DNA from: Pseudisothecium myosuroides
Lineage: Eukaryota; Streptophyta; Bryopsida; Hypnales; Lembophyllaceae
Direction of reading: 5' to 3'
Assembly (NCBI GenBank): GCA_951799445.1
Contig: OX637289.1
Location: 3,140,501-3,204,500, forward strand
Length of the DNA: 64,000 nt
Every line of letters begins with the position of its first letter. The first letter of the stretch is position 1. This document shows positions 1 to 64,000 of the stretch, piece by piece. The notes under the pieces are model-generated. The model was not told where the DNA came from and did no database searches. It saw only the letters and a program-made list of their open reading frames with translations. The translations under genes were made by a program, and so were the position numbers.

Positions 1-1221
1 CTAGTTTGAATGATTCAAATTAGAAAATTGTGGATGAAAGCGTTCTCATGTAGATGAACAAGCAATTCTAGCCTATATTCCAAAAAAATTGACTCTCTTT
101 TAACCCTAAAAAGACACAAACCTATCACCAAGGTAGTCAGATTCTTGAAAGTTACTTTAAAAAAATCAAACTCTTGGATGAATAGGTGCATTCTTTATCT
201 CTATAGTTTCCTAGAAAATCATTTATAAAACACTTTTAGTCTTTGTTGAATATTATTATAAAATTCTGTTGTATCAACCTCTTCAAACTACTCCCCTTAG
301 TTCAAATGCCCATAGAAGGATATTGTATCTATAATTTGCTATGAATCTAAATAGCTTCATCATTTGCAAATTAAACTATTGTAGATACCATAAAAAAATT
401 TAGAAACAAAAACATTGGTGCATAGATTGTAGCAATCCTTCAATAGCAAACTCTTTCATAGACTACACTTAATTTTTTAGGTCTTAAGAGTTGTTTTGGT
501 CAAAGTGAGAGTATAAACAATGTCTTTAGCAAATCTAAGGTTATTGAGGAGAGAGGAGTCAAAGTAAAAAAAAAAATGTACCAAATTGGAGAATGAATGA
601 TAGACAATAATGGATGTACAATAAAATTAGGATGATCTACCATTGGTGTTGCAAGAATTTAAAGTTTCTAGAGACTCGTGTATACAACATTTTTGACATT
701 GAAATACAAAAAACATGCAAATATATGCCTACAAGACTAGCATCCTCATAAAAGAAAGTACTAAAAATATTGCTATACATAATATTATACACCATATTTC
801 TTTACGGTGACCTTCTTTTGAGAAAGTGTCTATCCAATTGTATCACTTTCGCTTTCCCCCCCAAAAAACCCAGCCAATGTTGCTCAAGACGTAGAAGGGA
901 CACATCTTTTGCAATTCTTTCCACATATTTCCATATATTATACATGGATTGGCAAACACATTCATGTATAAATGCATGTAACTATTGCATGCAATTATAT
1001 TTTCCAAATGATTGCTCCAATTCTTTCTCTATCAAATGAATTAGTGACTTACATTTTCCAATTCACTTTCAATTCCTCTCAAATTATGAGTTATTTCTAA
1101 TTTTCTCACTCCGAAAACCAGTTGGTGGTACCTGGTACCTACTGAAGAGGGTTAGTGAGTGATATTGGTGGACATGAAGAGTGCAGATAGCAACGAAGAA
1201 GAAGCTCTAAGTTTGGGCCTT
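1..1221. other. AT-rich intergenic region
   Basis: I see no gene here. The base composition is AT-rich with many short homopolymer runs, and the few open frames are short and without recognisable domains. The last 150 bases become GC-richer and lead into the 5' end of the TPR-like gene. Confidence 0.6.
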
Positions 1222-1230
1222 AAACCCTAA
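1222..1230 (+). promoter_or_regulatory. Telo-box (AAACCCTAA) upstream of TPR-like gene
   Basis: AAACCCTAA followed directly by AACCCC lies 47 bases before the ATG at 1277. Telo-boxes are common near transcription starts of plant housekeeping genes, so this probably marks the promoter or 5' leader. Its function here is inferred from position only. Confidence 0.45.
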
Positions 1231-1276
1231 AACCCCAGTGGCCACAGAAGCTCAGAGCACATCAATCAGCTCCGCT

Positions 1277-4200
1277 ATGGCGCCCCAACGTCGACCTCCA
1301 CCGCGCTCCTCAAGCCGGCAAGCGCCTCCTGCCACTTCCGTCGATGCGCTACTCGCAGGTTAGCAACTGCGTCGACTTTGTATCGCGTGATTTGGTCTAT
1401 TTTCGTGATTCCTCTGTTTTTTGTTCTCGCCCCTGTTTGATGGGACAGTACGGTTATTGTCGCAATGATGTTCTGCGGGTTCTGGTTTAAGCGGTTGATT
1501 CAATTGCAATTCCGAGGCGGCTAGACATTCGTTAGCTATCACCAAGGGTTTCTGAACTGAAAGGATTGAAGAAGACAATCTCACTGCAAAGTGCTTCCTT
1601 TTGAGGCAATCGGAGTTTTTCTCTGATGGATAAACTTGGAAAACCTTTTCTGTTTTAATGATTGGTGTCTCAGCTCAAGAATTCTGAGTTTTTCTGCTAG
1701 CAATAGTGCGTGTCTCACATCGTTGATTACATAGGCGAGAGTAACCGTCTGGTTGAGGTTGTGTGGATGGATAGTCCACCTTCCGCGAATTGTGCTGATA
1801 AGATAAACGGTGTATGAAATCTAATGGAGGAAATGAAGGAAATTCTGTTAAAGAGCTTAGAAAAGAATCGATTCAGCACTTAGGGTGATAAGGAGGTCTC
1901 GTTCAATTGTTGTTGCAAGAAACCTAACCCTCGAAAAGAATAAAGCTACACCAGCTCCTACCTACCTCGTGGGAGATAGTATTAACTAGACCTCGGATTG
2001 GATTATTCACTGAAGATAGCCTGACAAGCGGTTTGTGAGACCCACTAATGTCAATTTACAGAGGCGTGGTTTATTAACCGGGTCTTTCTGGGTCTGCAGA
2101 AGCAAGGAGGGTAAAGCAAGCAGCTGAAAGGAAGTCTGATGGAGCTGCTAAAGTCGGAGCTTTGGAGCAGACCGTGCGCTTGTTTCAAAACGCTTTGTCC
2201 ATGTCTATGTCGCTACTGGTGCAAGAAGAGGCTCTTTTTGATCTTGTAAGATGGCATTCAGCACACTTAGGTGTTGATAGTAGAATTTTATATCCGGGAG
2301 GGACATTTGAGGCTAAAAAAAACTGGATGTAGGGCTCGCTTGTATTCTTGGATTGTGCAATTTTGTGTTTGCTTGGTGGCTTAAGTTTCCAACGGTGCTG
2401 CCGACATTGTTGCGATCATCATCCTCTGCTCGGCTGTTGTGTAGGGAGAAGTCTTTTTAGAGCTAGCTTGTTCTTTGCAAACCCGAGGTTTGCATTCGGC
2501 AGGCAGCCCGTTTCGAAATGAGAAAATGAAGTCCCAAACCTTGGAACTTCAATGTCAAGCCTCTGTGGAGGCTGTTAATGCTGGCAGGTACGATACAGTC
2601 TGTTTTAACTTGGACGTGGTCATGGAAAGTTTTCGAGGTATTTGCTTGTCTGTGACAAAAGCAAGGTCTAAGCGTTTGGTTCTGTTAGGATTAACCACTT
2701 GCAGGAATGTAACTCGTGCCGTGTGGATTCAAACGCAGTGGGTGAAAAATTACGGTGCCCATAACAATCATGTCCTGGGAGGCTGTAATCTACTTTGCAG
2801 CTCCCAAGGCGGTCAAATGCGCCTTGGGATCTAAATCTAAAAATTATACATCACTCTGGCCTCTCGTAATTACTGTGGTCCGCTGTATATGTTGTGTTTA
2901 GTTCAGGTAGTGTCGTATTGTTTAGTGTTTTTGGTACTTCTCTCCAAGAGTGTTTTCTCAGCAAGAGACTCCCTGTGAGAGCCGTCAGATGGTCACCCTG
3001 GTTGGTGTGTTTTACAATCAACAGAGGCTGTTGGTTCTGCAGGCAGAGCTTTGAAATGTATGAGAGGGTGTGTGCTCTTGAAGGTGTGGGAGAGCTGAAG
3101 CAGGAAGCTCTTGTCAACTCGGGGAACGCTCTCTGTGAATGGGCATCACTTGCTACAAGTATTCCCGAGGACAAAGGAGGCGGGGCTGCTGTTGCCGCTG
3201 AGTTGCTCAAGCAAGCCGATGAGAGGTGCAGCATTTGATCCACTTGCTTCTGCTTTTCCCACCAAAGTAGATCCAGGAATTTCAAACGTGCTCTAGAATT
3301 TGCTTAGGGACGTTTCTTTGATGTACAGTCAGGCCTCTTCAAATATGACCTTCTCTAAAACGACATTCTGGAATATCATGCACGCTTGTCACACCATCAT
3401 TGACTAACACACTTGTCAGACAGCCTATGTTGTAGTCATTTTGGGGGGACCTCAAGCAGGCAGATTAAAGAGGTCAAGGTTTAAACAGTTTCCTAGACAG
3501 TAATTATATCTAGGTGTTATCTGAGACAAGACTTGGAATGCAGAGCAGATATTCACGAGCCCTGGCTGTTACGCCTGAGGATGTAGAGCTTCTTACAAAC
3601 GTGGGGGACTGCTGTGTTCAACGAGCAGAGCTCTTCCATTCTGCGTTGCACCAAAGTGAATGCTCTACTGTCTCGCTCAAAGCATGGGCTCCAGTGAAAG
3701 AAATTTATGAGCATGGACTTCAGGTGTACAGTAAGGCATGTGCTAATGCTGATACGCGTATTGGTGACGACCTTGGAGGGTTGCTGCAGAACTGGAGTGC
3801 TTGTTTATCCTCATTTGCAGAGGTGAGAAATAGAGGAATTTGCATTGTCACGGACTCACGACATACTTGTTTACTTTTGCTCCTCTCAATCAATGCATTG
3901 CTTTCTGTTCCTTACAAGAATTTTTTGCAGCGAACACCAGATTTGCAAGAAGCGAACGAAGCCTACAGGCAAGCTCAGGAGAAACTGAGGTCAGCAATTA
4001 AGTTTAAGAAAACAGATGTCACTCTTTTTATTGCTCTTGGAGAATCGTTTGCCAGTCAGGCTGAGCGCTCCACCGCTGATCCTGCTTCCCAGCAACAGGT
4101 ATGACAGCATCTGGACGTTAATCCACTAACGGTGTGCCTTCCAAAAAAATGGGTGTCAGTGAATCATTTTGACTCTTCCAGAAACGTTGCAGCAATAGCA

Positions 4201-5248
4201 ATGATGCTATGTTTTTTATGAGGTGCTTGGCCTTGGTGCTTATTTTGGGGTGTCTACCTGAAAGAACTGGAGGTCCAATACACTGCGAGTCGACAGGCTG
4301 CTACCTTTTTCTAGATTTTGAATGGTTTTCTACAATGATGTCTCCTCGTGTTAGACATCTCAAAAGTTCTACTTGTATCGCGTGTGCTGCAGAGTTTGAA
4401 ACAATTAGGGGAAGCAGTGAATGCCGGCTTTGCAGCTGCACTAACTATAGATTCGACGAGTGTGGAGGGTCTCTTGGGTTTAGGTGATGCCCACCTAGCA
4501 GCTGGAAAGCTACTTGCTCACTCAGGGATCCTGGCTACTGCAAACGTACATTGGAAGCAAAGTTCAGACGCATTTATGAAAGCATCAAAATTTCTGGCAG
4601 CAGGTATTCTATACTATCCTTGTAACATAGAGGATACTCTTTCTGTTGCTTTAAGCATTTTAATCGATATGCAGGAGTGTGATATTCGGGAGATCTCTAT
4701 AGAGCTGTGGAGGGATCACTTTGGGCACAAGAGCCAACTCTGTTGAAATGAAGCTTTTATCACTACTGTATGCAAGACTTGTCTTATGTAAAATGGGAGT
4801 TTGTAGACCACTTAGACAAAGACAGTGTCCATAAATATATATGTTTTCACCACTTGTAAAAAAGTCAATCAAGTGTATGAATAGATGAATTGCTGTTGGT
4901 AACAGTAGTCAGTAAAGGAGATGCGATCAGGTCGCTATCGGTTTAGTATCCTCGACCTTCGCTCTAATTTTCGTAGAAGGTAATTTGCTACTGTGGGCCT
5001 TTCCAGACACGGAGTACAAGTACAAGCTGAGTTTTGAAGAGCAATGTGATGCTCTCTACAATCTCGCTTGTGCAGCTGCCCTTGCAGGGCAGGAAGCCGA
5101 TGCTGCCAAGGCCTTAAATCAGCTCGCATCTGTCAACGCCATTTCAGCCTACGATTTACGCCAAGATGCCGATCTGGAGTCCTTACGGTCTAAGGACTGG
5201 TTCATTGCTTTGTTAGAAAATAGAAGCTCTAGCAGCGCCGTGGAGTAG
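1277..5248 (+). CDS. TPR-like superfamily protein, eight exons
   Basis: Proposed CDS exons are 1277-1358, 2100-2270, 2503-2587, 3043-3225, 3549-3822, 3931-4098, 4393-4603 and 5007-5248, giving about 471 aa with every splice phase consistent. The N-terminus is proline- and arginine-rich. The rest is alpha-helical with degenerate tetratricopeptide units, for example YSRALAVTPEDVELLTNVGD in exon 5 and DALYNLACAAALAG in the last exon. The C-terminal pattern of an aspartate-rich DADLESLR followed by KDWFIALLE is typical of plant TPR-like proteins of unknown function. A scaffold or protein-interaction role is likely; the specific partner cannot be read from sequence. The exon 2/3 junction is the weakest part: a better-looking donor (GTAAG) at 2246 lacks a good in-phase acceptor, so exon 2 may end at 2245 with exon 3 starting near 2525. 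A possible AATAAA-like signal lies near 5280. Confidence 0.8.
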
Positions 5249-5945
5249 GTCATGTACTGCACTGCATGTGATAAAATTTAATAAAATTTGGCCCCATCAG
5301 AATTATGTTTTTCACAAGACGATCAATTAAATTGGTCTGCTGTTGGCTCACTTGTCCAGACGCACTCATTGGACTCGGAATTGTAATCTCATTCAATGCA
5401 ATCATCAAACAGCTTCTAGAAGTCATGGCTAAACTTCATCATGATTGTTCATGTTGTTCTGTTGGGGTGATGAATCCGTAAAATAGAACGTACGGTAATT
5501 ATGCAGAGAAAAATCTTGCTGCACAAACGCCTACACAGAAATCTTAGCACAATACACAGAAATCTTAGCACAAACCCCTAGCGGTGCACAATCACCACTT
5601 CTTGTATTAACAGGTTCCTCAACAAGAACCATAGCATTCTGTTGAGAATCAACTGTAATCTCTACTGGCCCTATAAACGCTTACACTAGCAACTGAAACT
5701 GAAGCCCTAGACACAAAATATAGCAAATTGCAATTGCTGCTCCGCAATTTGCAAAGTTGTTACCAAATTAGGCTCAACACGATTCTTCTGTCCCCAAAGC
5801 ACCAACCTGATCATAGAGTTTTTGGAACGGAAAGTCTTCTGTCCCCAAAGTACTAACCCTGTGCAACACGATTCCTAAGGTCTTCTTCTGCGGGCCAGCT
5901 CCGCCACCCCCACCGGTTGTCTCAGCTCTGTGCAGTTTGAACACC
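5249..5945. other. 3' flanks of two convergent genes
   Basis: This spacer holds the 3' ends of the TPR-like gene (+) and the CaaX-box gene (-). It includes a short tandem duplication (ACACAGAAATCTTAGCACAA twice, about 5533-5573) and a repeated CTTCTGTCCCCAAAG motif near 5790 and 5840. I see no further gene. Confidence 0.5.
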
Positions 5946-6449
5946 CTAAAGTATTGTGCATCTAGAATTCGAACGTCTGGTGCGAGAATTTATAGTGGTT
6001 CGGTCAGCATTCAGAGGCGTCGAACTAGGAGTCACTTGAGAGCCATTGGCGCTATTATGCAGAGAAGTCGAAGAAGAGGCACTCGAGTAGCCTTGCAGTG
6101 TTTTGTTTTTCCTTGGATCCCGACACTTCGTCCCCACCCATTTGTACCTGGTGACTTCATGGCCAGAACCATTGAGAACTTTCTCCGTGGTTAAGGTGAC
6201 CTCGCTATACTCCGCACAGTCGTCGGAGTTGAGAATCACCTTGTCGTTACTAGTGTTCGGTCCCGCGTTCGGTTGCACCGCACACCAGTATTCTCGATAT
6301 GTGGTCGTCAAGTCAATGGAAATGTAGTAATGACCCCCGTTAAGCAAGGGCTCATTGCTTAGTTTGGAAATGATCCCGCCAGTGCTCAGCTTCAGAATGA
6401 CATCCGCACCAGTGTCATTGATCACCTTGGTCTTCGACTTCGAAGACAT
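5946..6449 (-). CDS. Uncharacterised plant protein with C-terminal CaaX-like box
   Basis: A single exon encodes 167 aa. Residues about 5-115 form a beta-rich domain starting KTKVINDTGADVILKLSTGG, with conserved-looking YREYWC and NSDDCAEYSEV patterns and ending near WVGTKCRD. It resembles an uncharacterised domain family seen in plants, but I cannot name it securely. Residues 116-160 are Ser/Thr/Asn-rich and probably disordered. The last four residues are C-T-I-L directly after an arginine-rich stretch. This fits a CaaX box with leucine in the last position, which geranylgeranyltransferase I prefers, so membrane attachment is plausible. The ATG lies only 64 bases after the stop codon of the next gene upstream on the same strand, which leaves almost no room for an independent promoter. 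Confidence 0.75.
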   Translation of the reverse strand: MSSKSKTKVINDTGADVILKLSTGGIISKLSNEPLLNGGHYYISIDLTTTYREYWCAVQPNAGPNTSNDKVILNSDDCAEYSEVTLTTEKVLNGSGHEVTRYKWVGTKCRDPRKNKTLQGYSSASSSTSLHNSANGSQVTPSSTPLNADRTTINSRTRRSNSRCTIL

Positions 6450-6513
6450 GTTTCCAGCAACGGAGGACTGACTGTCCGCAATTGATCTGTGATTGTGTGC
6501 TCAGTTGATATCG

Positions 6514-8585
6514 TCACAAGTCGCAAAGGATTGTTAAATAGGAGAAAATGAAGATGATGGTGAAAATGAGAAGGGAAATAAGGACGCCAATCATGCCCTT
6601 GTTGTTTAAAAGGGACTTCATGTGCACCTTGGGAAGCTCCTTGATCTCGTAGAATCGGAAATTTGGTCCGTCTGTTCTTACTCGCTCTCCTCTTCTAATT
6701 ACCTCCTGAATAGCATCCAACACAATCATTTCAGATTTTTCTCAAATAAAAACTGAATCGCACAACTGTAGATTGATTAGTAACATTGCCATAATTTGCA
6801 AATAAGACCCCTCTTAGAATTATACAATGGTACAAAATTTGGATTCATGTTGGACACTTGCAACAAAAGTAAACAAATGAAATGCAGAGCATTCTCTGTC
6901 TATTCCGAAACCATGCTAAGACTTAAAGCCTAAAAGGGTAATAAGAATCAAAAGCCAAGGCCTTGCAAAGTACAGACGGACCAAACTGTATCCTCCTAGC
7001 TTAGGTTGGGCTGTACTCTCTTTTTTGCAATGAATAAGCTTATATCCTCTCATTTGCACCCAAATAATCAACAGAGTTACCTATCCGAAATGGTACCTTT
7101 CACAAGCATTTACTCTCATCGACAGGACCTTGACAGAGAAACACACCAGACAAAGTAATGGCCATGAGAAAGTGCTGCTAAATGAAACTGTAGCCTCAGT
7201 TCCTTTCGCACTTGTGTATAAAATGAATTTGGGTACACGTTCGGATAAGATTCACTTTCTAAAACCAAGTGCACAAGGACAATAGATATTAAAGGTGCTT
7301 TAGACCTGCTGTACGACGACAGGGGAAATGTTGAACTGTGAGCTGAATCGATTAAAATAGCAAAGTTCAAAATGACAGAAAATAAATGGAAATTAAGTAA
7401 GCCAGCAAGCAGGCCATGGACAAACAACAGATCCTCGGAATTTGCACGAGTGATACTCTTATCATTCCTCATGTCGGTCTTTACAAGGACGACAGCTTCA
7501 CCCGCTCGGTAGAGCCTGAGGCTGGTGTAGCTGAATCCGCTACTTCACCTATAATCGAAGAACAGAGCGGAGCAGTACAACAACAAGCATTTCAGCCAAC
7601 ATCCATTCTGCACTATGCTTTCATTAAATTCAGTTGGTATCGGGTTTCCCTGAAGATGTTCTATGTGGTCGGGATCTCATCACAGGTTGTACGTGACTGG
7701 GACAGGCACCAAGACTAATGCAAAACTTGCGCCAGGAATGGCGCTTGAAGGCCCAAGAATGGGCTTAACTTCAAAATTGATTTGCGGTTGAGGCCAAGAA
7801 AAACTCACACCTCTATAGATGTAGTGTTTTCACTTGGTGGGACTTGCACAAGATTTTCCCTTCTCCTAGGGTTTCACACAGATTCTCTTGGACTTGGGAC
7901 CATGTCTAAAGCAAGATTAACTTCACCAATACAAATGCTCAATCCTTGACTTGTGCACTCAACTTCCATTTGAGCCACATTCTAAAGCGCCCATTAGATA
8001 CAATGTTTTCAAAGTTTCCAAGTGCAAAATGCGTATTATTAGTAAACTGTCAAACCCAAGAGACAAAGGTAGAAGAAGGAGTATGTGATTACGTACTGCT
8101 TGAGCTTGCTTCTCAGTTTTGATTGAGTCTTCCAAATCTTTGAGCGCTCGAAACTTTTGCAAAACCCCAACGATGGTGACGATTGCGGCCACCACAGTCA
8201 ACAGGATTGGGAACCACACTTTCCTGCACTGCGACCTGCAACCGCTCGCCGACATCAACTGTGTCACTGCAGTGAGCACCAATCCTTGGAAACCACTGAA
8301 AAAGCCCACCAAGTTGAATATCTGGTTGATCAGATCTGCGCTACTCTTCTCTCGCCGTTCCACTCGGGCACTAAACAACCTCTCCTTCCGCTCCCACTCT
8401 CCCAAGGCCGCACCGAACACAGGGTTGTTCCGAGCCCACACTAGACTCTTCACCTCCTGGTAAGGCTGCCCAAAATTCTCCAACGGCGGATCGATGGGAT
8501 TCCCGCCTCTCTCAATATCCTCTACTCGGTCGACTGCACTGTCGATATCGGAAAACCCCGTAAAAACTCGAGGATTCTGGGCCAT
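6514..8585 (-). CDS. Uncharacterised plant membrane protein, two exons
   Basis: Exon 1 is 8585-8097 (163 codons), ending at a GTACGT donor. Exon 2 is 6705-6514, entered at a TTCAG acceptor, and both are in phase 0. The product is about 226 aa. The N-terminal 80 residues are charged and include ENFGQPYQEVKSLVWARNNP and the RKERLFSARVERREKSS motif. Hydrophobic segments lie at about 88-110, 123-144 and 200-223, so three membrane passes or re-entrant helices are likely, with a very short C-terminal tail (CDL). It resembles a plant family of unknown function; I cannot assign a reaction. The 1.4-kb intron contains only shadow open frames. The following gene starts 64 bases downstream on the same strand. 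Confidence 0.75.
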
Positions 8586-9297
8586 GCTAGCCTTCCACTC
8601 GACCTAGTACGAAGGGCTTGGAACGAGCGCAGGCTCCGAACTTGAGCAAGAGCACTCCAAATTGCCGTATACATAGCCATTGTCTGCAACCGACCGAACG
8701 CGGAACCAAGTGGCCAGCTGCGCACTCGTTGAATCGGTAGAAATTTCAAAACTGATACTGTGTCATCCGAGGTCAAGCTGCCGTCTTGATAGCATCATAC
8801 CGTTTGTTAGTGGATGAAAGTGAAGGATTTTCGACAGATGGGTCCCGTGGGAGTGATGATACAGTAATGTTTCAGACTTTCACTGTTCCACGCGGCATTC
8901 TCCTCGAGGCTCGCATCGTCGGTATGTAATCCAAAACTCTGTCCAGCTCTTCTAAAGTTAGATTTGGAGAAAGCCGCCGAAGTGGAGGGGCTGAGTCGGC
9001 TGACTTTAAAGCCCAGCATCTTTTAAGTTTTAATAAGCGGCATCTCGCATTTCCACCGGAATTTGGTTACTTCGGAGAAATTGAACACGGAAGTGTACAG
9101 ACTACAGACAATTGCAAGTGACGGAGTTTGACGCGGAATCCGTCGTCTCCTTCGCCGAATCTTTTGTCACTCCGTCAAAATCCAAAGGTTCGCAACCTCC
9201 AAGCAACTCGGCGACAGGGTATTTCATTCGTTTTCTGTTCCTACATGGGGTGCGGTTGCCACAATCCTGAGAGCAACTCCAGTGGGCTGTCAATAAG
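8586..9297. other. 5' flank of the membrane-protein gene
   Basis: This moderately GC-rich stretch lies upstream of the minus-strand ATG at 8585 and presumably holds the 5' leader and promoter. Open frames here are shadows without recognisable domains. Near 9271 is GAGAGCAACTCCAGTGGG, a sequence type common at plant MITE ends, but I found no matching partner. Confidence 0.4.
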
Positions 9298-9748
9298 GTA
9301 ACTACACCTAAAATCGCACGAATAAGTTACGTGGCATGATCAATATGCTCTAATAAAGGAGCAATAATTTTTGTATATTAGTGAAGGTCTATGAATCAAA
9401 ATGCAAGTGGTTCCATATTTTTTGGACGCATTGTGAATTAGTTACAAATTTTCAAAGAGGCAAGGTATAGGGTGCTGAAAGTGTCATGTAGGTGATGCCA
9501 AAATTCGTTTGATGCACATGAAGAAATGACACTAGTTGTATCATAACATGTCATAGAGAAGAAGTTAAAACAACAAAAAAGTTACCTAAAATCAACCACT
9601 TGTAAGGTTGTCATCTCCACAATACTATAAATAGATATATACGGTGCACCTCCTTGTTATGTGTACCATTTTAGATATCCTGCCCAATCATTTTTCCTTC
9701 AAAAATAGGGTTTGATTTTGAAGAGTGGTCCATTTTAGGTGTAGTTAC
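9298..9748. mobile_element. TIR element (MITE-like), 451 bp
   Basis: The left end GTAACTACACCTAAAAT (9298-9314) is matched by its exact inverse at 9732-9748. The interior is AT-rich with no coding frame. No clear target-site duplication is visible, so the superfamily is undetermined. Confidence 0.55.
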
Positions 9749-10656
9749 ATTTGTGCACGTTAGTATTAGAATTGGAAGCAATGTTTTTTTTATGTATGAT
9801 CTTTCACCAATTGGTTATAGCCAAAAGATGTTGGCTATCTATTGTAAAGGAAATTTTCATTGTTTGGGTTCAAAATAGCTGGATTACTGCTTCATTTTGA
9901 GACCATTAGCTAAATTTTACCTACATATAACCTAATTTTAATATAGATATCACCAAGTATTGCCCAAGTATCATATGAATATTGAAGGAACAAATGGCTC
10001 ATTCTCCAAAATGAAAAAAAAATCATTGATTGGAAGTAGAAGATTAAACCCTACAATCTTATATAGTAACGTAGATAAGCCTATTAACACCCTAATTCGC
10101 AATATGAATATCTTAAGGCCAACTCCATGAGGGGCACATATTTTTCAAAGGAGTGCAGGAATTAAATCCAAGCAAAATTACAATTTTTTTATTAAAATTG
10201 TAATTTTTGTGAATTTTTTAAGTGGTTTGTCCTGAAGTTACAAAACCGCTTACAGTGGAGAGTCATAAATGTCCTACCAAAGAACCATAACCGCCTTTCT
10301 ATGTATCCAATGGTACTTAAGGTACCATTAAAGGATTGACATGTTATCCCTAGTTGGCATTAATGCAATGATTTTGTCAAAAAATGAATGGATTTGAATG
10401 TTTTTTCAGAAGAAATTGGGGCCAAAAGTAGAATGACAAAATTGGGTAGTGAACGGAATTGGGTTGGTCTACCTTATATTGCCAATTCAAAAGGAAGTGG
10501 AGTATTTCTTTTTGGTTCTCTTTTATAATGTGTGTAATAGAGAGTAGAGCTCTCCAATGCGGACACAATATGGGAGCTTAGTAGAACCTTGTCAAGTGAC
10601 AAATGGGACTTTCAAAAAAGTAGGCAAGTTTTGACTGATCATGACAACAATTACTT
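9749..10656. other. Gene-free AT-rich spacer
   Basis: No gene is seen. A short palindrome AATGGTACTTAAGGTACCATT lies around 10308-10330. The rest is low-complexity AT-rich DNA. Confidence 0.5.
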
Positions 10657-11575
10657 TTAACCTCTAAAGGACCATTGTCCCTTCAAGGGACAAATTGGAT
10701 TTCGGCAAGGTATATATGGTCTCAATTTATGTCATGATTTTATAAAACTTTTTTTGAAGCTAGAAAATTTGATAAATTTTGTGGGAATATAATTTTTTTT
10801 CTAATCGGGTCTGGGAGCAAAAGTTATGCCACTATAAACTTAAAACAAGGGAGACCAGGCAACAAAAAAAATTTCAAAACTTTCAATTTTTTTTTTCTTC
10901 ATTTTTTTTTTCTCATAAATAATATTTTGTCTACTGATAGAAAGTTTTGATTCATTTCATTTGGATAAATGATATGAAAGTTATGGAACATCTTGTTTCC
11001 AAGCAATTGTAGCAACTTTTTGAGAAAATAATGCATTAGATTTGTTTTCGAACTCAATTTTTATAATTTGAAAAAAAAATTCCACATGGTTTAGTTTGTT
11101 TTCTAGAACAATCTCACCATTGGAATTAGTATGTTTCAATTCCATCTTAGAGATATTAATAATTTAGATTTTTCTTCTATCTCATATCTATTTCTACTTA
11201 ACAATTTTTTTAAGAATGAAAATTAAATTGTTTTGGATTATTTTTTCCTAGTCTCTCAATTCATTTCCCCAGCATAAAGCTTTAAACCTCAAAACTTTGT
11301 AATGCAAAAAATTTAAGTTAAGAAGGTTCAAAGTCAAAAAATCTGGTCACACAGGGTACTAAAAAACTTGTTTTCCTCACTTTAAATGCGAATACCTTGC
11401 AATTTGTGCGGTCAAAAAATTGAAATTTTTGTCACACATTTTTATACTAGTTAGGTGTAGGTTCCTATGGTTAAATATGCAAAAAAAATTCAAATTTTTT
11501 TACTCTTTGCAATAGACATTGCAATTTTGAGTGTTTTTTGGCAAAAGAAAAAGGCCTTGGTCCTTTAGTAGTTAA
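10657..11575. mobile_element. TTAA-flanked TIR element, subfamily A copy 1
   Basis: It begins TTAA-CCTCTAAAGGACCA and ends TGGTCCTTTAGTAG-TTAA, so the ends are imperfect inverted repeats of about 14 bp bounded by TTAA (919 bp including both TTAA). The interior shares blocks with the other subfamily A copies, for example around AAAAGTTATGCCA and GATTCATTTCATTTGGA. There is no transposase frame. TTAA duplication with CCC-type ends is the piggyBac pattern; this copy is somewhat decayed. Confidence 0.7.
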
Positions 11576-12317
11576 TTGACCTTGTTCCTCTTTTGTTCCT
11601 TCGTTGGCTTGAGATTGTATAATTACATTGTCTTAAGTTTTGTAAGATTACTTGGAGGGCACTAGAAAGAGCCAAAAAATACCTTGCAAAAGGCAAGAAA
11701 TGTTGTGCCCATAAAGATAATTTGGAAGGTGTTGTTAACATTGGGGCAATTTTTTTGGACCCACGCAAGAATTGTCATGCCTTCATGAAGTGCGGAATGA
11801 GGATGCTCTAAGGGTACCTTCACCTAAAAGTAATATTTGTTTGATCTCTTTATCAAAATTTGAAGCAAATAAGCTACACAAAATAGTGAAATTAGGTTGC
11901 CGTTTACTAATTTCTCGGCATTCTACACTATATAAATATGCACAGCTCCTGTTGAAGGATGCAATAACGTAAGAAGCATGTATGATGCATGGGTTGATGC
12001 ACTAATTCATGGCTTGGGTTTAGAGTCGTAAGGTAACTTCTCTCAATGAAGGTAATCTAATTGTTAAGGCAACCTAATTTAACTATTTTGTATAAAAAAA
12101 AGGAAGGTTTGAGAGGATGCTCAAAAAATACTCCAATAAAAAATAAAGCAACGGTGAATATTTGGCAATTTTATGAAGTGCAAATAGAAGGGTGGCATTT
12201 GTGACTGTAGACTCCCTCACAAGCAATGTGAGGCCAACTCCAAAGGGAAAGTGCAAGAGTGCAATGAGAGGCCAACTCCAGTGAAAAAATGGGTTCAAAT
12301 TTATTAAGAACAACCTC
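11576..12317. other. Spacer between TTAA elements
   Basis: No gene is recognised. Short CCAACTCC motifs near 12232 and 12270 resemble MITE ends, without a clear inverted partner. Confidence 0.4.
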
Positions 12318-14176
12318 TTAACCCCTAAAGTACCAAAGTCTCCTCGAGGGACACTTGAGATATCGGGCAGGCCCTTGTGGCCTCAAATTTTGACCTGATT
12401 TTTTGAAACGTTTATTGAAGATAGGAAATCACATTAGCTTTCTAAAAATACAATTTTTTTTTTCAATCGGTGCCCGGGAGCAAAAGTTATGCCATCCTAA
12501 AGCAAAAAAGCAGTTCACCGGGCAGAAAAAAAACCCACAAAAAAATGATTTAAAAAATAAATAAAAAAATCTTAACCCCTAAAGGACCAGCATGCGTTTT
12601 TTGACCGTATAGAAATTTTGGGCAGGTCCGTGTGACTAGAGATTTCCATATTTTAAGCTGAAATTTTAATAGAAGGTGGGCGCGAGGAATATCTTTCATA
12701 TGCACTAAATTTCAGCACATTTGGAAATAGGAGTCAAAAGTTATGGCCAAATATGTTACTTTTTTTCGTAACTGGGCAGTCCGGGCAGCAAGAAAAATTT
12801 GGCAAATTTTTTTTTTTTTTTTTTTAATATTTTTTTCCTTGTAGATTATATTTTTGTCTATCCGGAAAGCTTTGATTCATTTCATTTGGATTTGTTATGA
12901 AATAGTTATGGACATTCTTGTTTTTCGGGCAGTTAGAGCATCTTCTTGAAAAAAATAACTTGTAGGATGCATTTCTAAATGCTATTTTTGCAATTTAAAA
13001 AAAAAAAAAATCTCCTGATTTAGTTTACTTGCTAGAACAATCTCACCATTGGGATTAGTGTATTTTAATTCCAGCTAAAATATATAAATGTTTTAGATTT
13101 TCCTTCTATCTCGTACCTACTTCTACTTAATAAATTTTTTAGGAATGATAATTAAGTTTTTTTGAATACTTTTTTTTTCCCTAGACTCTCAACTCAATTC
13201 TCCACAATAAAGATTTGAAGCACAAAACTCTGTAGTGCAAAAATTTTAAGTGAAAAATGTTTAAAGTAAAAAAATCTAGCCCCGCAATGTGCTGAAATAC
13301 TTGTTTTTCCCACTTTAAACGCAGATATCTTGCAATCTGAGCGGTCAAAAATTCTGAAATTTTTTCCACACATTCTCATACTAGTTAGGTGTAAGATCCT
13401 ACGGTTAGATGTGGAAAAAAAACATTTTTCATTTTTTTTTACTCCTTGCTATAGAAATGGCAGTTTTGATGGTTTTTTGGCAGAAAAAAAACCTTGGGCC
13501 TTTAGGGGTTAAAGATCATGTTTTTGTCTACATTTGAAGCTTTGATTCATTCTATTTGGACTAATAATGAGAAAGTTATGGACAATCTTGTTTTTCGGGC
13601 AATTTAAGCATCTTAAAAAAAAACACTTATAGTATTCATTTTTGAATGCAATTTTGAATTTTTTTTTTTTTTTTTTGACAAGGTCAAGGTTGTTTGCAAG
13701 AACAATCCCATTGTTGGGATTATGGTATTTGAATTCCATCTAAGAGCTATTAACAATTTAGTGTTTTGATCAATTTTGGACCTACTTCTACTTAACAATT
13801 TTTTTATATGTGAAAATCATGTTTTGATATGCTGAATTTTTTATTCCCGACTCTCAACTCAAATGTTCAACATAAAAAATTTTAACTTTATATTGTGTAG
13901 TGCAAAAAAAATCCACAAATGGCCGTCAAAGTCATCTGAAATTGCAAGAAACAATTCAAAAAAACTTTTTTTTCCAACTTCAAATGCTAATATCTTCCAA
14001 TCCGTACGGTCAAACTTCATGAAATTTTGACCTCATGATCTGAGACAAGTGAAGTACAAGATCCTATGGTTAGATTCTAAAAAACAAGTTTTTTTGGTTT
14101 ATGGAGTGATCGTAGCAGAAATGGCAGTTTTCAGTGGTTCTAGAGCCAGAAAATGCCTTGGTATTTTAGGGGTTAA
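12318..14176. mobile_element. TTAA-flanked TIR element, subfamily A copy 2, interrupted
   Basis: The left end is TTAA-CCCCTAAAGTACCAAAG at 12318 and the right end is CCTTGGTATTTTAGGGG-TTAA ending at 14176. A complete second element (12572-13512) sits inside. Without it this copy is about 920 bp, the same size class as copy 1. Its right-hand TTAA is also the left-hand TTAA of the next element. A shorter reverse-orientation relative lies at 23628-24201. Confidence 0.7.
12572..13512. mobile_element. TTAA-flanked TIR element nested in the previous one
   Basis: The ends are TTAA-CCCCTAAAGGACCAGC and CCTTGGGCCTTTAGGGG-TTAA, 941 bp in all. It is nearly identical throughout to the element at 47964-48907, which suggests recent mobility. 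It carries no coding capacity. The internal strings GGGCAGGTCCGTGTGACTAG and GTCAAAAGTTATGGCC are shared with that copy. Confidence 0.8.
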
Positions 14177-14824
14177 TCCCTAAATGCCCGAGGTCTTTTT
14201 TAAGGTTCTTGAAATTTGCTTTAAATGGAATAAAAGCCAACATTATGATAATTTTTATCATCTTTTAAAATTGTAACCGTAAAAATTAAAATTAGACATG
14301 TTAGAGATCATGTGAGAAATGAAAACATAATAATATCACCTATGGATTGAAAGATTATAATGTTTGATCATGAGGGTGTAAAAATTGTGAAATTGATTTG
14401 AAGTCTTTCAAATCTTCTTTTCACATGTCAAATCTAAAAAATTGTTTGCCAAAAAATATAAGGATTAAAAGTCATAATATGCATAATCTCAATTAATTTA
14501 TGGCCTCTAAAAATCTTCTCTTCAATTTTTCAGATTGAATTTCTAGTGTGATTTTTTCTCTAAGATCTAGTGTATTTAAGGCTCATTTCCAAGAGCCCTC
14601 AATACTAAAAAAAATAATATTTGCAATGAACGCCCTTGCACAAAATCTTGAATAAAAAAATCAGAATAATTCATTTTCAAAATTGAATGTTGATGCTAAA
14701 ACTAGAATTCATAAAGAATTTAAAAAATATATAAATTACTGAAAATAGTAACTTAGTAAGTTTTTATTCAACTTCAAAGTTTTGTTGACACCACAATTTG
14801 GTGCCTTGGGCATTTAGAGATTAA
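14173..14824. mobile_element. TTAA-flanked TIR element, subfamily B copy 1
   Basis: It starts TTAA-TCCCTAAATGCCCGAGG and ends CCTTGGGCATTTAGAGA-TTAA (652 bp). The first TTAA is shared with the element to its left, so the two are joined end to end. The interior matches the copies at 22676-24557, 22921-23565 and 49599-50250, for example around ATTTCCAAGAGCCCTCAA. Confidence 0.7.
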
Positions 14825-15495
14825 AGGATAGCCCTTGACTATTGATTTCAAATCTCGTTGCCTATCACTCTGTTTGCTACCATTTTGCAACAAGATATGA
14901 ATGAAGAATTATACAGAGAGAGAGAGAGTTGAATTTATATGTCTACTACAAGTCATAAAATTTTCAAATTTTTTTGGAAAATTTTAAAATACTAAAAATT
15001 TTATATCAAAAAAATGGAAAAAATTCATATAAAATATACTACATTAAAATAAATTAAAAAATCTGAAATTTTCACCATAGATGTATAAAATCATGGTATG
15101 AATCAATTTTAATGTGCCACACTAAACTTAGAAAAAAAATCCATGGCTATAGATTCAAAGTTCGCATTGTTATAAAATTATGAAATTTGAGAATTTTTCA
15201 AATTTTCCAATTGGAGTAGAAACTACACTTGATAAGATACATTTAATTAGTTGGATTGAACTTCAGTTCTTTTTTATGGCTAACATTTACATCAAAAATA
15301 AATAGCTAAAGGTGACCAAAATAAACTATTGATAAGGGTGATCCACAAATTATGCATCTTCTTCTTTAGAAAATCAACATCATAATGAGGGAATTTATAA
15401 TACTATTCACTAAAAATACACTCTAGCAACTTCCAAGAAAAAATTGGATGAAAAAATGTTTTTTTCCCATCCTACAAACTTAGGTGTGGTCATTT
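14825..15495. other. Very AT-rich gene-free stretch
   Basis: No gene is seen. A short (GA)n run lies at about 14919-14928, followed by very AT-rich sequence with many A and T runs. Confidence 0.55.
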
Positions 15496-15993
15496 AGAGC
15501 ATCTCCACTAGGGCACGTGAGATTGCCCCGGCAAGAGGTTTTTCGGGCCCTTTTTTTTTTGGGCCACCAGTAGTGGACTTTTTTGATTATGAGTTCAATT
15601 CACTCCAAAATTCTCATCCTACACTACAAGCTACCGTGCCTTGGCTATTTAACTAGTGACACGATACTGACGAATTGGCCCTGTTTTTGAGGAAGGAGCA
15701 GATATTGAGGCTTGCTTTGCATTGATTGGGGTCTGGATTGGGGATAGGATGGAATTAGAGCTCTCAATTTTCTTTAATTGAACTGTTTTGGAGGCGGCAA
15801 AGGAGGCCTTGGTGCTCCTCCGTCCGGGACTTGTAGGAGCCTCATTACTTTGTGTCTTGGAGACCGTGTATTACTGTGCTTCGAGACCATTTCCAATGGG
15901 GACTCGGAAATGACGCGGGGTCGGTCTGACAACTGCCACATGCTACACAAGTTCTGGCGTGCTTGTTTTGCCGTGCATCGGTGGAGATGCTCT
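15496..15993. mobile_element. MITE with AGAGCATCTCCAC ends
   Basis: AGAGCATCTCCAC at 15496-15508 is repeated inverted as GTGGAGATGCTCT at 15981-15993. Ends of this type are widespread in plant MITEs. The interior is GC-richer than its surroundings and gives overlapping open frames on both strands, which I regard as non-coding. No convincing target duplication is visible. Confidence 0.6.
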
Positions 15994-17106
15994 TCCTCGT
16001 CAAACAATGTCCATAGCGTCCTTTCAAGGTTAAAGAAGGGTTGACTTAGCATGCACTAAAGTCAAAAGTGACATAGTCATGACCATTTCACAATCAACAC
16101 CTATGTTGAAAAAGAATCACAATATTAGCCCTTCTTGGCCAATTTGGCTTTGCCTTCACATACTTGGATCCATACCTTAAGATAGGTTGTTTGTTTTGTT
16201 TGTTACGTTGAGATCTCTCGGATTGTGCGTCCCCCGGTGGCGTGCTTGGTACCATCATAGAGTTCTCGGCAAGAAGGGGTGCACGGGCTTGGTTTTGTAG
16301 CGTTTGGACATACGGTGAGAAAGTTATGGATTTTTGAATTATTTTTGGAACTTAAAAAATTATTAAATTATGCTAAATTATGTATCTTTTGAACCTTGTG
16401 TTAATTTGACACGTTCTTGGTACCGTTGGAAAGCCCTCGGTAAGGAGGGATGCACGGGCTTTGTTTTGTGGGGGTGAGGTAGAAAACCATTTTCAACTTG
16501 GATTTGCCAAGAGACAGAGGGGCCAGTTCATTAGTGTAACAGCGCAGGTGCTCTAAATTGATTGTTGTGCACGTCCTAGACAAGAGGACTCCATGGCTAC
16601 AATAGTGTCGTGTATTTTTGCTATATAAAACTATCAATAAATTTGTGCCATTTTTGAAAAATATTATAGCCATTTAATTTGAGTATGATAACCGTTACAA
16701 AATCACTTTCTATTGGATTTGAAGAGGCCAAGTGACACTTGTGAGCTTTAGGTTATATTATTTCATAAACTCAAAATTGATTCATATTTTTCCAAAAGCA
16801 TATTATTCCACTTCCTAATAATATACATATTATTTTTATCATAAAAAAATTGATACTTCTATAATCCCTAAAAGACTAGGGGTGCAAAAAACCATGTTGC
16901 AGAAGCCATTAGTGATGACTTTTTGGTCCTGTGAGCTGGTTAATCGTCCAAGGACAATATCAAAAATTGGGATCACAATACAATGACATACTTATTATAT
17001 GTCAAGCGGAAAATCAACTTCTACCAAAAGGTCATTACTTGAATACCCTCCAATAGCAAAAATACAAAAGCAAAAATTTTAAAGGCCAAATTACAAATGG
17101 AAATGA
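15994..17106. repeat. Spacer with dispersed repeat shared with 21.6 kb
   Basis: About 16187-16310 (GTGCACGGGCTT, GGCGTGCTTGGTA) is present in reverse orientation at about 21640-21750, and part is repeated again at about 16410-16470. The rest of the interval is AT-rich. No gene is seen. Confidence 0.45.
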
Positions 17107-17989
17107 GTTCTATCCTTCCTTTAAAGCAAGTCCAATGCAGTCTCTGCATATTGCGCCGGGAATTGGCAGGCCCGGGGCCGCATGTAGAGTGAGGGGGCGG
17201 GCCGGGCCTAATACAACGTGCATTGCCCCCAATGCAGCAACAAGCGCATGGAGGCCCCAACAAACCACCGCAAAACAACTATTTTTAATTTTCAACAAAG
17301 CCTCTTGGACTTTCCACCGAGGGGCTTTGGGTGGTGTTCGGACTTTTTGGATCAGAGTTTTTGTGTGATGTTCTGAGAGCAGCTCTAATGCAACACTGGA
17401 GCAAGCACGGGAACGGCGACAACGGGACATGTAACGTCTTTCTCGAAATTCTCAATCCCCAATGCGGCCGCTCAAGTCAACTGTATTTTTCAGAGCTCGG
17501 CAAATGGGAGGCCCTGCTCAGCATTTTGAGGCAATTTGCAGAGCCTTGAACTTCACACGGAAGCTTAGATTCTCTGACACCACGGATTCCGAACCACTTG
17601 AATCATTCGCGCTGGAAAAATGCAGAGAATTCGGTGGTTCAAATTAGAAATGAGCAAGTGCTGGGGTGGCTTGCCGTGCGGCAACCCGTCCCTGCATTGG
17701 GGCTGATGCAGGTTGACGCAGGCTGGCTCGGCCCCGGCCCGCCCACTCACTCTGCATGGGGCCCGGGCATGGCAATCCCGAGCGCCCTGTGCAGAGTGAG
17801 CATTGGGCTTGCTCTGAACTCAACAAATTGCTTCAAAATGTTGAGCACAGCCTCTTATTTGCTGAGCATAGGAAAATGCAATTGACTAGAGCAGCCGCAT
17901 TGGGGGCTGATTATTTCAAGAAGCACGTTACAAGCGCTATTCCCGCCGTTCCCGTGCTTGCTCCAGTGTTGCATTGGAGCTGCTCTTAG
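17107..17989. mobile_element. GC-rich block with two interleaved inverted repeats
   Basis: One inverted pair is 17373-17436 with 17927-17989 (ends resembling GAGAGCAGCTCTAATGCAAC, arms about 60 bp). A second is about 17107-17205 with 17710-17825 (both containing CCCGGCCCGCC and CCCGGGC strings). The order is A, B, A', B', so the pairs interleave and do not nest. The open frames across the block are GC-driven and have no recognisable domain. I read it as TIR-element DNA, probably two copies rearranged. Confidence 0.6.
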
Positions 17990-18690
17990 GGTTTGAGGGA
18001 AGGCCGCTGAGGTGGCCATTGTCAGCCCAGCCCGCCACGCAACGTCACTCAGATATTATTCAAAGGCAAAGGAACTGAAACTAATAAACGTTCAGTTTCC
18101 AGACAAAACCAACCCGGACCATTATTTCGATAACCCAATTTGCAGTCGGCCCTGTCATAGGCGGATAGGCCTACTGGATATGGAATGTCCTACCCTAATC
18201 CCTCATATGCCTTTTACTGTAACTTCGTAAATAGTGTGGACTGCGGACGCAGCACCCCTCTGGGCCTTCCTCCGCAGCTTCTTTTTCTTCGCAGATGGAC
18301 TGCAAACCACACTCTTCCAATGCGGCGAAATGGCCAGGGGTTTAACTTAGTCAATCCATCCGCGCTCATCACTTAATTCCCCATACCTGTGCTGTTTTAT
18401 GGTCAGATTGCTGCTTCCATGGCCCCAATTGTTTAGTATGGATTGATGGTGGTGGAGTTGTTGTTATTAGGTTTCGGGGGTGCGGTTTAGGTGGGTTTTT
18501 CTAGGGCGATGAGATCGAGTGAGCTTCATTTTTGCAGCGAACCTGCAGATTGTGATTCACTTTTACAGAGTCGTAGTTAGATTATCTTCCATCGATTTTG
18601 TTTCATGAAATGTGGTGGGGTTTTGGGATTTCTCGATAGGGAGCGCACATCCTCGTGAGGCAGTCGCTTGACTAGAGAGCGGTTTTCGTG
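17990..18690. other. 5' flank of the mitoferrin-like gene
   Basis: This moderately GC-rich region presumably carries the promoter and 5' leader of the gene starting at 18691. No TATA box is convincing. An in-frame TAG at 18672-18674, just upstream of the ATG, fixes the start as the first usable one in that frame. Confidence 0.45.
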
Positions 18691-20795
18691 ATGGCTTCGT
18701 CGTCCGAGAGCGGTCTCAGCCTCTGTTATGAAGAGACTCCGTGTTGCTTCAAAGTCTCTGTGTCGCAATGGCAATCCAAGGTGAGGTACCCTTCGTTCTC
18801 GCAAGCTGTCGAGACTCAGGATGGCGTAGCGATGCCGACGAAAGCTCAGTTCAGATGGAGTGAACGACAGTGTTCCGAAAGTAGTAGTAGAAGAAGAAGA
18901 AGAGGAGAGTTTGTTTTTGCGAGGGTCTCTGTTACCAAAAGTTTGGGCTCGTGGCAGGAAGGTGGTTTTGGTGAATTCGTGCGGGAAAGCAATCGGCGAG
19001 TCAATCAAGTGGTCAGGTCAGTTGCTCTCATTATAAGCAAATGATGATCAATATTGTTAAATGGAATTTAAGCTAAACTGCAAATTCATTCCTGAGTATG
19101 TGTGTAATTGGAGTTTATAGGAGTTGGAAATGGTGAGGCTCTCCAATATCTTGGACTAGTCAATTCAATAAATGAAGACAAGAAGAATCGTATCCTCTTA
19201 GAAATGACTACTGAGCAAAGTTTTGCGAATCGGCCACGTCTTTTGGAGGTTGCCTGATGGCAACTGTCACCTTATAGTATTAAATAAGCCTCCTTTTAAT
19301 TTTTATCTTCTTTTTTGTGAAGCCAAGGAGTTGCAGCGACTGGGCTATTGATATGTTCTTCTCTACTCTGTCGCTACGGATAGGTTTCTAGGACTTATTA
19401 AAATTGGTGCACATACGCGATGAAACTGCATTAGTTTGTAGACTCTTGTCAACGATTCGATGGCATGCCCCGGAAGTATCCATTAAGATCCGGTGTAATT
19501 TGGCTCTCTGTGACAGTTTGGATTGGTCTTTTCCCAGGTGCATGACCGTGGTAGGAAGTAGTGCCGGAAGGATGGTTAAATTGCCATTGCTTGAAAGAGC
19601 CGGTATCAGTGCATTGGCTGGTGGCATTGCTGGAGGCTTCACAAATGCAACCCTGCATCCGATCGATACCGTGAAGACTAAATTGCAAACGAGAGGTGCC
19701 TCGAAATTGTACTCTGGTCCTCTGGATGTGGTTTCTAAGGTGAACAAGCAACTTTCTTGCATGCGTAATGCCACTGAAGTTATCATTCAAAGATTTGGAA
19801 TTAAGAGAGACTAAGGACTTATCACTGACTTAAATAGATACTGTTTTGAATGCAGGTTATTGCAAAGCAAGGAATAGCAGGTCTTTACAGTGGAGTTCAG
19901 GCGGCTTTTGTGGGGTCCATAATATCATCGTCTGTCTACTTTGGGACTTACGAACTAGGAAAGGGTGTCTTCACCTCAATAGGCAATTGCCCTAAAACTC
20001 TCGTTCCTCCCCTAGCAGCAGCTCTTGGAAACATTACTTCATCAGCAATCCTAGTTCCGAAGGAAGTTGTAAAACAACGAATGCAAGCTGGGATGGTTGG
20101 AACCGCACTGGAGGTCTTCTTACAAACTATTCGGTCCGAGGGCATTGGAGGTTTATATGCAGGATACTCCGCTGCTCTTTTGAGAAACTTGCCGTCAAAT
20201 ATCATCAGTTTCTCCACTTTTGTGAGTCCTTTTCTAGACATAACCCTTGGTCCTTTTTTTTAAGCATCCATGAATGTTGACTCAGGTCACACAGTGCATG
20301 AGCAGCTAGTCTCAATCTTGGTACTCACACAATGCATGTCATGATCCTCAGGAGTACTTGAAACTTGCTTGGTTGAGAGATGGTGAAAAGGCAACACTAG
20401 AACCGTGGCAAAGCGTGATATCAGGTGCAGCAGCTGGAGCATTGTCCGCTTCTATAACGACGCCCTTGGATGTGGTCAAGACTCGGTTGATGACACAGGC
20501 TCGTAAGACAGTCTCCAGTTCTGGCATGTCTGGAGTACGTGCAGAAGCAGCTGCTCGAGCTCAAGCTATAGCTGCGTACACGTATACAGGTGTTGCTTCT
20601 ACTTTGAATCAAATATGGCTAGAAGAGGGAGTACTTGGGCTGACGAAGGGAATGGGACCTCGGTTATTTTACAGTGCATGTTTTTCAGCACTTGGTTTCT
20701 TTGCATTTGAGACCACAAGGGTTATCATACTTAAGAAATACTTGGAGAATACAGCTGCTGCTGACAAAGTTGATGCTAGAATTCTACGAGTTTGA
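18691..20795 (+). CDS. MFL1-like: Mitoferrin-like mitochondrial-carrier-family protein, probably plastid
   Basis: Exons 18691-19016, 19538-19739, 19856-20221 and 20352-20795 join in consistent phase to give 445 aa. The first 110 residues are Ser- and Arg-rich, basic and non-conserved, like an organellar transit peptide. Three carrier repeats follow, with signature motifs PIDTVK (about 150), PKEVVK (about 244) and PLDVVK (about 336), and QGIAGLYSG/EGIGGLYAG-type glycine motifs after them. Details such as SSSVYFGTYELGK, KGMGPRLFYSACFSALG and the closing FFAFETTRVIILKKYLE match the plant mitoferrin-like 1 group, which is linked to iron movement across the chloroplast envelope. Substrate is inferred from family only. 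S-adenosylmethionine carriers are the main alternative. An intact reading frame and clean GT-AG introns suggest a working gene. Confidence 0.88.
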
Positions 20796-21735
20796 TGCAC
20801 ATTAGCATCCGCACTTGAGTTTTTCGTTCGTCTCTTAGCAGATTGTAAAGTCCGGGGATTAAGCGTTGTACAATGGTGGGCACGCTCAGCAACCTGAACG
20901 TCCTCCAAATTTTGATGGTCTCCTTGGATTTGTAGAAGCAACTATTCTTTGGAGAAAACAGTTTTCTTGCTATGAGCTTTGCATTCTTCCTGAGGGAAAT
21001 TTTTGTTATTGGATGTGAATTACTCATCAAACAACTGCGCAAGTTTCTCTTTTATATTTAATCATTGCAGATTGCTGTTTTTGTGGTGCCTTGGAAGATT
21101 TCTATCGGTGTGAAGAGTCCTCAATAATGTATGAAGCATTCATCATCTCGAGGGCAAGTGCTTGTGGTACGGAGTTGCAGTCAAATGACGTCTGCGTCTT
21201 TTCTTTTAACACTTTGTAAACCATCTGTTCGGGGAGAAGCTTCTCTATGGAGTTCCCTGACATTAGTAGAGTCTTCAGGAGTCCAACTGTAGATTATACC
21301 CTGTTGAGTATATTGAGTATTTGCTTTCAAATTCTTCTCTATTCTCCTTCTTCTAGAATTCTCTTGTAGTCCATCGTGTACTATGAGCTGTCGTATGTTT
21401 TTCTGACCTTAAGCAGTTACGTCAGTGTGAATATTGTTTTGAAGCCTACCTTTGGAGCTCAAAGTTAGTCGGGAGTGGCGAACTTGTGCTCTTTGTGTGG
21501 AGAACCATTCATTCTTTAGTCTTTACTAGTGTGTCCTGTGCTGTTGCCACAGTGAAAACAAAAGTAAAAGTAACTTTCTAGTTTTTTAAATTAAAAAATA
21601 ACTCAAAAATCCATAATTTTCACACCATAGGTTGGAATGCCATGAAACAAAGCCTGTGCACCCCTCCTTGTCAAGGGCTTTCTGACCATACCAAGCGTGC
21701 CACCAGGGATGCATGGTCTTGGAGATCTCAACAAA
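20796..21735. other. 3' flank of mitoferrin-like gene, then repeat
   Basis: The first 700 bases probably contain the 3' UTR; no other gene is seen. From about 21640 the sequence is the reverse-orientation copy of the repeat at 16187-16310. Confidence 0.45.
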
Positions 21736-21739
21736 ACAA

Positions 21740-22185
21740 ACAAACTTAAGGTAAGGTAGGAGGCTCAGAAATGGAGCATCTAAGGGTTGGTCCCCCTTTT
21801 TCATATATTTCCTTGGATGGGAATATTTTTAGCTCATTTTTCAGACATAGAGAAATTGATGAGGAATCTAACCCAAGTGGTTTCATATTTTTCCAAGCAT
21901 TTTTGAATTACTTATGAATTTTCAAATGAGTTGGGTCATAGGTCCCTATTTGTGACCCTAGGTCTTTCATAAACGGTTCATTTGCAATTCTAAATAAAAA
22001 TAGGGAAAGCAAAGAGAATGATTGGCTCTTGCAATTGATAATTCTTTTTTCCTTGATTCATTCAATGAGTATACTAGTCAATTTCAGAACCCAACTCATG
22101 TCCATTTCAGAGCCATTTATAGGGTCCATTCTTAAGTTAATGCCTGCTCTGTTTTACAGCCTCCTACCTCATGGATGTGAGGCAC
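21740..22185. repeat. Dispersed repeat, also at 47.9-49.3 kb
   Basis: This stretch matches, in reverse orientation, the DNA on both sides of the TTAA element at 47964-48907 (about 47930-47963 and 48908-49290). Here the site is uninterrupted and reads CTTAAGTTAATGCC. It therefore serves as an empty-site reference for that insertion. Shared strings include GGCTCTTGCAATTGATAA-like and CACTTGGGTTAGATTCC-type sequence. Confidence 0.7.
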
Positions 22186-22920
22186 CTTCACCTAATTGCT
22201 ATCCTTATCCATTAGCAAGCCTTAAAGAGTTTGCCTAAATTTTAAATGGTTTGAACGTGGTAAACTTACACTTATTATTATCAATTTGCACTTTCACACT
22301 TTATTCATAAGATGTTCCAAAATACATATGCTAAGATGTATCGGAATTGTCTCTCAATTGCTAATTAGACTGAAAAAACCCGTAAGGCAGCGGCTTTTAA
22401 TTACAGAAACCATGTTCAGATAGGCACTGGATGCTAATAAGTCATTCCACTGTTGGATCAGTATTGATATTTGAACATACAAACCGGGTCCTTTCAAGAT
22501 TATATAAATTATACTAGTATTGGTATTACAGATTAATCTGATAATTTGATACCAGTCTGGTGTCTGTATTGTGATGAATCAATACCCCAGTTGAGTATGT
22601 ATACTGGTTTGGGAAATTCAATAGCTTGTTGCACATTGACAAGATCAATTATTGAATGGCCATAACTAGGTCTTATTAACCCCTAAACCGTAAATGCCCA
22701 AGGCCTTTTTTGAGCTTCTTGAATTTTGCTCTAAAGTGAACAAAAAGCTAACATTTTGATAAGTTGTATCAAGTTTTTTAAAATTGTAACCGCACAAATT
22801 CAAACTAGACACATTACAAATTACATAGGAAAAAAAAATACAACAATATCAATCAGGGATTGAAAGATTATAATGTTTGATCATGAGGGTGTTAAAACTG
22901 CAAAAGTGATTTGAAGTCTT

Positions 22921-23565
22921 TTAACCCCTAAATGTCCAAGGCACCCAAATCTGGTGTTTGCAAAACTTTGAAGTTAAATAAAACCTAACCAAGTTGCTAT
23001 TTTTAGTAGTTTATATTTTTAGAAAGTTCTTCTTGAAGTCTAATTTTAGCACCAAAAATCCGATCTTGAAAATAAATCATAGTGATTTTTCTATTCAAGT
23101 TTCTATACAAGGGTACCCATTGCAATCTTGACTTCCCGTAGTGTTGAGAGCTCTTGGAAATGAGCCTCAAATACACTAGATCTTGGAGAAAAAATCACAT
23201 TCAAAATTCATTTAAAAAAATTGTAGAGTAGATTTTAAGAAGCCCTAAATTGATTGGGGTTATACAAGTTAGGCCCTTTAACCTCATATTTTTTTGATCA
23301 CCAACTTTTTAGATTTGACTCATGTAAAGAAGATTGAAAGATTTTTGCAATTTTAGCACCCTCATGGTCAAACATTATAATCTTTCACTCCATAAGTGAT
23401 ATTGTTGTGTTTTCTTTTCCTATGAGATCTCTAACATGTCTAGTTTGAATTTGTACGGTTACAATTCCAAAAAAATTGATACAACTTATCAAAATGTTGG
23501 CATTTTGTTCAATTTAGAGCAAAATCCAGGAAGCCCAAAACAGGCCTTGGGCATTTAGGGGTTAA
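22921..23565. mobile_element. TTAA-flanked element, subfamily B copy 3, nested
   Basis: The ends are TTAA-CCCCTAAATGTCCAAGGC and GCCTTGGGCATTTAGGGG-TTAA (645 bp). It lies in reverse orientation inside its own relative; both contain the TTTGATCATGAGGGTG-type segment near one end. Confidence 0.75.
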
Positions 23566-23627
23566 TCATATTTTCAAATTTTAGATCTAAAAAGTTGGTC
23601 ACGAAAAATATACGAGGTTAACCCCTA

Positions 23628-24201
23628 AAGGACCAAGGCATTTTCTGGCTCCTAAACCATTGAAAACTGCCATTTTTGCTGCAATCACTCCCTAAACCAA
23701 AAAAAACTTTTTTTTAGAATCTAACCGTAGGATCTTGTAGTTCACTTGTCTCAGATCATGTCGTAAAAATTTCATGAAGTTTGACCGTATGGATTGGAAG
23801 ATATTAGCATTTGAAGTTGGAAAAGAAGTTTTTTTGAAGAAGATACTTAGATTGCCCGAAAAACAAGATTGCTCATAACTTTCTCATTCTGAGTCCAAAT
23901 AGAATGAATCAAAGCTTCAAACATAGACAAAAACATAATCTTTTAGAAAAAAATTAAAAATTAAAAAAATTCTTTTTTTGTGGGTTTTTTTTTTCTGCCC
24001 GGCGAATAGCTTTTTTGGCTTAGGGTGGCATAACTTTTGCTCCCGGGCACCGATTGGAAAAAAAATTATATTTTTAGAAAGCTACTAACATTCCCTATCT
24101 TCAAAAAAAGTTTCAAAAAATCAGGTCAAACTTTGAGGTCACACGAGCCTACCCGAAATCCCGAAAGTCCCCCGAGAGGACTTTGGTCCTTAAGGGGTTA
24201 A
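23628..24201. mobile_element. TTAA-flanked element, subfamily A, shortened, nested
   Basis: The ends are TTAA-CCCCTAAAGGACCAAGGC and CTTTGGTCCTTAAGGGG-TTAA (574 bp). It is an internally deleted, reverse-orientation relative of the element at 12318-14176; both contain AACTTTTGCTCCCGGGCACC or its complement. Confidence 0.75.
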
Positions 24202-24553
24202 AGGACCTAACATGCATAATTCCAATCAATTTACATCTTCTCAAAGTCTACTCTACAATTCTTTAAATGAATTTCTAATGTGATTTTTTCTCCAAGATCT
24301 AGTGTATTTGAGGCTCATTTCCAAGAGCCCTCAACACTACAGAAAGTCAAGATTGCAATGGACACCCTTGCACAAAATCTTGAATAGAAAAAACATAATC
24401 AATCATTTTCAAAATTGGATTTTTGATGCTAAAACTAGACTTCAAAAATATTTTTTCAAAAATATAAACTACTAAAAATAAAAACTTGGTTAGGTTTTGT
24501 TTAACTTCAAAGTATTGTTGACACCCAAATTGGGTGCCTTGGGCATTTAGGGG

Positions 24554-25301
24554 CTAAAGTCCCATTGTCCCCTTGGGGGACAAAATGGATTTTGGGCGGG
24601 CTCTTACGGTCTCAATATTTTTTTTGATTTTCTGAATTTTTTTTGTGAAGACAGAAAAACACATAAGCTTTCCAAAAACATAACTTTTATTTCAATTGGT
24701 GCACGGGAGCAAAAGTTATGGCACAAAAAGTCCTTTTGTTTTAGTGCGGTGGGCAAAATAAAACCCTCAAAAAAACTTTAAACAAAAAATTTTAAGAATT
24801 TGTTTTTTGTAGATTATATTTTTGTCTACATTTGAAGCTTTGACTCATTCTATTTGGACTAATAATGAGAAAGTTATGGACAATCTTGTTTTTTGGGCAA
24901 TCTAAGCATCTTCTTGAAAAAACAACTTATACTACGTAGTATTCAATTTTGAATGCAATTTTTACAATTTTGCAAAAAAAGTTGTTAGATAGGGTTAGGT
25001 TTGCTTTCTAGAACAATCTCACCTTTGGAATTATTGTGTTTTAATCCATCTTAGCGCTATTAATGGTTCAATTTTTCCTTCAATTTTAAACCTATTTCTA
25101 CTTAACAAATTTTAATGAGTGAAAACTAAGTGTTTTTTTTTTAAGATATTTTTTGTAGACTCTCAGCTCAATTCTTCATCATATAAAATTAGAAATTCAA
25201 AATCAATAGAACAATTTTTATTGTTTTTTGCTCTTTGCTATAGAAATGGTAGTTTTGAGTGGTTTTTGATGGAAAAAAGGCCCCGTAATTTTATAGGTTA
25301 A
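24554..25301. mobile_element. TTAA-flanked element, subfamily A, abutting
   Basis: It begins CTAAAGTCCCATTGTCCCC, overlapping the end of the previous element, and ends CCGTAATTTTATAGG-TTAA. The left terminus is decayed, but the following GGGGGACAAAATGG is shared with the copy at 10657. It forms an end-to-end chain with the B element on its left. Confidence 0.6.
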
Positions 25302-26424
25302 TTAATTAACTTCCATTATCCTTTGTTTGTACTTTCAACAAAAGAATAGTGCTTCAACATGACGTTGGCATCAATGTCACAACATTTGAAATCATTCTTA
25401 TTTCAGTGTAGTTATAAAATAATAATATTGCTACCAAATGATTATCGATCCTACTACAATATTGGTATATACATGTGGAGATTTCTTCATGAAATACTCA
25501 GTCTATACAAGTAAAGTAAGTATACCTCAAAGCGTTAATTCCCCAATTGCATTGTCTTTCTACGTGCTTGTAACATTTCAACCTAAAAATCTTAGACAAG
25601 TGTTCAAAAGAGACAATTGGGGAGGGGATGCTTGTGCAAATGTTACTTGGTATTAACTTTGCTTTATGCCTTCTGAGAACTTGGGAGGAGCAAGAAGAGA
25701 ACTCTATTCAAAATTGAGGAGAGGATTAGCGGTTAGTCTCTATTAGACACCCTTTCGCTCCACTTGTTGCCTTGGTCACAACAAAAGGTGTTCTTTGAAA
25801 CTCAAGAAAAGCAATTGGGAGGATTTGATCACCTTGGTACTAAGAGTATGAATGTTTTCTTTTTTGTTTCTTTGAATTTGACTGAAATTATTGGTCTATT
25901 ATCAAACTCACATACTTCTTTTCATATACTAATTTAAAGTAACTCACAATACATATTTCAGGTTGCATTGAATCCAAATAACTAAAGAGCAATTTTAAGC
26001 ATCTAAGAGGCAATCTTCCTCTCATCATTTTTGTAAAAGCAAACTACTTCCTCTAATTGGAATGCGAGTGGCTTTTGGGTGACTTGGAACAACTTATGTT
26101 TGGCAGATTAGAAGTCTATTGATAGCGCTTTTTTTCTTGCTGAATTTCCAAGAGGTATTGACCTATTTAAAAAAGACCATTATTTATAGTAATAGACAAA
26201 AATGAAACCCGAATATACCATAAATGATCCTTTAATTTGTATCATAGGTGCTAAAAATTGATAAAAGATCACAATAACAATGTATACAATGTGTATAGGT
26301 CAAGGCCTCCATTTCTTGAAGCAATGCTGAAATTGTATGGTTGTAGGAATCAGACTTACATTGGAGTAACTTGACAAGTCAAATTCAAGAGGTTTGCAGT
26401 CAATTGTGGAGTATCATTACAATC
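25302..26424. other. AT-rich spacer upstream of the COX7a-like gene
   Basis: No gene or clear repeat is recognised. No obvious promoter motif is evident for the small gene that follows. Confidence 0.4.
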
Positions 26425-26619
26425 ATGGGAGATAATTGTGAACGTGTCTTCCAAAAGCAAGCTTACTTTCAAGGCATCCATGGCAAGCCCATTCACTTGA
26501 AAGCTGGTAGTGATAGACTCACTTCAATTGCAATCCCTTTGGCATTTGTTGGAACAACTTTTTTGATGATGTTCCGAGGGGTTTGGAATATGTCCCATGG
26601 ACAAGGCAAGAATGGATAG
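26425..26619 (+). CDS. Cytochrome c oxidase subunit VIIa-like, single exon
   Basis: The 64-aa frame starts MGDNCERVFQKQAYFQGIHG and continues through LKAGSDRLTSIAIPLA, a single membrane helix of about 20 residues, and the tail FRGVWNMSHGQGKNG. This is the pattern of plant COX7a: a matrix-side FQ-x-HK-like segment, D-(K/R)-x-TS-x-AIP before the helix, and NMS-x-G-x-GK at the end. Its length matches the roughly 65 residues usual for that family. The role would be an accessory subunit of respiratory complex IV in the inner mitochondrial membrane. It stands alone in transposon-rich DNA without introns, so it may be a retrocopy, but no stop or frameshift is present. A CACTA-type MITE lies 100 bases downstream. 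Confidence 0.72.
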   Translation: MGDNCERVFQKQAYFQGIHGKPIHLKAGSDRLTSIAIPLAFVGTTFLMMFRGVWNMSHGQGKNG

Positions 26620-26719
26620 TACACATCATCTTTGCAACATGCTTGCCAAAATAGAGCAGGTGGATATATCTAGTTGAAGTAAAAATGAGACCCAATTGTT
26701 TGTTCAAGAATGATATATT

Positions 26720-26882
26720 CACTAGAAGAAACCCGCGTTGGTCTAAACAAAAAATGTGGGCTGAAATTTGTTGAGAACCATGTTTCCAACGCTGGAATCC
26801 CAGAATTTTGCGTTGAAAACATGGTTTTCAACAAATTTCAGCTCACATTTTTTGTTTAGACCAACGCGGGTTTCTTCTAGTG
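26720..26882. mobile_element. CACTA-type foldback MITE with ATT target duplication
   Basis: It starts CACTAGAAGAAACCCGCG and ends with the exact inverse; the two halves pair almost throughout (163 bp). ATT flanks both sides (26717-26719 and 26883-26885), the 3-bp duplication expected of CACTA elements. It carries no gene. Confidence 0.85.
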
Positions 26883-26885
26883 ATT

Positions 26886-28650
26886 CCATACTTGAAACTC
26901 TATCATTCAATTGTATTAGTGCTCATTTGACAATCTATCTTTTATTTAGTTTGGACTGTATTTTTAATCAAGCAATATATATGGTGAGGATTGCATTTAA
27001 TTTGAATAAAAAATTGATTGTTGAAAAGATAGAAGATGATCTTGTGTACATAATTTGATAGGTCTTAGGGACCAAGTTATTCCTAATTTAATGTCTATAT
27101 TGTACATATACAAAATTCAATTATCAATATCATTTAAAATTTTAGCTAGATAATTAGATAATATGTATTGACTAAGAGTCAAAATAGTTGATTCTTAAAA
27201 TTGTTGTAGACTTGCACATCTATGTCTTTGCAGAACTACACTAGTGTATATTCTCAAGTTTTGACAACCTCTTTGTATGTATAAATTTTTCTTTGAAAAA
27301 AATAAATTTAACCAATATTTGTCATGTGCTATTTCTCATCTTTTATTTTGCAACTCTCTCTTGGATTTGTCTCAAAAGGCCTTCCCTGAATCCTATAACT
27401 CCTTTGTAAGTTCCAATATGTGCAAATATTTTCATGAAATGTAAACAAAGTCTATCTTAGAAGACCTTTCCTAAACTGTAAATTTCAAATACTGTCCAAC
27501 ACACATGTCCATCTTGACCATCCACCCTAAGGGGCTGTTCACATGGACGACTCAACCCCGACCTAGGGCTGTCCACATGTAGTTCGCATATACAAATTTT
27601 GAGCCTGCAACCTGATGATGAGGTCGGGTTCCTCCCTCTCTCCACCCTCCTTGAATATAGGAATTTCAAGCCTGCTTTCCTTTCCATCCACCCGACCTTC
27701 TAATTAAACACACAATTATTTGTTACTTATCTCCTTGTCCCACTAAAATTCAAGCTATAGTCCTTACTTTGGGGTTAGTTTGCATGTTTGTCTCTCAAAC
27801 TATATTTTACTTTTAACCAGTTTAACAAAAGGTCCCAACTAGTTGCCACATGCAGAGTGGAGATAATTGGAGTCCAATTGACAACTGGAAGTATGAAGAG
27901 GGGTGGGGCCAACCTGGGGATCCGGTTGCCCCGACCTCCAAATTGAGGTTGGGTCCCCATGCGATCAAGCTCTAAGTCCTTAACCATTCATCCTAAAAGG
28001 CCCATTGGGACCATCCATCAAGACTGTCCACAAGGATGGTACGTCATGCGGGCAGTCCATAGGGTCCATCTTGAGGCCCACCCACTGAGTTCATCCTTCT
28101 AGTGAATCTGTCCATAAGTCCACCCACTGCGTTTGTCCAGCTAATAAGTTCATTCTACTAGTGAATCTATCTTTCTAGAAAGTCCATCCACTGTCTCCGT
28201 CCATAAGGATCGCAATGGCTGTCATCTAGTCTATCATTTGTGCTAACTAAATTACCTTGGGCGAGGATTTAGCTCATTGGCTAATCGTTTAATTCATTAA
28301 AAAAAGTTGCCTTCATCCAACCATTGTCAAATTTTGTGGCATCCATTTCTTATTTCAATTGCCAAAAAGAATATTCAAGTGGACATTGGCCTTGTTAAAG
28401 CTACCACTTGCATTGTCTGTTTTGTTCTATTTCTGATATCAATTGTATTCAATTGGGCATTGACCTTGGTCAAGCCGCCACTTGCATTGTTTGTTTTGTC
28501 TGAACTAGTAGTGTGGGCTAAAACATGGTTAGTGAAAACTCAAAGACTACTATTTATTATAGTTTGGTTATAAAGATTATTTCTAAATATCATGCCTTGT
28601 ACATTTTGTTTTGATACAATTTCAAAAAAGTTATTAAGTCATGTTTTATA
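26886..28650. other. Gene-free spacer
   Basis: No gene is recognised. About 27480-28210 is less AT-rich and full of CCATCC/GTCCA-type low-complexity words (for example CATCCACTG, GTCCATAAGG), probably decayed repeat DNA. Confidence 0.45.
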
Positions 28651-28669
28651 ATGCATTCAATTATGGAAT

Positions 28670-29620
28670 AAAGTAAAATTAATCTTCAGAGCCTCTGGAA
28701 GATACTTCTTGAACTCGCCGTAGTAAGTGATAATGCGACACTGACTTGGATATTTGCCAAGCATGTACGGAAACACTACTATGGTAGAAATACATGACTT
28801 AACTAACTCTCGTAACTCTTTAGTACTCTCTATGTGTGCAACATCATTTCTGTTAGAAATGACAGTTTGGGCGACTGCTCTGAATGCGTCCATGGAATCT
28901 CAAGTGGGTTGCACTCCATAGAGCCTAAATGCCTTGCACGCCAACTGCAAAACCATAGATATTAGGGTAAAAAAATTAACAAATCAATGTACAGTAGAAC
29001 CTCTCTTATTGCATACTGTCTTAGTGCATATATGCATTCAGAGAGGTCGTGATATTTGTGAACAGTAGTTGGAGGCCCCATAGTGAGAGGACACGTTAGC
29101 CAAAGTTCTGACAGAACCTCTCTTATTGCATAAACCTCTCTTAATGCATAGTCCCGACTCTATGCATTAAGACAGGTTCTACTGTAAACAAATATCAAAA
29201 CACTTTAAATCAATAAAAGAAGTAAAAAAAGTCACTCACCAATACTCTCCACTAGACATCCGGCGCTGTTGAATAGAAATGGCCGCCAGCCCCATGCACC
29301 TCACTTCGGCCTTGAACCGCCCATTTGAGTATTTCACCGGCAATTAGTCTAAGCTTATTGGTCACAAAGGGATACAATAATGTGAGCATCTACTTGTTTT
29401 GTTTCATTGCGTCATTGCTCCGATCAAGGACTTCTTTACTTGCGGCCTCTAAACGAGCAAACCTCGCATCTACCTCTGCCTCTCTTATGCTAGGCTCGCA
29501 TACAACAGGGAAAATAAGTTCATACGACAGGCGTCGCTGCGATTTGGAAATGTGAGGCCAAGGACTTTGAAACTTTGAAATAGGAAACCTCTCCGTGGAC
29601 GCCCCTCCACTTGCAGCCAT
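28670..29620 (-). pseudogene. Decayed gene of unknown function
   Basis: Reading from 29620 downward, a frame beginning MAASGGASTERFPISKF runs on through RRLSYELIFPVVCE and a helical EAEVDARFARLEAASKEV segment. It meets an in-frame TAG but stays open afterwards (PFVTNKLRLIAGEILKWAVQ). A further exon-like piece at about 28945-28690 contains CKAFRLYGVQPT, a TGA, then SMDAFRAVAQTVISNRND and LRELVKSCISTIVVFPYMLG. An Emigrant-like MITE lies between the two parts. I do not recognise the family. Coherent protein-like segments with scattered stops suggest a dead gene; the upstream DNA (29.7-30.0 kb) has repeated AAACCCTA words like a plant 5' leader. Confidence 0.4.
28992..29184. mobile_element. Emigrant/pogo-like MITE with TA target duplication
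   Basis: The ends are CAGTAGAACCTCTCTTATTG and its near-inverse CTTAAGACAGGTTCTACTG-type sequence, with TA on both sides (28990-28991, 29185-29186). A CAGTARAACCTC terminus with TA duplication is characteristic of Emigrant-type MITEs of the pogo branch of Tc1/mariner. An internal copy of the CCTCTCTTATTGCAT string is also present. Confidence 0.75.
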
Positions 29621-31270
29621 GTTTAGAAGTCTAATCTTTGAACAATATAAATATTATCAAAAAAATAGACACAGTGTTTAACCCCAAAGAGTCCAAAGAA
29701 AGCCAATTCCAATCCCAAACCCCTAAATTGTGATGAGCCCACCTTCCGATTTTATTGAATGTCTAAAACTCCACAACAACAAAAATAACAAATACTAAAT
29801 CCCTACCTACCATGTTCACCTCAGCACAGCTTACTCCAGCAACCATAATGAACCCAAATTCCAAGCCCGAGAACAAGCAAAACCCAAACCCTACCAAAAT
29901 CCCAAAAATCGCAATCTCGAGAAACCGAAGAACCCAAACCCTAACAAAAGCAACCTTAAACCCCGAGAACCTATGCCCTATTGAAAGCCTGAACATAAAA
30001 ACCCCAAGCCTACCAAAACCCTTCTCAAATTCCAAAAGTCACACAGCAGAGTGATGGAACAAGCAAATAGAAGTAGGATTTTTCAAAATTACCTTACGCG
30101 CGTTGCAGAAACCACCCAAAATCTACAGTGCAACCTCCCATAGCCTTTACACCATAGCACGGTTAGGGTTCCCTACAATTGTAGGTGGTTTAAAGGTGTG
30201 GGTGCCAATTCCCACGATGCCCTACGGCCGTGGGTACCCTAAGGCCAAGGGGCATCCTAAAACTGTCAATACACCTATAATCAACGTCACGGACATCTTT
30301 TTGTCATTCATCCAAATTCTACATCCTCTAATTTTTTGCTTCCTTAGTCCATAAGGGATATTGCGGATGAATGACAAGGGATTCTCTTGTGTAGGACAGA
30401 AGTGCAACTATTCATCCTCGGAATAGTGAGAAAAGTGAAGAACTTCTACAATAGCTTCATTTCCCAATGAGTGCTTTTGGATTTTTTTTTACCAATGATT
30501 CTAACTGTTCCAAAATGGATGTTTTCCAAAAGTCACTCGTCCGTCCTTCACAGTTCAACACAACTTCAAAGTTCATTACAAAGTACAGAATCCATAACTG
30601 CCTGCAAATAAAACTCCAAAAAAACTTTAATCTCATTGATCAAAATGAATGATTCTAAACTTTCCACAGAAATCTGGAAAACCAATTTTTAATTCTTGTT
30701 TTAGAAAACAGTGATTTTCTCTGACCTGCCTAGACTATCCAATTGAAAAAACAAATTATATATCATACAATTAGTTCTTAAACATGTAGTCAAAAGGTAT
30801 CAAAAATGTTGTGCCTCAAAGAAAACCTGGTCCCCAAATTGTGTGATTTTTAAAGAAAAAACGGCCGAAATCCATTTGTAGAAAGCTGTCCAAAATTACT
30901 ATATTGCCAAAAATGCAACTTCATCCTTTAGGGGTCACTACATTTCAAAGTCACACTTTTTCTTAATAGAACAAATTAAACTCAAAAGTTCTTAATTTTA
31001 GTTATCTAAATAAATAGAAGTTGTAAATAAACTAGAGAATTAGAATTAATGAGCACATCTAATTTGTGCTATTTATATTCATGTCACTACAAGAATCAAT
31101 CTTGTTTTAAAAAGCCACGTCATATACTTCATACAACTCAAAGCCTAAAAGCTATGAAATTCAAATGAAAAGAAGGAGAAAAAGATTTCACTGAATGTAA
31201 ATATCCCGAAGATGTAGAATTCATGAGAAAAAAATGTCGAAGTTGAAAATAATCCCAAGAATTTGAATTC
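29621..31270. other. Spacer with AAACCCTA-rich segment
   Basis: Between 29860 and 30010 there are several AACCCAAACCCTA-type words, too irregular for a telomere tract and more like telo-box-rich leader DNA. Open frames on both strands there reflect this composition. No gene is recognised. Confidence 0.4.
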
Positions 31271-31279
31271 AATAGGACC

Positions 31280-32000
31280 CATATTAGTGGTTCTTTTTTT
31301 TAATTTAATAGGCGAACCAAGTTAAAAATGAACCCAAAACTGTTGCACTTTAATGAACCAAAAAAACAAAAAGTCATGGAAACTTGCATGCTAAGGTGTG
31401 TAGAAAAAAAGATAGAAGTTGGAAATAATCCCAAGAATTTGAATTTTTGAAACTCCCATTTTGATTGTCTCTAATTTAGTCCATGAATTAGAAACAATTT
31501 AATTACTCATTTGTTGTACTTTAAAGAATTGATTTTAGAAAAGTTATAGGATTAGGGTTTTAGGATGTATGAAAAAAAGCAACCAATAAGTTGTAAGTAA
31601 TTGAAATAGTTAAAATTCATGAGAACATCAAACCCACATTTTTTTTCATCTCTCAACCCTAGACCAAAAAAGTTTTACTCATTTGTTGTACTTTGTGAAA
31701 ACCAACTTAAGTTATAGAATTTGTGTTTTACTGTATATAAAAAATTTAGGGTGACAAGTTCTTCATATATTATATCCTTAGAACTCATGAAGATAATAGA
31801 TTTGTATTTTTTTTCTCCTTCAATTAGACCATAGATTTAAAAAGAAAATGAACTATTTGTTGCACTTTAATAATATTAGTATACTAAAGTTGTAGAATTT
31901 ATATTTAAACATATGACCCAAATCAAGAGAGAAGTGGTAAAGAATTCAAATATTTAGGATTTATGAGATTATTAAAGTCAAATTTTTTCTTCATAATTGA
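31280..32000. repeat. Degenerate tandem repeats, period about 150 bp
   Basis: The motif CATTTGTTGTACTTTAA or a close variant recurs near 31340, 31510, 31690 and 31855, each followed by AAAGTTATAGAATT-like sequence. The units are strongly diverged. No coding frame is present. Confidence 0.4.
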
Positions 32001-32069
32001 CATTTTAACCACCTAAAACCCTTAACTATTTGCTAAAATTCAAAGAAACTAATGAACAACAGTGACTAT

Positions 32070-32270
32070 GTTTTCACCCAAAACACTCCAAAATTGCCAT
32101 TTCTAGGACAAGCACCAAATTTTAGAATTTTTTTATATTTTTGGACAAATGTAACCATAGGATCTTGTAGTACACTGGGTCGAGAAAATGTGGAAAAAAT
32201 TTCAGAAATTTCCACTGTATAGATTGCAAGATATTAGTGTTTGAAATGACAACCCCCTTTCTTTGGCTTT
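32070..32270. repeat. Remnant of a subfamily A TTAA element
   Basis: This segment keeps the order seen at the end of the element at 23628: a TGCCATTT segment, then CCATAGGATCTTGTAGT, a short gap, and GCAAGATATTAGTGTTTGAA. The termini are lost. Confidence 0.5.
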
Positions 32271-32929
32271 GCAAAAAAATGAGCAGCCGCACTTCACAAG
32301 ATCACATTTGTATGAAAAAATTAATGTAATAATAATAAAATTAAGTGTTTGAGTTGATTTTCTTTAATTTTAGCTACCACTTAGAGGTTTAAATTGTAAA
32401 TCCAAGCACAAATTGATTAGGTCCTAGCATATACTTGGAAATTAATCTCCTATCCAATTGAAAATTGAAAATTTTACATGTAAATTTAACTATTACTTTC
32501 TCCATTTAATTTTTTTGAATTTCAGTTGGATTTAGCAAGTCATTTCATTAGAGAAATTCTGAACCCTCCAGAGGGCTGCTCCATAGTGACCAAACCACTC
32601 TATTAATTGCATGAGAATTAGTAGGGGCATGTAGCTGCAGTGCATTGTCAGATTGTGTGAATATCGCAAAAGACGTCAGGACTCCTATAATGAGGGTGTA
32701 GAAGTCTATTTAATAATCAGCCGCGTGAATACAAAGTGATTAATTGGCAAATTAATCAAATTCACTGAAGTTAAACAAAATGAAGTGGATTTTCAAGCTA
32801 GTTGCCAAAAAATTTGAAACTCTTATGTTTTCCAATTTACTTCAAAAGCCACTTAGATTTGAATGTTTGAAGGTGAGAAGAGACACTTGTTCTATACACA
32901 TGGGGTAGTAAAAGGTAGAACAAACCATG

Positions 32930-33406
32930 TGGGATATGTAATTTAGAATTTGTAGTTCCTCTCAACCGCTCATAATTAAGTTTAAAGTAGGAATTGTGTT
33001 AAAACTAGAATTTCAGACCTCATTTAAGCATAGTAGAATTATTTTTTTCAAATTTTTTTGAACTAAACAAAGTTGGAAAATTAATCTATTTTTCATCTCC
33101 AAAAATCCGTTTGAGGTTTAGAGCCTCCAATAAAAAGTTATGGACAGAATTTGGAGAAGGTATTTGAAAATGTCAAAGAAAATCTCCCTTTCAACCCCTT
33201 TTATAATTTTGTTTATAAATTTTTATTGGAGGCTTTAAAACTCAAACGGATTTTTGGAGATGAAAACTAGCTTAATTATCCAAATTTTTTTAGTTCAAAG
33301 TTCTTTGAAAAAATTCATTATACTATGCCTAAATGAGGTCTGAAATTCAAGTTTTAATACAATTCCTGCATTTGACAATGAGTGATCTCTCTTCTAAATA
33401 TCCCAT
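32930..33406. mobile_element. Large foldback element
   Basis: Two arms of roughly 200 bp pair as inverted repeats: 32930-33155 and 33215-33406, with the best match around ATCTCCAAAAATCCGTTTGA and CCTCCAATAAAAA. The loop is about 60 bp. There is no coding capacity, and the arms have diverged visibly, so it is not recent. Confidence 0.65.
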
Positions 33407-34538
33407 ACCCTTTGAGGATTCACCATGGACAATTGATTTTTCTATATAAACAACCTCTTCACCCTTCATTTCCAGCAATTGTCAATGAATTATGAATATT
33501 ATGTTGCCATTAAAATAATCTTTTGATGGTAGATGTTCTTGGACTATTTTCGACATTTGGCTTTTTTTTTCATAACTTGGGTAGAAAACAAGGTATGCAA
33601 TAATTAGGATTAAGATTCATTACATTACCTGACCCCGATTATTTAACTACTTGTACTTGGATTTTGAACGACTGACAGTCATCAGAAATCTCAACTTCAG
33701 GTGATCGACTAAGGTAGGTATCCTTAAACCGCCACTAATTGCTACTGTGCCTAATTACTCTATTAGACTGTTCAAATTCTTATATACTCTTATTGGCAAG
33801 GGAAAGGAGGTTCCAACGCAGCAAAGAACGCGACATTTGGATACTGTATGCAAAAGTTATGAAGGAACAAAGTTTGGTTCTAAAAGCGTTTCTTTCACAG
33901 AGGTACATAACTGATTTTGGAAATGTACACACTCTGAAGATGGCGCTTTAAGGTCAGTGGCGCATTTAGGATACCTACCTTATAGGGGGAAAAAAATCAT
34001 GAAGCAAAGTTAAATGGTCCTTTCAGCTGCTTTGGAGCAGCCCTCCAGAAGGTTGATAAATTCTCTAGTGGTAGTGGAGCTCTAAAGTTTAGAAGCTTTG
34101 CCCTATAAAAAAAATTCTAGCAATTCAAATTGACAAGATATGAAAGAAAGTATGTGAACTCATCATTGTTCTTTTTTCAATTGCTTCTCTTATTTGCACT
34201 TGTCCAACATTTCAGGGCATAAATTTAAATTTAAAATTAAATTTAACACAAGTTTAGATAAGGAGGCAAAATTGTAAAAGGGATGATAATGCATACACTT
34301 TAAAAATCCTAAATTCCTACAAGTCTCACTAAGGGACTCTTGAAGATTTAGGCCAATATTTATGATTTTAATTTTTGGCAAGATTTTTTGAAACTTTCTG
34401 GTGTATCTTTATCAAAGAGCATTTTCAAGGAAAATACAACTTGTATACATTCCTAAACAAAGACTAAGTGTATATTCAATGTGAATGCCTCTATCAAAAG
34501 TTGCCAATTTTAAATACTTAATTTTTGAGCTCTAGCTG
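33407..34538. other. Gene-free spacer
   Basis: No gene or clear repeat is recognised; the sequence is AT-rich throughout, with a slightly GC-richer patch at 33780-33960 that gives only a short featureless frame. Confidence 0.45.
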
Positions 34539-34738
34539 TATGGACAATTTCATTAAAATGGCGATATTCCAATTTGTCATTTTGATGGTGTGCCATTTTC
34601 ACCATCTATGACCGGTATAGATTTCAGAATGGACGTTTTGAACCATTTAGGACATGTATAGATTTAGAATGGCCGTTCTAAACTGTTTTCATGTCATTTT
34701 AAAATAATATTTCCATTTTTATGAAATTGCCCATCTAT
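34539..34738. mobile_element. MITE family 'GGGCAATTTCAT', copy 1
   Basis: The left end TGGACAATTTCATTAAAATG pairs with the inverse of CATTTTTATGAAATTGCCC at the right end (about 200 bp). The interior includes ATTTTGATGGTGTGCCATTT, shared with copy 3. Confidence 0.65.
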
Positions 34739-34867
34739 GTACAAAAGAAACCTTAGGACCATCCACTTTTGGCTATGCACGGGCTTTTACTTCATCTATT
34801 TGTGGAAGAATTTGACTTCATCTAGAATAATCGCTTACCTAGGATATTATCCCAATATAAATATAAG

Positions 34868-35047
34868 TCTATATACATGGGAAATTTTGTTAAAATGGCA
34901 ATCATTCCGTAGCTTTGGCACTTTGACAGATTAGAGTTTAGACCGCAAGGTCTGAAACCTATACTTGTCCTAGATGGTTTAGATTGCGTGGTTTGAGGAT
35001 GGCATATGGAATATCGCCATTTCAACAAAATTTGCCATACATCTAGA
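34868..35047. mobile_element. MITE family 'GGGCAATTTCAT', copy 2
   Basis: The ends are GGGAAATTTTGTTAAAATGG and the inverse of CCATTTCAACAAAATTTGCC (about 180 bp). It is closely related to copies 1 and 3 at the termini and diverged inside. Confidence 0.6.
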
Positions 35048-35739
35048 CTCATTTTTTGATTCAAGATTCAATTTGGGATCCTATAGGCTAGAAGCTTAGA
35101 ACCTTGCAAAGTTTAATTTCAAATTTGATGATATATGGTGGTTTACAAATCACTAGAAGGACATATTTAGATATTATAACCAATGAAAGAAGGGATTTAG
35201 GTCTTGTCCTATAAGACCCATGGCCAAAAATGCCCTATTGCTTTATGTAGCCATTTTTAGGTCAAGATAAAATGTAAGAATTACTATTCACCACCAGATG
35301 ATCAATGCAAAGCCCCCAAGTTTGTTATAGTTATTTATCCTGTTAGTGTGTGCCTGACACTAATCCATCAAATTCAAACTATTTTAAATTAGGGTATATT
35401 GAAATATCACTATATTGTTTCAATTTTTACTAAAATAAAATTTCATATTAGAACTAATTTTGCTCCTTTGCTAATAAGGATAAATCAATTTAAGTGGATA
35501 CCGGACCTAGTGGTCAAGTTCAACATTCTATTTGACAAATAATTGATTAATATTAACAAATGTGATTTGGAAGATGCCTAAAAATATAGAGTTTTTTTCC
35601 CATCAATTCCAACATCTATTTTAGAAATATTCTTTGCCAACCTTGACCACTACGTACGGTATGAACCACCAAAATTGGGTTGACATTTACACATAATTAG
35701 GAGGTGTGCACTTGTAGTTTGCTTTCTTCAGTAGTAACC

Positions 35740-35965
35740 TATATGTCAAATGGGCAATTTCATTAAAATGGTTGTATTTCATTAAAATGGTTGTATTCCA
35801 AGTGTTGTTTTGACGGTGTGCCATTTTGCCCATCTAGGAGAGATATAGATTTTAGAACGGGCATTTTGAACCATCTAGAACAAATATAGATTCAAAACAA
35901 GCGATCAAAATTGCAAACGGGCCCAAGTCAAGGAATATTGCCATTTTAATGAAATTGACTATATG
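35740..35965. mobile_element. MITE family 'GGGCAATTTCAT', copy 3
   Basis: The left end GGGCAATTTCATTAAAATGG, with a short internal repeat of ATTTCATTAAAATGGTTGT, pairs with the inverse of CCATTTTAATGAAATTG. About 225 bp. No gene is present. Confidence 0.65.
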
Positions 35966-36640
35966 AAGATAAGATTTGATACAAATGAAGAACTTTAGTT
36001 TGTGAAAAAGTGCCACATTTCATCTTGTGGTTGGTGTAGGATGACACAGACCTTCCAAATACGACATGGAAATTCAGTTTGCTTGTGCAAACTGATCCTC
36101 ACGAACAGTAGCAGTATCCCGAACTTGCGAGCTGGTTAGGTTGCAAGCAATTCAGTTCCACTGGAGGGGGAAGCAGGCTCACCCTTTCGGAATTTTGAGA
36201 ACCCCGTCAAGCAATCATTCCGTCCGCGACGATCGATGTGCATGGCGTCTATTTCACAATTCAATATTCATCAGAAGCTGCTTGAGAACCAAGTTACAGC
36301 GACGGAGGTAGAATCACGCACAGATTCAGGACTTTTCTGTCTCGCCGCTGTCGTCCCTCTCAGTGTAGTCTCAGCCTGGCGGATGGGCTTGCAATTGCAA
36401 GGCAACCACCCATGTGCAATTCCAGTCATGGCGACGGTTGGATTCGTTACCTTGACGTGAGGCCCAGAGTGACCTCGTTTTCCGGATCACCGAATAGGGA
36501 TCAGCAAGGTTTCTAGTCGCAGCAGTTGCACGCAAATCGATGTAACTTACAAAAGGTCGTTGGAAATCGGAATCTGATCTGAATTGGTAGTCGATTCAGT
36601 GCCAACCACACCACACGAAACTGAAGCTGTAACGAAAGAG
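35966..36640. other. GC-richer shoulder of the AVT6-like island
   Basis: Composition rises toward the downstream gene. A 74-codon frame at 36236-36460 has a hydrophobic middle but no family resemblance and is not claimed as a gene. The DNA is probably distal promoter of the transporter gene. Confidence 0.35.
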
Positions 36641-36649
36641 TGGGGTCAC

Positions 36650-36655
36650 CACGTG
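36650..36655 (+). promoter_or_regulatory. G-box (CACGTG) in ABRE-like context
   Basis: TCACCACGTGTCGTC contains a G-box in a context (CCACGTGTC) that plant bZIP proteins of the ABA-response class bind. It lies about 1.1 kb upstream of the proposed TATA box of the AVT6-like gene. Confidence 0.4.
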
Positions 36656-36803
36656 TCGTCTTTGAAATACTGAAGCTATATTTGGTCTTTCCCAATCCTG
36701 GTCGTGAGTGGTCAGTGAGGTCGTCTGTTACAGTTCGTTACAATTTGGTTTCTTCAGTTGGTTTGCGATGCAAATGTAAACAAGCACCGTAGGTAGGTAG
36801 GAT

Positions 36804-37110
36804 GACTGTGACTGGTCCACGTCACCCTAGCTAGTCCAATCGAAAGATGACATGAGTCTCTGTAGACAAACATTCGGTCGGAAGTGCCATGTCAGATTGA
36901 ATTTCCATGTCAGATTACGACTGTGACTGGTCCACGTCACCCTAATTCAATCAAAAGATGACACGAGTCCCTGCAGACAAAAGTTCTAAATATTCTACAG
37001 TAAACATTCGGTAGAAAGTGCCATGTCAGATTGAATTTCAGTTTATGGCAGATTGTGACTAGTCCACGTCACCCCAGCCCAATCAAAAGATGACATGAGT
37101 CCCTACAGAA
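36804..37110 (+). promoter_or_regulatory. Triple promoter module with CCACGTCA cores
   Basis: Three tandem units start at 36804, 36919 and 37051. Each holds GACTGGTCCACGTCACCCT or a close variant followed by CAATC-AAAGATGACATGAGTCC. The ACGT cores are at 36817-36824, 36932-36939 and 37064-37071. Between them GTGCCATGTCAGATTGAATTT also repeats. Repeated ACGT-core sites suggest bZIP-controlled, possibly ABA- or stress-responsive expression of the transporter gene. The regulatory role is inferred. Confidence 0.5.
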
Positions 37111-37722
37111 ATTACATAATTTACCGCCGAATCTGACCCTCCCGTACGGTAAGCGAAATGAATAGGCCTGCTGGGTCCTTTCCGCTAACTGCGCCGGATG
37201 CTCGGTGAATTTCCATCCAGTTCCAAGCAGTCTGAATTTCGGATGAGTCCAAACCGTCCAAACTTGACGGAAGCATATGCTGGGCCCCATTTCCAGAACG
37301 ATAGGCAATTGCGATGTCTGTTGCCAACCTCCAGTTCTCACGGCCTGTGTTTTTCTCTTGTTATTACATACTCCGTATTACTGTGCAGTCGTCACCTTCA
37401 TGGTTACATTCATCAAATGGCGTGTGTCAAACTCTGCTATATAAATGAAGGTCATCTTCGCTTGTTATCAGTTCCATTCATCATTCATGACTCAGTCGTG
37501 GTTGGTAACTTACGGCCTTTGCACTCTTATTTCCATCTCAAAGCATTGAATTTCGTTGACTGAATGCATTGTAAACCCCACTTGCAGTCTCTCCTGTTTT
37601 ACTTTGTCTTTATATTCGAGGAAGCGTGCTGGGACGATAAGTTACATTGTGCATGTGCGTTCGTAAGTTGGACGGTTGGAAGGGATTCCGATTCACCCGG
37701 TTTGCTGGCCGGCCGGTCGGTT

Positions 37723-37729
37723 TATATAA
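37723..37729 (+). promoter_or_regulatory. TATA box of AVT6-like gene
   Basis: TATATAA within GGTTTATATAAGCAGAG lies 562 bases before the ATG at 38291, implying a leader of about 530 bases. A second TATATAAA near 37439 is an alternative. The leader contains an ATG-TAG start-stop pair at 37926-37931 and a good GTACGT donor at 37950, so a leader intron is possible. Confidence 0.5.
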
Positions 37730-38290
37730 GCAGAGATTCTGCACCATTCTCACACATCGCGCAAAAATTATCATATACGAGTTCGCGTTTCCAGGTTTAG
37801 AGTTTGTTTTGGGTACATTTGGTTGAGACGCCGCATTCGTGCCTGTCCGACGCTTGAGTGGGTATTCTTGGGACACAAATTGTCACGATTGTCTGCCTGG
37901 AGCGTGCGTGTATAAATTAGGACATATGTAGGATTTTTGCTCCTTGCAAGGTACGTCTTGAGTTGAGAGCGCTTCACGGAACCGAGCTAGCTCTCGCCAT
38001 TGTCGTCTCCAGCACTCTTCCTGTGGCCCACCTTCGTTGCGCAGGAAATTGTTCGTTCGCAAGTGCACACCACGCGTCGTTTCTTTCGTCAAAATCGTCG
38101 CCTCAACTAGGTGGTGAATCCCAGTATCGAGATTGTTACAACAGAGGATCCTTCGGGTTGTGCCTGCGTTGTGGAATTGGCCATACCGGCAAAGATTTTG
38201 GCTCATTTGGGCGGATCGAAGCAAGGGGAAAACCGTTGCGTGTGCTTTTGCTGTTGTGAGAGCAACGATCCAATTTGGAAGTGGGTAACG

Positions 38291-40729
38291 ATGGCAGACG
38301 ACTCGCCGAGGAAAACGTACGTGGGCATGGCGCAGACAGAGAGGACGCCGTTGCTGCCAAGCAAGAGGCAGGATCTGCTGGTGGAGGAGGATGTGTACGA
38401 CGACTACCACGAGGCGTCGGTGTCGAGCGGGGTGTTCAACCTGTCCACCACCGTCGTGGGCGCCGGGATCATGGCGCTGCCGGCCACCATGAAGGTGCTG
38501 GGCCTGCCGCTCGGGATCGTGAGCATTATCGTCATGGGGATTTTGAGCGAGAATTCGATTCAAATCATGCTGCGCTACTCAAGCCCGTCCGGTGCTCGCT
38601 CTTACGGCGGCTTGATGGGCGACGCGTTCGGCGCACTTGGCCGTGCCCTCGTGCAGCTCTGTATCATCATTAACAACTTCGGCATCCTCATCGTTTACTT
38701 GATCATTATCGGTACATACTGGCACCCCTGCATAGCAAGCTCATTTTCTTACCATGGTATTGAGGAACTAACATAGATGATACCATTTGCGTCACTTTGA
38801 ACATATTCCCAAGTGTGATTTTTGTGGTGAGATCTTTGGGTACAACAACCAAATCTGTTAAGATCAATCCTTTTATCACTAATTCACTACGTATGAACTC
38901 CTTGCAATCATTCAAATTGAGAGGTTATACTGTAGACCTCTTATAGTTGACAATCGCGTTTCCCTTCAAAAATCAGGTGTCATAGACTAATACAGCCAAG
39001 CTCCGCTTACACTCAACTTGCTAATGAAGGCCAACCACGTTTATGAAAAGATGAGTTGCGTTTGATAGCACGGGATGAGATCCCTAACGATTTAGTGTCC
39101 TCTACTTCAGGTGTTGTTGTTTGCTGGCCTGTGAATGCTAGGGTTTGTGTATCTGAGGAGAAATTGGAACTGATGGTTTTGGATTTGATTTTGCTGGTGC
39201 AGGTGATGTGTTGTCAGGAACTTCAGGAACTGGAGAGCATTACACTGGAGTACTTGAAGAGTGGGCTGGCGGTGCAACATGGTGGAACGAGCGCACCTTT
39301 GTTCTCTTCACCATCATGGTTGTAGTGCTGCTGCCACTCGTCTCGTTGCGACATGTCGGTACGTAATTTATCACCACCTCTCATCTTTGCATTTTCCTTG
39401 AATTACTTGATCTCCGAGGGTTTTGGAAAGGCTCATGTGATGTCACCGAGGTTGAATGTTGCGGCGGTGATTCCTGCAGACTCTTTGAAGTGGACATCCG
39501 CATTGTCGGTGGCACTGGCGGTGGTGTTTGTGGTGATCGTCGCTGGGGTGACAATGTGGAAATTGGTGGCTGGCGACATTCCTTGGCCAAGGCTCACTCC
39601 CGACGTTCATGACCAAAAGTCTTTCTGGCGTCTCTTCACCGTCATTCCCGTCATCATGACTGCTTACATTTGCCACCACAATGGTAAAACAATATCTTAC
39701 ACTCTCTCCACTCCACTTCCTCTCGTACATCCTTTTGCTCTACCTGTTGTATGTAGATCTTTTGAAATGTGTGCAGGTTAATACGAAATCTTGAATCTTG
39801 TGCTGATTTGCTAAAACTGATTACTGCAGTACATCCAATTGCAAATGAGTTGGCTGGAACGGCGGATGCTTCCGACGAGAAGATGCAACAGGTAGTGCGC
39901 TGGTCGATGTTCCTGTGCGGCGGCATCTACCTCTGCACAGCCACGTTCGGGTACCTGTTGTTTGGGGATGCAACAGGGGATGACATCTTGTCCAACTTTG
40001 ACACTGATCTGGGAGTGCCATTCTCCCATGCTCTTTGCGTCATCATCCGGATCAGCTATGCCGTGCACGTCATGTTGGTCTTCCCGCTGCTCAATTTCTC
40101 CCTTCGTCTCAACCTGGACGGCATTCTCTTTCCCAGAGCCTCCCCTCTCGCCCACGACAGCTTCCGCTTCGCCCTCATCACCGGCTTCCTCGTCTGCAGC
40201 GTCTTCTTCGGCTCGACTGTGGTGCCCAACATTTGGATCGTGTTCCAGTTCACCGGTGCCACCGCCACTGTTTGCTTGGGGTTCATCTTTCCTGCTCTCG
40301 TCTTGCTCAAGTAAGTTGCTCTCTCTCGTTTCAGATTCTTTTTTGTCGATTAGCAAGATTTGATGAGCTTTTCGTTGGATATTTTTAGCTTGGCGCTGTA
40401 GAATCAGTTCGCCTTACCCTAACCATTGACCATAGTGACAGACTAGCGTGCTCTCTGTGAATCTCAATTTAGTTGAGTATTCCGTGTGTGCTATCAATAT
40501 ACCTGAAGTCCTGTTTTCTCACTTTTGCGGACCACTTTTGTCTTCCAGGGACAAGCCCTTGTTGGCAACCAAGAGAGACAAGCAAGAGGCCGTGGTGATG
40601 GTGATCTTGGCGATTCTCTCTAGCGTGGTTGCTGTTTCAACGAACCTGTTTAATCTTCTGGAACCAGCAGTCCACCCCGGAGGTGTTCCTGCAGGTCTTA
40701 GCACAGGCTACTTCCTCAAGTCATTGTAA
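38291..40729 (+). CDS. AVT6-like: AVT6-type amino-acid transporter, five exons
   Basis: Exons 38291-38711, 39203-39358, 39480-39683, 39830-40310 and 40549-40729 join in phase for 480 aa. A hydrophilic N-terminus (about 45 aa, acidic, with TPLLP) precedes about eleven hydrophobic segments. The first begins SGVFNLSTTVVGAGIMALP, the hallmark of the AAAP/SLC38-like group. Later signatures include IVYLIIIGDVLSG, AYICHHNVHPIANEL, RISYAVHVMLVFPLLNF and PNIWIVFQFTGATATVCLGF. These match plant AVT6 proteins, which export amino acids from the vacuole; the subcellular site and substrates are inferred from the family. The last exon ends in a further hydrophobic helix and a short Gly/Pro-rich tail. All splice sites are GT-AG. 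No defects are seen, so the gene is probably active. Confidence 0.9.
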
Positions 40730-43431
40730 AATACACATTAGATTCTTAAGGATTACTTGATTATTCGGATTTGATCTGCCCACTCAGCAGGGAATGTACA
40801 TTACTTGTTAGGCTGTGCAGTAGCGACATTGTCAACGGGAGGTTGATAAATATCACTCACACAGATTTGTCACCCGAATTTGAGCCTTTCAAATTCAAGT
40901 TAGGCTTTCCCAAATTGAGCCACTCACTCAGGTATTGTATTTTTTCACCAACAGGTCAGCTCAAAGCTGCATACTAGGTATTACACTTGTACATTGGATT
41001 CAACACATGATTAATCAAATCACTGTCCTTCCTACTTGGAAATTCGGAGACACTCGACGTTTTCATACCATCTGTTCCCTTGCTCACTGGCTTTGTTCTA
41101 CAGTTGTAGATAGGGGACAATTCTGCTTATAAGGATCCAAAGCCAGCAATATATATATCGCAGACGTGGGTAATTTTTGCATCAACAATCGTCCCTTGCA
41201 TACACGGAGTCAAATTTGTTGGCTCTGGACTGAAGGAGAGGAAGTTTTGCATTGCCAGTGCCCTAGGGCACATAGCCTCTTGCAGTGCAGTTGCTTGTTG
41301 AAAGAGATACTGAGGAAAGTCTACTTGTGCACCCATGAGGCATCTAGGTCAACAATTTCGTGCTCATAGCCTTCTCTTGTCACTCTCGTTGTCACATGGG
41401 GAAGTGTGATCTGAAAAATAGAGGGTGGCTAAGAGTCCTAGCTTCATCTACCACTCAACCTTTGAGTACCAATGGCTCTCTCAAACTCCATCCTTGTCCA
41501 CTTTGAATATGAGGGTAGGGTGCTGAAAGATATGATGGACTTGATTTGTTAGGAGGAGAAGATTATGTTCAAAAATCAACTTGCTTCTATGCAACTTGTT
41601 TGGTTTTTTAGCACGTAAAACTTTTCAAGAAGACTAGGCCATTACTATCTTCTTTGCAAGAAAAAGATCTAGTGATGTTTGCCACCTAAATCTTCCATGT
41701 TTCTCATCAATATCATGTCATCTTGGAATATGCAAGCGTGCATTTGGAAAGATTCCAAGAATTTTTTTTTATCAAAAGAAAAATTCTTACCAAGTGAATA
41801 ATTTGAGTGCAAGTGCTTTAATATTCAATGGAGACACCATTCTTATTAAATTGCTTCCTTTAGATTTCTCTCATATTTTAACAAGTCTATTTTCATTTTA
41901 ATTGATCAATCTATAATGATTTTATGTGATTGGTAGGCATAGGGTTGAGTCCTTAGTCAATATGAATTCTAGTCCTACCTAAATTATCAATGTGTATGCA
42001 AAAGAAGGTTTCAAAGTGGATGCAACCCTTGTTTTGAGACTCACACTTTGATTGCAAAATATCCACTATCTTGGCCCACCTTATTGTTCAATTATAGCGG
42101 GAAGCCAAATATATTGTTTTTTCTAAGAAATTCAACAAGATTTTAAACTAAAAGCTAGCACAAAATAGTAGCAGCTTGTAATCAAGATATTTCTTAAAGA
42201 GAGGGTTTATAAGATGAGTGTTTAGATTATATATTTTTGAATAATTCCTTTTTAAAAAATGCATTACAATTTAGACTTGGACTTGGAAGCACACACATAT
42301 TCAAATTATAATGCACAATTGTCCCTAGGGACTTCTGCATGGAGCTATAGCTAGGAGTGCAATAGTAAATAAGGTATGCAGGCCCCAAATCACCTCTTGC
42401 CCAATTGCAACTCCTACTTTGGGGGCCCAATTGCACCTTATTGCTTTCTAATGTTGCAAAATTATAAAGAGTTGGCATTATGACTCCAAATCACCTCTTG
42501 CCCAATTACACCTTGTTGCTTTCTAATGTTGCAATCCTTTCATAAAAGATTAAAATGTTAAGAAATTTCAAGCAACATTTCCTACACTTTGACTCCATAT
42601 TAATGTTTCAAACAATTGGATGTAAAAGTAATCAAATAATGTAAAGGCTTGAGGTAAAAAAATTCATAGACATGTTTTTTGCCTATTTATTTGCGATTTT
42701 AATCACATTATTTTTCTAGCTATAATTCTTTTAAATTAAAAAAATTAAAGCTTTTTTATTTTTGTTTGTGCACAATGTGCTCTAAAAATACAATCTTAGT
42801 TCTAAAGTCATTAGAGTGCTTGAAGCATGAAAACATCTACTAGGATATGCACTATTGGCTTTACTTCAACAAGTTTGTTTCAAAAGATTAGTGCAAGTAT
42901 TAGGGCAAGTATTTGTTACAATTCTATTTTTCTAAAAGTGAACATATATTTTAATTTTACTTTGTTCTTTTGATACCACACTATTTTTTTGGAAAACAAA
43001 ACACTATTACTTATTGAAATATAATATTTTAAAAATAGATATCAACATTAGAAATTAGAAGTGCTTTTGGTGATATTAAGGTGTGTTTAACTTGGTACAC
43101 ATTTAAGGCTGTGTAGCCTAACTAGCTAGGTAGATGAAAAATAGCTTATAGAGTTCATAAATTGCATCTTACATAATTCTCCTTTAATTAGGATTATAAT
43201 AGTATAATAAGGCCAAATGACTAGGATTTTTTTTGCTATATAGAAATCTAACCCTCGCTATGGCTTCATATGGAAGCTAGGCTTATATTAAATCACAAGT
43301 GCACTATTAAACAAGGTATTTGGCAAGATCTGAGTTTTTGAGTGCCTGGATACAATATCATATTACAACAAAAAGTCCTCCCAAGTCACCCAAATAGATC
43401 TTCCGTGTGCAACGCAGTGAAACTAATTTAG
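40730..43431. other. Spacer downstream of AVT6-like gene
   Basis: The 3' UTR presumably occupies the first few hundred bases. A roughly 55-bp segment containing CAAATCACCTCTTGCCCAAT and TTGCTTTCTAATGTTGCAA is duplicated (about 42386-42460 and 42485-42535). Otherwise the DNA is AT-rich with no recognisable gene. Confidence 0.45.
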
Positions 43432-44078
43432 AGTAAATCTTTAATGATGATCTCGTTCCATCTTCTTAAGCAAAGATTTTTTGTGCTCCAAACATTCATC
43501 TTTAGTCTGATCCATGTGAATGTGCAACATTACATGAGTTGGCAAGCTTGCATTTCCTTGTAGCTTCAAGATGTGAAATTGCAGTGGCATTAAACCACTC
43601 TCCATTCCTATATATTCAAGACTTCCATGCCGTGTGTATGTTTCTGTATCAAGGACATTGTCAATTTTGGCAGGAATGATTGCGTACAAGTTGCCTATGC
43701 AATCTACAAGTTGAGTGCACAACTGCAAAGTTGGAAACCATAGTCATGATCAGGTTCTGGCACAAAAAAACTTTGAAGGGCATATTGAATGGGTGGTTTC
43801 CATGTTCCAACATCTTCATCCATTTTGAAGACTCGTAAGCAACCATGCTTGTGGATGTAGAATTCATTATCTGTTGCAAAGACTGGCAAGTTGTTGTTGA
43901 GAACCTCTAGATTTACAAAGTACAAACCCCTAGGCTCACCACATACACTTGAACTAATGTACCCCCCTAGAGCACTCTCATGAAAAGTCTTACAAGCTCA
44001 ACTGTTGGATGTCGACTTGTAAACACACACACCACGTCTTAACACAAGAATTACTTTGTAATTGTTGGCCTCGTCATC

Positions 44079-44673
44079 GGGTGATTGCACGAAACACTTG
44101 TACTATCTGGTTGCGTTTTTTTTTGGACCGCTATAACTTTTGATTTATAGGTTCGATGCCAAAATAAATAAAAACTTCCTAGATGTCCTGATTGTAATTG
44201 TATCCCTTATTTTTCAGAAATAAAAAAAAATCAATTTATATTTTTATAATTCAATTTTGTTAATTTGTCACACTTTGACGTTTAGGGTTTTTTAGTACTA
44301 TTGAGCGGTTTAAACTAATGATTTTCAATTGAAATTTCTATGATATATTTTCCTAGTAGGTAGGCATATTCTTGCCAAAGATCATTTAAAAATACATTAT
44401 TTTGTATCCTCCACAGTTGTGCAAATAGGCCTCCTTTGCGCGCAGTTGTGAACAGTAGAAATGCTTTTGACTTCATTTTTTTGGTCAAATCTCATCACCA
44501 AGAAGTCCTTCCAAATGGCCAATTTTAAATTTTGTTCAAAACTGTTTTTCCTATTTTCTACAAATAAAAACGTCGAAGGATGTATTTTCCTCATAAATCA
44601 AAAGTTATAGCAAAAGTTATAGCGGTCCAAAAAAAACGCAACCAGACAGTACAGGTGTTTCGTGCAATCACCC
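44079..44673. mobile_element. Long-TIR element inside the F-box pseudogene
   Basis: It begins GGGTGATTGCACGAAACAC and ends with the inverse; the repeats run about 68 bp through GTCTGGTTGCG and GGACCGCTATAACTTTTG with few mismatches. CATC precedes the left end and follows the right end, so a target duplication of 3-4 bp is likely. The 450-bp interior has no gene. I cannot place the superfamily. Confidence 0.75.
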
Positions 44674-45131
44674 CATCCACCACTAGGTGAGCTTGTAAGG
44701 TTGCTTCTAAGTTGCTATAGTCCCACCATGTCAACCCCACATCTTGACAATCATCTTCATAAAGTGGAGGAAGTTCCCTGCATTCTTTTGTCAAGGGATT
44801 ATTTAGTAGAAGAGGTCTTCAACTTGGGAAAGGTGTTGGGGTAGCTACTACACTAGTTTGAAATTGTTGGTCATTGCACCTAAAAATTTGATTTCTTAAT
44901 CCTTGAGACCTTCTAATTTGGCACGGGGTGATGAGGAAAAGCCCCCCCAAGCTTGCAAGGACATTGTAGAGAGGCTTGCTGATCTTAGGGAACCACTTGA
45001 GTGGCAAATGGGCCAAGGAAAAAAAGGCTGAATCTCTCCTGATGGATGATGAATTCCTGACCATAATCCATAAGTGTCATTTGCTCTAGTATCATTTTCA
45101 TCTTGTTTGACGAACTTTTGGAAGACTATTG

Positions 45132-45400
45132 CACTATAAGAAACTTCCGTTTAGGTGACAAGCCCTAATTTTTTATGACGGATTTTAGGTGATGTCAATG
45201 ATGACAACCCAAAATTTTTATGTCAACAAAAATGTACAACGTATCATCAATATTGAAAATCCAATGTTTTTATGTCAACATTGATGTTACGTTGTACATT
45301 TTTGTTGACATAAAAATTTTGGGTTGTCAATATTGACATCATCTAAAATCCGTCATAAATAATTAGGGCTCGTCACCTAAAATGGGGGTTTCTTATAGTG
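45132..45400. mobile_element. CACTA-type foldback MITE with TTG target duplication
   Basis: The ends are CACTATAAGAAAC and GTTTCTTATAGTG, and the halves pair over nearly their whole length (269 bp, with a short asymmetric centre around AATATTGAAAATCC). TTG flanks both sides (45129-45131, 45401-45403). The terminus is related to, but distinct from, the copy at 26720. Confidence 0.85.
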
Positions 45401-45595
45401 TTGGAAAGTACCAATCAAAGGGGTCATCCTTCCAACCAGCTGTTGCCAAGGGTATCATGTTATTGGAAATCCAAGATGCTATTGTCTTGATGTTGTTTCC
45501 TAGGAAGACAAGCTCAAGGGCCGAGAAGATGGACATTTGGTTCCAAAGTACAAGTTCCAAGACTTGAGTTGCATCCTTTAATTCTCGTGCGAGTC

Positions 45596-47024
45596 AATAG
45601 ATGGAATGATTGACATGGTGATGGACAACTTAGCTGCACGTCAATTGGAACAATTGGAATAGTTAATATATACAAACTCTCATATTGATTAGATTAAGAA
45701 TGGACCATAGGATCATTATTTGAGAAATGAAGAGAAATTAGAAACATGTATGGCCTCAAAAGAATCATGACCATAGACTATTGCTATACGATCTAAACTA
45801 GTCATAATTGTACATATGACACCACTAAAATTTTGATACCTACTTGTGTAAAGGTCTAAAGACAAGAACAAGAATAGCTACAAGGTTTCAATTTGGACTT
45901 GAATTTTCTATGTCAACAAATACAAGGTGTTTAAGCTTTGTACAATTTGCTTTTGATAGAAATCAATCCTTGAATTTTTTTTAAAACAAATTTGCGTATT
46001 CTAAGACAACATGATAACAATGAAAAACTTTGGAAATCCCATAAATGACACCTACATCACACTCCAACAACTTGGGGAAGACCATTTTATTAGTTGCACC
46101 TTCTACAAAGAAAGTAGCTGCAAACACAAAGTCTTGGAGCATTAGCTTTGAAAACATTAGATAAAAGATATAGCCCTAGAGAACTAGAAGAAGGTAGGCT
46201 AAGAGAACTAGGAGGAATTAACCTTAGAAGACAAGAAAAAAGACAATAGTAGAAAATGTAAGGGTTGTATGGAGGAGTTGTGAATTTATATCGTTCATTG
46301 AAGAGAAGCCTTGGTGGTAGACTAGGAATCTTGCTTAAGTCTCAATAGTAAGGTGCAATTTCTACATCAAGGAATGGATGTTTGCCGTGCATTTTCTTCA
46401 TCCATGAACCACTTGTGGTGCATTTCATTCAATTAATCCACATTTTTTGACTACCGAGACATGGATTGAAAATGGGGTACGTCAAATACTAGCCTTCTTA
46501 TCACCAGCCAAATGTTAATTAATCATGGTTAGATACAAATAAATTGATCTTACAAATTGCTTAGGTGATGCTGGACATCAATGTGTGTGGTTGTAAAATA
46601 AAATTTGGATTCTAGATTTTCTAGCTCTTCTGGAGGTGGGAATTCTTGTACCTGCATGACTATTTGATCATCTCAACATGTAGACCGCATGTTTTAAGAG
46701 ATGTTTGAAAAATGAGTTGTCCACTTTCTACTTTGTGATAAGAAAGCCGACTATCTTGTAGGCTAGTTCACCTTGAGAAATTATCATATTACACTATCCT
46801 AAGTACGACTTGCATTTCCTATAAAAATCACAAGAATAATCTAAAATTCCTTTTGTGATTTTTATGTGGCATGAAAGAAGCACTTGTGGGTGCACCTACC
46901 TTAACACACTACCTTATGAAGGTCCACTAGATGCAAGTGGAACTTTAATCCATGAAGGTGATCATTCACTGAATAGGAAATCTAAGATTAAGATACAAGT
47001 TAGATATAAGCCAAAGGGCAAGCA
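45596..47024. other. Gene-free spacer
   Basis: No gene or clear repeat is recognised in this AT-rich interval. Confidence 0.45.
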
Positions 47025-47315
47025 ACATTAGCAGAGATTTGAGGCCTCTAGAAGACTGCGAGTTCCCATGGCATTTGCAGCGTGGGAACTCTGCCACATG
47101 TGCAGTCTGACGTGGTCGAGAGAGTGTCACGTCGGATTTTTTGAAAAAAAAATATGTTTTTAAAAATTAAAAAAAATTCACTTTGGGGTTTATTTATTTA
47201 TTTATTTTTTAAATAAATAAATTCTGCCAGCATTACTGCTAGTTCAAAATAGTGGAATAGGGAAGGGGAACAACCTTGAAACGGCCCTCCGGAGGCCTCA
47301 AATCTCTTCTAATGT
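47025..47315. mobile_element. TIR element with AGAGATTTGAGGCCTC ends
   Basis: ACATTAGCAGAGATTTGAGG continuing into CCTC at 47025-47048 pairs with the inverse at 47292-47315 (24 bp, one mismatch). The interior holds GC-rich sequence near 47060-47140 and an A/T-rich core. No gene and no clear target duplication are seen. Confidence 0.65.
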
Positions 47316-47963
47316 GAGATTCTACATCATCCACAAATTTCAAATTCCCAATACACTGTCATATCATGTACACATGTAATAGACAGCTCCCATATGCCAA
47401 GTTGTGATCATAAGTCGGACGAGTTTGTTTGTTAATGCAACAAACCTAAACTGTGAGTGCGAAAATCTAGCTAAGCTGCACCAGTTCTGTATTTACAAGC
47501 CTTTACCAGCTATTCAAAGGTTTAGGAAATCATGCAGCATAAAAGAGAATAATCATCTCAGTCCCTTGTTTCCCTACTGCGACTCCCCAACTTTCTACAT
47601 TCACAACCTCACATACACCAAAACGGTACTCGATAAAGAGCTGCATACTTCCAATTCCTGTTGGGGTTGACAAATTTGTCCACTCAGAAAATGGTCCAAC
47701 CGAATTTTTTCTAAGCCTCCTGATTATTGTAGCCAATAGGCCTACATATAATTTTTGCTGCCGTTTCCACCAGTGCAAGAACTTGAGATTGACGTCCATG
47801 CAATTGACCTTATAAAGACCTAAACCCAAATTGGCACCTTCTTCGGTCACTGCCCAGGTCATGGCTTCACCCCCGATGAAAGCGCCCAACGCTCTACGAA
47901 CGCTCTCGGAGTACACCCGACGATGCCCAAGGTAAGGTAAGAGGCTGTAAAACAAAGCGGGCA
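47316..47963. other. Spacer with one unassigned minus-strand frame
   Basis: A 144-codon minus-strand frame (47964-47530) is open and has protein-like composition in places, for example WAVTEEGANLGLGLYKVN and LKFLHWWKRQQKLYVG. I recognise no family and see no start context or paired exon, and its upstream end runs into the repeat shared with 22.1 kb. It may be a fragment of a gene. Confidence 0.35.
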
Positions 47964-48907
47964 TTAACCCCTAAAGGACCGGCATGTGTTTTTTGGCCGT
48001 ATAGAAATTTTGGGCAGGTCCGTGTGACTAGAGATTTCCATATTTTAAGCTGAAATTTTAATAGAAGGTGGGCGCAAGGAATATCTTTCATATGCACTAA
48101 ATTTCAGCACATTTGGAAATAGGAGTCAAAAGTTATGGCCAAATATGTTACTTTTTTCATAACTGGGCAGTCCGGGCAGCAAGAAAAATTTGGCAAAAAT
48201 TTGATTTTTTTTTTTTTTTTAATATTTTTTTCTTGTAGATTATATTTTTGTCTATCTGAAAAGCTTTGATTCATTTCATTTGGATTTGTTATGAGAAAGT
48301 TATGGACATTCTTGTTTTTCGGGCAGTTAGAGCATCTTCTTGAAAAAAATAACTTGTAGAATTTATTTCTGAATGCTATTTTTGCAATTTTTCAAAAAAA
48401 AAAATTCTCGTGGTTTAGTTTACTTGCTAGAACAATCTCACCATTGGGATTAGTGTATTTTAATTCCCTCTAATATATATAAATGTTTTAGATTTTCCTT
48501 CTATCTCGTACCTACTTCTATTTAATAAATTTTTTAGGAATGATAATTAAGTTTTTTTGAATATTTTTTTGTTTCCTAGACTCTCAACTCAATTCTCCAC
48601 TATAAAGATTTGAAGCACAAAACTCTGTAGTGCAAAAATTTTAAGTGAAAAATGTTTAAAGTCAAAAAGTCTAGTCCCGCAATGTGCTGAAATACTTGTT
48701 TTTTCCACTTTAAACGCAGATATCTTGCAATCTAAGCGGTCAAAAATTCTGAATTTTTTTCCACACATTCTCATACTAGTTAGGTATAAGATCCTATGGT
48801 TAGATGTGTAAAAAAGACATTTTTCATTTTTTTTTACTCCTTGCTATAGAAATGGCAGTTTTGATGGTTTTTTGGCAGGAAAAAGACCTTGGGTCTTTAG
48901 GGGTTAA
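47964..48907. mobile_element. TTAA-flanked TIR element with identifiable empty site
   Basis: The ends are TTAA-CCCCTAAAGGACCGGC and CCTTGGGTCTTTAGGGG-TTAA (944 bp). It is almost the same sequence as 12572-13512. The flanks on both sides match the uninterrupted repeat at 21740-22185 in reverse orientation, which fixes the insertion boundaries at TTAA. Confidence 0.85.
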
Positions 48908-49598
48908 AAATGGACCCTATAAATGGCTGTGAAATAGACATGAGTTGGTTCTGAAATAGTGACTAGTATAGTCATTCAATGAATCAAGGAAAAAAGCATT
49001 ATTAATTGCAAGAGCCAATCATTCTCTTTGCTTTCCCCATTTTTATTTAGAATTGCAAGTGAACCGTTTATGAAAGACCTAGGGTCACAAATAGGGACTT
49101 ACGACCCAACTCGTTTGAAAATTCATAAGTAATTCAAAAATGCTCGGAAAAATATGAAACCACTTGGGTTAGATTCCCTCATCAATTTCTCTGTGTCTGA
49201 AAAATGAGCTAAAAACATTCCCGTCCAAGGAAATACATGAAAAAGGCGGACCAAACTTTACATGCTCCATTTCTGAGCCTCCTATCTTACATCCCGTTGT
49301 CCTCCTATCGTTTGCCGAGTGTTATTGAAATGTAGAAGCCAGTAGATCGTCAGACCGCCGTCTGGCATGTCGAAGCAAGACTGACCATCGCTCACGAGCT
49401 ATAAGAGACCTGGCTTAGGTCGTGTTTTGAGTGTTATTCCGATGTTTCTCAGACTGAGGAAATCTAAGCTCGACAGGTATTGCTCCGTCTGAATTATTGA
49501 AGGTGGCGTCGGATCAATAGTTTGGTGTCGAAGAATTCAGTGCAAGTCCGGAGGAGAGTGAAATAGTCATATATTTGAAAGTGTTTGCAGATACCATA
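48908..49598. repeat. Second half of dispersed repeat interrupted by the TTAA element
   Basis: About 48908-49290 is the reverse-orientation counterpart of 21740-22125. The remaining 300 bases are somewhat GC-richer with no recognisable gene. Confidence 0.6.
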
Positions 49599-50250
49599 TT
49601 AACCCCTAAATGCCCGAGGCACCCAATTCTGGTGTCGACAATACTTTGAAGTTAAATAAAACCTACCAAAATTGCTATTTTTAATAGTTTATATTTTTGT
49701 AAAATTCTTTTTGAAGTCTAGTTTTAGCATCAAAAATCTGATTTTGAAAACGAATGATTATGATTTTTCTATTCAAGATTTTATGCAAGGGTACCCATTG
49801 TAATCTTGACTTTCTGTAGTGTTGAGGGCACTTGGAAATGAGACTCAAATACACTAGATCTTGTTGGAAAAATCACATTAGAAATTCATTCAAAAAAATT
49901 GTAAAATAGATTTTGAGAAGCAATAAATTGATCGGGGTTATGTATGTCAGGCCCTTTAACCTCATATTTTTTTGGTGACCAACTTTTTAGATTTGACATG
50001 TAAAAAAAGGATTGAAAGAATTTATTAGTTATAACACCTTCATGATCAAACATTCAAACATTGTAATCTTTCAATCCATAAGTGATATTGTTGTGTTTTC
50101 TTTTCCTATGTGATCTCTAATATGTCTAGTTTGAATTTGTATGGTTACAATTCAAAAAAATTGATACAACTTATCAAAATGTTGGTTTTTTATTCAATTT
50201 AGAGCAAATTCCTAAAAGCTTAAAAAAGGCCTTAGGCATTTAGGGGTTAA
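49599..50250. mobile_element. TTAA-flanked TIR element, subfamily B copy 4
   Basis: The ends are TTAA-CCCCTAAATGCCCGAGGC and GCCTTAGGCATTTAGGGG-TTAA (652 bp). It has the same size and interior as the copies at 14173 and 22921. Confidence 0.8.
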
Positions 50251-50348
50251 CATTTGACAACTCTGATTTCAAGCTATTTGTGCATTGGTGTCCATTTACA
50301 GTATTTTTGGATTCACTTATTTTGTTATGTACGACCTTTATGATTGAA

Positions 50349-50451
50349 GGCTTAACACATTGCCATTCTTCAATGACTTCCAAAATAATTTGGTGTGATT
50401 TTTGGAAATTAGCATTTTGGAAGTCATTGAAGAGTGGCAATGTGTTAAGCC
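50349..50451. repeat. Compact 103-nt hairpin
   Basis: GGCTTAACACATTGCCATTC and the following 18 bases (50349-50386) pair with 50414-50451 with about one mismatch, leaving a loop of roughly 27 nt. It could be a MITE remnant or a small-RNA-producing foldback. Expression is unknown. Confidence 0.6.
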
Positions 50452-51425
50452 CTATATTTAGCTATAGTTTAGGTAACAATTCACGTAGAGTAAGAGGAGG
50501 TGTACATTGAAAGTATAGAATGATCATAGCGTATGCATTGAAAGACGCAATTATCACTTACATTGATTTTGTAACTAGGCCATAATTGGAAATAGATTTG
50601 CATATATATTGAAAATAGGACCAACAAAATCTTCACAAAAAAATTCATGATTTTTTTGAGGAAAGAAATGTAAAAAATTATGAAATCCTTCAAAAATCTA
50701 TTTTTATACACAGGGGATTTTTTTCCCCAACCTTTCCCATTCTGCAGATAGGTTAAATTGCTTAAGTGGTTAGAGATGGATCATATACCTTATCGTATGG
50801 AAGGTTTGGTGGTTTATGGGAGGTCCATTCGTGGATGAATTCAGCCCTATTGAGTTGCATGGATGTTGATGCCATTTGCTTGCTATGGAGCATGCTAGAA
50901 AATATGGTGTTAAGGTAGAGTCACCCATTCCCAACCAATGACCCATTCCCGACCTATAGGTGCACGAGTTCTGGCCAAGCTTAGATTTCTTTTCTTTTCT
51001 TTTTCAAGGTTGGAAGTAATAAATACATGACACTTGTTCCAAGTTGTGAAAATAAAGTAGGAAATAATGGGTAGGAAAAAAGTTCTTGAATAATCGAAAT
51101 TGGAAGAGTCTAGACTTTGGCCATGGGTTCGGGGCACTTTTTGCCTCCCAAAATTTATAGTAATTTCAGTTCAATGAATAAAATTACCAAATTTTTTGCA
51201 ACCCCTATCATTTCTATCAATGTACCACTTTGAAAAATATTTATTTTGCTTTCACTATTCCATATCATATCGGAATTCTTTATTTGGTTGATTATTGGTG
51301 GCTCTACCTTATTGACAAATTGGTTCAGGACATGGAGGCTTGTGATTGTGTGGTTTTTTATGCAATAGGTTGATGTAGTTGGATGATTTGTGGCGTCTGA
51401 ATATACTTGTGTAGAATTTTAACTT
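50452..51425. other. Gene-free spacer
   Basis: No gene or clear repeat is recognised here; the open frames are short and AT-driven. Confidence 0.45.
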
Positions 51426-51643
51426 TTAACCCCTTAGTGCTCCAATGGATGATGAATAGAAAGGTTCCAAGGGCTTTTTGGACCACATAACTTCTCATTC
51501 ATTCAAACCAATGCTTGACTTTTAAAGAACCTCACTTTTGTATGATGATTTTGATGAAATTAAAATAAAATAATATATATTTATAAAGATATAAGCAAAA
51601 ATATTCTATCATTCAAGAAAGGATTCAAGCGCTAAGGGGTTAA
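51426..51643. mobile_element. Short TTAA-flanked element, subfamily D
   Basis: The ends are TTAA-CCCCTTAGTGCTCCAA and TTCAAGCGCTAAGGGG-TTAA (218 bp), a third terminal sequence type with the same TTAA/CCCC logic. A related left end, TTAA-CCCTTTAGCGCTCCAAC, stands alone at 55011. Confidence 0.65.
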
Positions 51644-51714
51644 CCTTGGAAGAGATTAGTAAGAGCAACAAAACTTCCATAATTAAACCAATGAAAGTAT
51701 TCTTGTGATTCAAA

Positions 51715-51867
51715 GAAATGACAACTTTTATTAAATGGTTTGTGTGTAAAAGTGTGAATTGTAGAGAAATGACAACTTTCATCCAATGGTTTGTATGCAA
51801 AGATGTGAATTGTAGAGAAATAACAACTTTCATCTAATATTTTGTATGCAAAGATGTGAATGGCACA
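51715..51867. repeat. Minisatellite, three 51-bp units
   Basis: Units begin at 51715, 51766 and 51817 with GAAATGACAACTTT or GAAATAACAACTTT and contain TTTGTATGCAAAGATGTG or a variant. Only three copies are present. Confidence 0.7.
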
Positions 51868-54800
51868 AGCATTTTTAACCCTCGAAGGTCTATGCATACA
51901 AAAAAGAGGATGTGCCTTTCAAAATAAAAAGTAACTTTCAAAATAACCATTCTTGATATTTGATTTTTTTTTAAAAATGAAACTTAAAATGTTTTATTTC
52001 TATTTCATTTGAAAAAATCCAAAAATTAAAAGAATTATTGCAATTACAAGGTTTATGTGTCAAAATCCAAATTACATAATTTTATATTTTTTTCATTTGT
52101 ATTTTTGTATTATTTTAATGGTTTTAAAATTCAAATTAAAAAATCATGTTTCTCATTCCAACTTTCATTTATAATAAAAAAATTCAAATTATTATAATAT
52201 ATTTTAAAATTGTTATAATTTCTTTTTTATTATTTACTTTAAAATCAATAATTTTTTTTTTTAAATCAGCGTTAATAGAAGTGATTAATTTCTTACAAGT
52301 GGAAATTATAAAGATCTTATATATCAATTATTCAAAAGGATAAGTTTAGATTGATAGTGGCATTTAACATCAAATTTATTCTCAAATTTATTAGTAAGGG
52401 TGTTTTGGATGTTAAATGTAAAATAATGAATTGATAAATCTTTACACCAATCTCCATTCTTACTTGCAATTCTTGAAAAAAATTCAAATTAATTGGATTT
52501 TGTTGCTATATTTACTAATTTATTTTCACTTTTCAATACAAAAATTATAACAATTATAAATTTTTATGAAATGAATTGAATTTATTTATAGTAGACAATC
52601 CATAACATTTTACTTACTACAAAATGTATAAGATGGATATTTGAACACAATTCAAAGTCTAAATTTAGCTCAAATATGATGTTTGACAATTTTGCAATGG
52701 ATTCAGTCTTTTGGAAGTTAAGCTCTAATTAAATTATTCATTTTACATTTGTAGTGCTTGAAGTTTATTTTCATTTTGAGCACTATATATTTGAGCACTT
52801 TGATCATTTTGGGGTTGGGTTCTAGTCAAATTAATATTTTTTACAATTATTAGATACATGAAGTAGTTTAATTTGAGTATTTGACATAGTGTATTAATTT
52901 TTGGCACTTTTGGCTTGTTGGCTTCTACCCCAATTGAATCATCACCCACCCACCCACCTCCATCCTTGAAATGTGTATTTTATCTTATGGATTACTTTTC
53001 ATTTGACTTATGCATGTAACAACTTTATACCATAGGATACTTTAATCTTATATATACAAGAGCTTCTAATGATAATTATTTTTTACATATGTATAAGATG
53101 GTGGTTCTTTTGGTCATCGTGAAAAAATATTCAAAGAGCAAAGCAATATGCCAAGTGTATTTTTTGGATTCTCCTACTTTAAATATAATAAAATTTTAGA
53201 CCTCCTTACGTTCTATAAGGCTAAAGTTTCACAAATATATCTAAATTCTAAAGAACCATTGATTTATGAAGATTTGTAAAATCTTAAATCTAGATTTTAT
53301 TTTGCTATAAATGCAGCTACATATGTCCCACTGTTGTAAGACAATCGAAGTGTTCAACTAATCCAAATTCCTTAATAAGACTTCATCATAAACACAAAAT
53401 GGAACACATGGTTCACAACATTTATTTTCAAAATGCATAAGAGGGGCTAGTCATCTAAATTAATATCAAAAAATGGGCCTTCCAAGGCAATTGTTGAGAG
53501 GTTTCCAAGAGTTTTTTCCTGCTCCAAAAATTTGCGAAGACCTGAAAATGGGGGAGAATAATTAATCACATAATTCTCGTTAGCATCTATTAGCCTAGGA
53601 ATAATTTAGTATGTTGTTGACCAAAGAGATTTGGATAGCCAAGAAGCTCAAGAAGATTACCATGCAATATAGTTTTGGCTCATCAAAGGATTGACTTGCT
53701 TTGAACACAACATCAGATGATAATTTATTACCTAATTTCCCTCTACCAAATATGATGCTATAAATTCTTCATGATTGGTCAAATTGGCAATATGCTACCA
53801 ATAAAGATGAAAATGTAATGAAATACATGGATCTCACATTCTATTGTTGTCCAACTTTGATGATCGGTGTTGCTTTGTGAGCTCTCCTCTCGAAGCAAGT
53901 CAAAAAATTGATTACAATTCAAAGTCTTCCTCTGCACCCAAATAATTAGTTACAAAGAATGATTATATAGATAATTGCTATCTTCAATCGAACAAAAAAC
54001 CTCAATAAACAAGTGCTACTCGATAATTCAGTAGACCATACATAGTATAGATATGTGAAATTAAGATTTAAGAGCAAATTTAAAGGTGACATTAGATTGA
54101 ACGAGAAATCATGATTCAATATATATACCAATTGCTTGTCTTCTTCATAATCCTCTCATTTGAATGTTAGCTCAATTTGTATATGCATGATTGGATCAAC
54201 CTCCAATTTAAGGAGTGCTCGGTCTTGGCATCTGTTGCTTTAAATGACAAAATTAGATTCAACCACTTGATATTTCTTGCACATGACACTTATATAAGTC
54301 TACACATTTCTAGTTGAAATTGAATTGAAGACTAGATTAGTTAGAAATTGAGGGTAGCAATTAGATATAATGTTGTACACAATATTAACATACCTAGATG
54401 CCAATCGTTCCGTCAAGTGAGAGCTTGTGAACCCAACATGAAGATTATTAATTATATTATCAAAGATTGATGAACATAGCAAGTGCTTTGTTCTTATTAG
54501 GAATGGTGGTCAAGATGATGGAGGAATCAGGGTTGCTAGCAGGCGAGCCTGTGAGCGTGAGCTTGTGAGCGGGAAACTTTTTTTGAAGAAACATTAGATG
54601 AGGGACCTATGACCGTGGGTTTAGGGTGTCATAAAATTGAAGAGATATGATGTCATTTTCTTCAACCTCAAGGCTTTTCTAAAAAATTATTTTAATTATT
54701 ATTTGCAACCACCAAATTTTGTCAATTTTGAATATAATCACTTCAAGGGTGCAATCCTAAAAAAAATAAAGATATACATTTAGGGTGGGTAATTATTAAT

Positions 54801-56739
54801 TAATAGGGGGTATCATTTTTTGATGATCATTTATTTTGCAGTCTATCAATATATATAATTTTCTAATTTGGCTCATTAAAAAAGGGACAGACATTAATTT
54901 CAATTCCCAATTACTATAAATATATCACATGCTATATTATTTTAATTTTTTGCACTACTTACAACTACAGAATTTGGTGTAGTGTTTACTGATTAAGATT
55001 AATGGGCTCCTTAACCCTTTAGCGCTCCAACATGTACAAATTCATATCTAAATCTACAAAGCTCTAAAAAATATGAAAGAACGTCGGTTACATTCCAATC
55101 CAATTTTGCTTTGAAGAATAGACTTTTCGACAATATTTTAAGAAGTCTAAAAAATATATCAAGTACAATAAAAACACCAACAATACCTAACACTTCTAGG
55201 TAGCCTGAGTAAGTGGAAGCCATCTTTGACAAAAATGCCTGATCCAAGCCTATTTTCTAGAAAACAATAATGCCTGTGGAAACAACAAACAAAGGCTACA
55301 AATGCAAATCCTAGCTAAACCAAGAAGATTCAAGGAGTTATACAATTTCAAGGCTTTGTCATGAAGCCGCAAAAGAACATTCACAGCTCTATGTTTAGAT
55401 AAAAATTTAAGCCCAATTTGTGAGGAAATCAATATGTAAAGTAACAAGTACAAAGAATGTATGTAGTTCATGCACCTAGGCTAGTTCAGCATACCATTGT
55501 TGGGTCAACTTCATATGAGAATTAGGTTAATTACACACAAACCGAGGAAAATACCTCACAGGGCCGTCCTGAAATGTAATGTCTGCATCAAGAATTCCTA
55601 TTAATTAATATGTTATGGGATTATGAATATAAGCCTCATCAAAATATAAGTAGAGACCAATCAAAATGTTCAATAAGATATCAATAAGATAGTTCACCAC
55701 TATGTAGTTGTTATTTAATAGGGTTTATATTCAATTGTGCTAAATAAAAGCCTAGGCTAACTATACAAAATAGTGAAATAAGGGTGCTTCCACAATTAGG
55801 TTGCCTTACATCATGAAAGTTACCTTACAAGCCATTAATGTAAACAAATATTTCAAAAACAAATTCCATTTGTACACATGGAGGTTCATGAGTCCCAATT
55901 ACAACAATATCTAATTCAAAAGTAGTGTATTCTTGTACAATAACTAAATATATATTTATTCGTGTCAAATGGCGAGAAATTAGTGTGGGGCAACCTAATT
56001 TCACTATTTTGTGTTCAACAAAAACTTCATGTGATTGGTAAATACAACATCAATTAAGCTCTGTTTAATTAAAATTCTGCGCTAAATAAAACATAGAATG
56101 CATGAGATCGGGGTTTCAAGCTTGGGTGTTTACGTACTGCGCTCTACTACCATGGCTCATTCACAAAGGTCTAATTTTGGAGGGACCATCCTTTATTCCT
56201 TGCATAGCGACTACTACAGTACAAAACAAAAAAGCTGCATGTGATAAATTAATGATGTTTTTCAAATTCTTAGATTAAGAGTGGTACATAAGTTAGATCA
56301 TAAAAGTTTCATGAATTTAGAATAAGAGTAATATATAGTGTAAATGTCGGATTCAATGCCAGACCTTCATCCACAATTAGGACATCTCTCCCATTCAATT
56401 CATAAACAATCAAAAATCTTAAATTTTCTTTTTCACTACTACATTCCATTTTTATGTTTCCGTTTGTGTTTAGGATATATCTAAGGACATTTTACATACC
56501 TCATATTATACTAATTGAAATCATTATTTTCAACCCCAATTTTTTGGGGGGCCCTTCACATGTGTTCATTTTTATATTACTACTTTTATCACTTATTGCA
56601 TACCCCAAAGAAATAACGCATTGCTCAAATGGAAAAAAAAGCACTACGCCCACGATTTAGCCATAAAACACACAAATCCAATCATAATCATAACCAACAC
56701 ACAATACAGTAACTCACGAGATATGTCAATCTTGTGAGT
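51868..56739. other. Extremely AT-rich gene-free region
   Basis: No gene is recognised over almost 5 kb. Short open frames are AT-driven. A single TTAA-CCCTTTAGCGCTCC end lies at 55011 with no partner found. The last few hundred bases may include the 3' UTR of the ParB/methyltransferase gene. Confidence 0.5.
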
Positions 56740-59700
56740 CTAAGTCGCAGTAGACTCGGTCGTTGAATCGTTCGTAGTAGACGACTCAGAAGTCTCCCTA
56801 CCCTCAGACGCTGACCTATCTATAAAATTTAAAACATTCAAAGCATAGTTATTTTTTTTGCGCTTCGGTTTCTGACAGCCAAAATCTGCAAACGCCGAAG
56901 CCAACTGTTGGGCATACACTGGAAGATCAAAAGTCTTCTCCGGGCTGAATAGAAGACTTCTACTCTTCATCATCGCATCTGCTACCATCACTCTTGTGCG
57001 ACTGCAAATGTAAATATTACAATGTTAGACTTTTGAAGCATGCATATTACCATGCCAAGAAATGAGGGAACAAATTGAAACTTACTTACTAGGTTTAGTT
57101 TTCCGAATAAACTTCTTGGGCACCACCGGTGCCGACTCGGGATCTTGTGATTCAACAATTGCCGGCGTTGGTTGTGTTGTCACTACAACTGGAACCTCCT
57201 TCTTCAAGGGTTCTAGGAGGGCATCAAAAATGTCTTTGTTTTCCTCCAAAGCCACAATGTGACGGCCTAAGCCACGACAAGCGAGAATCGATGCACCTGA
57301 AATTCACAAATTCAAAAGCTTCAGTTCAATGACTCATTTTGCAAAACCTCATTCAAATTTTCAATAATAAAATGAAAGACTAACCTGTAGATGCGCTACA
57401 ATCGAATACCAAATCTCCTTCAACGGTGGTGCCTTCAATGAGCCTTTGCAAGAAGCGAGGGTCCTTCTCACGACCCGCCCGCCATGGTTTATTACCATTC
57501 ATCGCCATGTTCTCATCGAAAGTGTAATTGTTGATCATGTCATTCCAAACGAGATCAACATTAGCCTTCTTCATCGCCATTGATCGTTTGAAACAAAATT
57601 TTGATTTTGCCTCGTCGCCAAGATTCTTTACAAGAATACTCACGCCAAACTTCATCGTCTGCAATCATTGCAATCAAACATACGTCAGAAACTACAATAC
57701 CAAGATGCATCACCAAGTTAAACTTCAATTTCAACATGCAACATTAAACTTACCGTGCAACCCGACTCAATAGCGGATGTCAACGGCAGACGGTTGACGC
57801 CACACAACTCCTTGAACTTCACCATCGGATATGTCTCACACAATCCTGCTATATTACTCTTGGAATCTACACACCAAGAGTGAAAAACAATCATGCATCT
57901 GTTGTCTTGTAAATGCCTCTCGGCAAAAGCAAAAGCCGACTGAAGAGCCTCGTTCTCTTCGTCCGCGTTCCACGTAGGCACCTCATTCTTACTTAAAGAC
58001 ACTCCCGGCACGGGCAAATTATCTGGACAATCGAAAATCACAAGGTCCACTCCCAGAAACCGGTTCAATACACCTCCGTACATACGAGGCTTTTCTGTCG
58101 ACAGCTGCAAAGATAAATTACAGCAAACAATTAATCATTCATCCAATTTTTTTTCATTTCATTAACTTCATTCATGAAAGGCTAAACAAAATAAAAAAAC
58201 TTACCTTCCCCAAGAACTCCAACACCTCTATCAAGCAATTCGGTGGATCGGAGTCCATGTTTTCTACGACATCCTCAATGGAAAGATTCAGAATCAAATC
58301 CTCCATGTTGAATGCGTCATCATCACCCAAAACAATCACCTGCGTCTCATGAGTGATGACTTCTTCAGTCAGCTGTGCAAGTGCCTTCCTCTTCATCCCA
58401 CTTTGAGATCCCACTTGCATCTGGGATCCTTGGTCCACCGTCGAAGAAGCTGGAACTGGACCACCTCCATCGACTTTTTTCTTCCCTTTCGACTTAGCCT
58501 TCTCTTCCTTCTCCTTTTCTTTCTACTTCTCCTTCTCCGCCAACTTCTCCTGCCGCTCCACTTCCTTTTTCTCCTTCGTGATCACCAGGTTCACAAGCCG
58601 GGCTTCTTTCTTCTTATCATTGACCTCCCTCTTCGCAATCGCCCTTCTTCTTTGCTTGTCAGTCAATGCTGCGAACTCATCAACCACATAATCAATAACA
58701 CCTTTGCCTTCCAAAGATTGCCACAATTGTAGCTCCGACGGATGAACGAAAGTTCCGTTGCAATATAAGTACCAACCCCCACCACTCAGATGAGCTGTCG
58801 TGAAGATACGCATCTGAGCTGGAGTGTACATGCCAACACCTGAACTGCGGTCCAACCTCGTGCTCAAAAACGGAGGAAGGTCATTCCTGGCAATTGCGCC
58901 TTTGGCTTCAAGCTTTAGCTTGAAGTACCTGCAATACAAAAACAAACCAATCATTACAAAACATTTGAAAAATGAAAATTGAAATCCTAAAACTATTTCT
59001 ATAGAAATGTATATGGTAAAATAAGCCATGAGATCAAACAACAATGGAAAATAATGTTTCTCATAATCCACAAAAATACTCTCGGCAAACTATCAAAATA
59101 TTCAATAAAGCCACCAAACAAAATTGGGATTTTTTTCGGAGAACCCAAAACGGGAGTACCTTCAGGTACTTCTAAAACAACCCTCGGATCCGCAGGTGGT
59201 TTTAGAGGTACCTCAAGGTACTCCCATTTTAGGTTCTCGGGAAAAAAAAAAAAAAAAAAAAAAAAAAATTCCAACATTTTGTAGACGAAACAAGCATGTC
59301 CTCACAATCTTAAGAAATACAAAATTACAAAGAAATACACTATTCATTTTCGTTGACATACCGATATAACACCCTTTGAACGACAAGATTTGTCCCTTCC
59401 AATGTCATGAAGTTGTCCCCTTTTTTGAATGGGCTGTTGCCTTTCAAATACGGTCCGAAAGCTTGCTTCCAAAGCTTCCTCCGCCATCCCTCCAAGTACT
59501 CTACTAAAAACTCTGGTTGCTCTGGGACCCCGTAGTTTATTGGAATGTTGTCTTGTTTGACAACATCATCAAAATACTCCACAGCAGCATCTTCAATCTG
59601 TTAAAGCAACACACAAATTAGCCCCTACAATTTATGAAATAGAATTCTAGTGTTTGAATTGAAAAAATTGAAAAAATTGAAAAAATTATAGCACACAGTC

Positions 59701-61965
59701 ACTCACCCCGGCGTAAAAAACACATTTGTTCAAGAACGGCCCAAGATGACCCTCGGAAACGGGCCTTGGCGGAAACTTCCGAGCTTCACGAGATGGAAAC
59801 GATGAGTTCCACCACTGTAAGAATTTCACCTTGTGAAAAGATGTAGTGGCACATGTCGCCACCATCTGTAGTTTTTCCAGTGTCATCTCTGGAGACTCAT
59901 TTGCGGTCCAATGCTTCTCCACCTGTAAAAAAAACCAATATTTGTTTATACCAATGATGACATGCAAATCGAAATGAAAACATGTCATCAATCCATTGAA
60001 AATTGAACTGACCTCTTGGAGAAACCCAGCCCCATTAGTTGGCTGGGCAGCTGACAAGAGTTTACCCATCTTCGTGATTAATGTTCGATTCTTTTCTTTT
60101 GCTGCGACCCGCATGGCATGAGCTACGCCCTCCGGAGTCTTCAGTTCAAATTCGGTTGTCTCGTTGTATTTTCTCACCCCCGCGTCCGCCGCCTATGCAA
60201 TCTCTTGCTATAAACCACGAGCACCTTGTAAATGAAATAATACATGCAAATTTAAATAGTAGATTATAAAGCAATATAATGAGAACAGAGAAGGCGACCA
60301 CATGAAATGCTTACCCGAAAGAAAAATGAAGTAAATACTTCCTGAGGCATAGAGTACCACTTTTTACTTGGTTTACCAACACATATCTTGACTTCTGAGG
60401 GCCTTAGCATCTCCTTGAACTTCTCGAAGGGAAGTTGACCGTACTTCTGAACCCGGTACAAATCATGTACCAAGTTTGTCTTGACGTGAGAGTCCTCCGT
60501 TGCCCTGCATGTCAAAACAAATGTGGATCATTCCTCTCAAACAAAATACGCCACATGAAGTTTAAAATTACTACAAAATACTTTGAAATGCAAACAAAAA
60601 TGAGAATTGCATACTTACTTGTTTATGTCATGCATGACTTGCAATACTAACTCCTTCTTTCCCTTAGTGTCCAAGACAATGCAGTCCACCAGACAGTGAA
60701 AATCCAGGTTTGTATACTCGACCCTCGTGATATACCTCATCCACGCTTGAAGTCGATGAATTCCGTCGCAAACAAAGAACTTCAAGTTCTTCAAGAATCG
60801 CAATGCTGGCTCGGACTCAATGTAATCGTTGAATTCATCGTTCTTCTCATTCCATATCGAATTCCAGCAATTCATTTCATCGGTAGTGAACTCAGATGTC
60901 TCCCCGGCCTCATTGGTGGTTGACACGTAAAAATTGCTGCTCCCTCGCGATATCCAAACACGAATTCGGTGTCCAGTTTCTTGATGTCGCATAACAATGT
61001 CGGCCGGACCATTGGCATCGCTACAAGCCTGCAAAGAGGAATCTGAAGCTGAAACATCTTTGCTGGCTTCATTCTCAGCAAATTGATCGTGGCGACGGAA
61101 TTGACCTTCTGAAGTCGTCGGAGCTCGTCCTCCAATAATTCCTTCTCCTCGTCCTCCTCCACGTCTGCTTCCATGAATGGGGCCGCTTCATCACCTACAA
61201 TATCTGGTTGAGCTTCTTCACCTGTTTCTGGAGTTTCCAGTACTCTTTCCTCCTGAGTTTGATTTACAGGCGATAAATCCATCTACAAGACAATACAAAA
61301 CAATATGTGTTATAAACTAATTTACAAACCTTCAATACAGAACGAGTTCATAAATTAATGGTATTGAGAAGCTCACAATAGCAATATACACCGAATAGAA
61401 ATTACTGAAATAAATACATGAAAAATAAGCCAACTAAAGTCATGGCCATCACATACATATATCCATATAATATTTTCAGTAAACTAGAAAAGTCTGTCTA
61501 CGATTACTCTATGTCTACCGATTCATCTGAGTCAGAGCTCAGATGAATGATGACAATGTCGTGCCTCGGTGTACTAGTACTACATGCACAATCACAGTAC
61601 TCTTCTTGCAAAGGGCTACAAACGGATTCTGATACACTTAGCTCAGAACTATACTTAGTCTCCGAGCTTTCTGGTGAAAAAACAGGCTGCCTTCCCTTCC
61701 AATTTCGCTGCCAACTAAAATGATTCCCACGTGGCCGTTTCTTTGAGTCCGTAGGAAGATCTATAGGATCTACAATTGCCCCTGTGCTTACCAAGTCATC
61801 CTCTTGACCTTCCTCAGCCTCAGTATCGCTGGAGACATCCACATTTGTTGGAGCAGGAGTGGCAGGCTCTGATTGCGCTCCACCTTGAAGAATTCGGACC
61901 ACTTCAACAGGAACAACGGGTCTTGCATCCTTGGAAGATGATGCATGACCAAGATGGGCATCCAT
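56740..61965 (-). CDS. ParB-like / beta-class DNA-methyltransferase-like fusion gene, 12 exons
   Basis: Proposed exons (high to low): 61965-61519, 61282-61106, 61028-60619, 60504-60315, 60192-60013, 59922-59707, 59597-59362, 58928-58205, 58104-57754, 57658-57385, 57296-57086 and 57001-56740. All junctions are GT-AG with matching phase, giving about 1,225 codons. Residues 1-208 are acidic and low-complexity. About 209-400 resemble a ParB-like domain, with FFVCDGIHRLQAWMRY (DGIHR at 296-300) followed by VMHDINKATEDSH. About 710-800 are Lys/Glu-rich. About 861-1110 resemble a beta-class amino methyltransferase: VDLVIFDCPDN (885-888 in the DPPY position), then LVFDCSASTGASILACRGLGR (motif I, about 1060-1080) and ALEENKDIFD. 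ParB-methyltransferase combinations are familiar from phages and bacteria. One in-frame TAG is codon 754, so the copy may be dead, read through or differently spliced. DNA N6A or N4C modification is inferred, and key residues deviate. Confidence 0.65.
58523..58525 (-). other. In-frame TAG in the ParB/methyltransferase gene
   Basis: This is the only stop within otherwise continuous exons. It lies in a Lys/Glu-rich stretch (AEKEK before, KEKEKEEKAKSKGKKK after). The frame before and after it is the same, so one base change separates the locus from an uninterrupted frame. The methyltransferase-like half lies downstream of it. Confidence 0.8.
59137..59240. repeat. Palindrome centred near CGGATCCG inside an intron
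   Basis: CGGAGAACCC...GGAGTACC...GGTAC on the left pairs with GTACC...GGTACTCCC...GGTTCTCGG on the right (about 50-bp arms, several mismatches). CTCGGATCCGCAGG lies near the centre. It sits in the intron between exons 59597-59362 and 58928-58205 and is followed by a long A tract. Confidence 0.7.
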
Positions 61966-62535
61966 TGCCTGGAAGTGCAAATTGAATGGACAAGTTAAAT
62001 TTACAACCTGTAATCTTCAATGTTGCATAAAATGAAAGCATGAATACAAATACACACAACAAGCAATTATGTAAGATGTCCTTTGAAATGAATTCTACAA
62101 ATGAAAATAAGGAAATTATAAGTGAACTGACTAGGATATGAATGGGTCGAGCCTCACCTTCGAAGTTATAACATTTGCAAAAGGGTACCAAAATGATAGA
62201 TACCAAATGGTACCCCCCATTTTGGTACTCTTTAATAAATACATTAATTTAGGAGCAGGATCGAAAACCATTCTAACTCATGAGCACACTCTAACGTCTA
62301 TAAAAAATTGTATTCCAATATAGGTTTCAGAACAAAATTTCAAAAATATTTAGAAATACAATATCAAATCAAAAAGCATTTGTAGTGATAGAATATTTCA
62401 TAGAACACCGACCAGGCATTTGACATGATGTGCTTCAAAACAGAGTTCTAGTAGTGATAATAGAGAAGTCCAAAAAAATAAAAAATGATAAGGACTCCCC
62501 AAGCCTAACCTTAACTTTACTGACTAGAAAACCCC
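61966..62535. repeat. Upstream region of ParB/methyltransferase gene; first array unit
   Basis: A TTCCAG acceptor-like site directly precedes the ATG at 61965, so a leader intron is likely. A weak palindrome AAAGGGTACCAAAATG / CATTTTGGTACTCTTT spans about 62172-62235, and GGTCGAGCCTCACCTT before it matches sequence ahead of the palindrome at 62959. This looks like the most diverged unit of the array. Confidence 0.45.
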
Positions 62536-62536
62536 A

Positions 62537-62652
62537 TCAATAAAGGGTACCCAAATCAAGGGTACCTCTTGGTACCCATAAAAGTGCCGTCGGATCCGAC
62601 GGCCCCTTTATGGGTACCAAGAGGTACCCTTGATTTGGGTACCCTTCATTGA
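62537..62652. repeat. Near-perfect GGTACC/GGATCC palindrome, array unit 2
   Basis: A 116-bp palindrome has arms of about 58 bp and only a few mismatches. Each arm contains AAGGGTACCCAAATCAAGGG and a GGTACC-type site, and the centre is GCCGTCGGATCCGACGGC. The flanks resemble those of the next unit. Confidence 0.85.
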
Positions 62653-62958
62653 CTATATGAACTTAAGGTCAATTCTTGATACCAATTTCACTCATTTTCA
62701 CTTTCTAATGGTTATAAGTAAGAAGGATTCCAACGAAGGTGTGAAAACATACATTCACAATTATTTTGATATACATTGTTAAATGAAGAATCCAAAAGAG
62801 TATGTACAGAAACAATATTTCATAAAAATCCAGACCAAGAGTTTGGTATGATGTCTTTCAAAAGTGAGTTCCAAAAGTGATAATAGAAGAATCAAAAAAA
62901 CATATATGATAACAAGGGGTCAAGCCTCACCTCTACTTTCATGACAGAATAAACATGC

Positions 62959-63072
62959 TAATGAAGTGTACCCAAATGAGGGGTACCTCCTGGTACCTAT
63001 AAAATGGCCGTCGGATCCGACGGAGCTTTTATAGGTACCAAGAGGTACCCCTCATTTGGGTACACTTCATTA
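62959..63072. repeat. Near-perfect GGTACC/GGATCC palindrome, array unit 3
   Basis: A 114-bp palindrome contains TAATGAAGTGTACCCAAATG, GGGGTACC and TGGTACCTATAAAA in the arms and the same CCGTCGGATCCGACGG centre. Its centre lies about 420 bp from that of unit 2, and the surrounding 300 bp align loosely between units. Confidence 0.85.
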
Positions 63073-63540
63073 GGTTTATAAATTTAGGATAATTTTTTGA
63101 TATTAAATCTAGCTACTTTTCACACTCTAACCTGTATCAAATAAAAGAATACCAACATAGATTTCGAAATACAAATTCACATTCATTTCAAAATCACAAA
63201 GTCAAGTAATGATTTCAACAATAAATGCATAGAAATGATATTGCAGAGAAGATTTCCAATAGAACTAGGATAATGGTTTCAAGAATAGGCACAACAAAAA
63301 GTATCGAAGTCCGCAACCTCCTATCTAAATAGAATTTGAAATGCATAATAAAATTCTCTTTAAAGAGAATTGTAATTTTAAAACTTCAAAACGTTGAACA
63401 CTTATTTCGTAGAGTGCAATTCTAGTTATCATCTGAGACTGAAACTAGAGTAAAATTATTTAATGCTTATAGTTCAAATATGATAGTTAAAAATTTAAGA
63501 TTATATGTAACTTGCAGCTTAAAAAAAAATTCACAAAGTA
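63073..63540. other. AT-rich spacer
   Basis: No gene is seen. The first 100 bases continue the array unit; the rest is unremarkable. Confidence 0.45.
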
Positions 63541-63548
63541 CTACCAAC

Positions 63549-63825
63549 CAGCCCTTTTTTTAAGCTTTTTGAGAAAGTGCCAGGATGGCGAACACTTAAA
63601 ACTTGGTGGAGCATTGCATTTCTACATTCATCCATCTTTTGGACCAAAAATCACTTTTCTATCAAATTCATACACTTTTTCATCCAAATTTGACAACTTC
63701 AACTACATTTTGTATATAAATGAAAAAAATCTGGCAAAAAAAGATTACTTTTATCTGGCAAAAAAAAGACATTTACTTTTGAAATGGTGAAATCTGGCCC
63801 CACGGTGCCACTAAAAAAAGGGCTG
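63549..63825. mobile_element. hAT-type non-autonomous element with 8-bp target duplication
   Basis: The ends are CAGCCCTTTTTTTA and the inverse TAAAAAAAGGGCTG. CTACCAAC is present on both sides (63541-63548 and 63826-63833), an exact 8-bp duplication. Short TIRs beginning CAG with 8-bp duplications are typical of hAT. The 277-bp interior contains a partial open frame but no transposase-like sequence. Confidence 0.82.
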
Positions 63826-63833
63826 CTACCAAC

Positions 63834-64000
63834 TGTAATTAATAATCCAGAATATAATTAAGAATATTTGTTAAAAACACTTGAACTAAATATAAGAATA
63901 ATTCAAATAGAACATAATTTATAACTGAATTTTAAGAAATAAGAAATAAAATAATTGAAATTCATAATTTAAAATAATATCAAAGTAAAACAAATAATAA
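63834..64000. other. AT-rich window end
   Basis: I see no feature in this final stretch. Confidence 0.5.

Follow-up and report, generated by a model that had tools for sequence, protein, structure and literature searches.

The window analysed here is a stretch of 64,000 nucleotides from the moss Pseudisothecium myosuroides. An intron-rich coding region lies on its minus strand at 56740–61965, with GT-AG introns in consistent phases. This region is a decayed copy of the second gene in a large two-gene DNA transposon, a predicted Mutator-type element that is multicopy in the genome. The features of the window are as follows.

54518–54527, no strand: 10-bp target-site duplication adjoining the right end
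54528–54548, plus strand: terminal inverted repeat of the right end, CAGGGTTGCTAGCAGGCGAGC
54528–64000, minus strand: part of the transposon copy inside the window (outer end beyond it, at G000:C3:3220079)
56740–57001, minus strand: exon 11 with the stop codon
57086–57296, minus strand: exon 10, remainder of motif I (GAS...GRHIVALE)
57385–57658, minus strand: exon 9, whose 3' end is the motif-I-like FDCSAST
57754–58104, minus strand: exon 8, with the motif-IV-like FDCPDN at 58018–58035
58205–58928, minus strand: exon 7, charged linker, with an in-frame TAG at 58523–58525 in the window copy
59143–59233, no strand: palindrome of about 90 bp in intron 6, 38/45 arm positions complementary
59362–59597, minus strand: exon 6
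59707–59922, minus strand: exon 5
60013–60192, minus strand: exon 4
60315–60504, minus strand: exon 3
60619–61282, minus strand: exon 2, ParB/DGxHR-like domain, frameshifted in the window copy
61792–61965, minus strand: modelled exon 1, with an uncertain start
62549–62639, no strand: palindrome of about 90 bp, core CCGTCGGATCCGACGG, 43/45
62970–63060, no strand: palindrome of about 90 bp, core CCGTCGGATCCGACGG, 41/45

The gene model thus has 11 exons and 10 introns. The original prediction had counted 12 exons and 11 introns; its intron-rich structure and consistent phases stand, while the count does not. The sequence boxes it had named are all present: DGIHR at 60753–60767, FDCPDN in exon 8, and FDCSASTGA/GRHIVALE spanning the junction of exons 9 and 10. 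When the model is projected onto 13 other copies, the splice sites are mostly kept in 10 of them, and the projection is poor in L011, L013, and L022. Exon 1 and the start codon are uncertain, because the position of the ATG in the window copy is not ATG in any of the six other copies whose translation was checked.

The window copy is broken by a one-base frameshift near 60929–60935, within the ParB-like exon, and again by the TAG in exon 7. The same ParB-like exon is a single open exon of about 212–231 aa in many paralogues. In the copy L014, all exons are open as projected, and the projected donor of exon 2 is not GT. Many copies of the second gene are broken.

The genome contigs contain at least 150 scored matches to the ParB-like exon, which merge into at least 132 loci, and 146 loci of the methyltransferase-like exon. 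The loci of both exons are spread over 11 large contigs. The gene is therefore not the single odd plant gene that it was taken for. Among the matches listed, 97 of the 132 ParB-like exons are followed downstream on the same strand by a methyltransferase-like exon, versus 0, 1, and 0 cases of the other three arrangements, which supports the placement of both domains in one gene. The second gene is kept in divergent subfamilies, where linked ParB-like exons are as low as 38–39% identical. Between lineages of a close subfamily, dN/dS is well below 1, indicating purifying selection.

Toward its outer end, the transposon copy contains the transposase gene as well as two nested insertions. The core of the transposase lies at C3:3215777–3217213, outside the window. 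The left end, CAACGACGCTAGCATGCGAGC, is identical to the right terminal sequence at 16 of 21 positions, and the partner of the target-site duplication at that end is ATTCCTCCAT, beyond the window. All seven copies in which both ends were found have target-site duplications, of 10 bp in six and 9 bp in one. These fall within the 8–11 bp described for the Mutator (MULE) superfamily (PMC6446971). A Helitron- or LINE-like element was considered because at first only one end was common to the copies, and it was dropped when the left end and the target duplications came to light. The two genes are divergent and travel together across subfamilies; 68 of the 132 ParB-like exons are without a transposase neighbour among the matches listed for both genes. 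The suggestion that this DNA belongs to an uncharacterised mobile system finds strong support in the defined ends, the target duplications, and a second gene co-travelling with the transposase.

Based on the structure model, the transposase has a predicted DDE-type fold closest to ISCth4, and is assigned on this prediction to the Mutator/IS256 type of DDE transposases. It also carries a WRKY/GCM-like zinc finger and a C-terminal SWIM-like CxC...CxH. Mutator transposases are known with WRKY-GCM1 zinc fingers. The Pfam MULE model PF10551 matches nothing in the 764-aa transposase ORF at E ≤ 1. The genome contains 41 Pfam MULE matches, and none of them is located 30 kb or less from a transposase of the family studied here. 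Transposase_mut is matched at E 0.034 in 2 of 57 sequences, and no Pfam domain is seen among the best 120 of 310 transposase homologues. The transposase model was the sole query in Foldseek and VIA-align. Its Foldseek comparison with viral models gave one low E-value, for the bracovirus protein O92526 (E 3e-8).

The C-terminal region of the second protein resembles beta-class DNA methyltransferases. Pfam N6_N4_Mtase is matched in 5/5 subfamily members (best E 9.7e-7), as are four PHROG methyltransferase families. The original prediction had proposed a structure search of this region, and profile matches in the PDB bear out the resemblance (DpnA-like enzyme, 1.3e-5; CcrM, 1e-4). The motif order is that of the beta class, with motif IV ahead of motif I. 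Motif I, with its SAM-binding region, is good, and motif IV is non-canonical. The canonical motif IV of beta-class amino-methyltransferases is [DNS]PP[YFW]. Here, it is D-[CVI]-[PQ]-[DEK] in all five A1 subfamily members and all four outside proteins, and the aromatic residue is absent from every one of these. The copy L009 has DCLD at this motif. The sequence similarity supports a homologue of beta-class amino-methyltransferases, not assigned as an active member; the predicted beta-class domain thus holds for homology and motif I, and fails at the aromatic residue of motif IV.

Scans with both A1 and A3 found no relatives in viral contigs, and the scan with A1 found none in prokaryotic genomes; a viral origin was rejected on these results. 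A tblastn search of phages with the methyltransferase-like stretch of L026 gave weak matches to the motif-I part only, with a best listed E of 0.1.

The sequence of the exon 2 region is suggestive of a ParB/DGxHR fold. DGIHR is specific to the window copy: among 13 others, eight read DGNHR, four have other changes with the N at the third place kept, and one is out of frame. DGNHR is invariant in 5/5 A3 members, and DGNH is nearly invariant in A2, so that the box is of the DG[NQ]HR type. Profile scores of this exon are all below the curated cut-offs (DUF1015, 0.0022; DndB, 0.0071 and 0.024; DGQHR, 0.17; ParB phrog, 0.18), and unrelated families score equally (KMP11, 0.0047 as the best of 6/22 members; RecJ, 0.0013). 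PDB profile searches with the exon did not find ParB. Its structure model (pLDDT 43) is too poor for a structure search. The ParB-like domain proposed originally is thus backed by the box, but neither by a profile above its cut-off nor by the PDB searches.

The palindromes are found within and between both genes, internally and not at the ends of the element. They are element-specific: the sequence drifts, and the symmetry is kept. Conversion between the arms could also maintain such symmetry. In the distant loci L026–L028, no long palindrome is above the threshold.

On balance, the second protein, a predicted ParB-like switch with a methyltransferase-like domain, probably binds the palindromes of the element and would thereby keep the element's own copies free of host silencing. 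The ParB-like nucleotide-switch domain and the methyltransferase-like domain would be joined in one predicted protein. This protein would recognize the transposon's own palindromes, and the ParB-like domain might load or switch there. By analogy with VANC of Arabidopsis VANDAL elements, the outcome would be anti-silencing rather than direct methylation. It can be speculated further that the transposon has built a ParB-parS-like system, in which a nucleotide-switched ParB-type clamp, fused to a DNA-reading domain of methyltransferase origin, would be loaded at the palindromes, spread along the element, and keep it open for transposition; this more specific version is doubtful.

The second protein could instead be an active N6-adenine or N4-cytosine methyltransferase marking the element DNA, with the ParB-like part for targeting. 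Fusions of this kind are frequent in phages (PMC12704722), and the homology to DpnA-like enzymes and CcrM, with the N6_N4_Mtase and PHROG matches in 5/5 members, is in line with it. The absence of the aromatic residue from motif IV in the five members and the four outside proteins argues against activity, and we regard this alternative as unlikely. Equally unlikely is a helper of transposition that binds palindromes or ends and acts in excision or insertion, comparable to accessory proteins encoded by certain Mutator elements. The co-travel of the second gene with the transposase and the presence of palindromes in and between the two genes agree with such a role, but the palindromes lie away from the ends.

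Pieces of host genes are often picked up by Mutator-like elements (PMC6446971), and the second gene might be a passenger functionless for the element. Its conservation across subfamilies as divergent as the ParB-like exons indicate, and the low dN/dS in the close subfamily, make this very improbable. A plant-like intron-rich gene under purifying selection might also suggest a host gene family domesticated from a prokaryote-type protein, as considered in the original prediction. This is hardly credible given the target duplications, terminal repeats, divergent transposase, and dispersed and often broken copies; at the window locus, it was rejected because the gene is multicopy and its frame broken, and because the element has defined ends and target duplications.

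The gene links a prokaryote-type ParB-like and methyltransferase-like protein to a eukaryotic DNA transposon and, if that protein acts on the palindromes, would tie it to a fixed cis sequence. The symmetric, drifting palindromes would offer a direct target for studying transposon resistance to silencing, and a sequence-specific epigenome tool is a possible use. The ParB-parS-like version, if true, would make the element a transposon counterpart of phage ParB-methyltransferase fusions.

A literature search of open-licence PMC papers found no report of a transposon with a ParB-methyltransferase gene. Like Mutator (MULE)/IS256 elements, the element has terminal inverted repeats flanked by 9–10-bp duplications, and its transposase combines a predicted DDE-type fold with the zinc finger and the SWIM-like motif, but the terminal repeats are short and imperfect (16/21), and Pfam MULE is unmatched at E ≤ 1. 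VANDAL elements, as described in PMC5735166, are likewise Mutator-type transposons in which an additional gene with introns accompanies the transposase, and have repeats in introns and upstream regions that vary between subfamilies. According to the same source, VANC contains DUF1985 and DUF287 and targets short motifs in tandem repeats, whereas the candidate targets here are palindromes of about 90 bp. Neither domain is among the three Pfam matches that the conceptual protein of L014 (1102 aa) gave at E ≤ 10. The retrotransposons of dinoflagellates and charophytes described in PMC5890265 are also transposable elements with a DNA-methyltransferase-type gene, but they carry C5-cytosine enzymes, in contrast to the amino-methyltransferase-like domain in the DNA transposon here. 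The fusions of a ParB-CTPase with an N6_N4-methyltransferase described in phages and prophages (PMC12704722) resemble the second protein in having both domain types in one protein and in their association with mobile DNA. The moss gene differs from them in its residence in a eukaryotic DNA transposon, its 11 exons, its long middle region, and its non-canonical motif IV.

The two domains belong to one gene throughout a large repeated family. The ParB-like exon gave at least 150 matches on 11 large contigs of the 388-Mb genome (150 of 392 candidates scored), or at least 132 loci after pieces were merged. The methyltransferase-like exon gave at least 146 loci after 150 matches were merged (150 of 303 candidates scored). 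Among the matches listed, 97 of the 132 ParB-like exons are followed downstream, within 15 kb, by a methyltransferase-like exon on the same strand, while the three other arrangements are seen 0, 1 and 0 times; counted from the methyltransferase-like side, the linkage is 97/146. These numbers indicate that the fusion, as originally predicted, is a property of the family and not an artefact of one gene model. Methyltransferase-like exons with 37–38% identity (query about 16–114) are seen at G000:C6 437665, 469062 and 29202967 and at other sites. No upstream ParB-like exon accompanies them among the matches listed, and they are perhaps another subfamily or separate genes.

The element carrying this gene is a transposon. 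Its sharp right end, ...GCTAGCAACCCTG, bounds the sequence common to copies about 90% identical, and is also present in the distant subfamily L023–L025. The right-end 13-mer has 53 exact sites versus 2 in the control, and a ParB-like exon lies within 25 kb in the correct orientation at 35 of the 53. The left end, CAACGACGCTAGCATGCGAGC, was located via a direct repeat in L012, a copy of 18,229 bp, and matches the inward reading of the right end at 16 of 21 positions. All seven copies for which both ends were obtained have target duplications (10 bp in six, 9 bp in one); the independent tests are 6/6, because the repeat of L012 itself had led to the left end. CAA, which is outside the searched pattern, is present at 19/19 left ends read. 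The left-end 18-mer at up to 3 mismatches has 582 sites in the genome versus 29 in the control, and many of the 582 carry CGACGCTAGCATGTGAGC or CGAAGCTAGCATGCGAGC. This suggests hundreds of related elements, which are perhaps non-autonomous.

The window copy is 98% identical to copy L010 over 9.5 kb, and two pieces are nested in its left half. Its features are as follows.

Features of the window copy
G000:C3:3195028–3220079: whole element, about 25 kb
L033:4–1570: nested solo-LTR-like piece
L033:2538–7442: nested repeated insertion of roughly 4.9 kb
56740–61965 of the window, minus strand: intron-rich second gene
near 60929–60935 of the window: frameshift in the ParB-like exon
58523–58525 of the window: TAG in exon 7

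The window copy is thus not intact. The model of 12 exons and 11 introns holds as to its intron-rich structure, GT–AG introns and consistent phases, but 11 exons were placed. When the window model was projected onto 13 other copies, splice sites were mostly kept in 10; projection was poor for L011, L013 and L022. All exons are open in copy L014 as projected, and the projected exon-2 donor there is not GT. In the element of copy L015, too, the upstream part holds an LTR of the same family as the nested piece. Elsewhere in the window, G+C is raised at 2001–10000, 16001–22000 and 36001–42000 (0.42–0.50 versus about 0.32 in neighbouring stretches), and these blocks may be other mobile elements.

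For the second gene, dN/dS was obtained for 44 of the 45 pairs among 10 copies, a set leaving out the three poorly projected copies, the window copy and the distant subfamilies. Exons 1, 7 and 11 were unused, and exons with stops or unequal length were dropped. The values are 0.13–0.41 in 42 pairs and 0.66 and 0.93 in two close pairs, with some bias towards low values from dropping stop-bearing exons. The pattern is as expected if lineages are under selection while active and copies decay once inserted.

The methyltransferase-like assignment was borne out. All five members of the subfamily alignment match Pfam N6_N4_Mtase (best 9.7e-7; the L014 member alone gives 0.002, under the cut-off) and each of four PHROG methyltransferase families. 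Profile search with the alignment found a DpnA-like enzyme (1.3e-5) and CcrM (1e-4). The CcrM match spans nearly the whole domain, with the motif-IV stretch opposite ADPPYNL of CcrM. Motif I fits well. Canonical catalysis is doubtful, because motif IV is D-[CVI]-[PQ]-[DEK] in the five members and four relatives from other sources; it reads DCLD in copy L009. From these motifs we infer that the domain may serve to bind SAM or DNA and not to transfer methyl groups.

The ParB-like assignment is suggestive. The DGNHR box is seen in 5/5 aligned members and 8 of 13 close copies, and four further close copies have other changes in the box and retain the third-place N. The matches to DUF1015 (0.0022), DndB (0.0071; NCBIfam 0.024), DGQHR (0.17) and ParB (0.18) point to one fold group; DGQHR/DndB are placed with the ParB/Srx fold in the available text of PMC4619093. 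The assignment is nevertheless a prediction, because all these scores are under the cut-off, comparable searches score unrelated families equally high (KMP11 0.0047, RecJ 0.0013), and ParB is absent among the PDB profile matches.

The element bears palindromes about 90 bp long, whose core reads TCGGATCCGA. CCGTCGGATCCGACGG is seen at 37 genomic places versus 0 in the control. A family gene or end lies within 20 kb of 37/37 (36/37 without the extra right ends), and the three main marker lists with their surrounding zone cover about 2% of the genome. Of the six palindromes in L012, one lies between two transposase frames, in what is presumed to be an intron; four are found between the transposase and the second gene, upstream of the latter, and the sixth is inside intron 6. 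The window has three in 9.5 kb of the element and one, with a different core, in the other 54.5 kb; other-core palindromes occur occasionally outside the element, for example in the left flank of L012. As RNA, the palindromes are predicted to form long hairpins (-53 to -80 kcal/mol). In L026–L028, of a more distant subfamily, no long palindromes were above the threshold used, so palindromes may be confined to part of the family. The intron-6 palindrome of the window copy agrees with those of L024 and L025 at 60–61 of 90 positions, ungapped, and 38, 41 and 37 of 45 arm pairs are kept in the three (window copy, L024, L025). It is as if symmetry were maintained while the sequence drifts; alternatively, conversion from arm to arm would keep it.

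A distant relative of the transposase (43% identity in the core) is seen at L030:2198–5860, downstream of copy L016, and is probably another element of the group. The transposase model also matches the predicted bracovirus protein O92526 (Foldseek E 3e-8), which is perhaps a transposase carried by the bracovirus.

According to the available text of PMC12704722, phages commonly encode proteins in which a ParB-like fold is fused to an N6_N4 methyltransferase, and the pairing is therefore already known in prokaryotic mobile DNA. Our search of open-licence PMC papers found no such pairing in a eukaryotic DNA transposon. By analogy, the predicted second protein would most likely counter silencing by acting on the palindromes of its own element; the main rival readings are that it methylates DNA directly or that it assists transposition. 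This anti-silencing reading is based on the resemblance in layout to VANDAL/VANC. In the available text of PMC5735166, Arabidopsis VANDAL transposons encode VANC, a protein through which the element loses DNA methylation; the target motifs of VANC are repeats in introns and upstream regions. The present element resembles this in layout: besides a transposase predicted to be of the Mutator type and a second gene, it has repeats specific to the element, placed in introns and between the two genes. Its second gene encodes a different protein.
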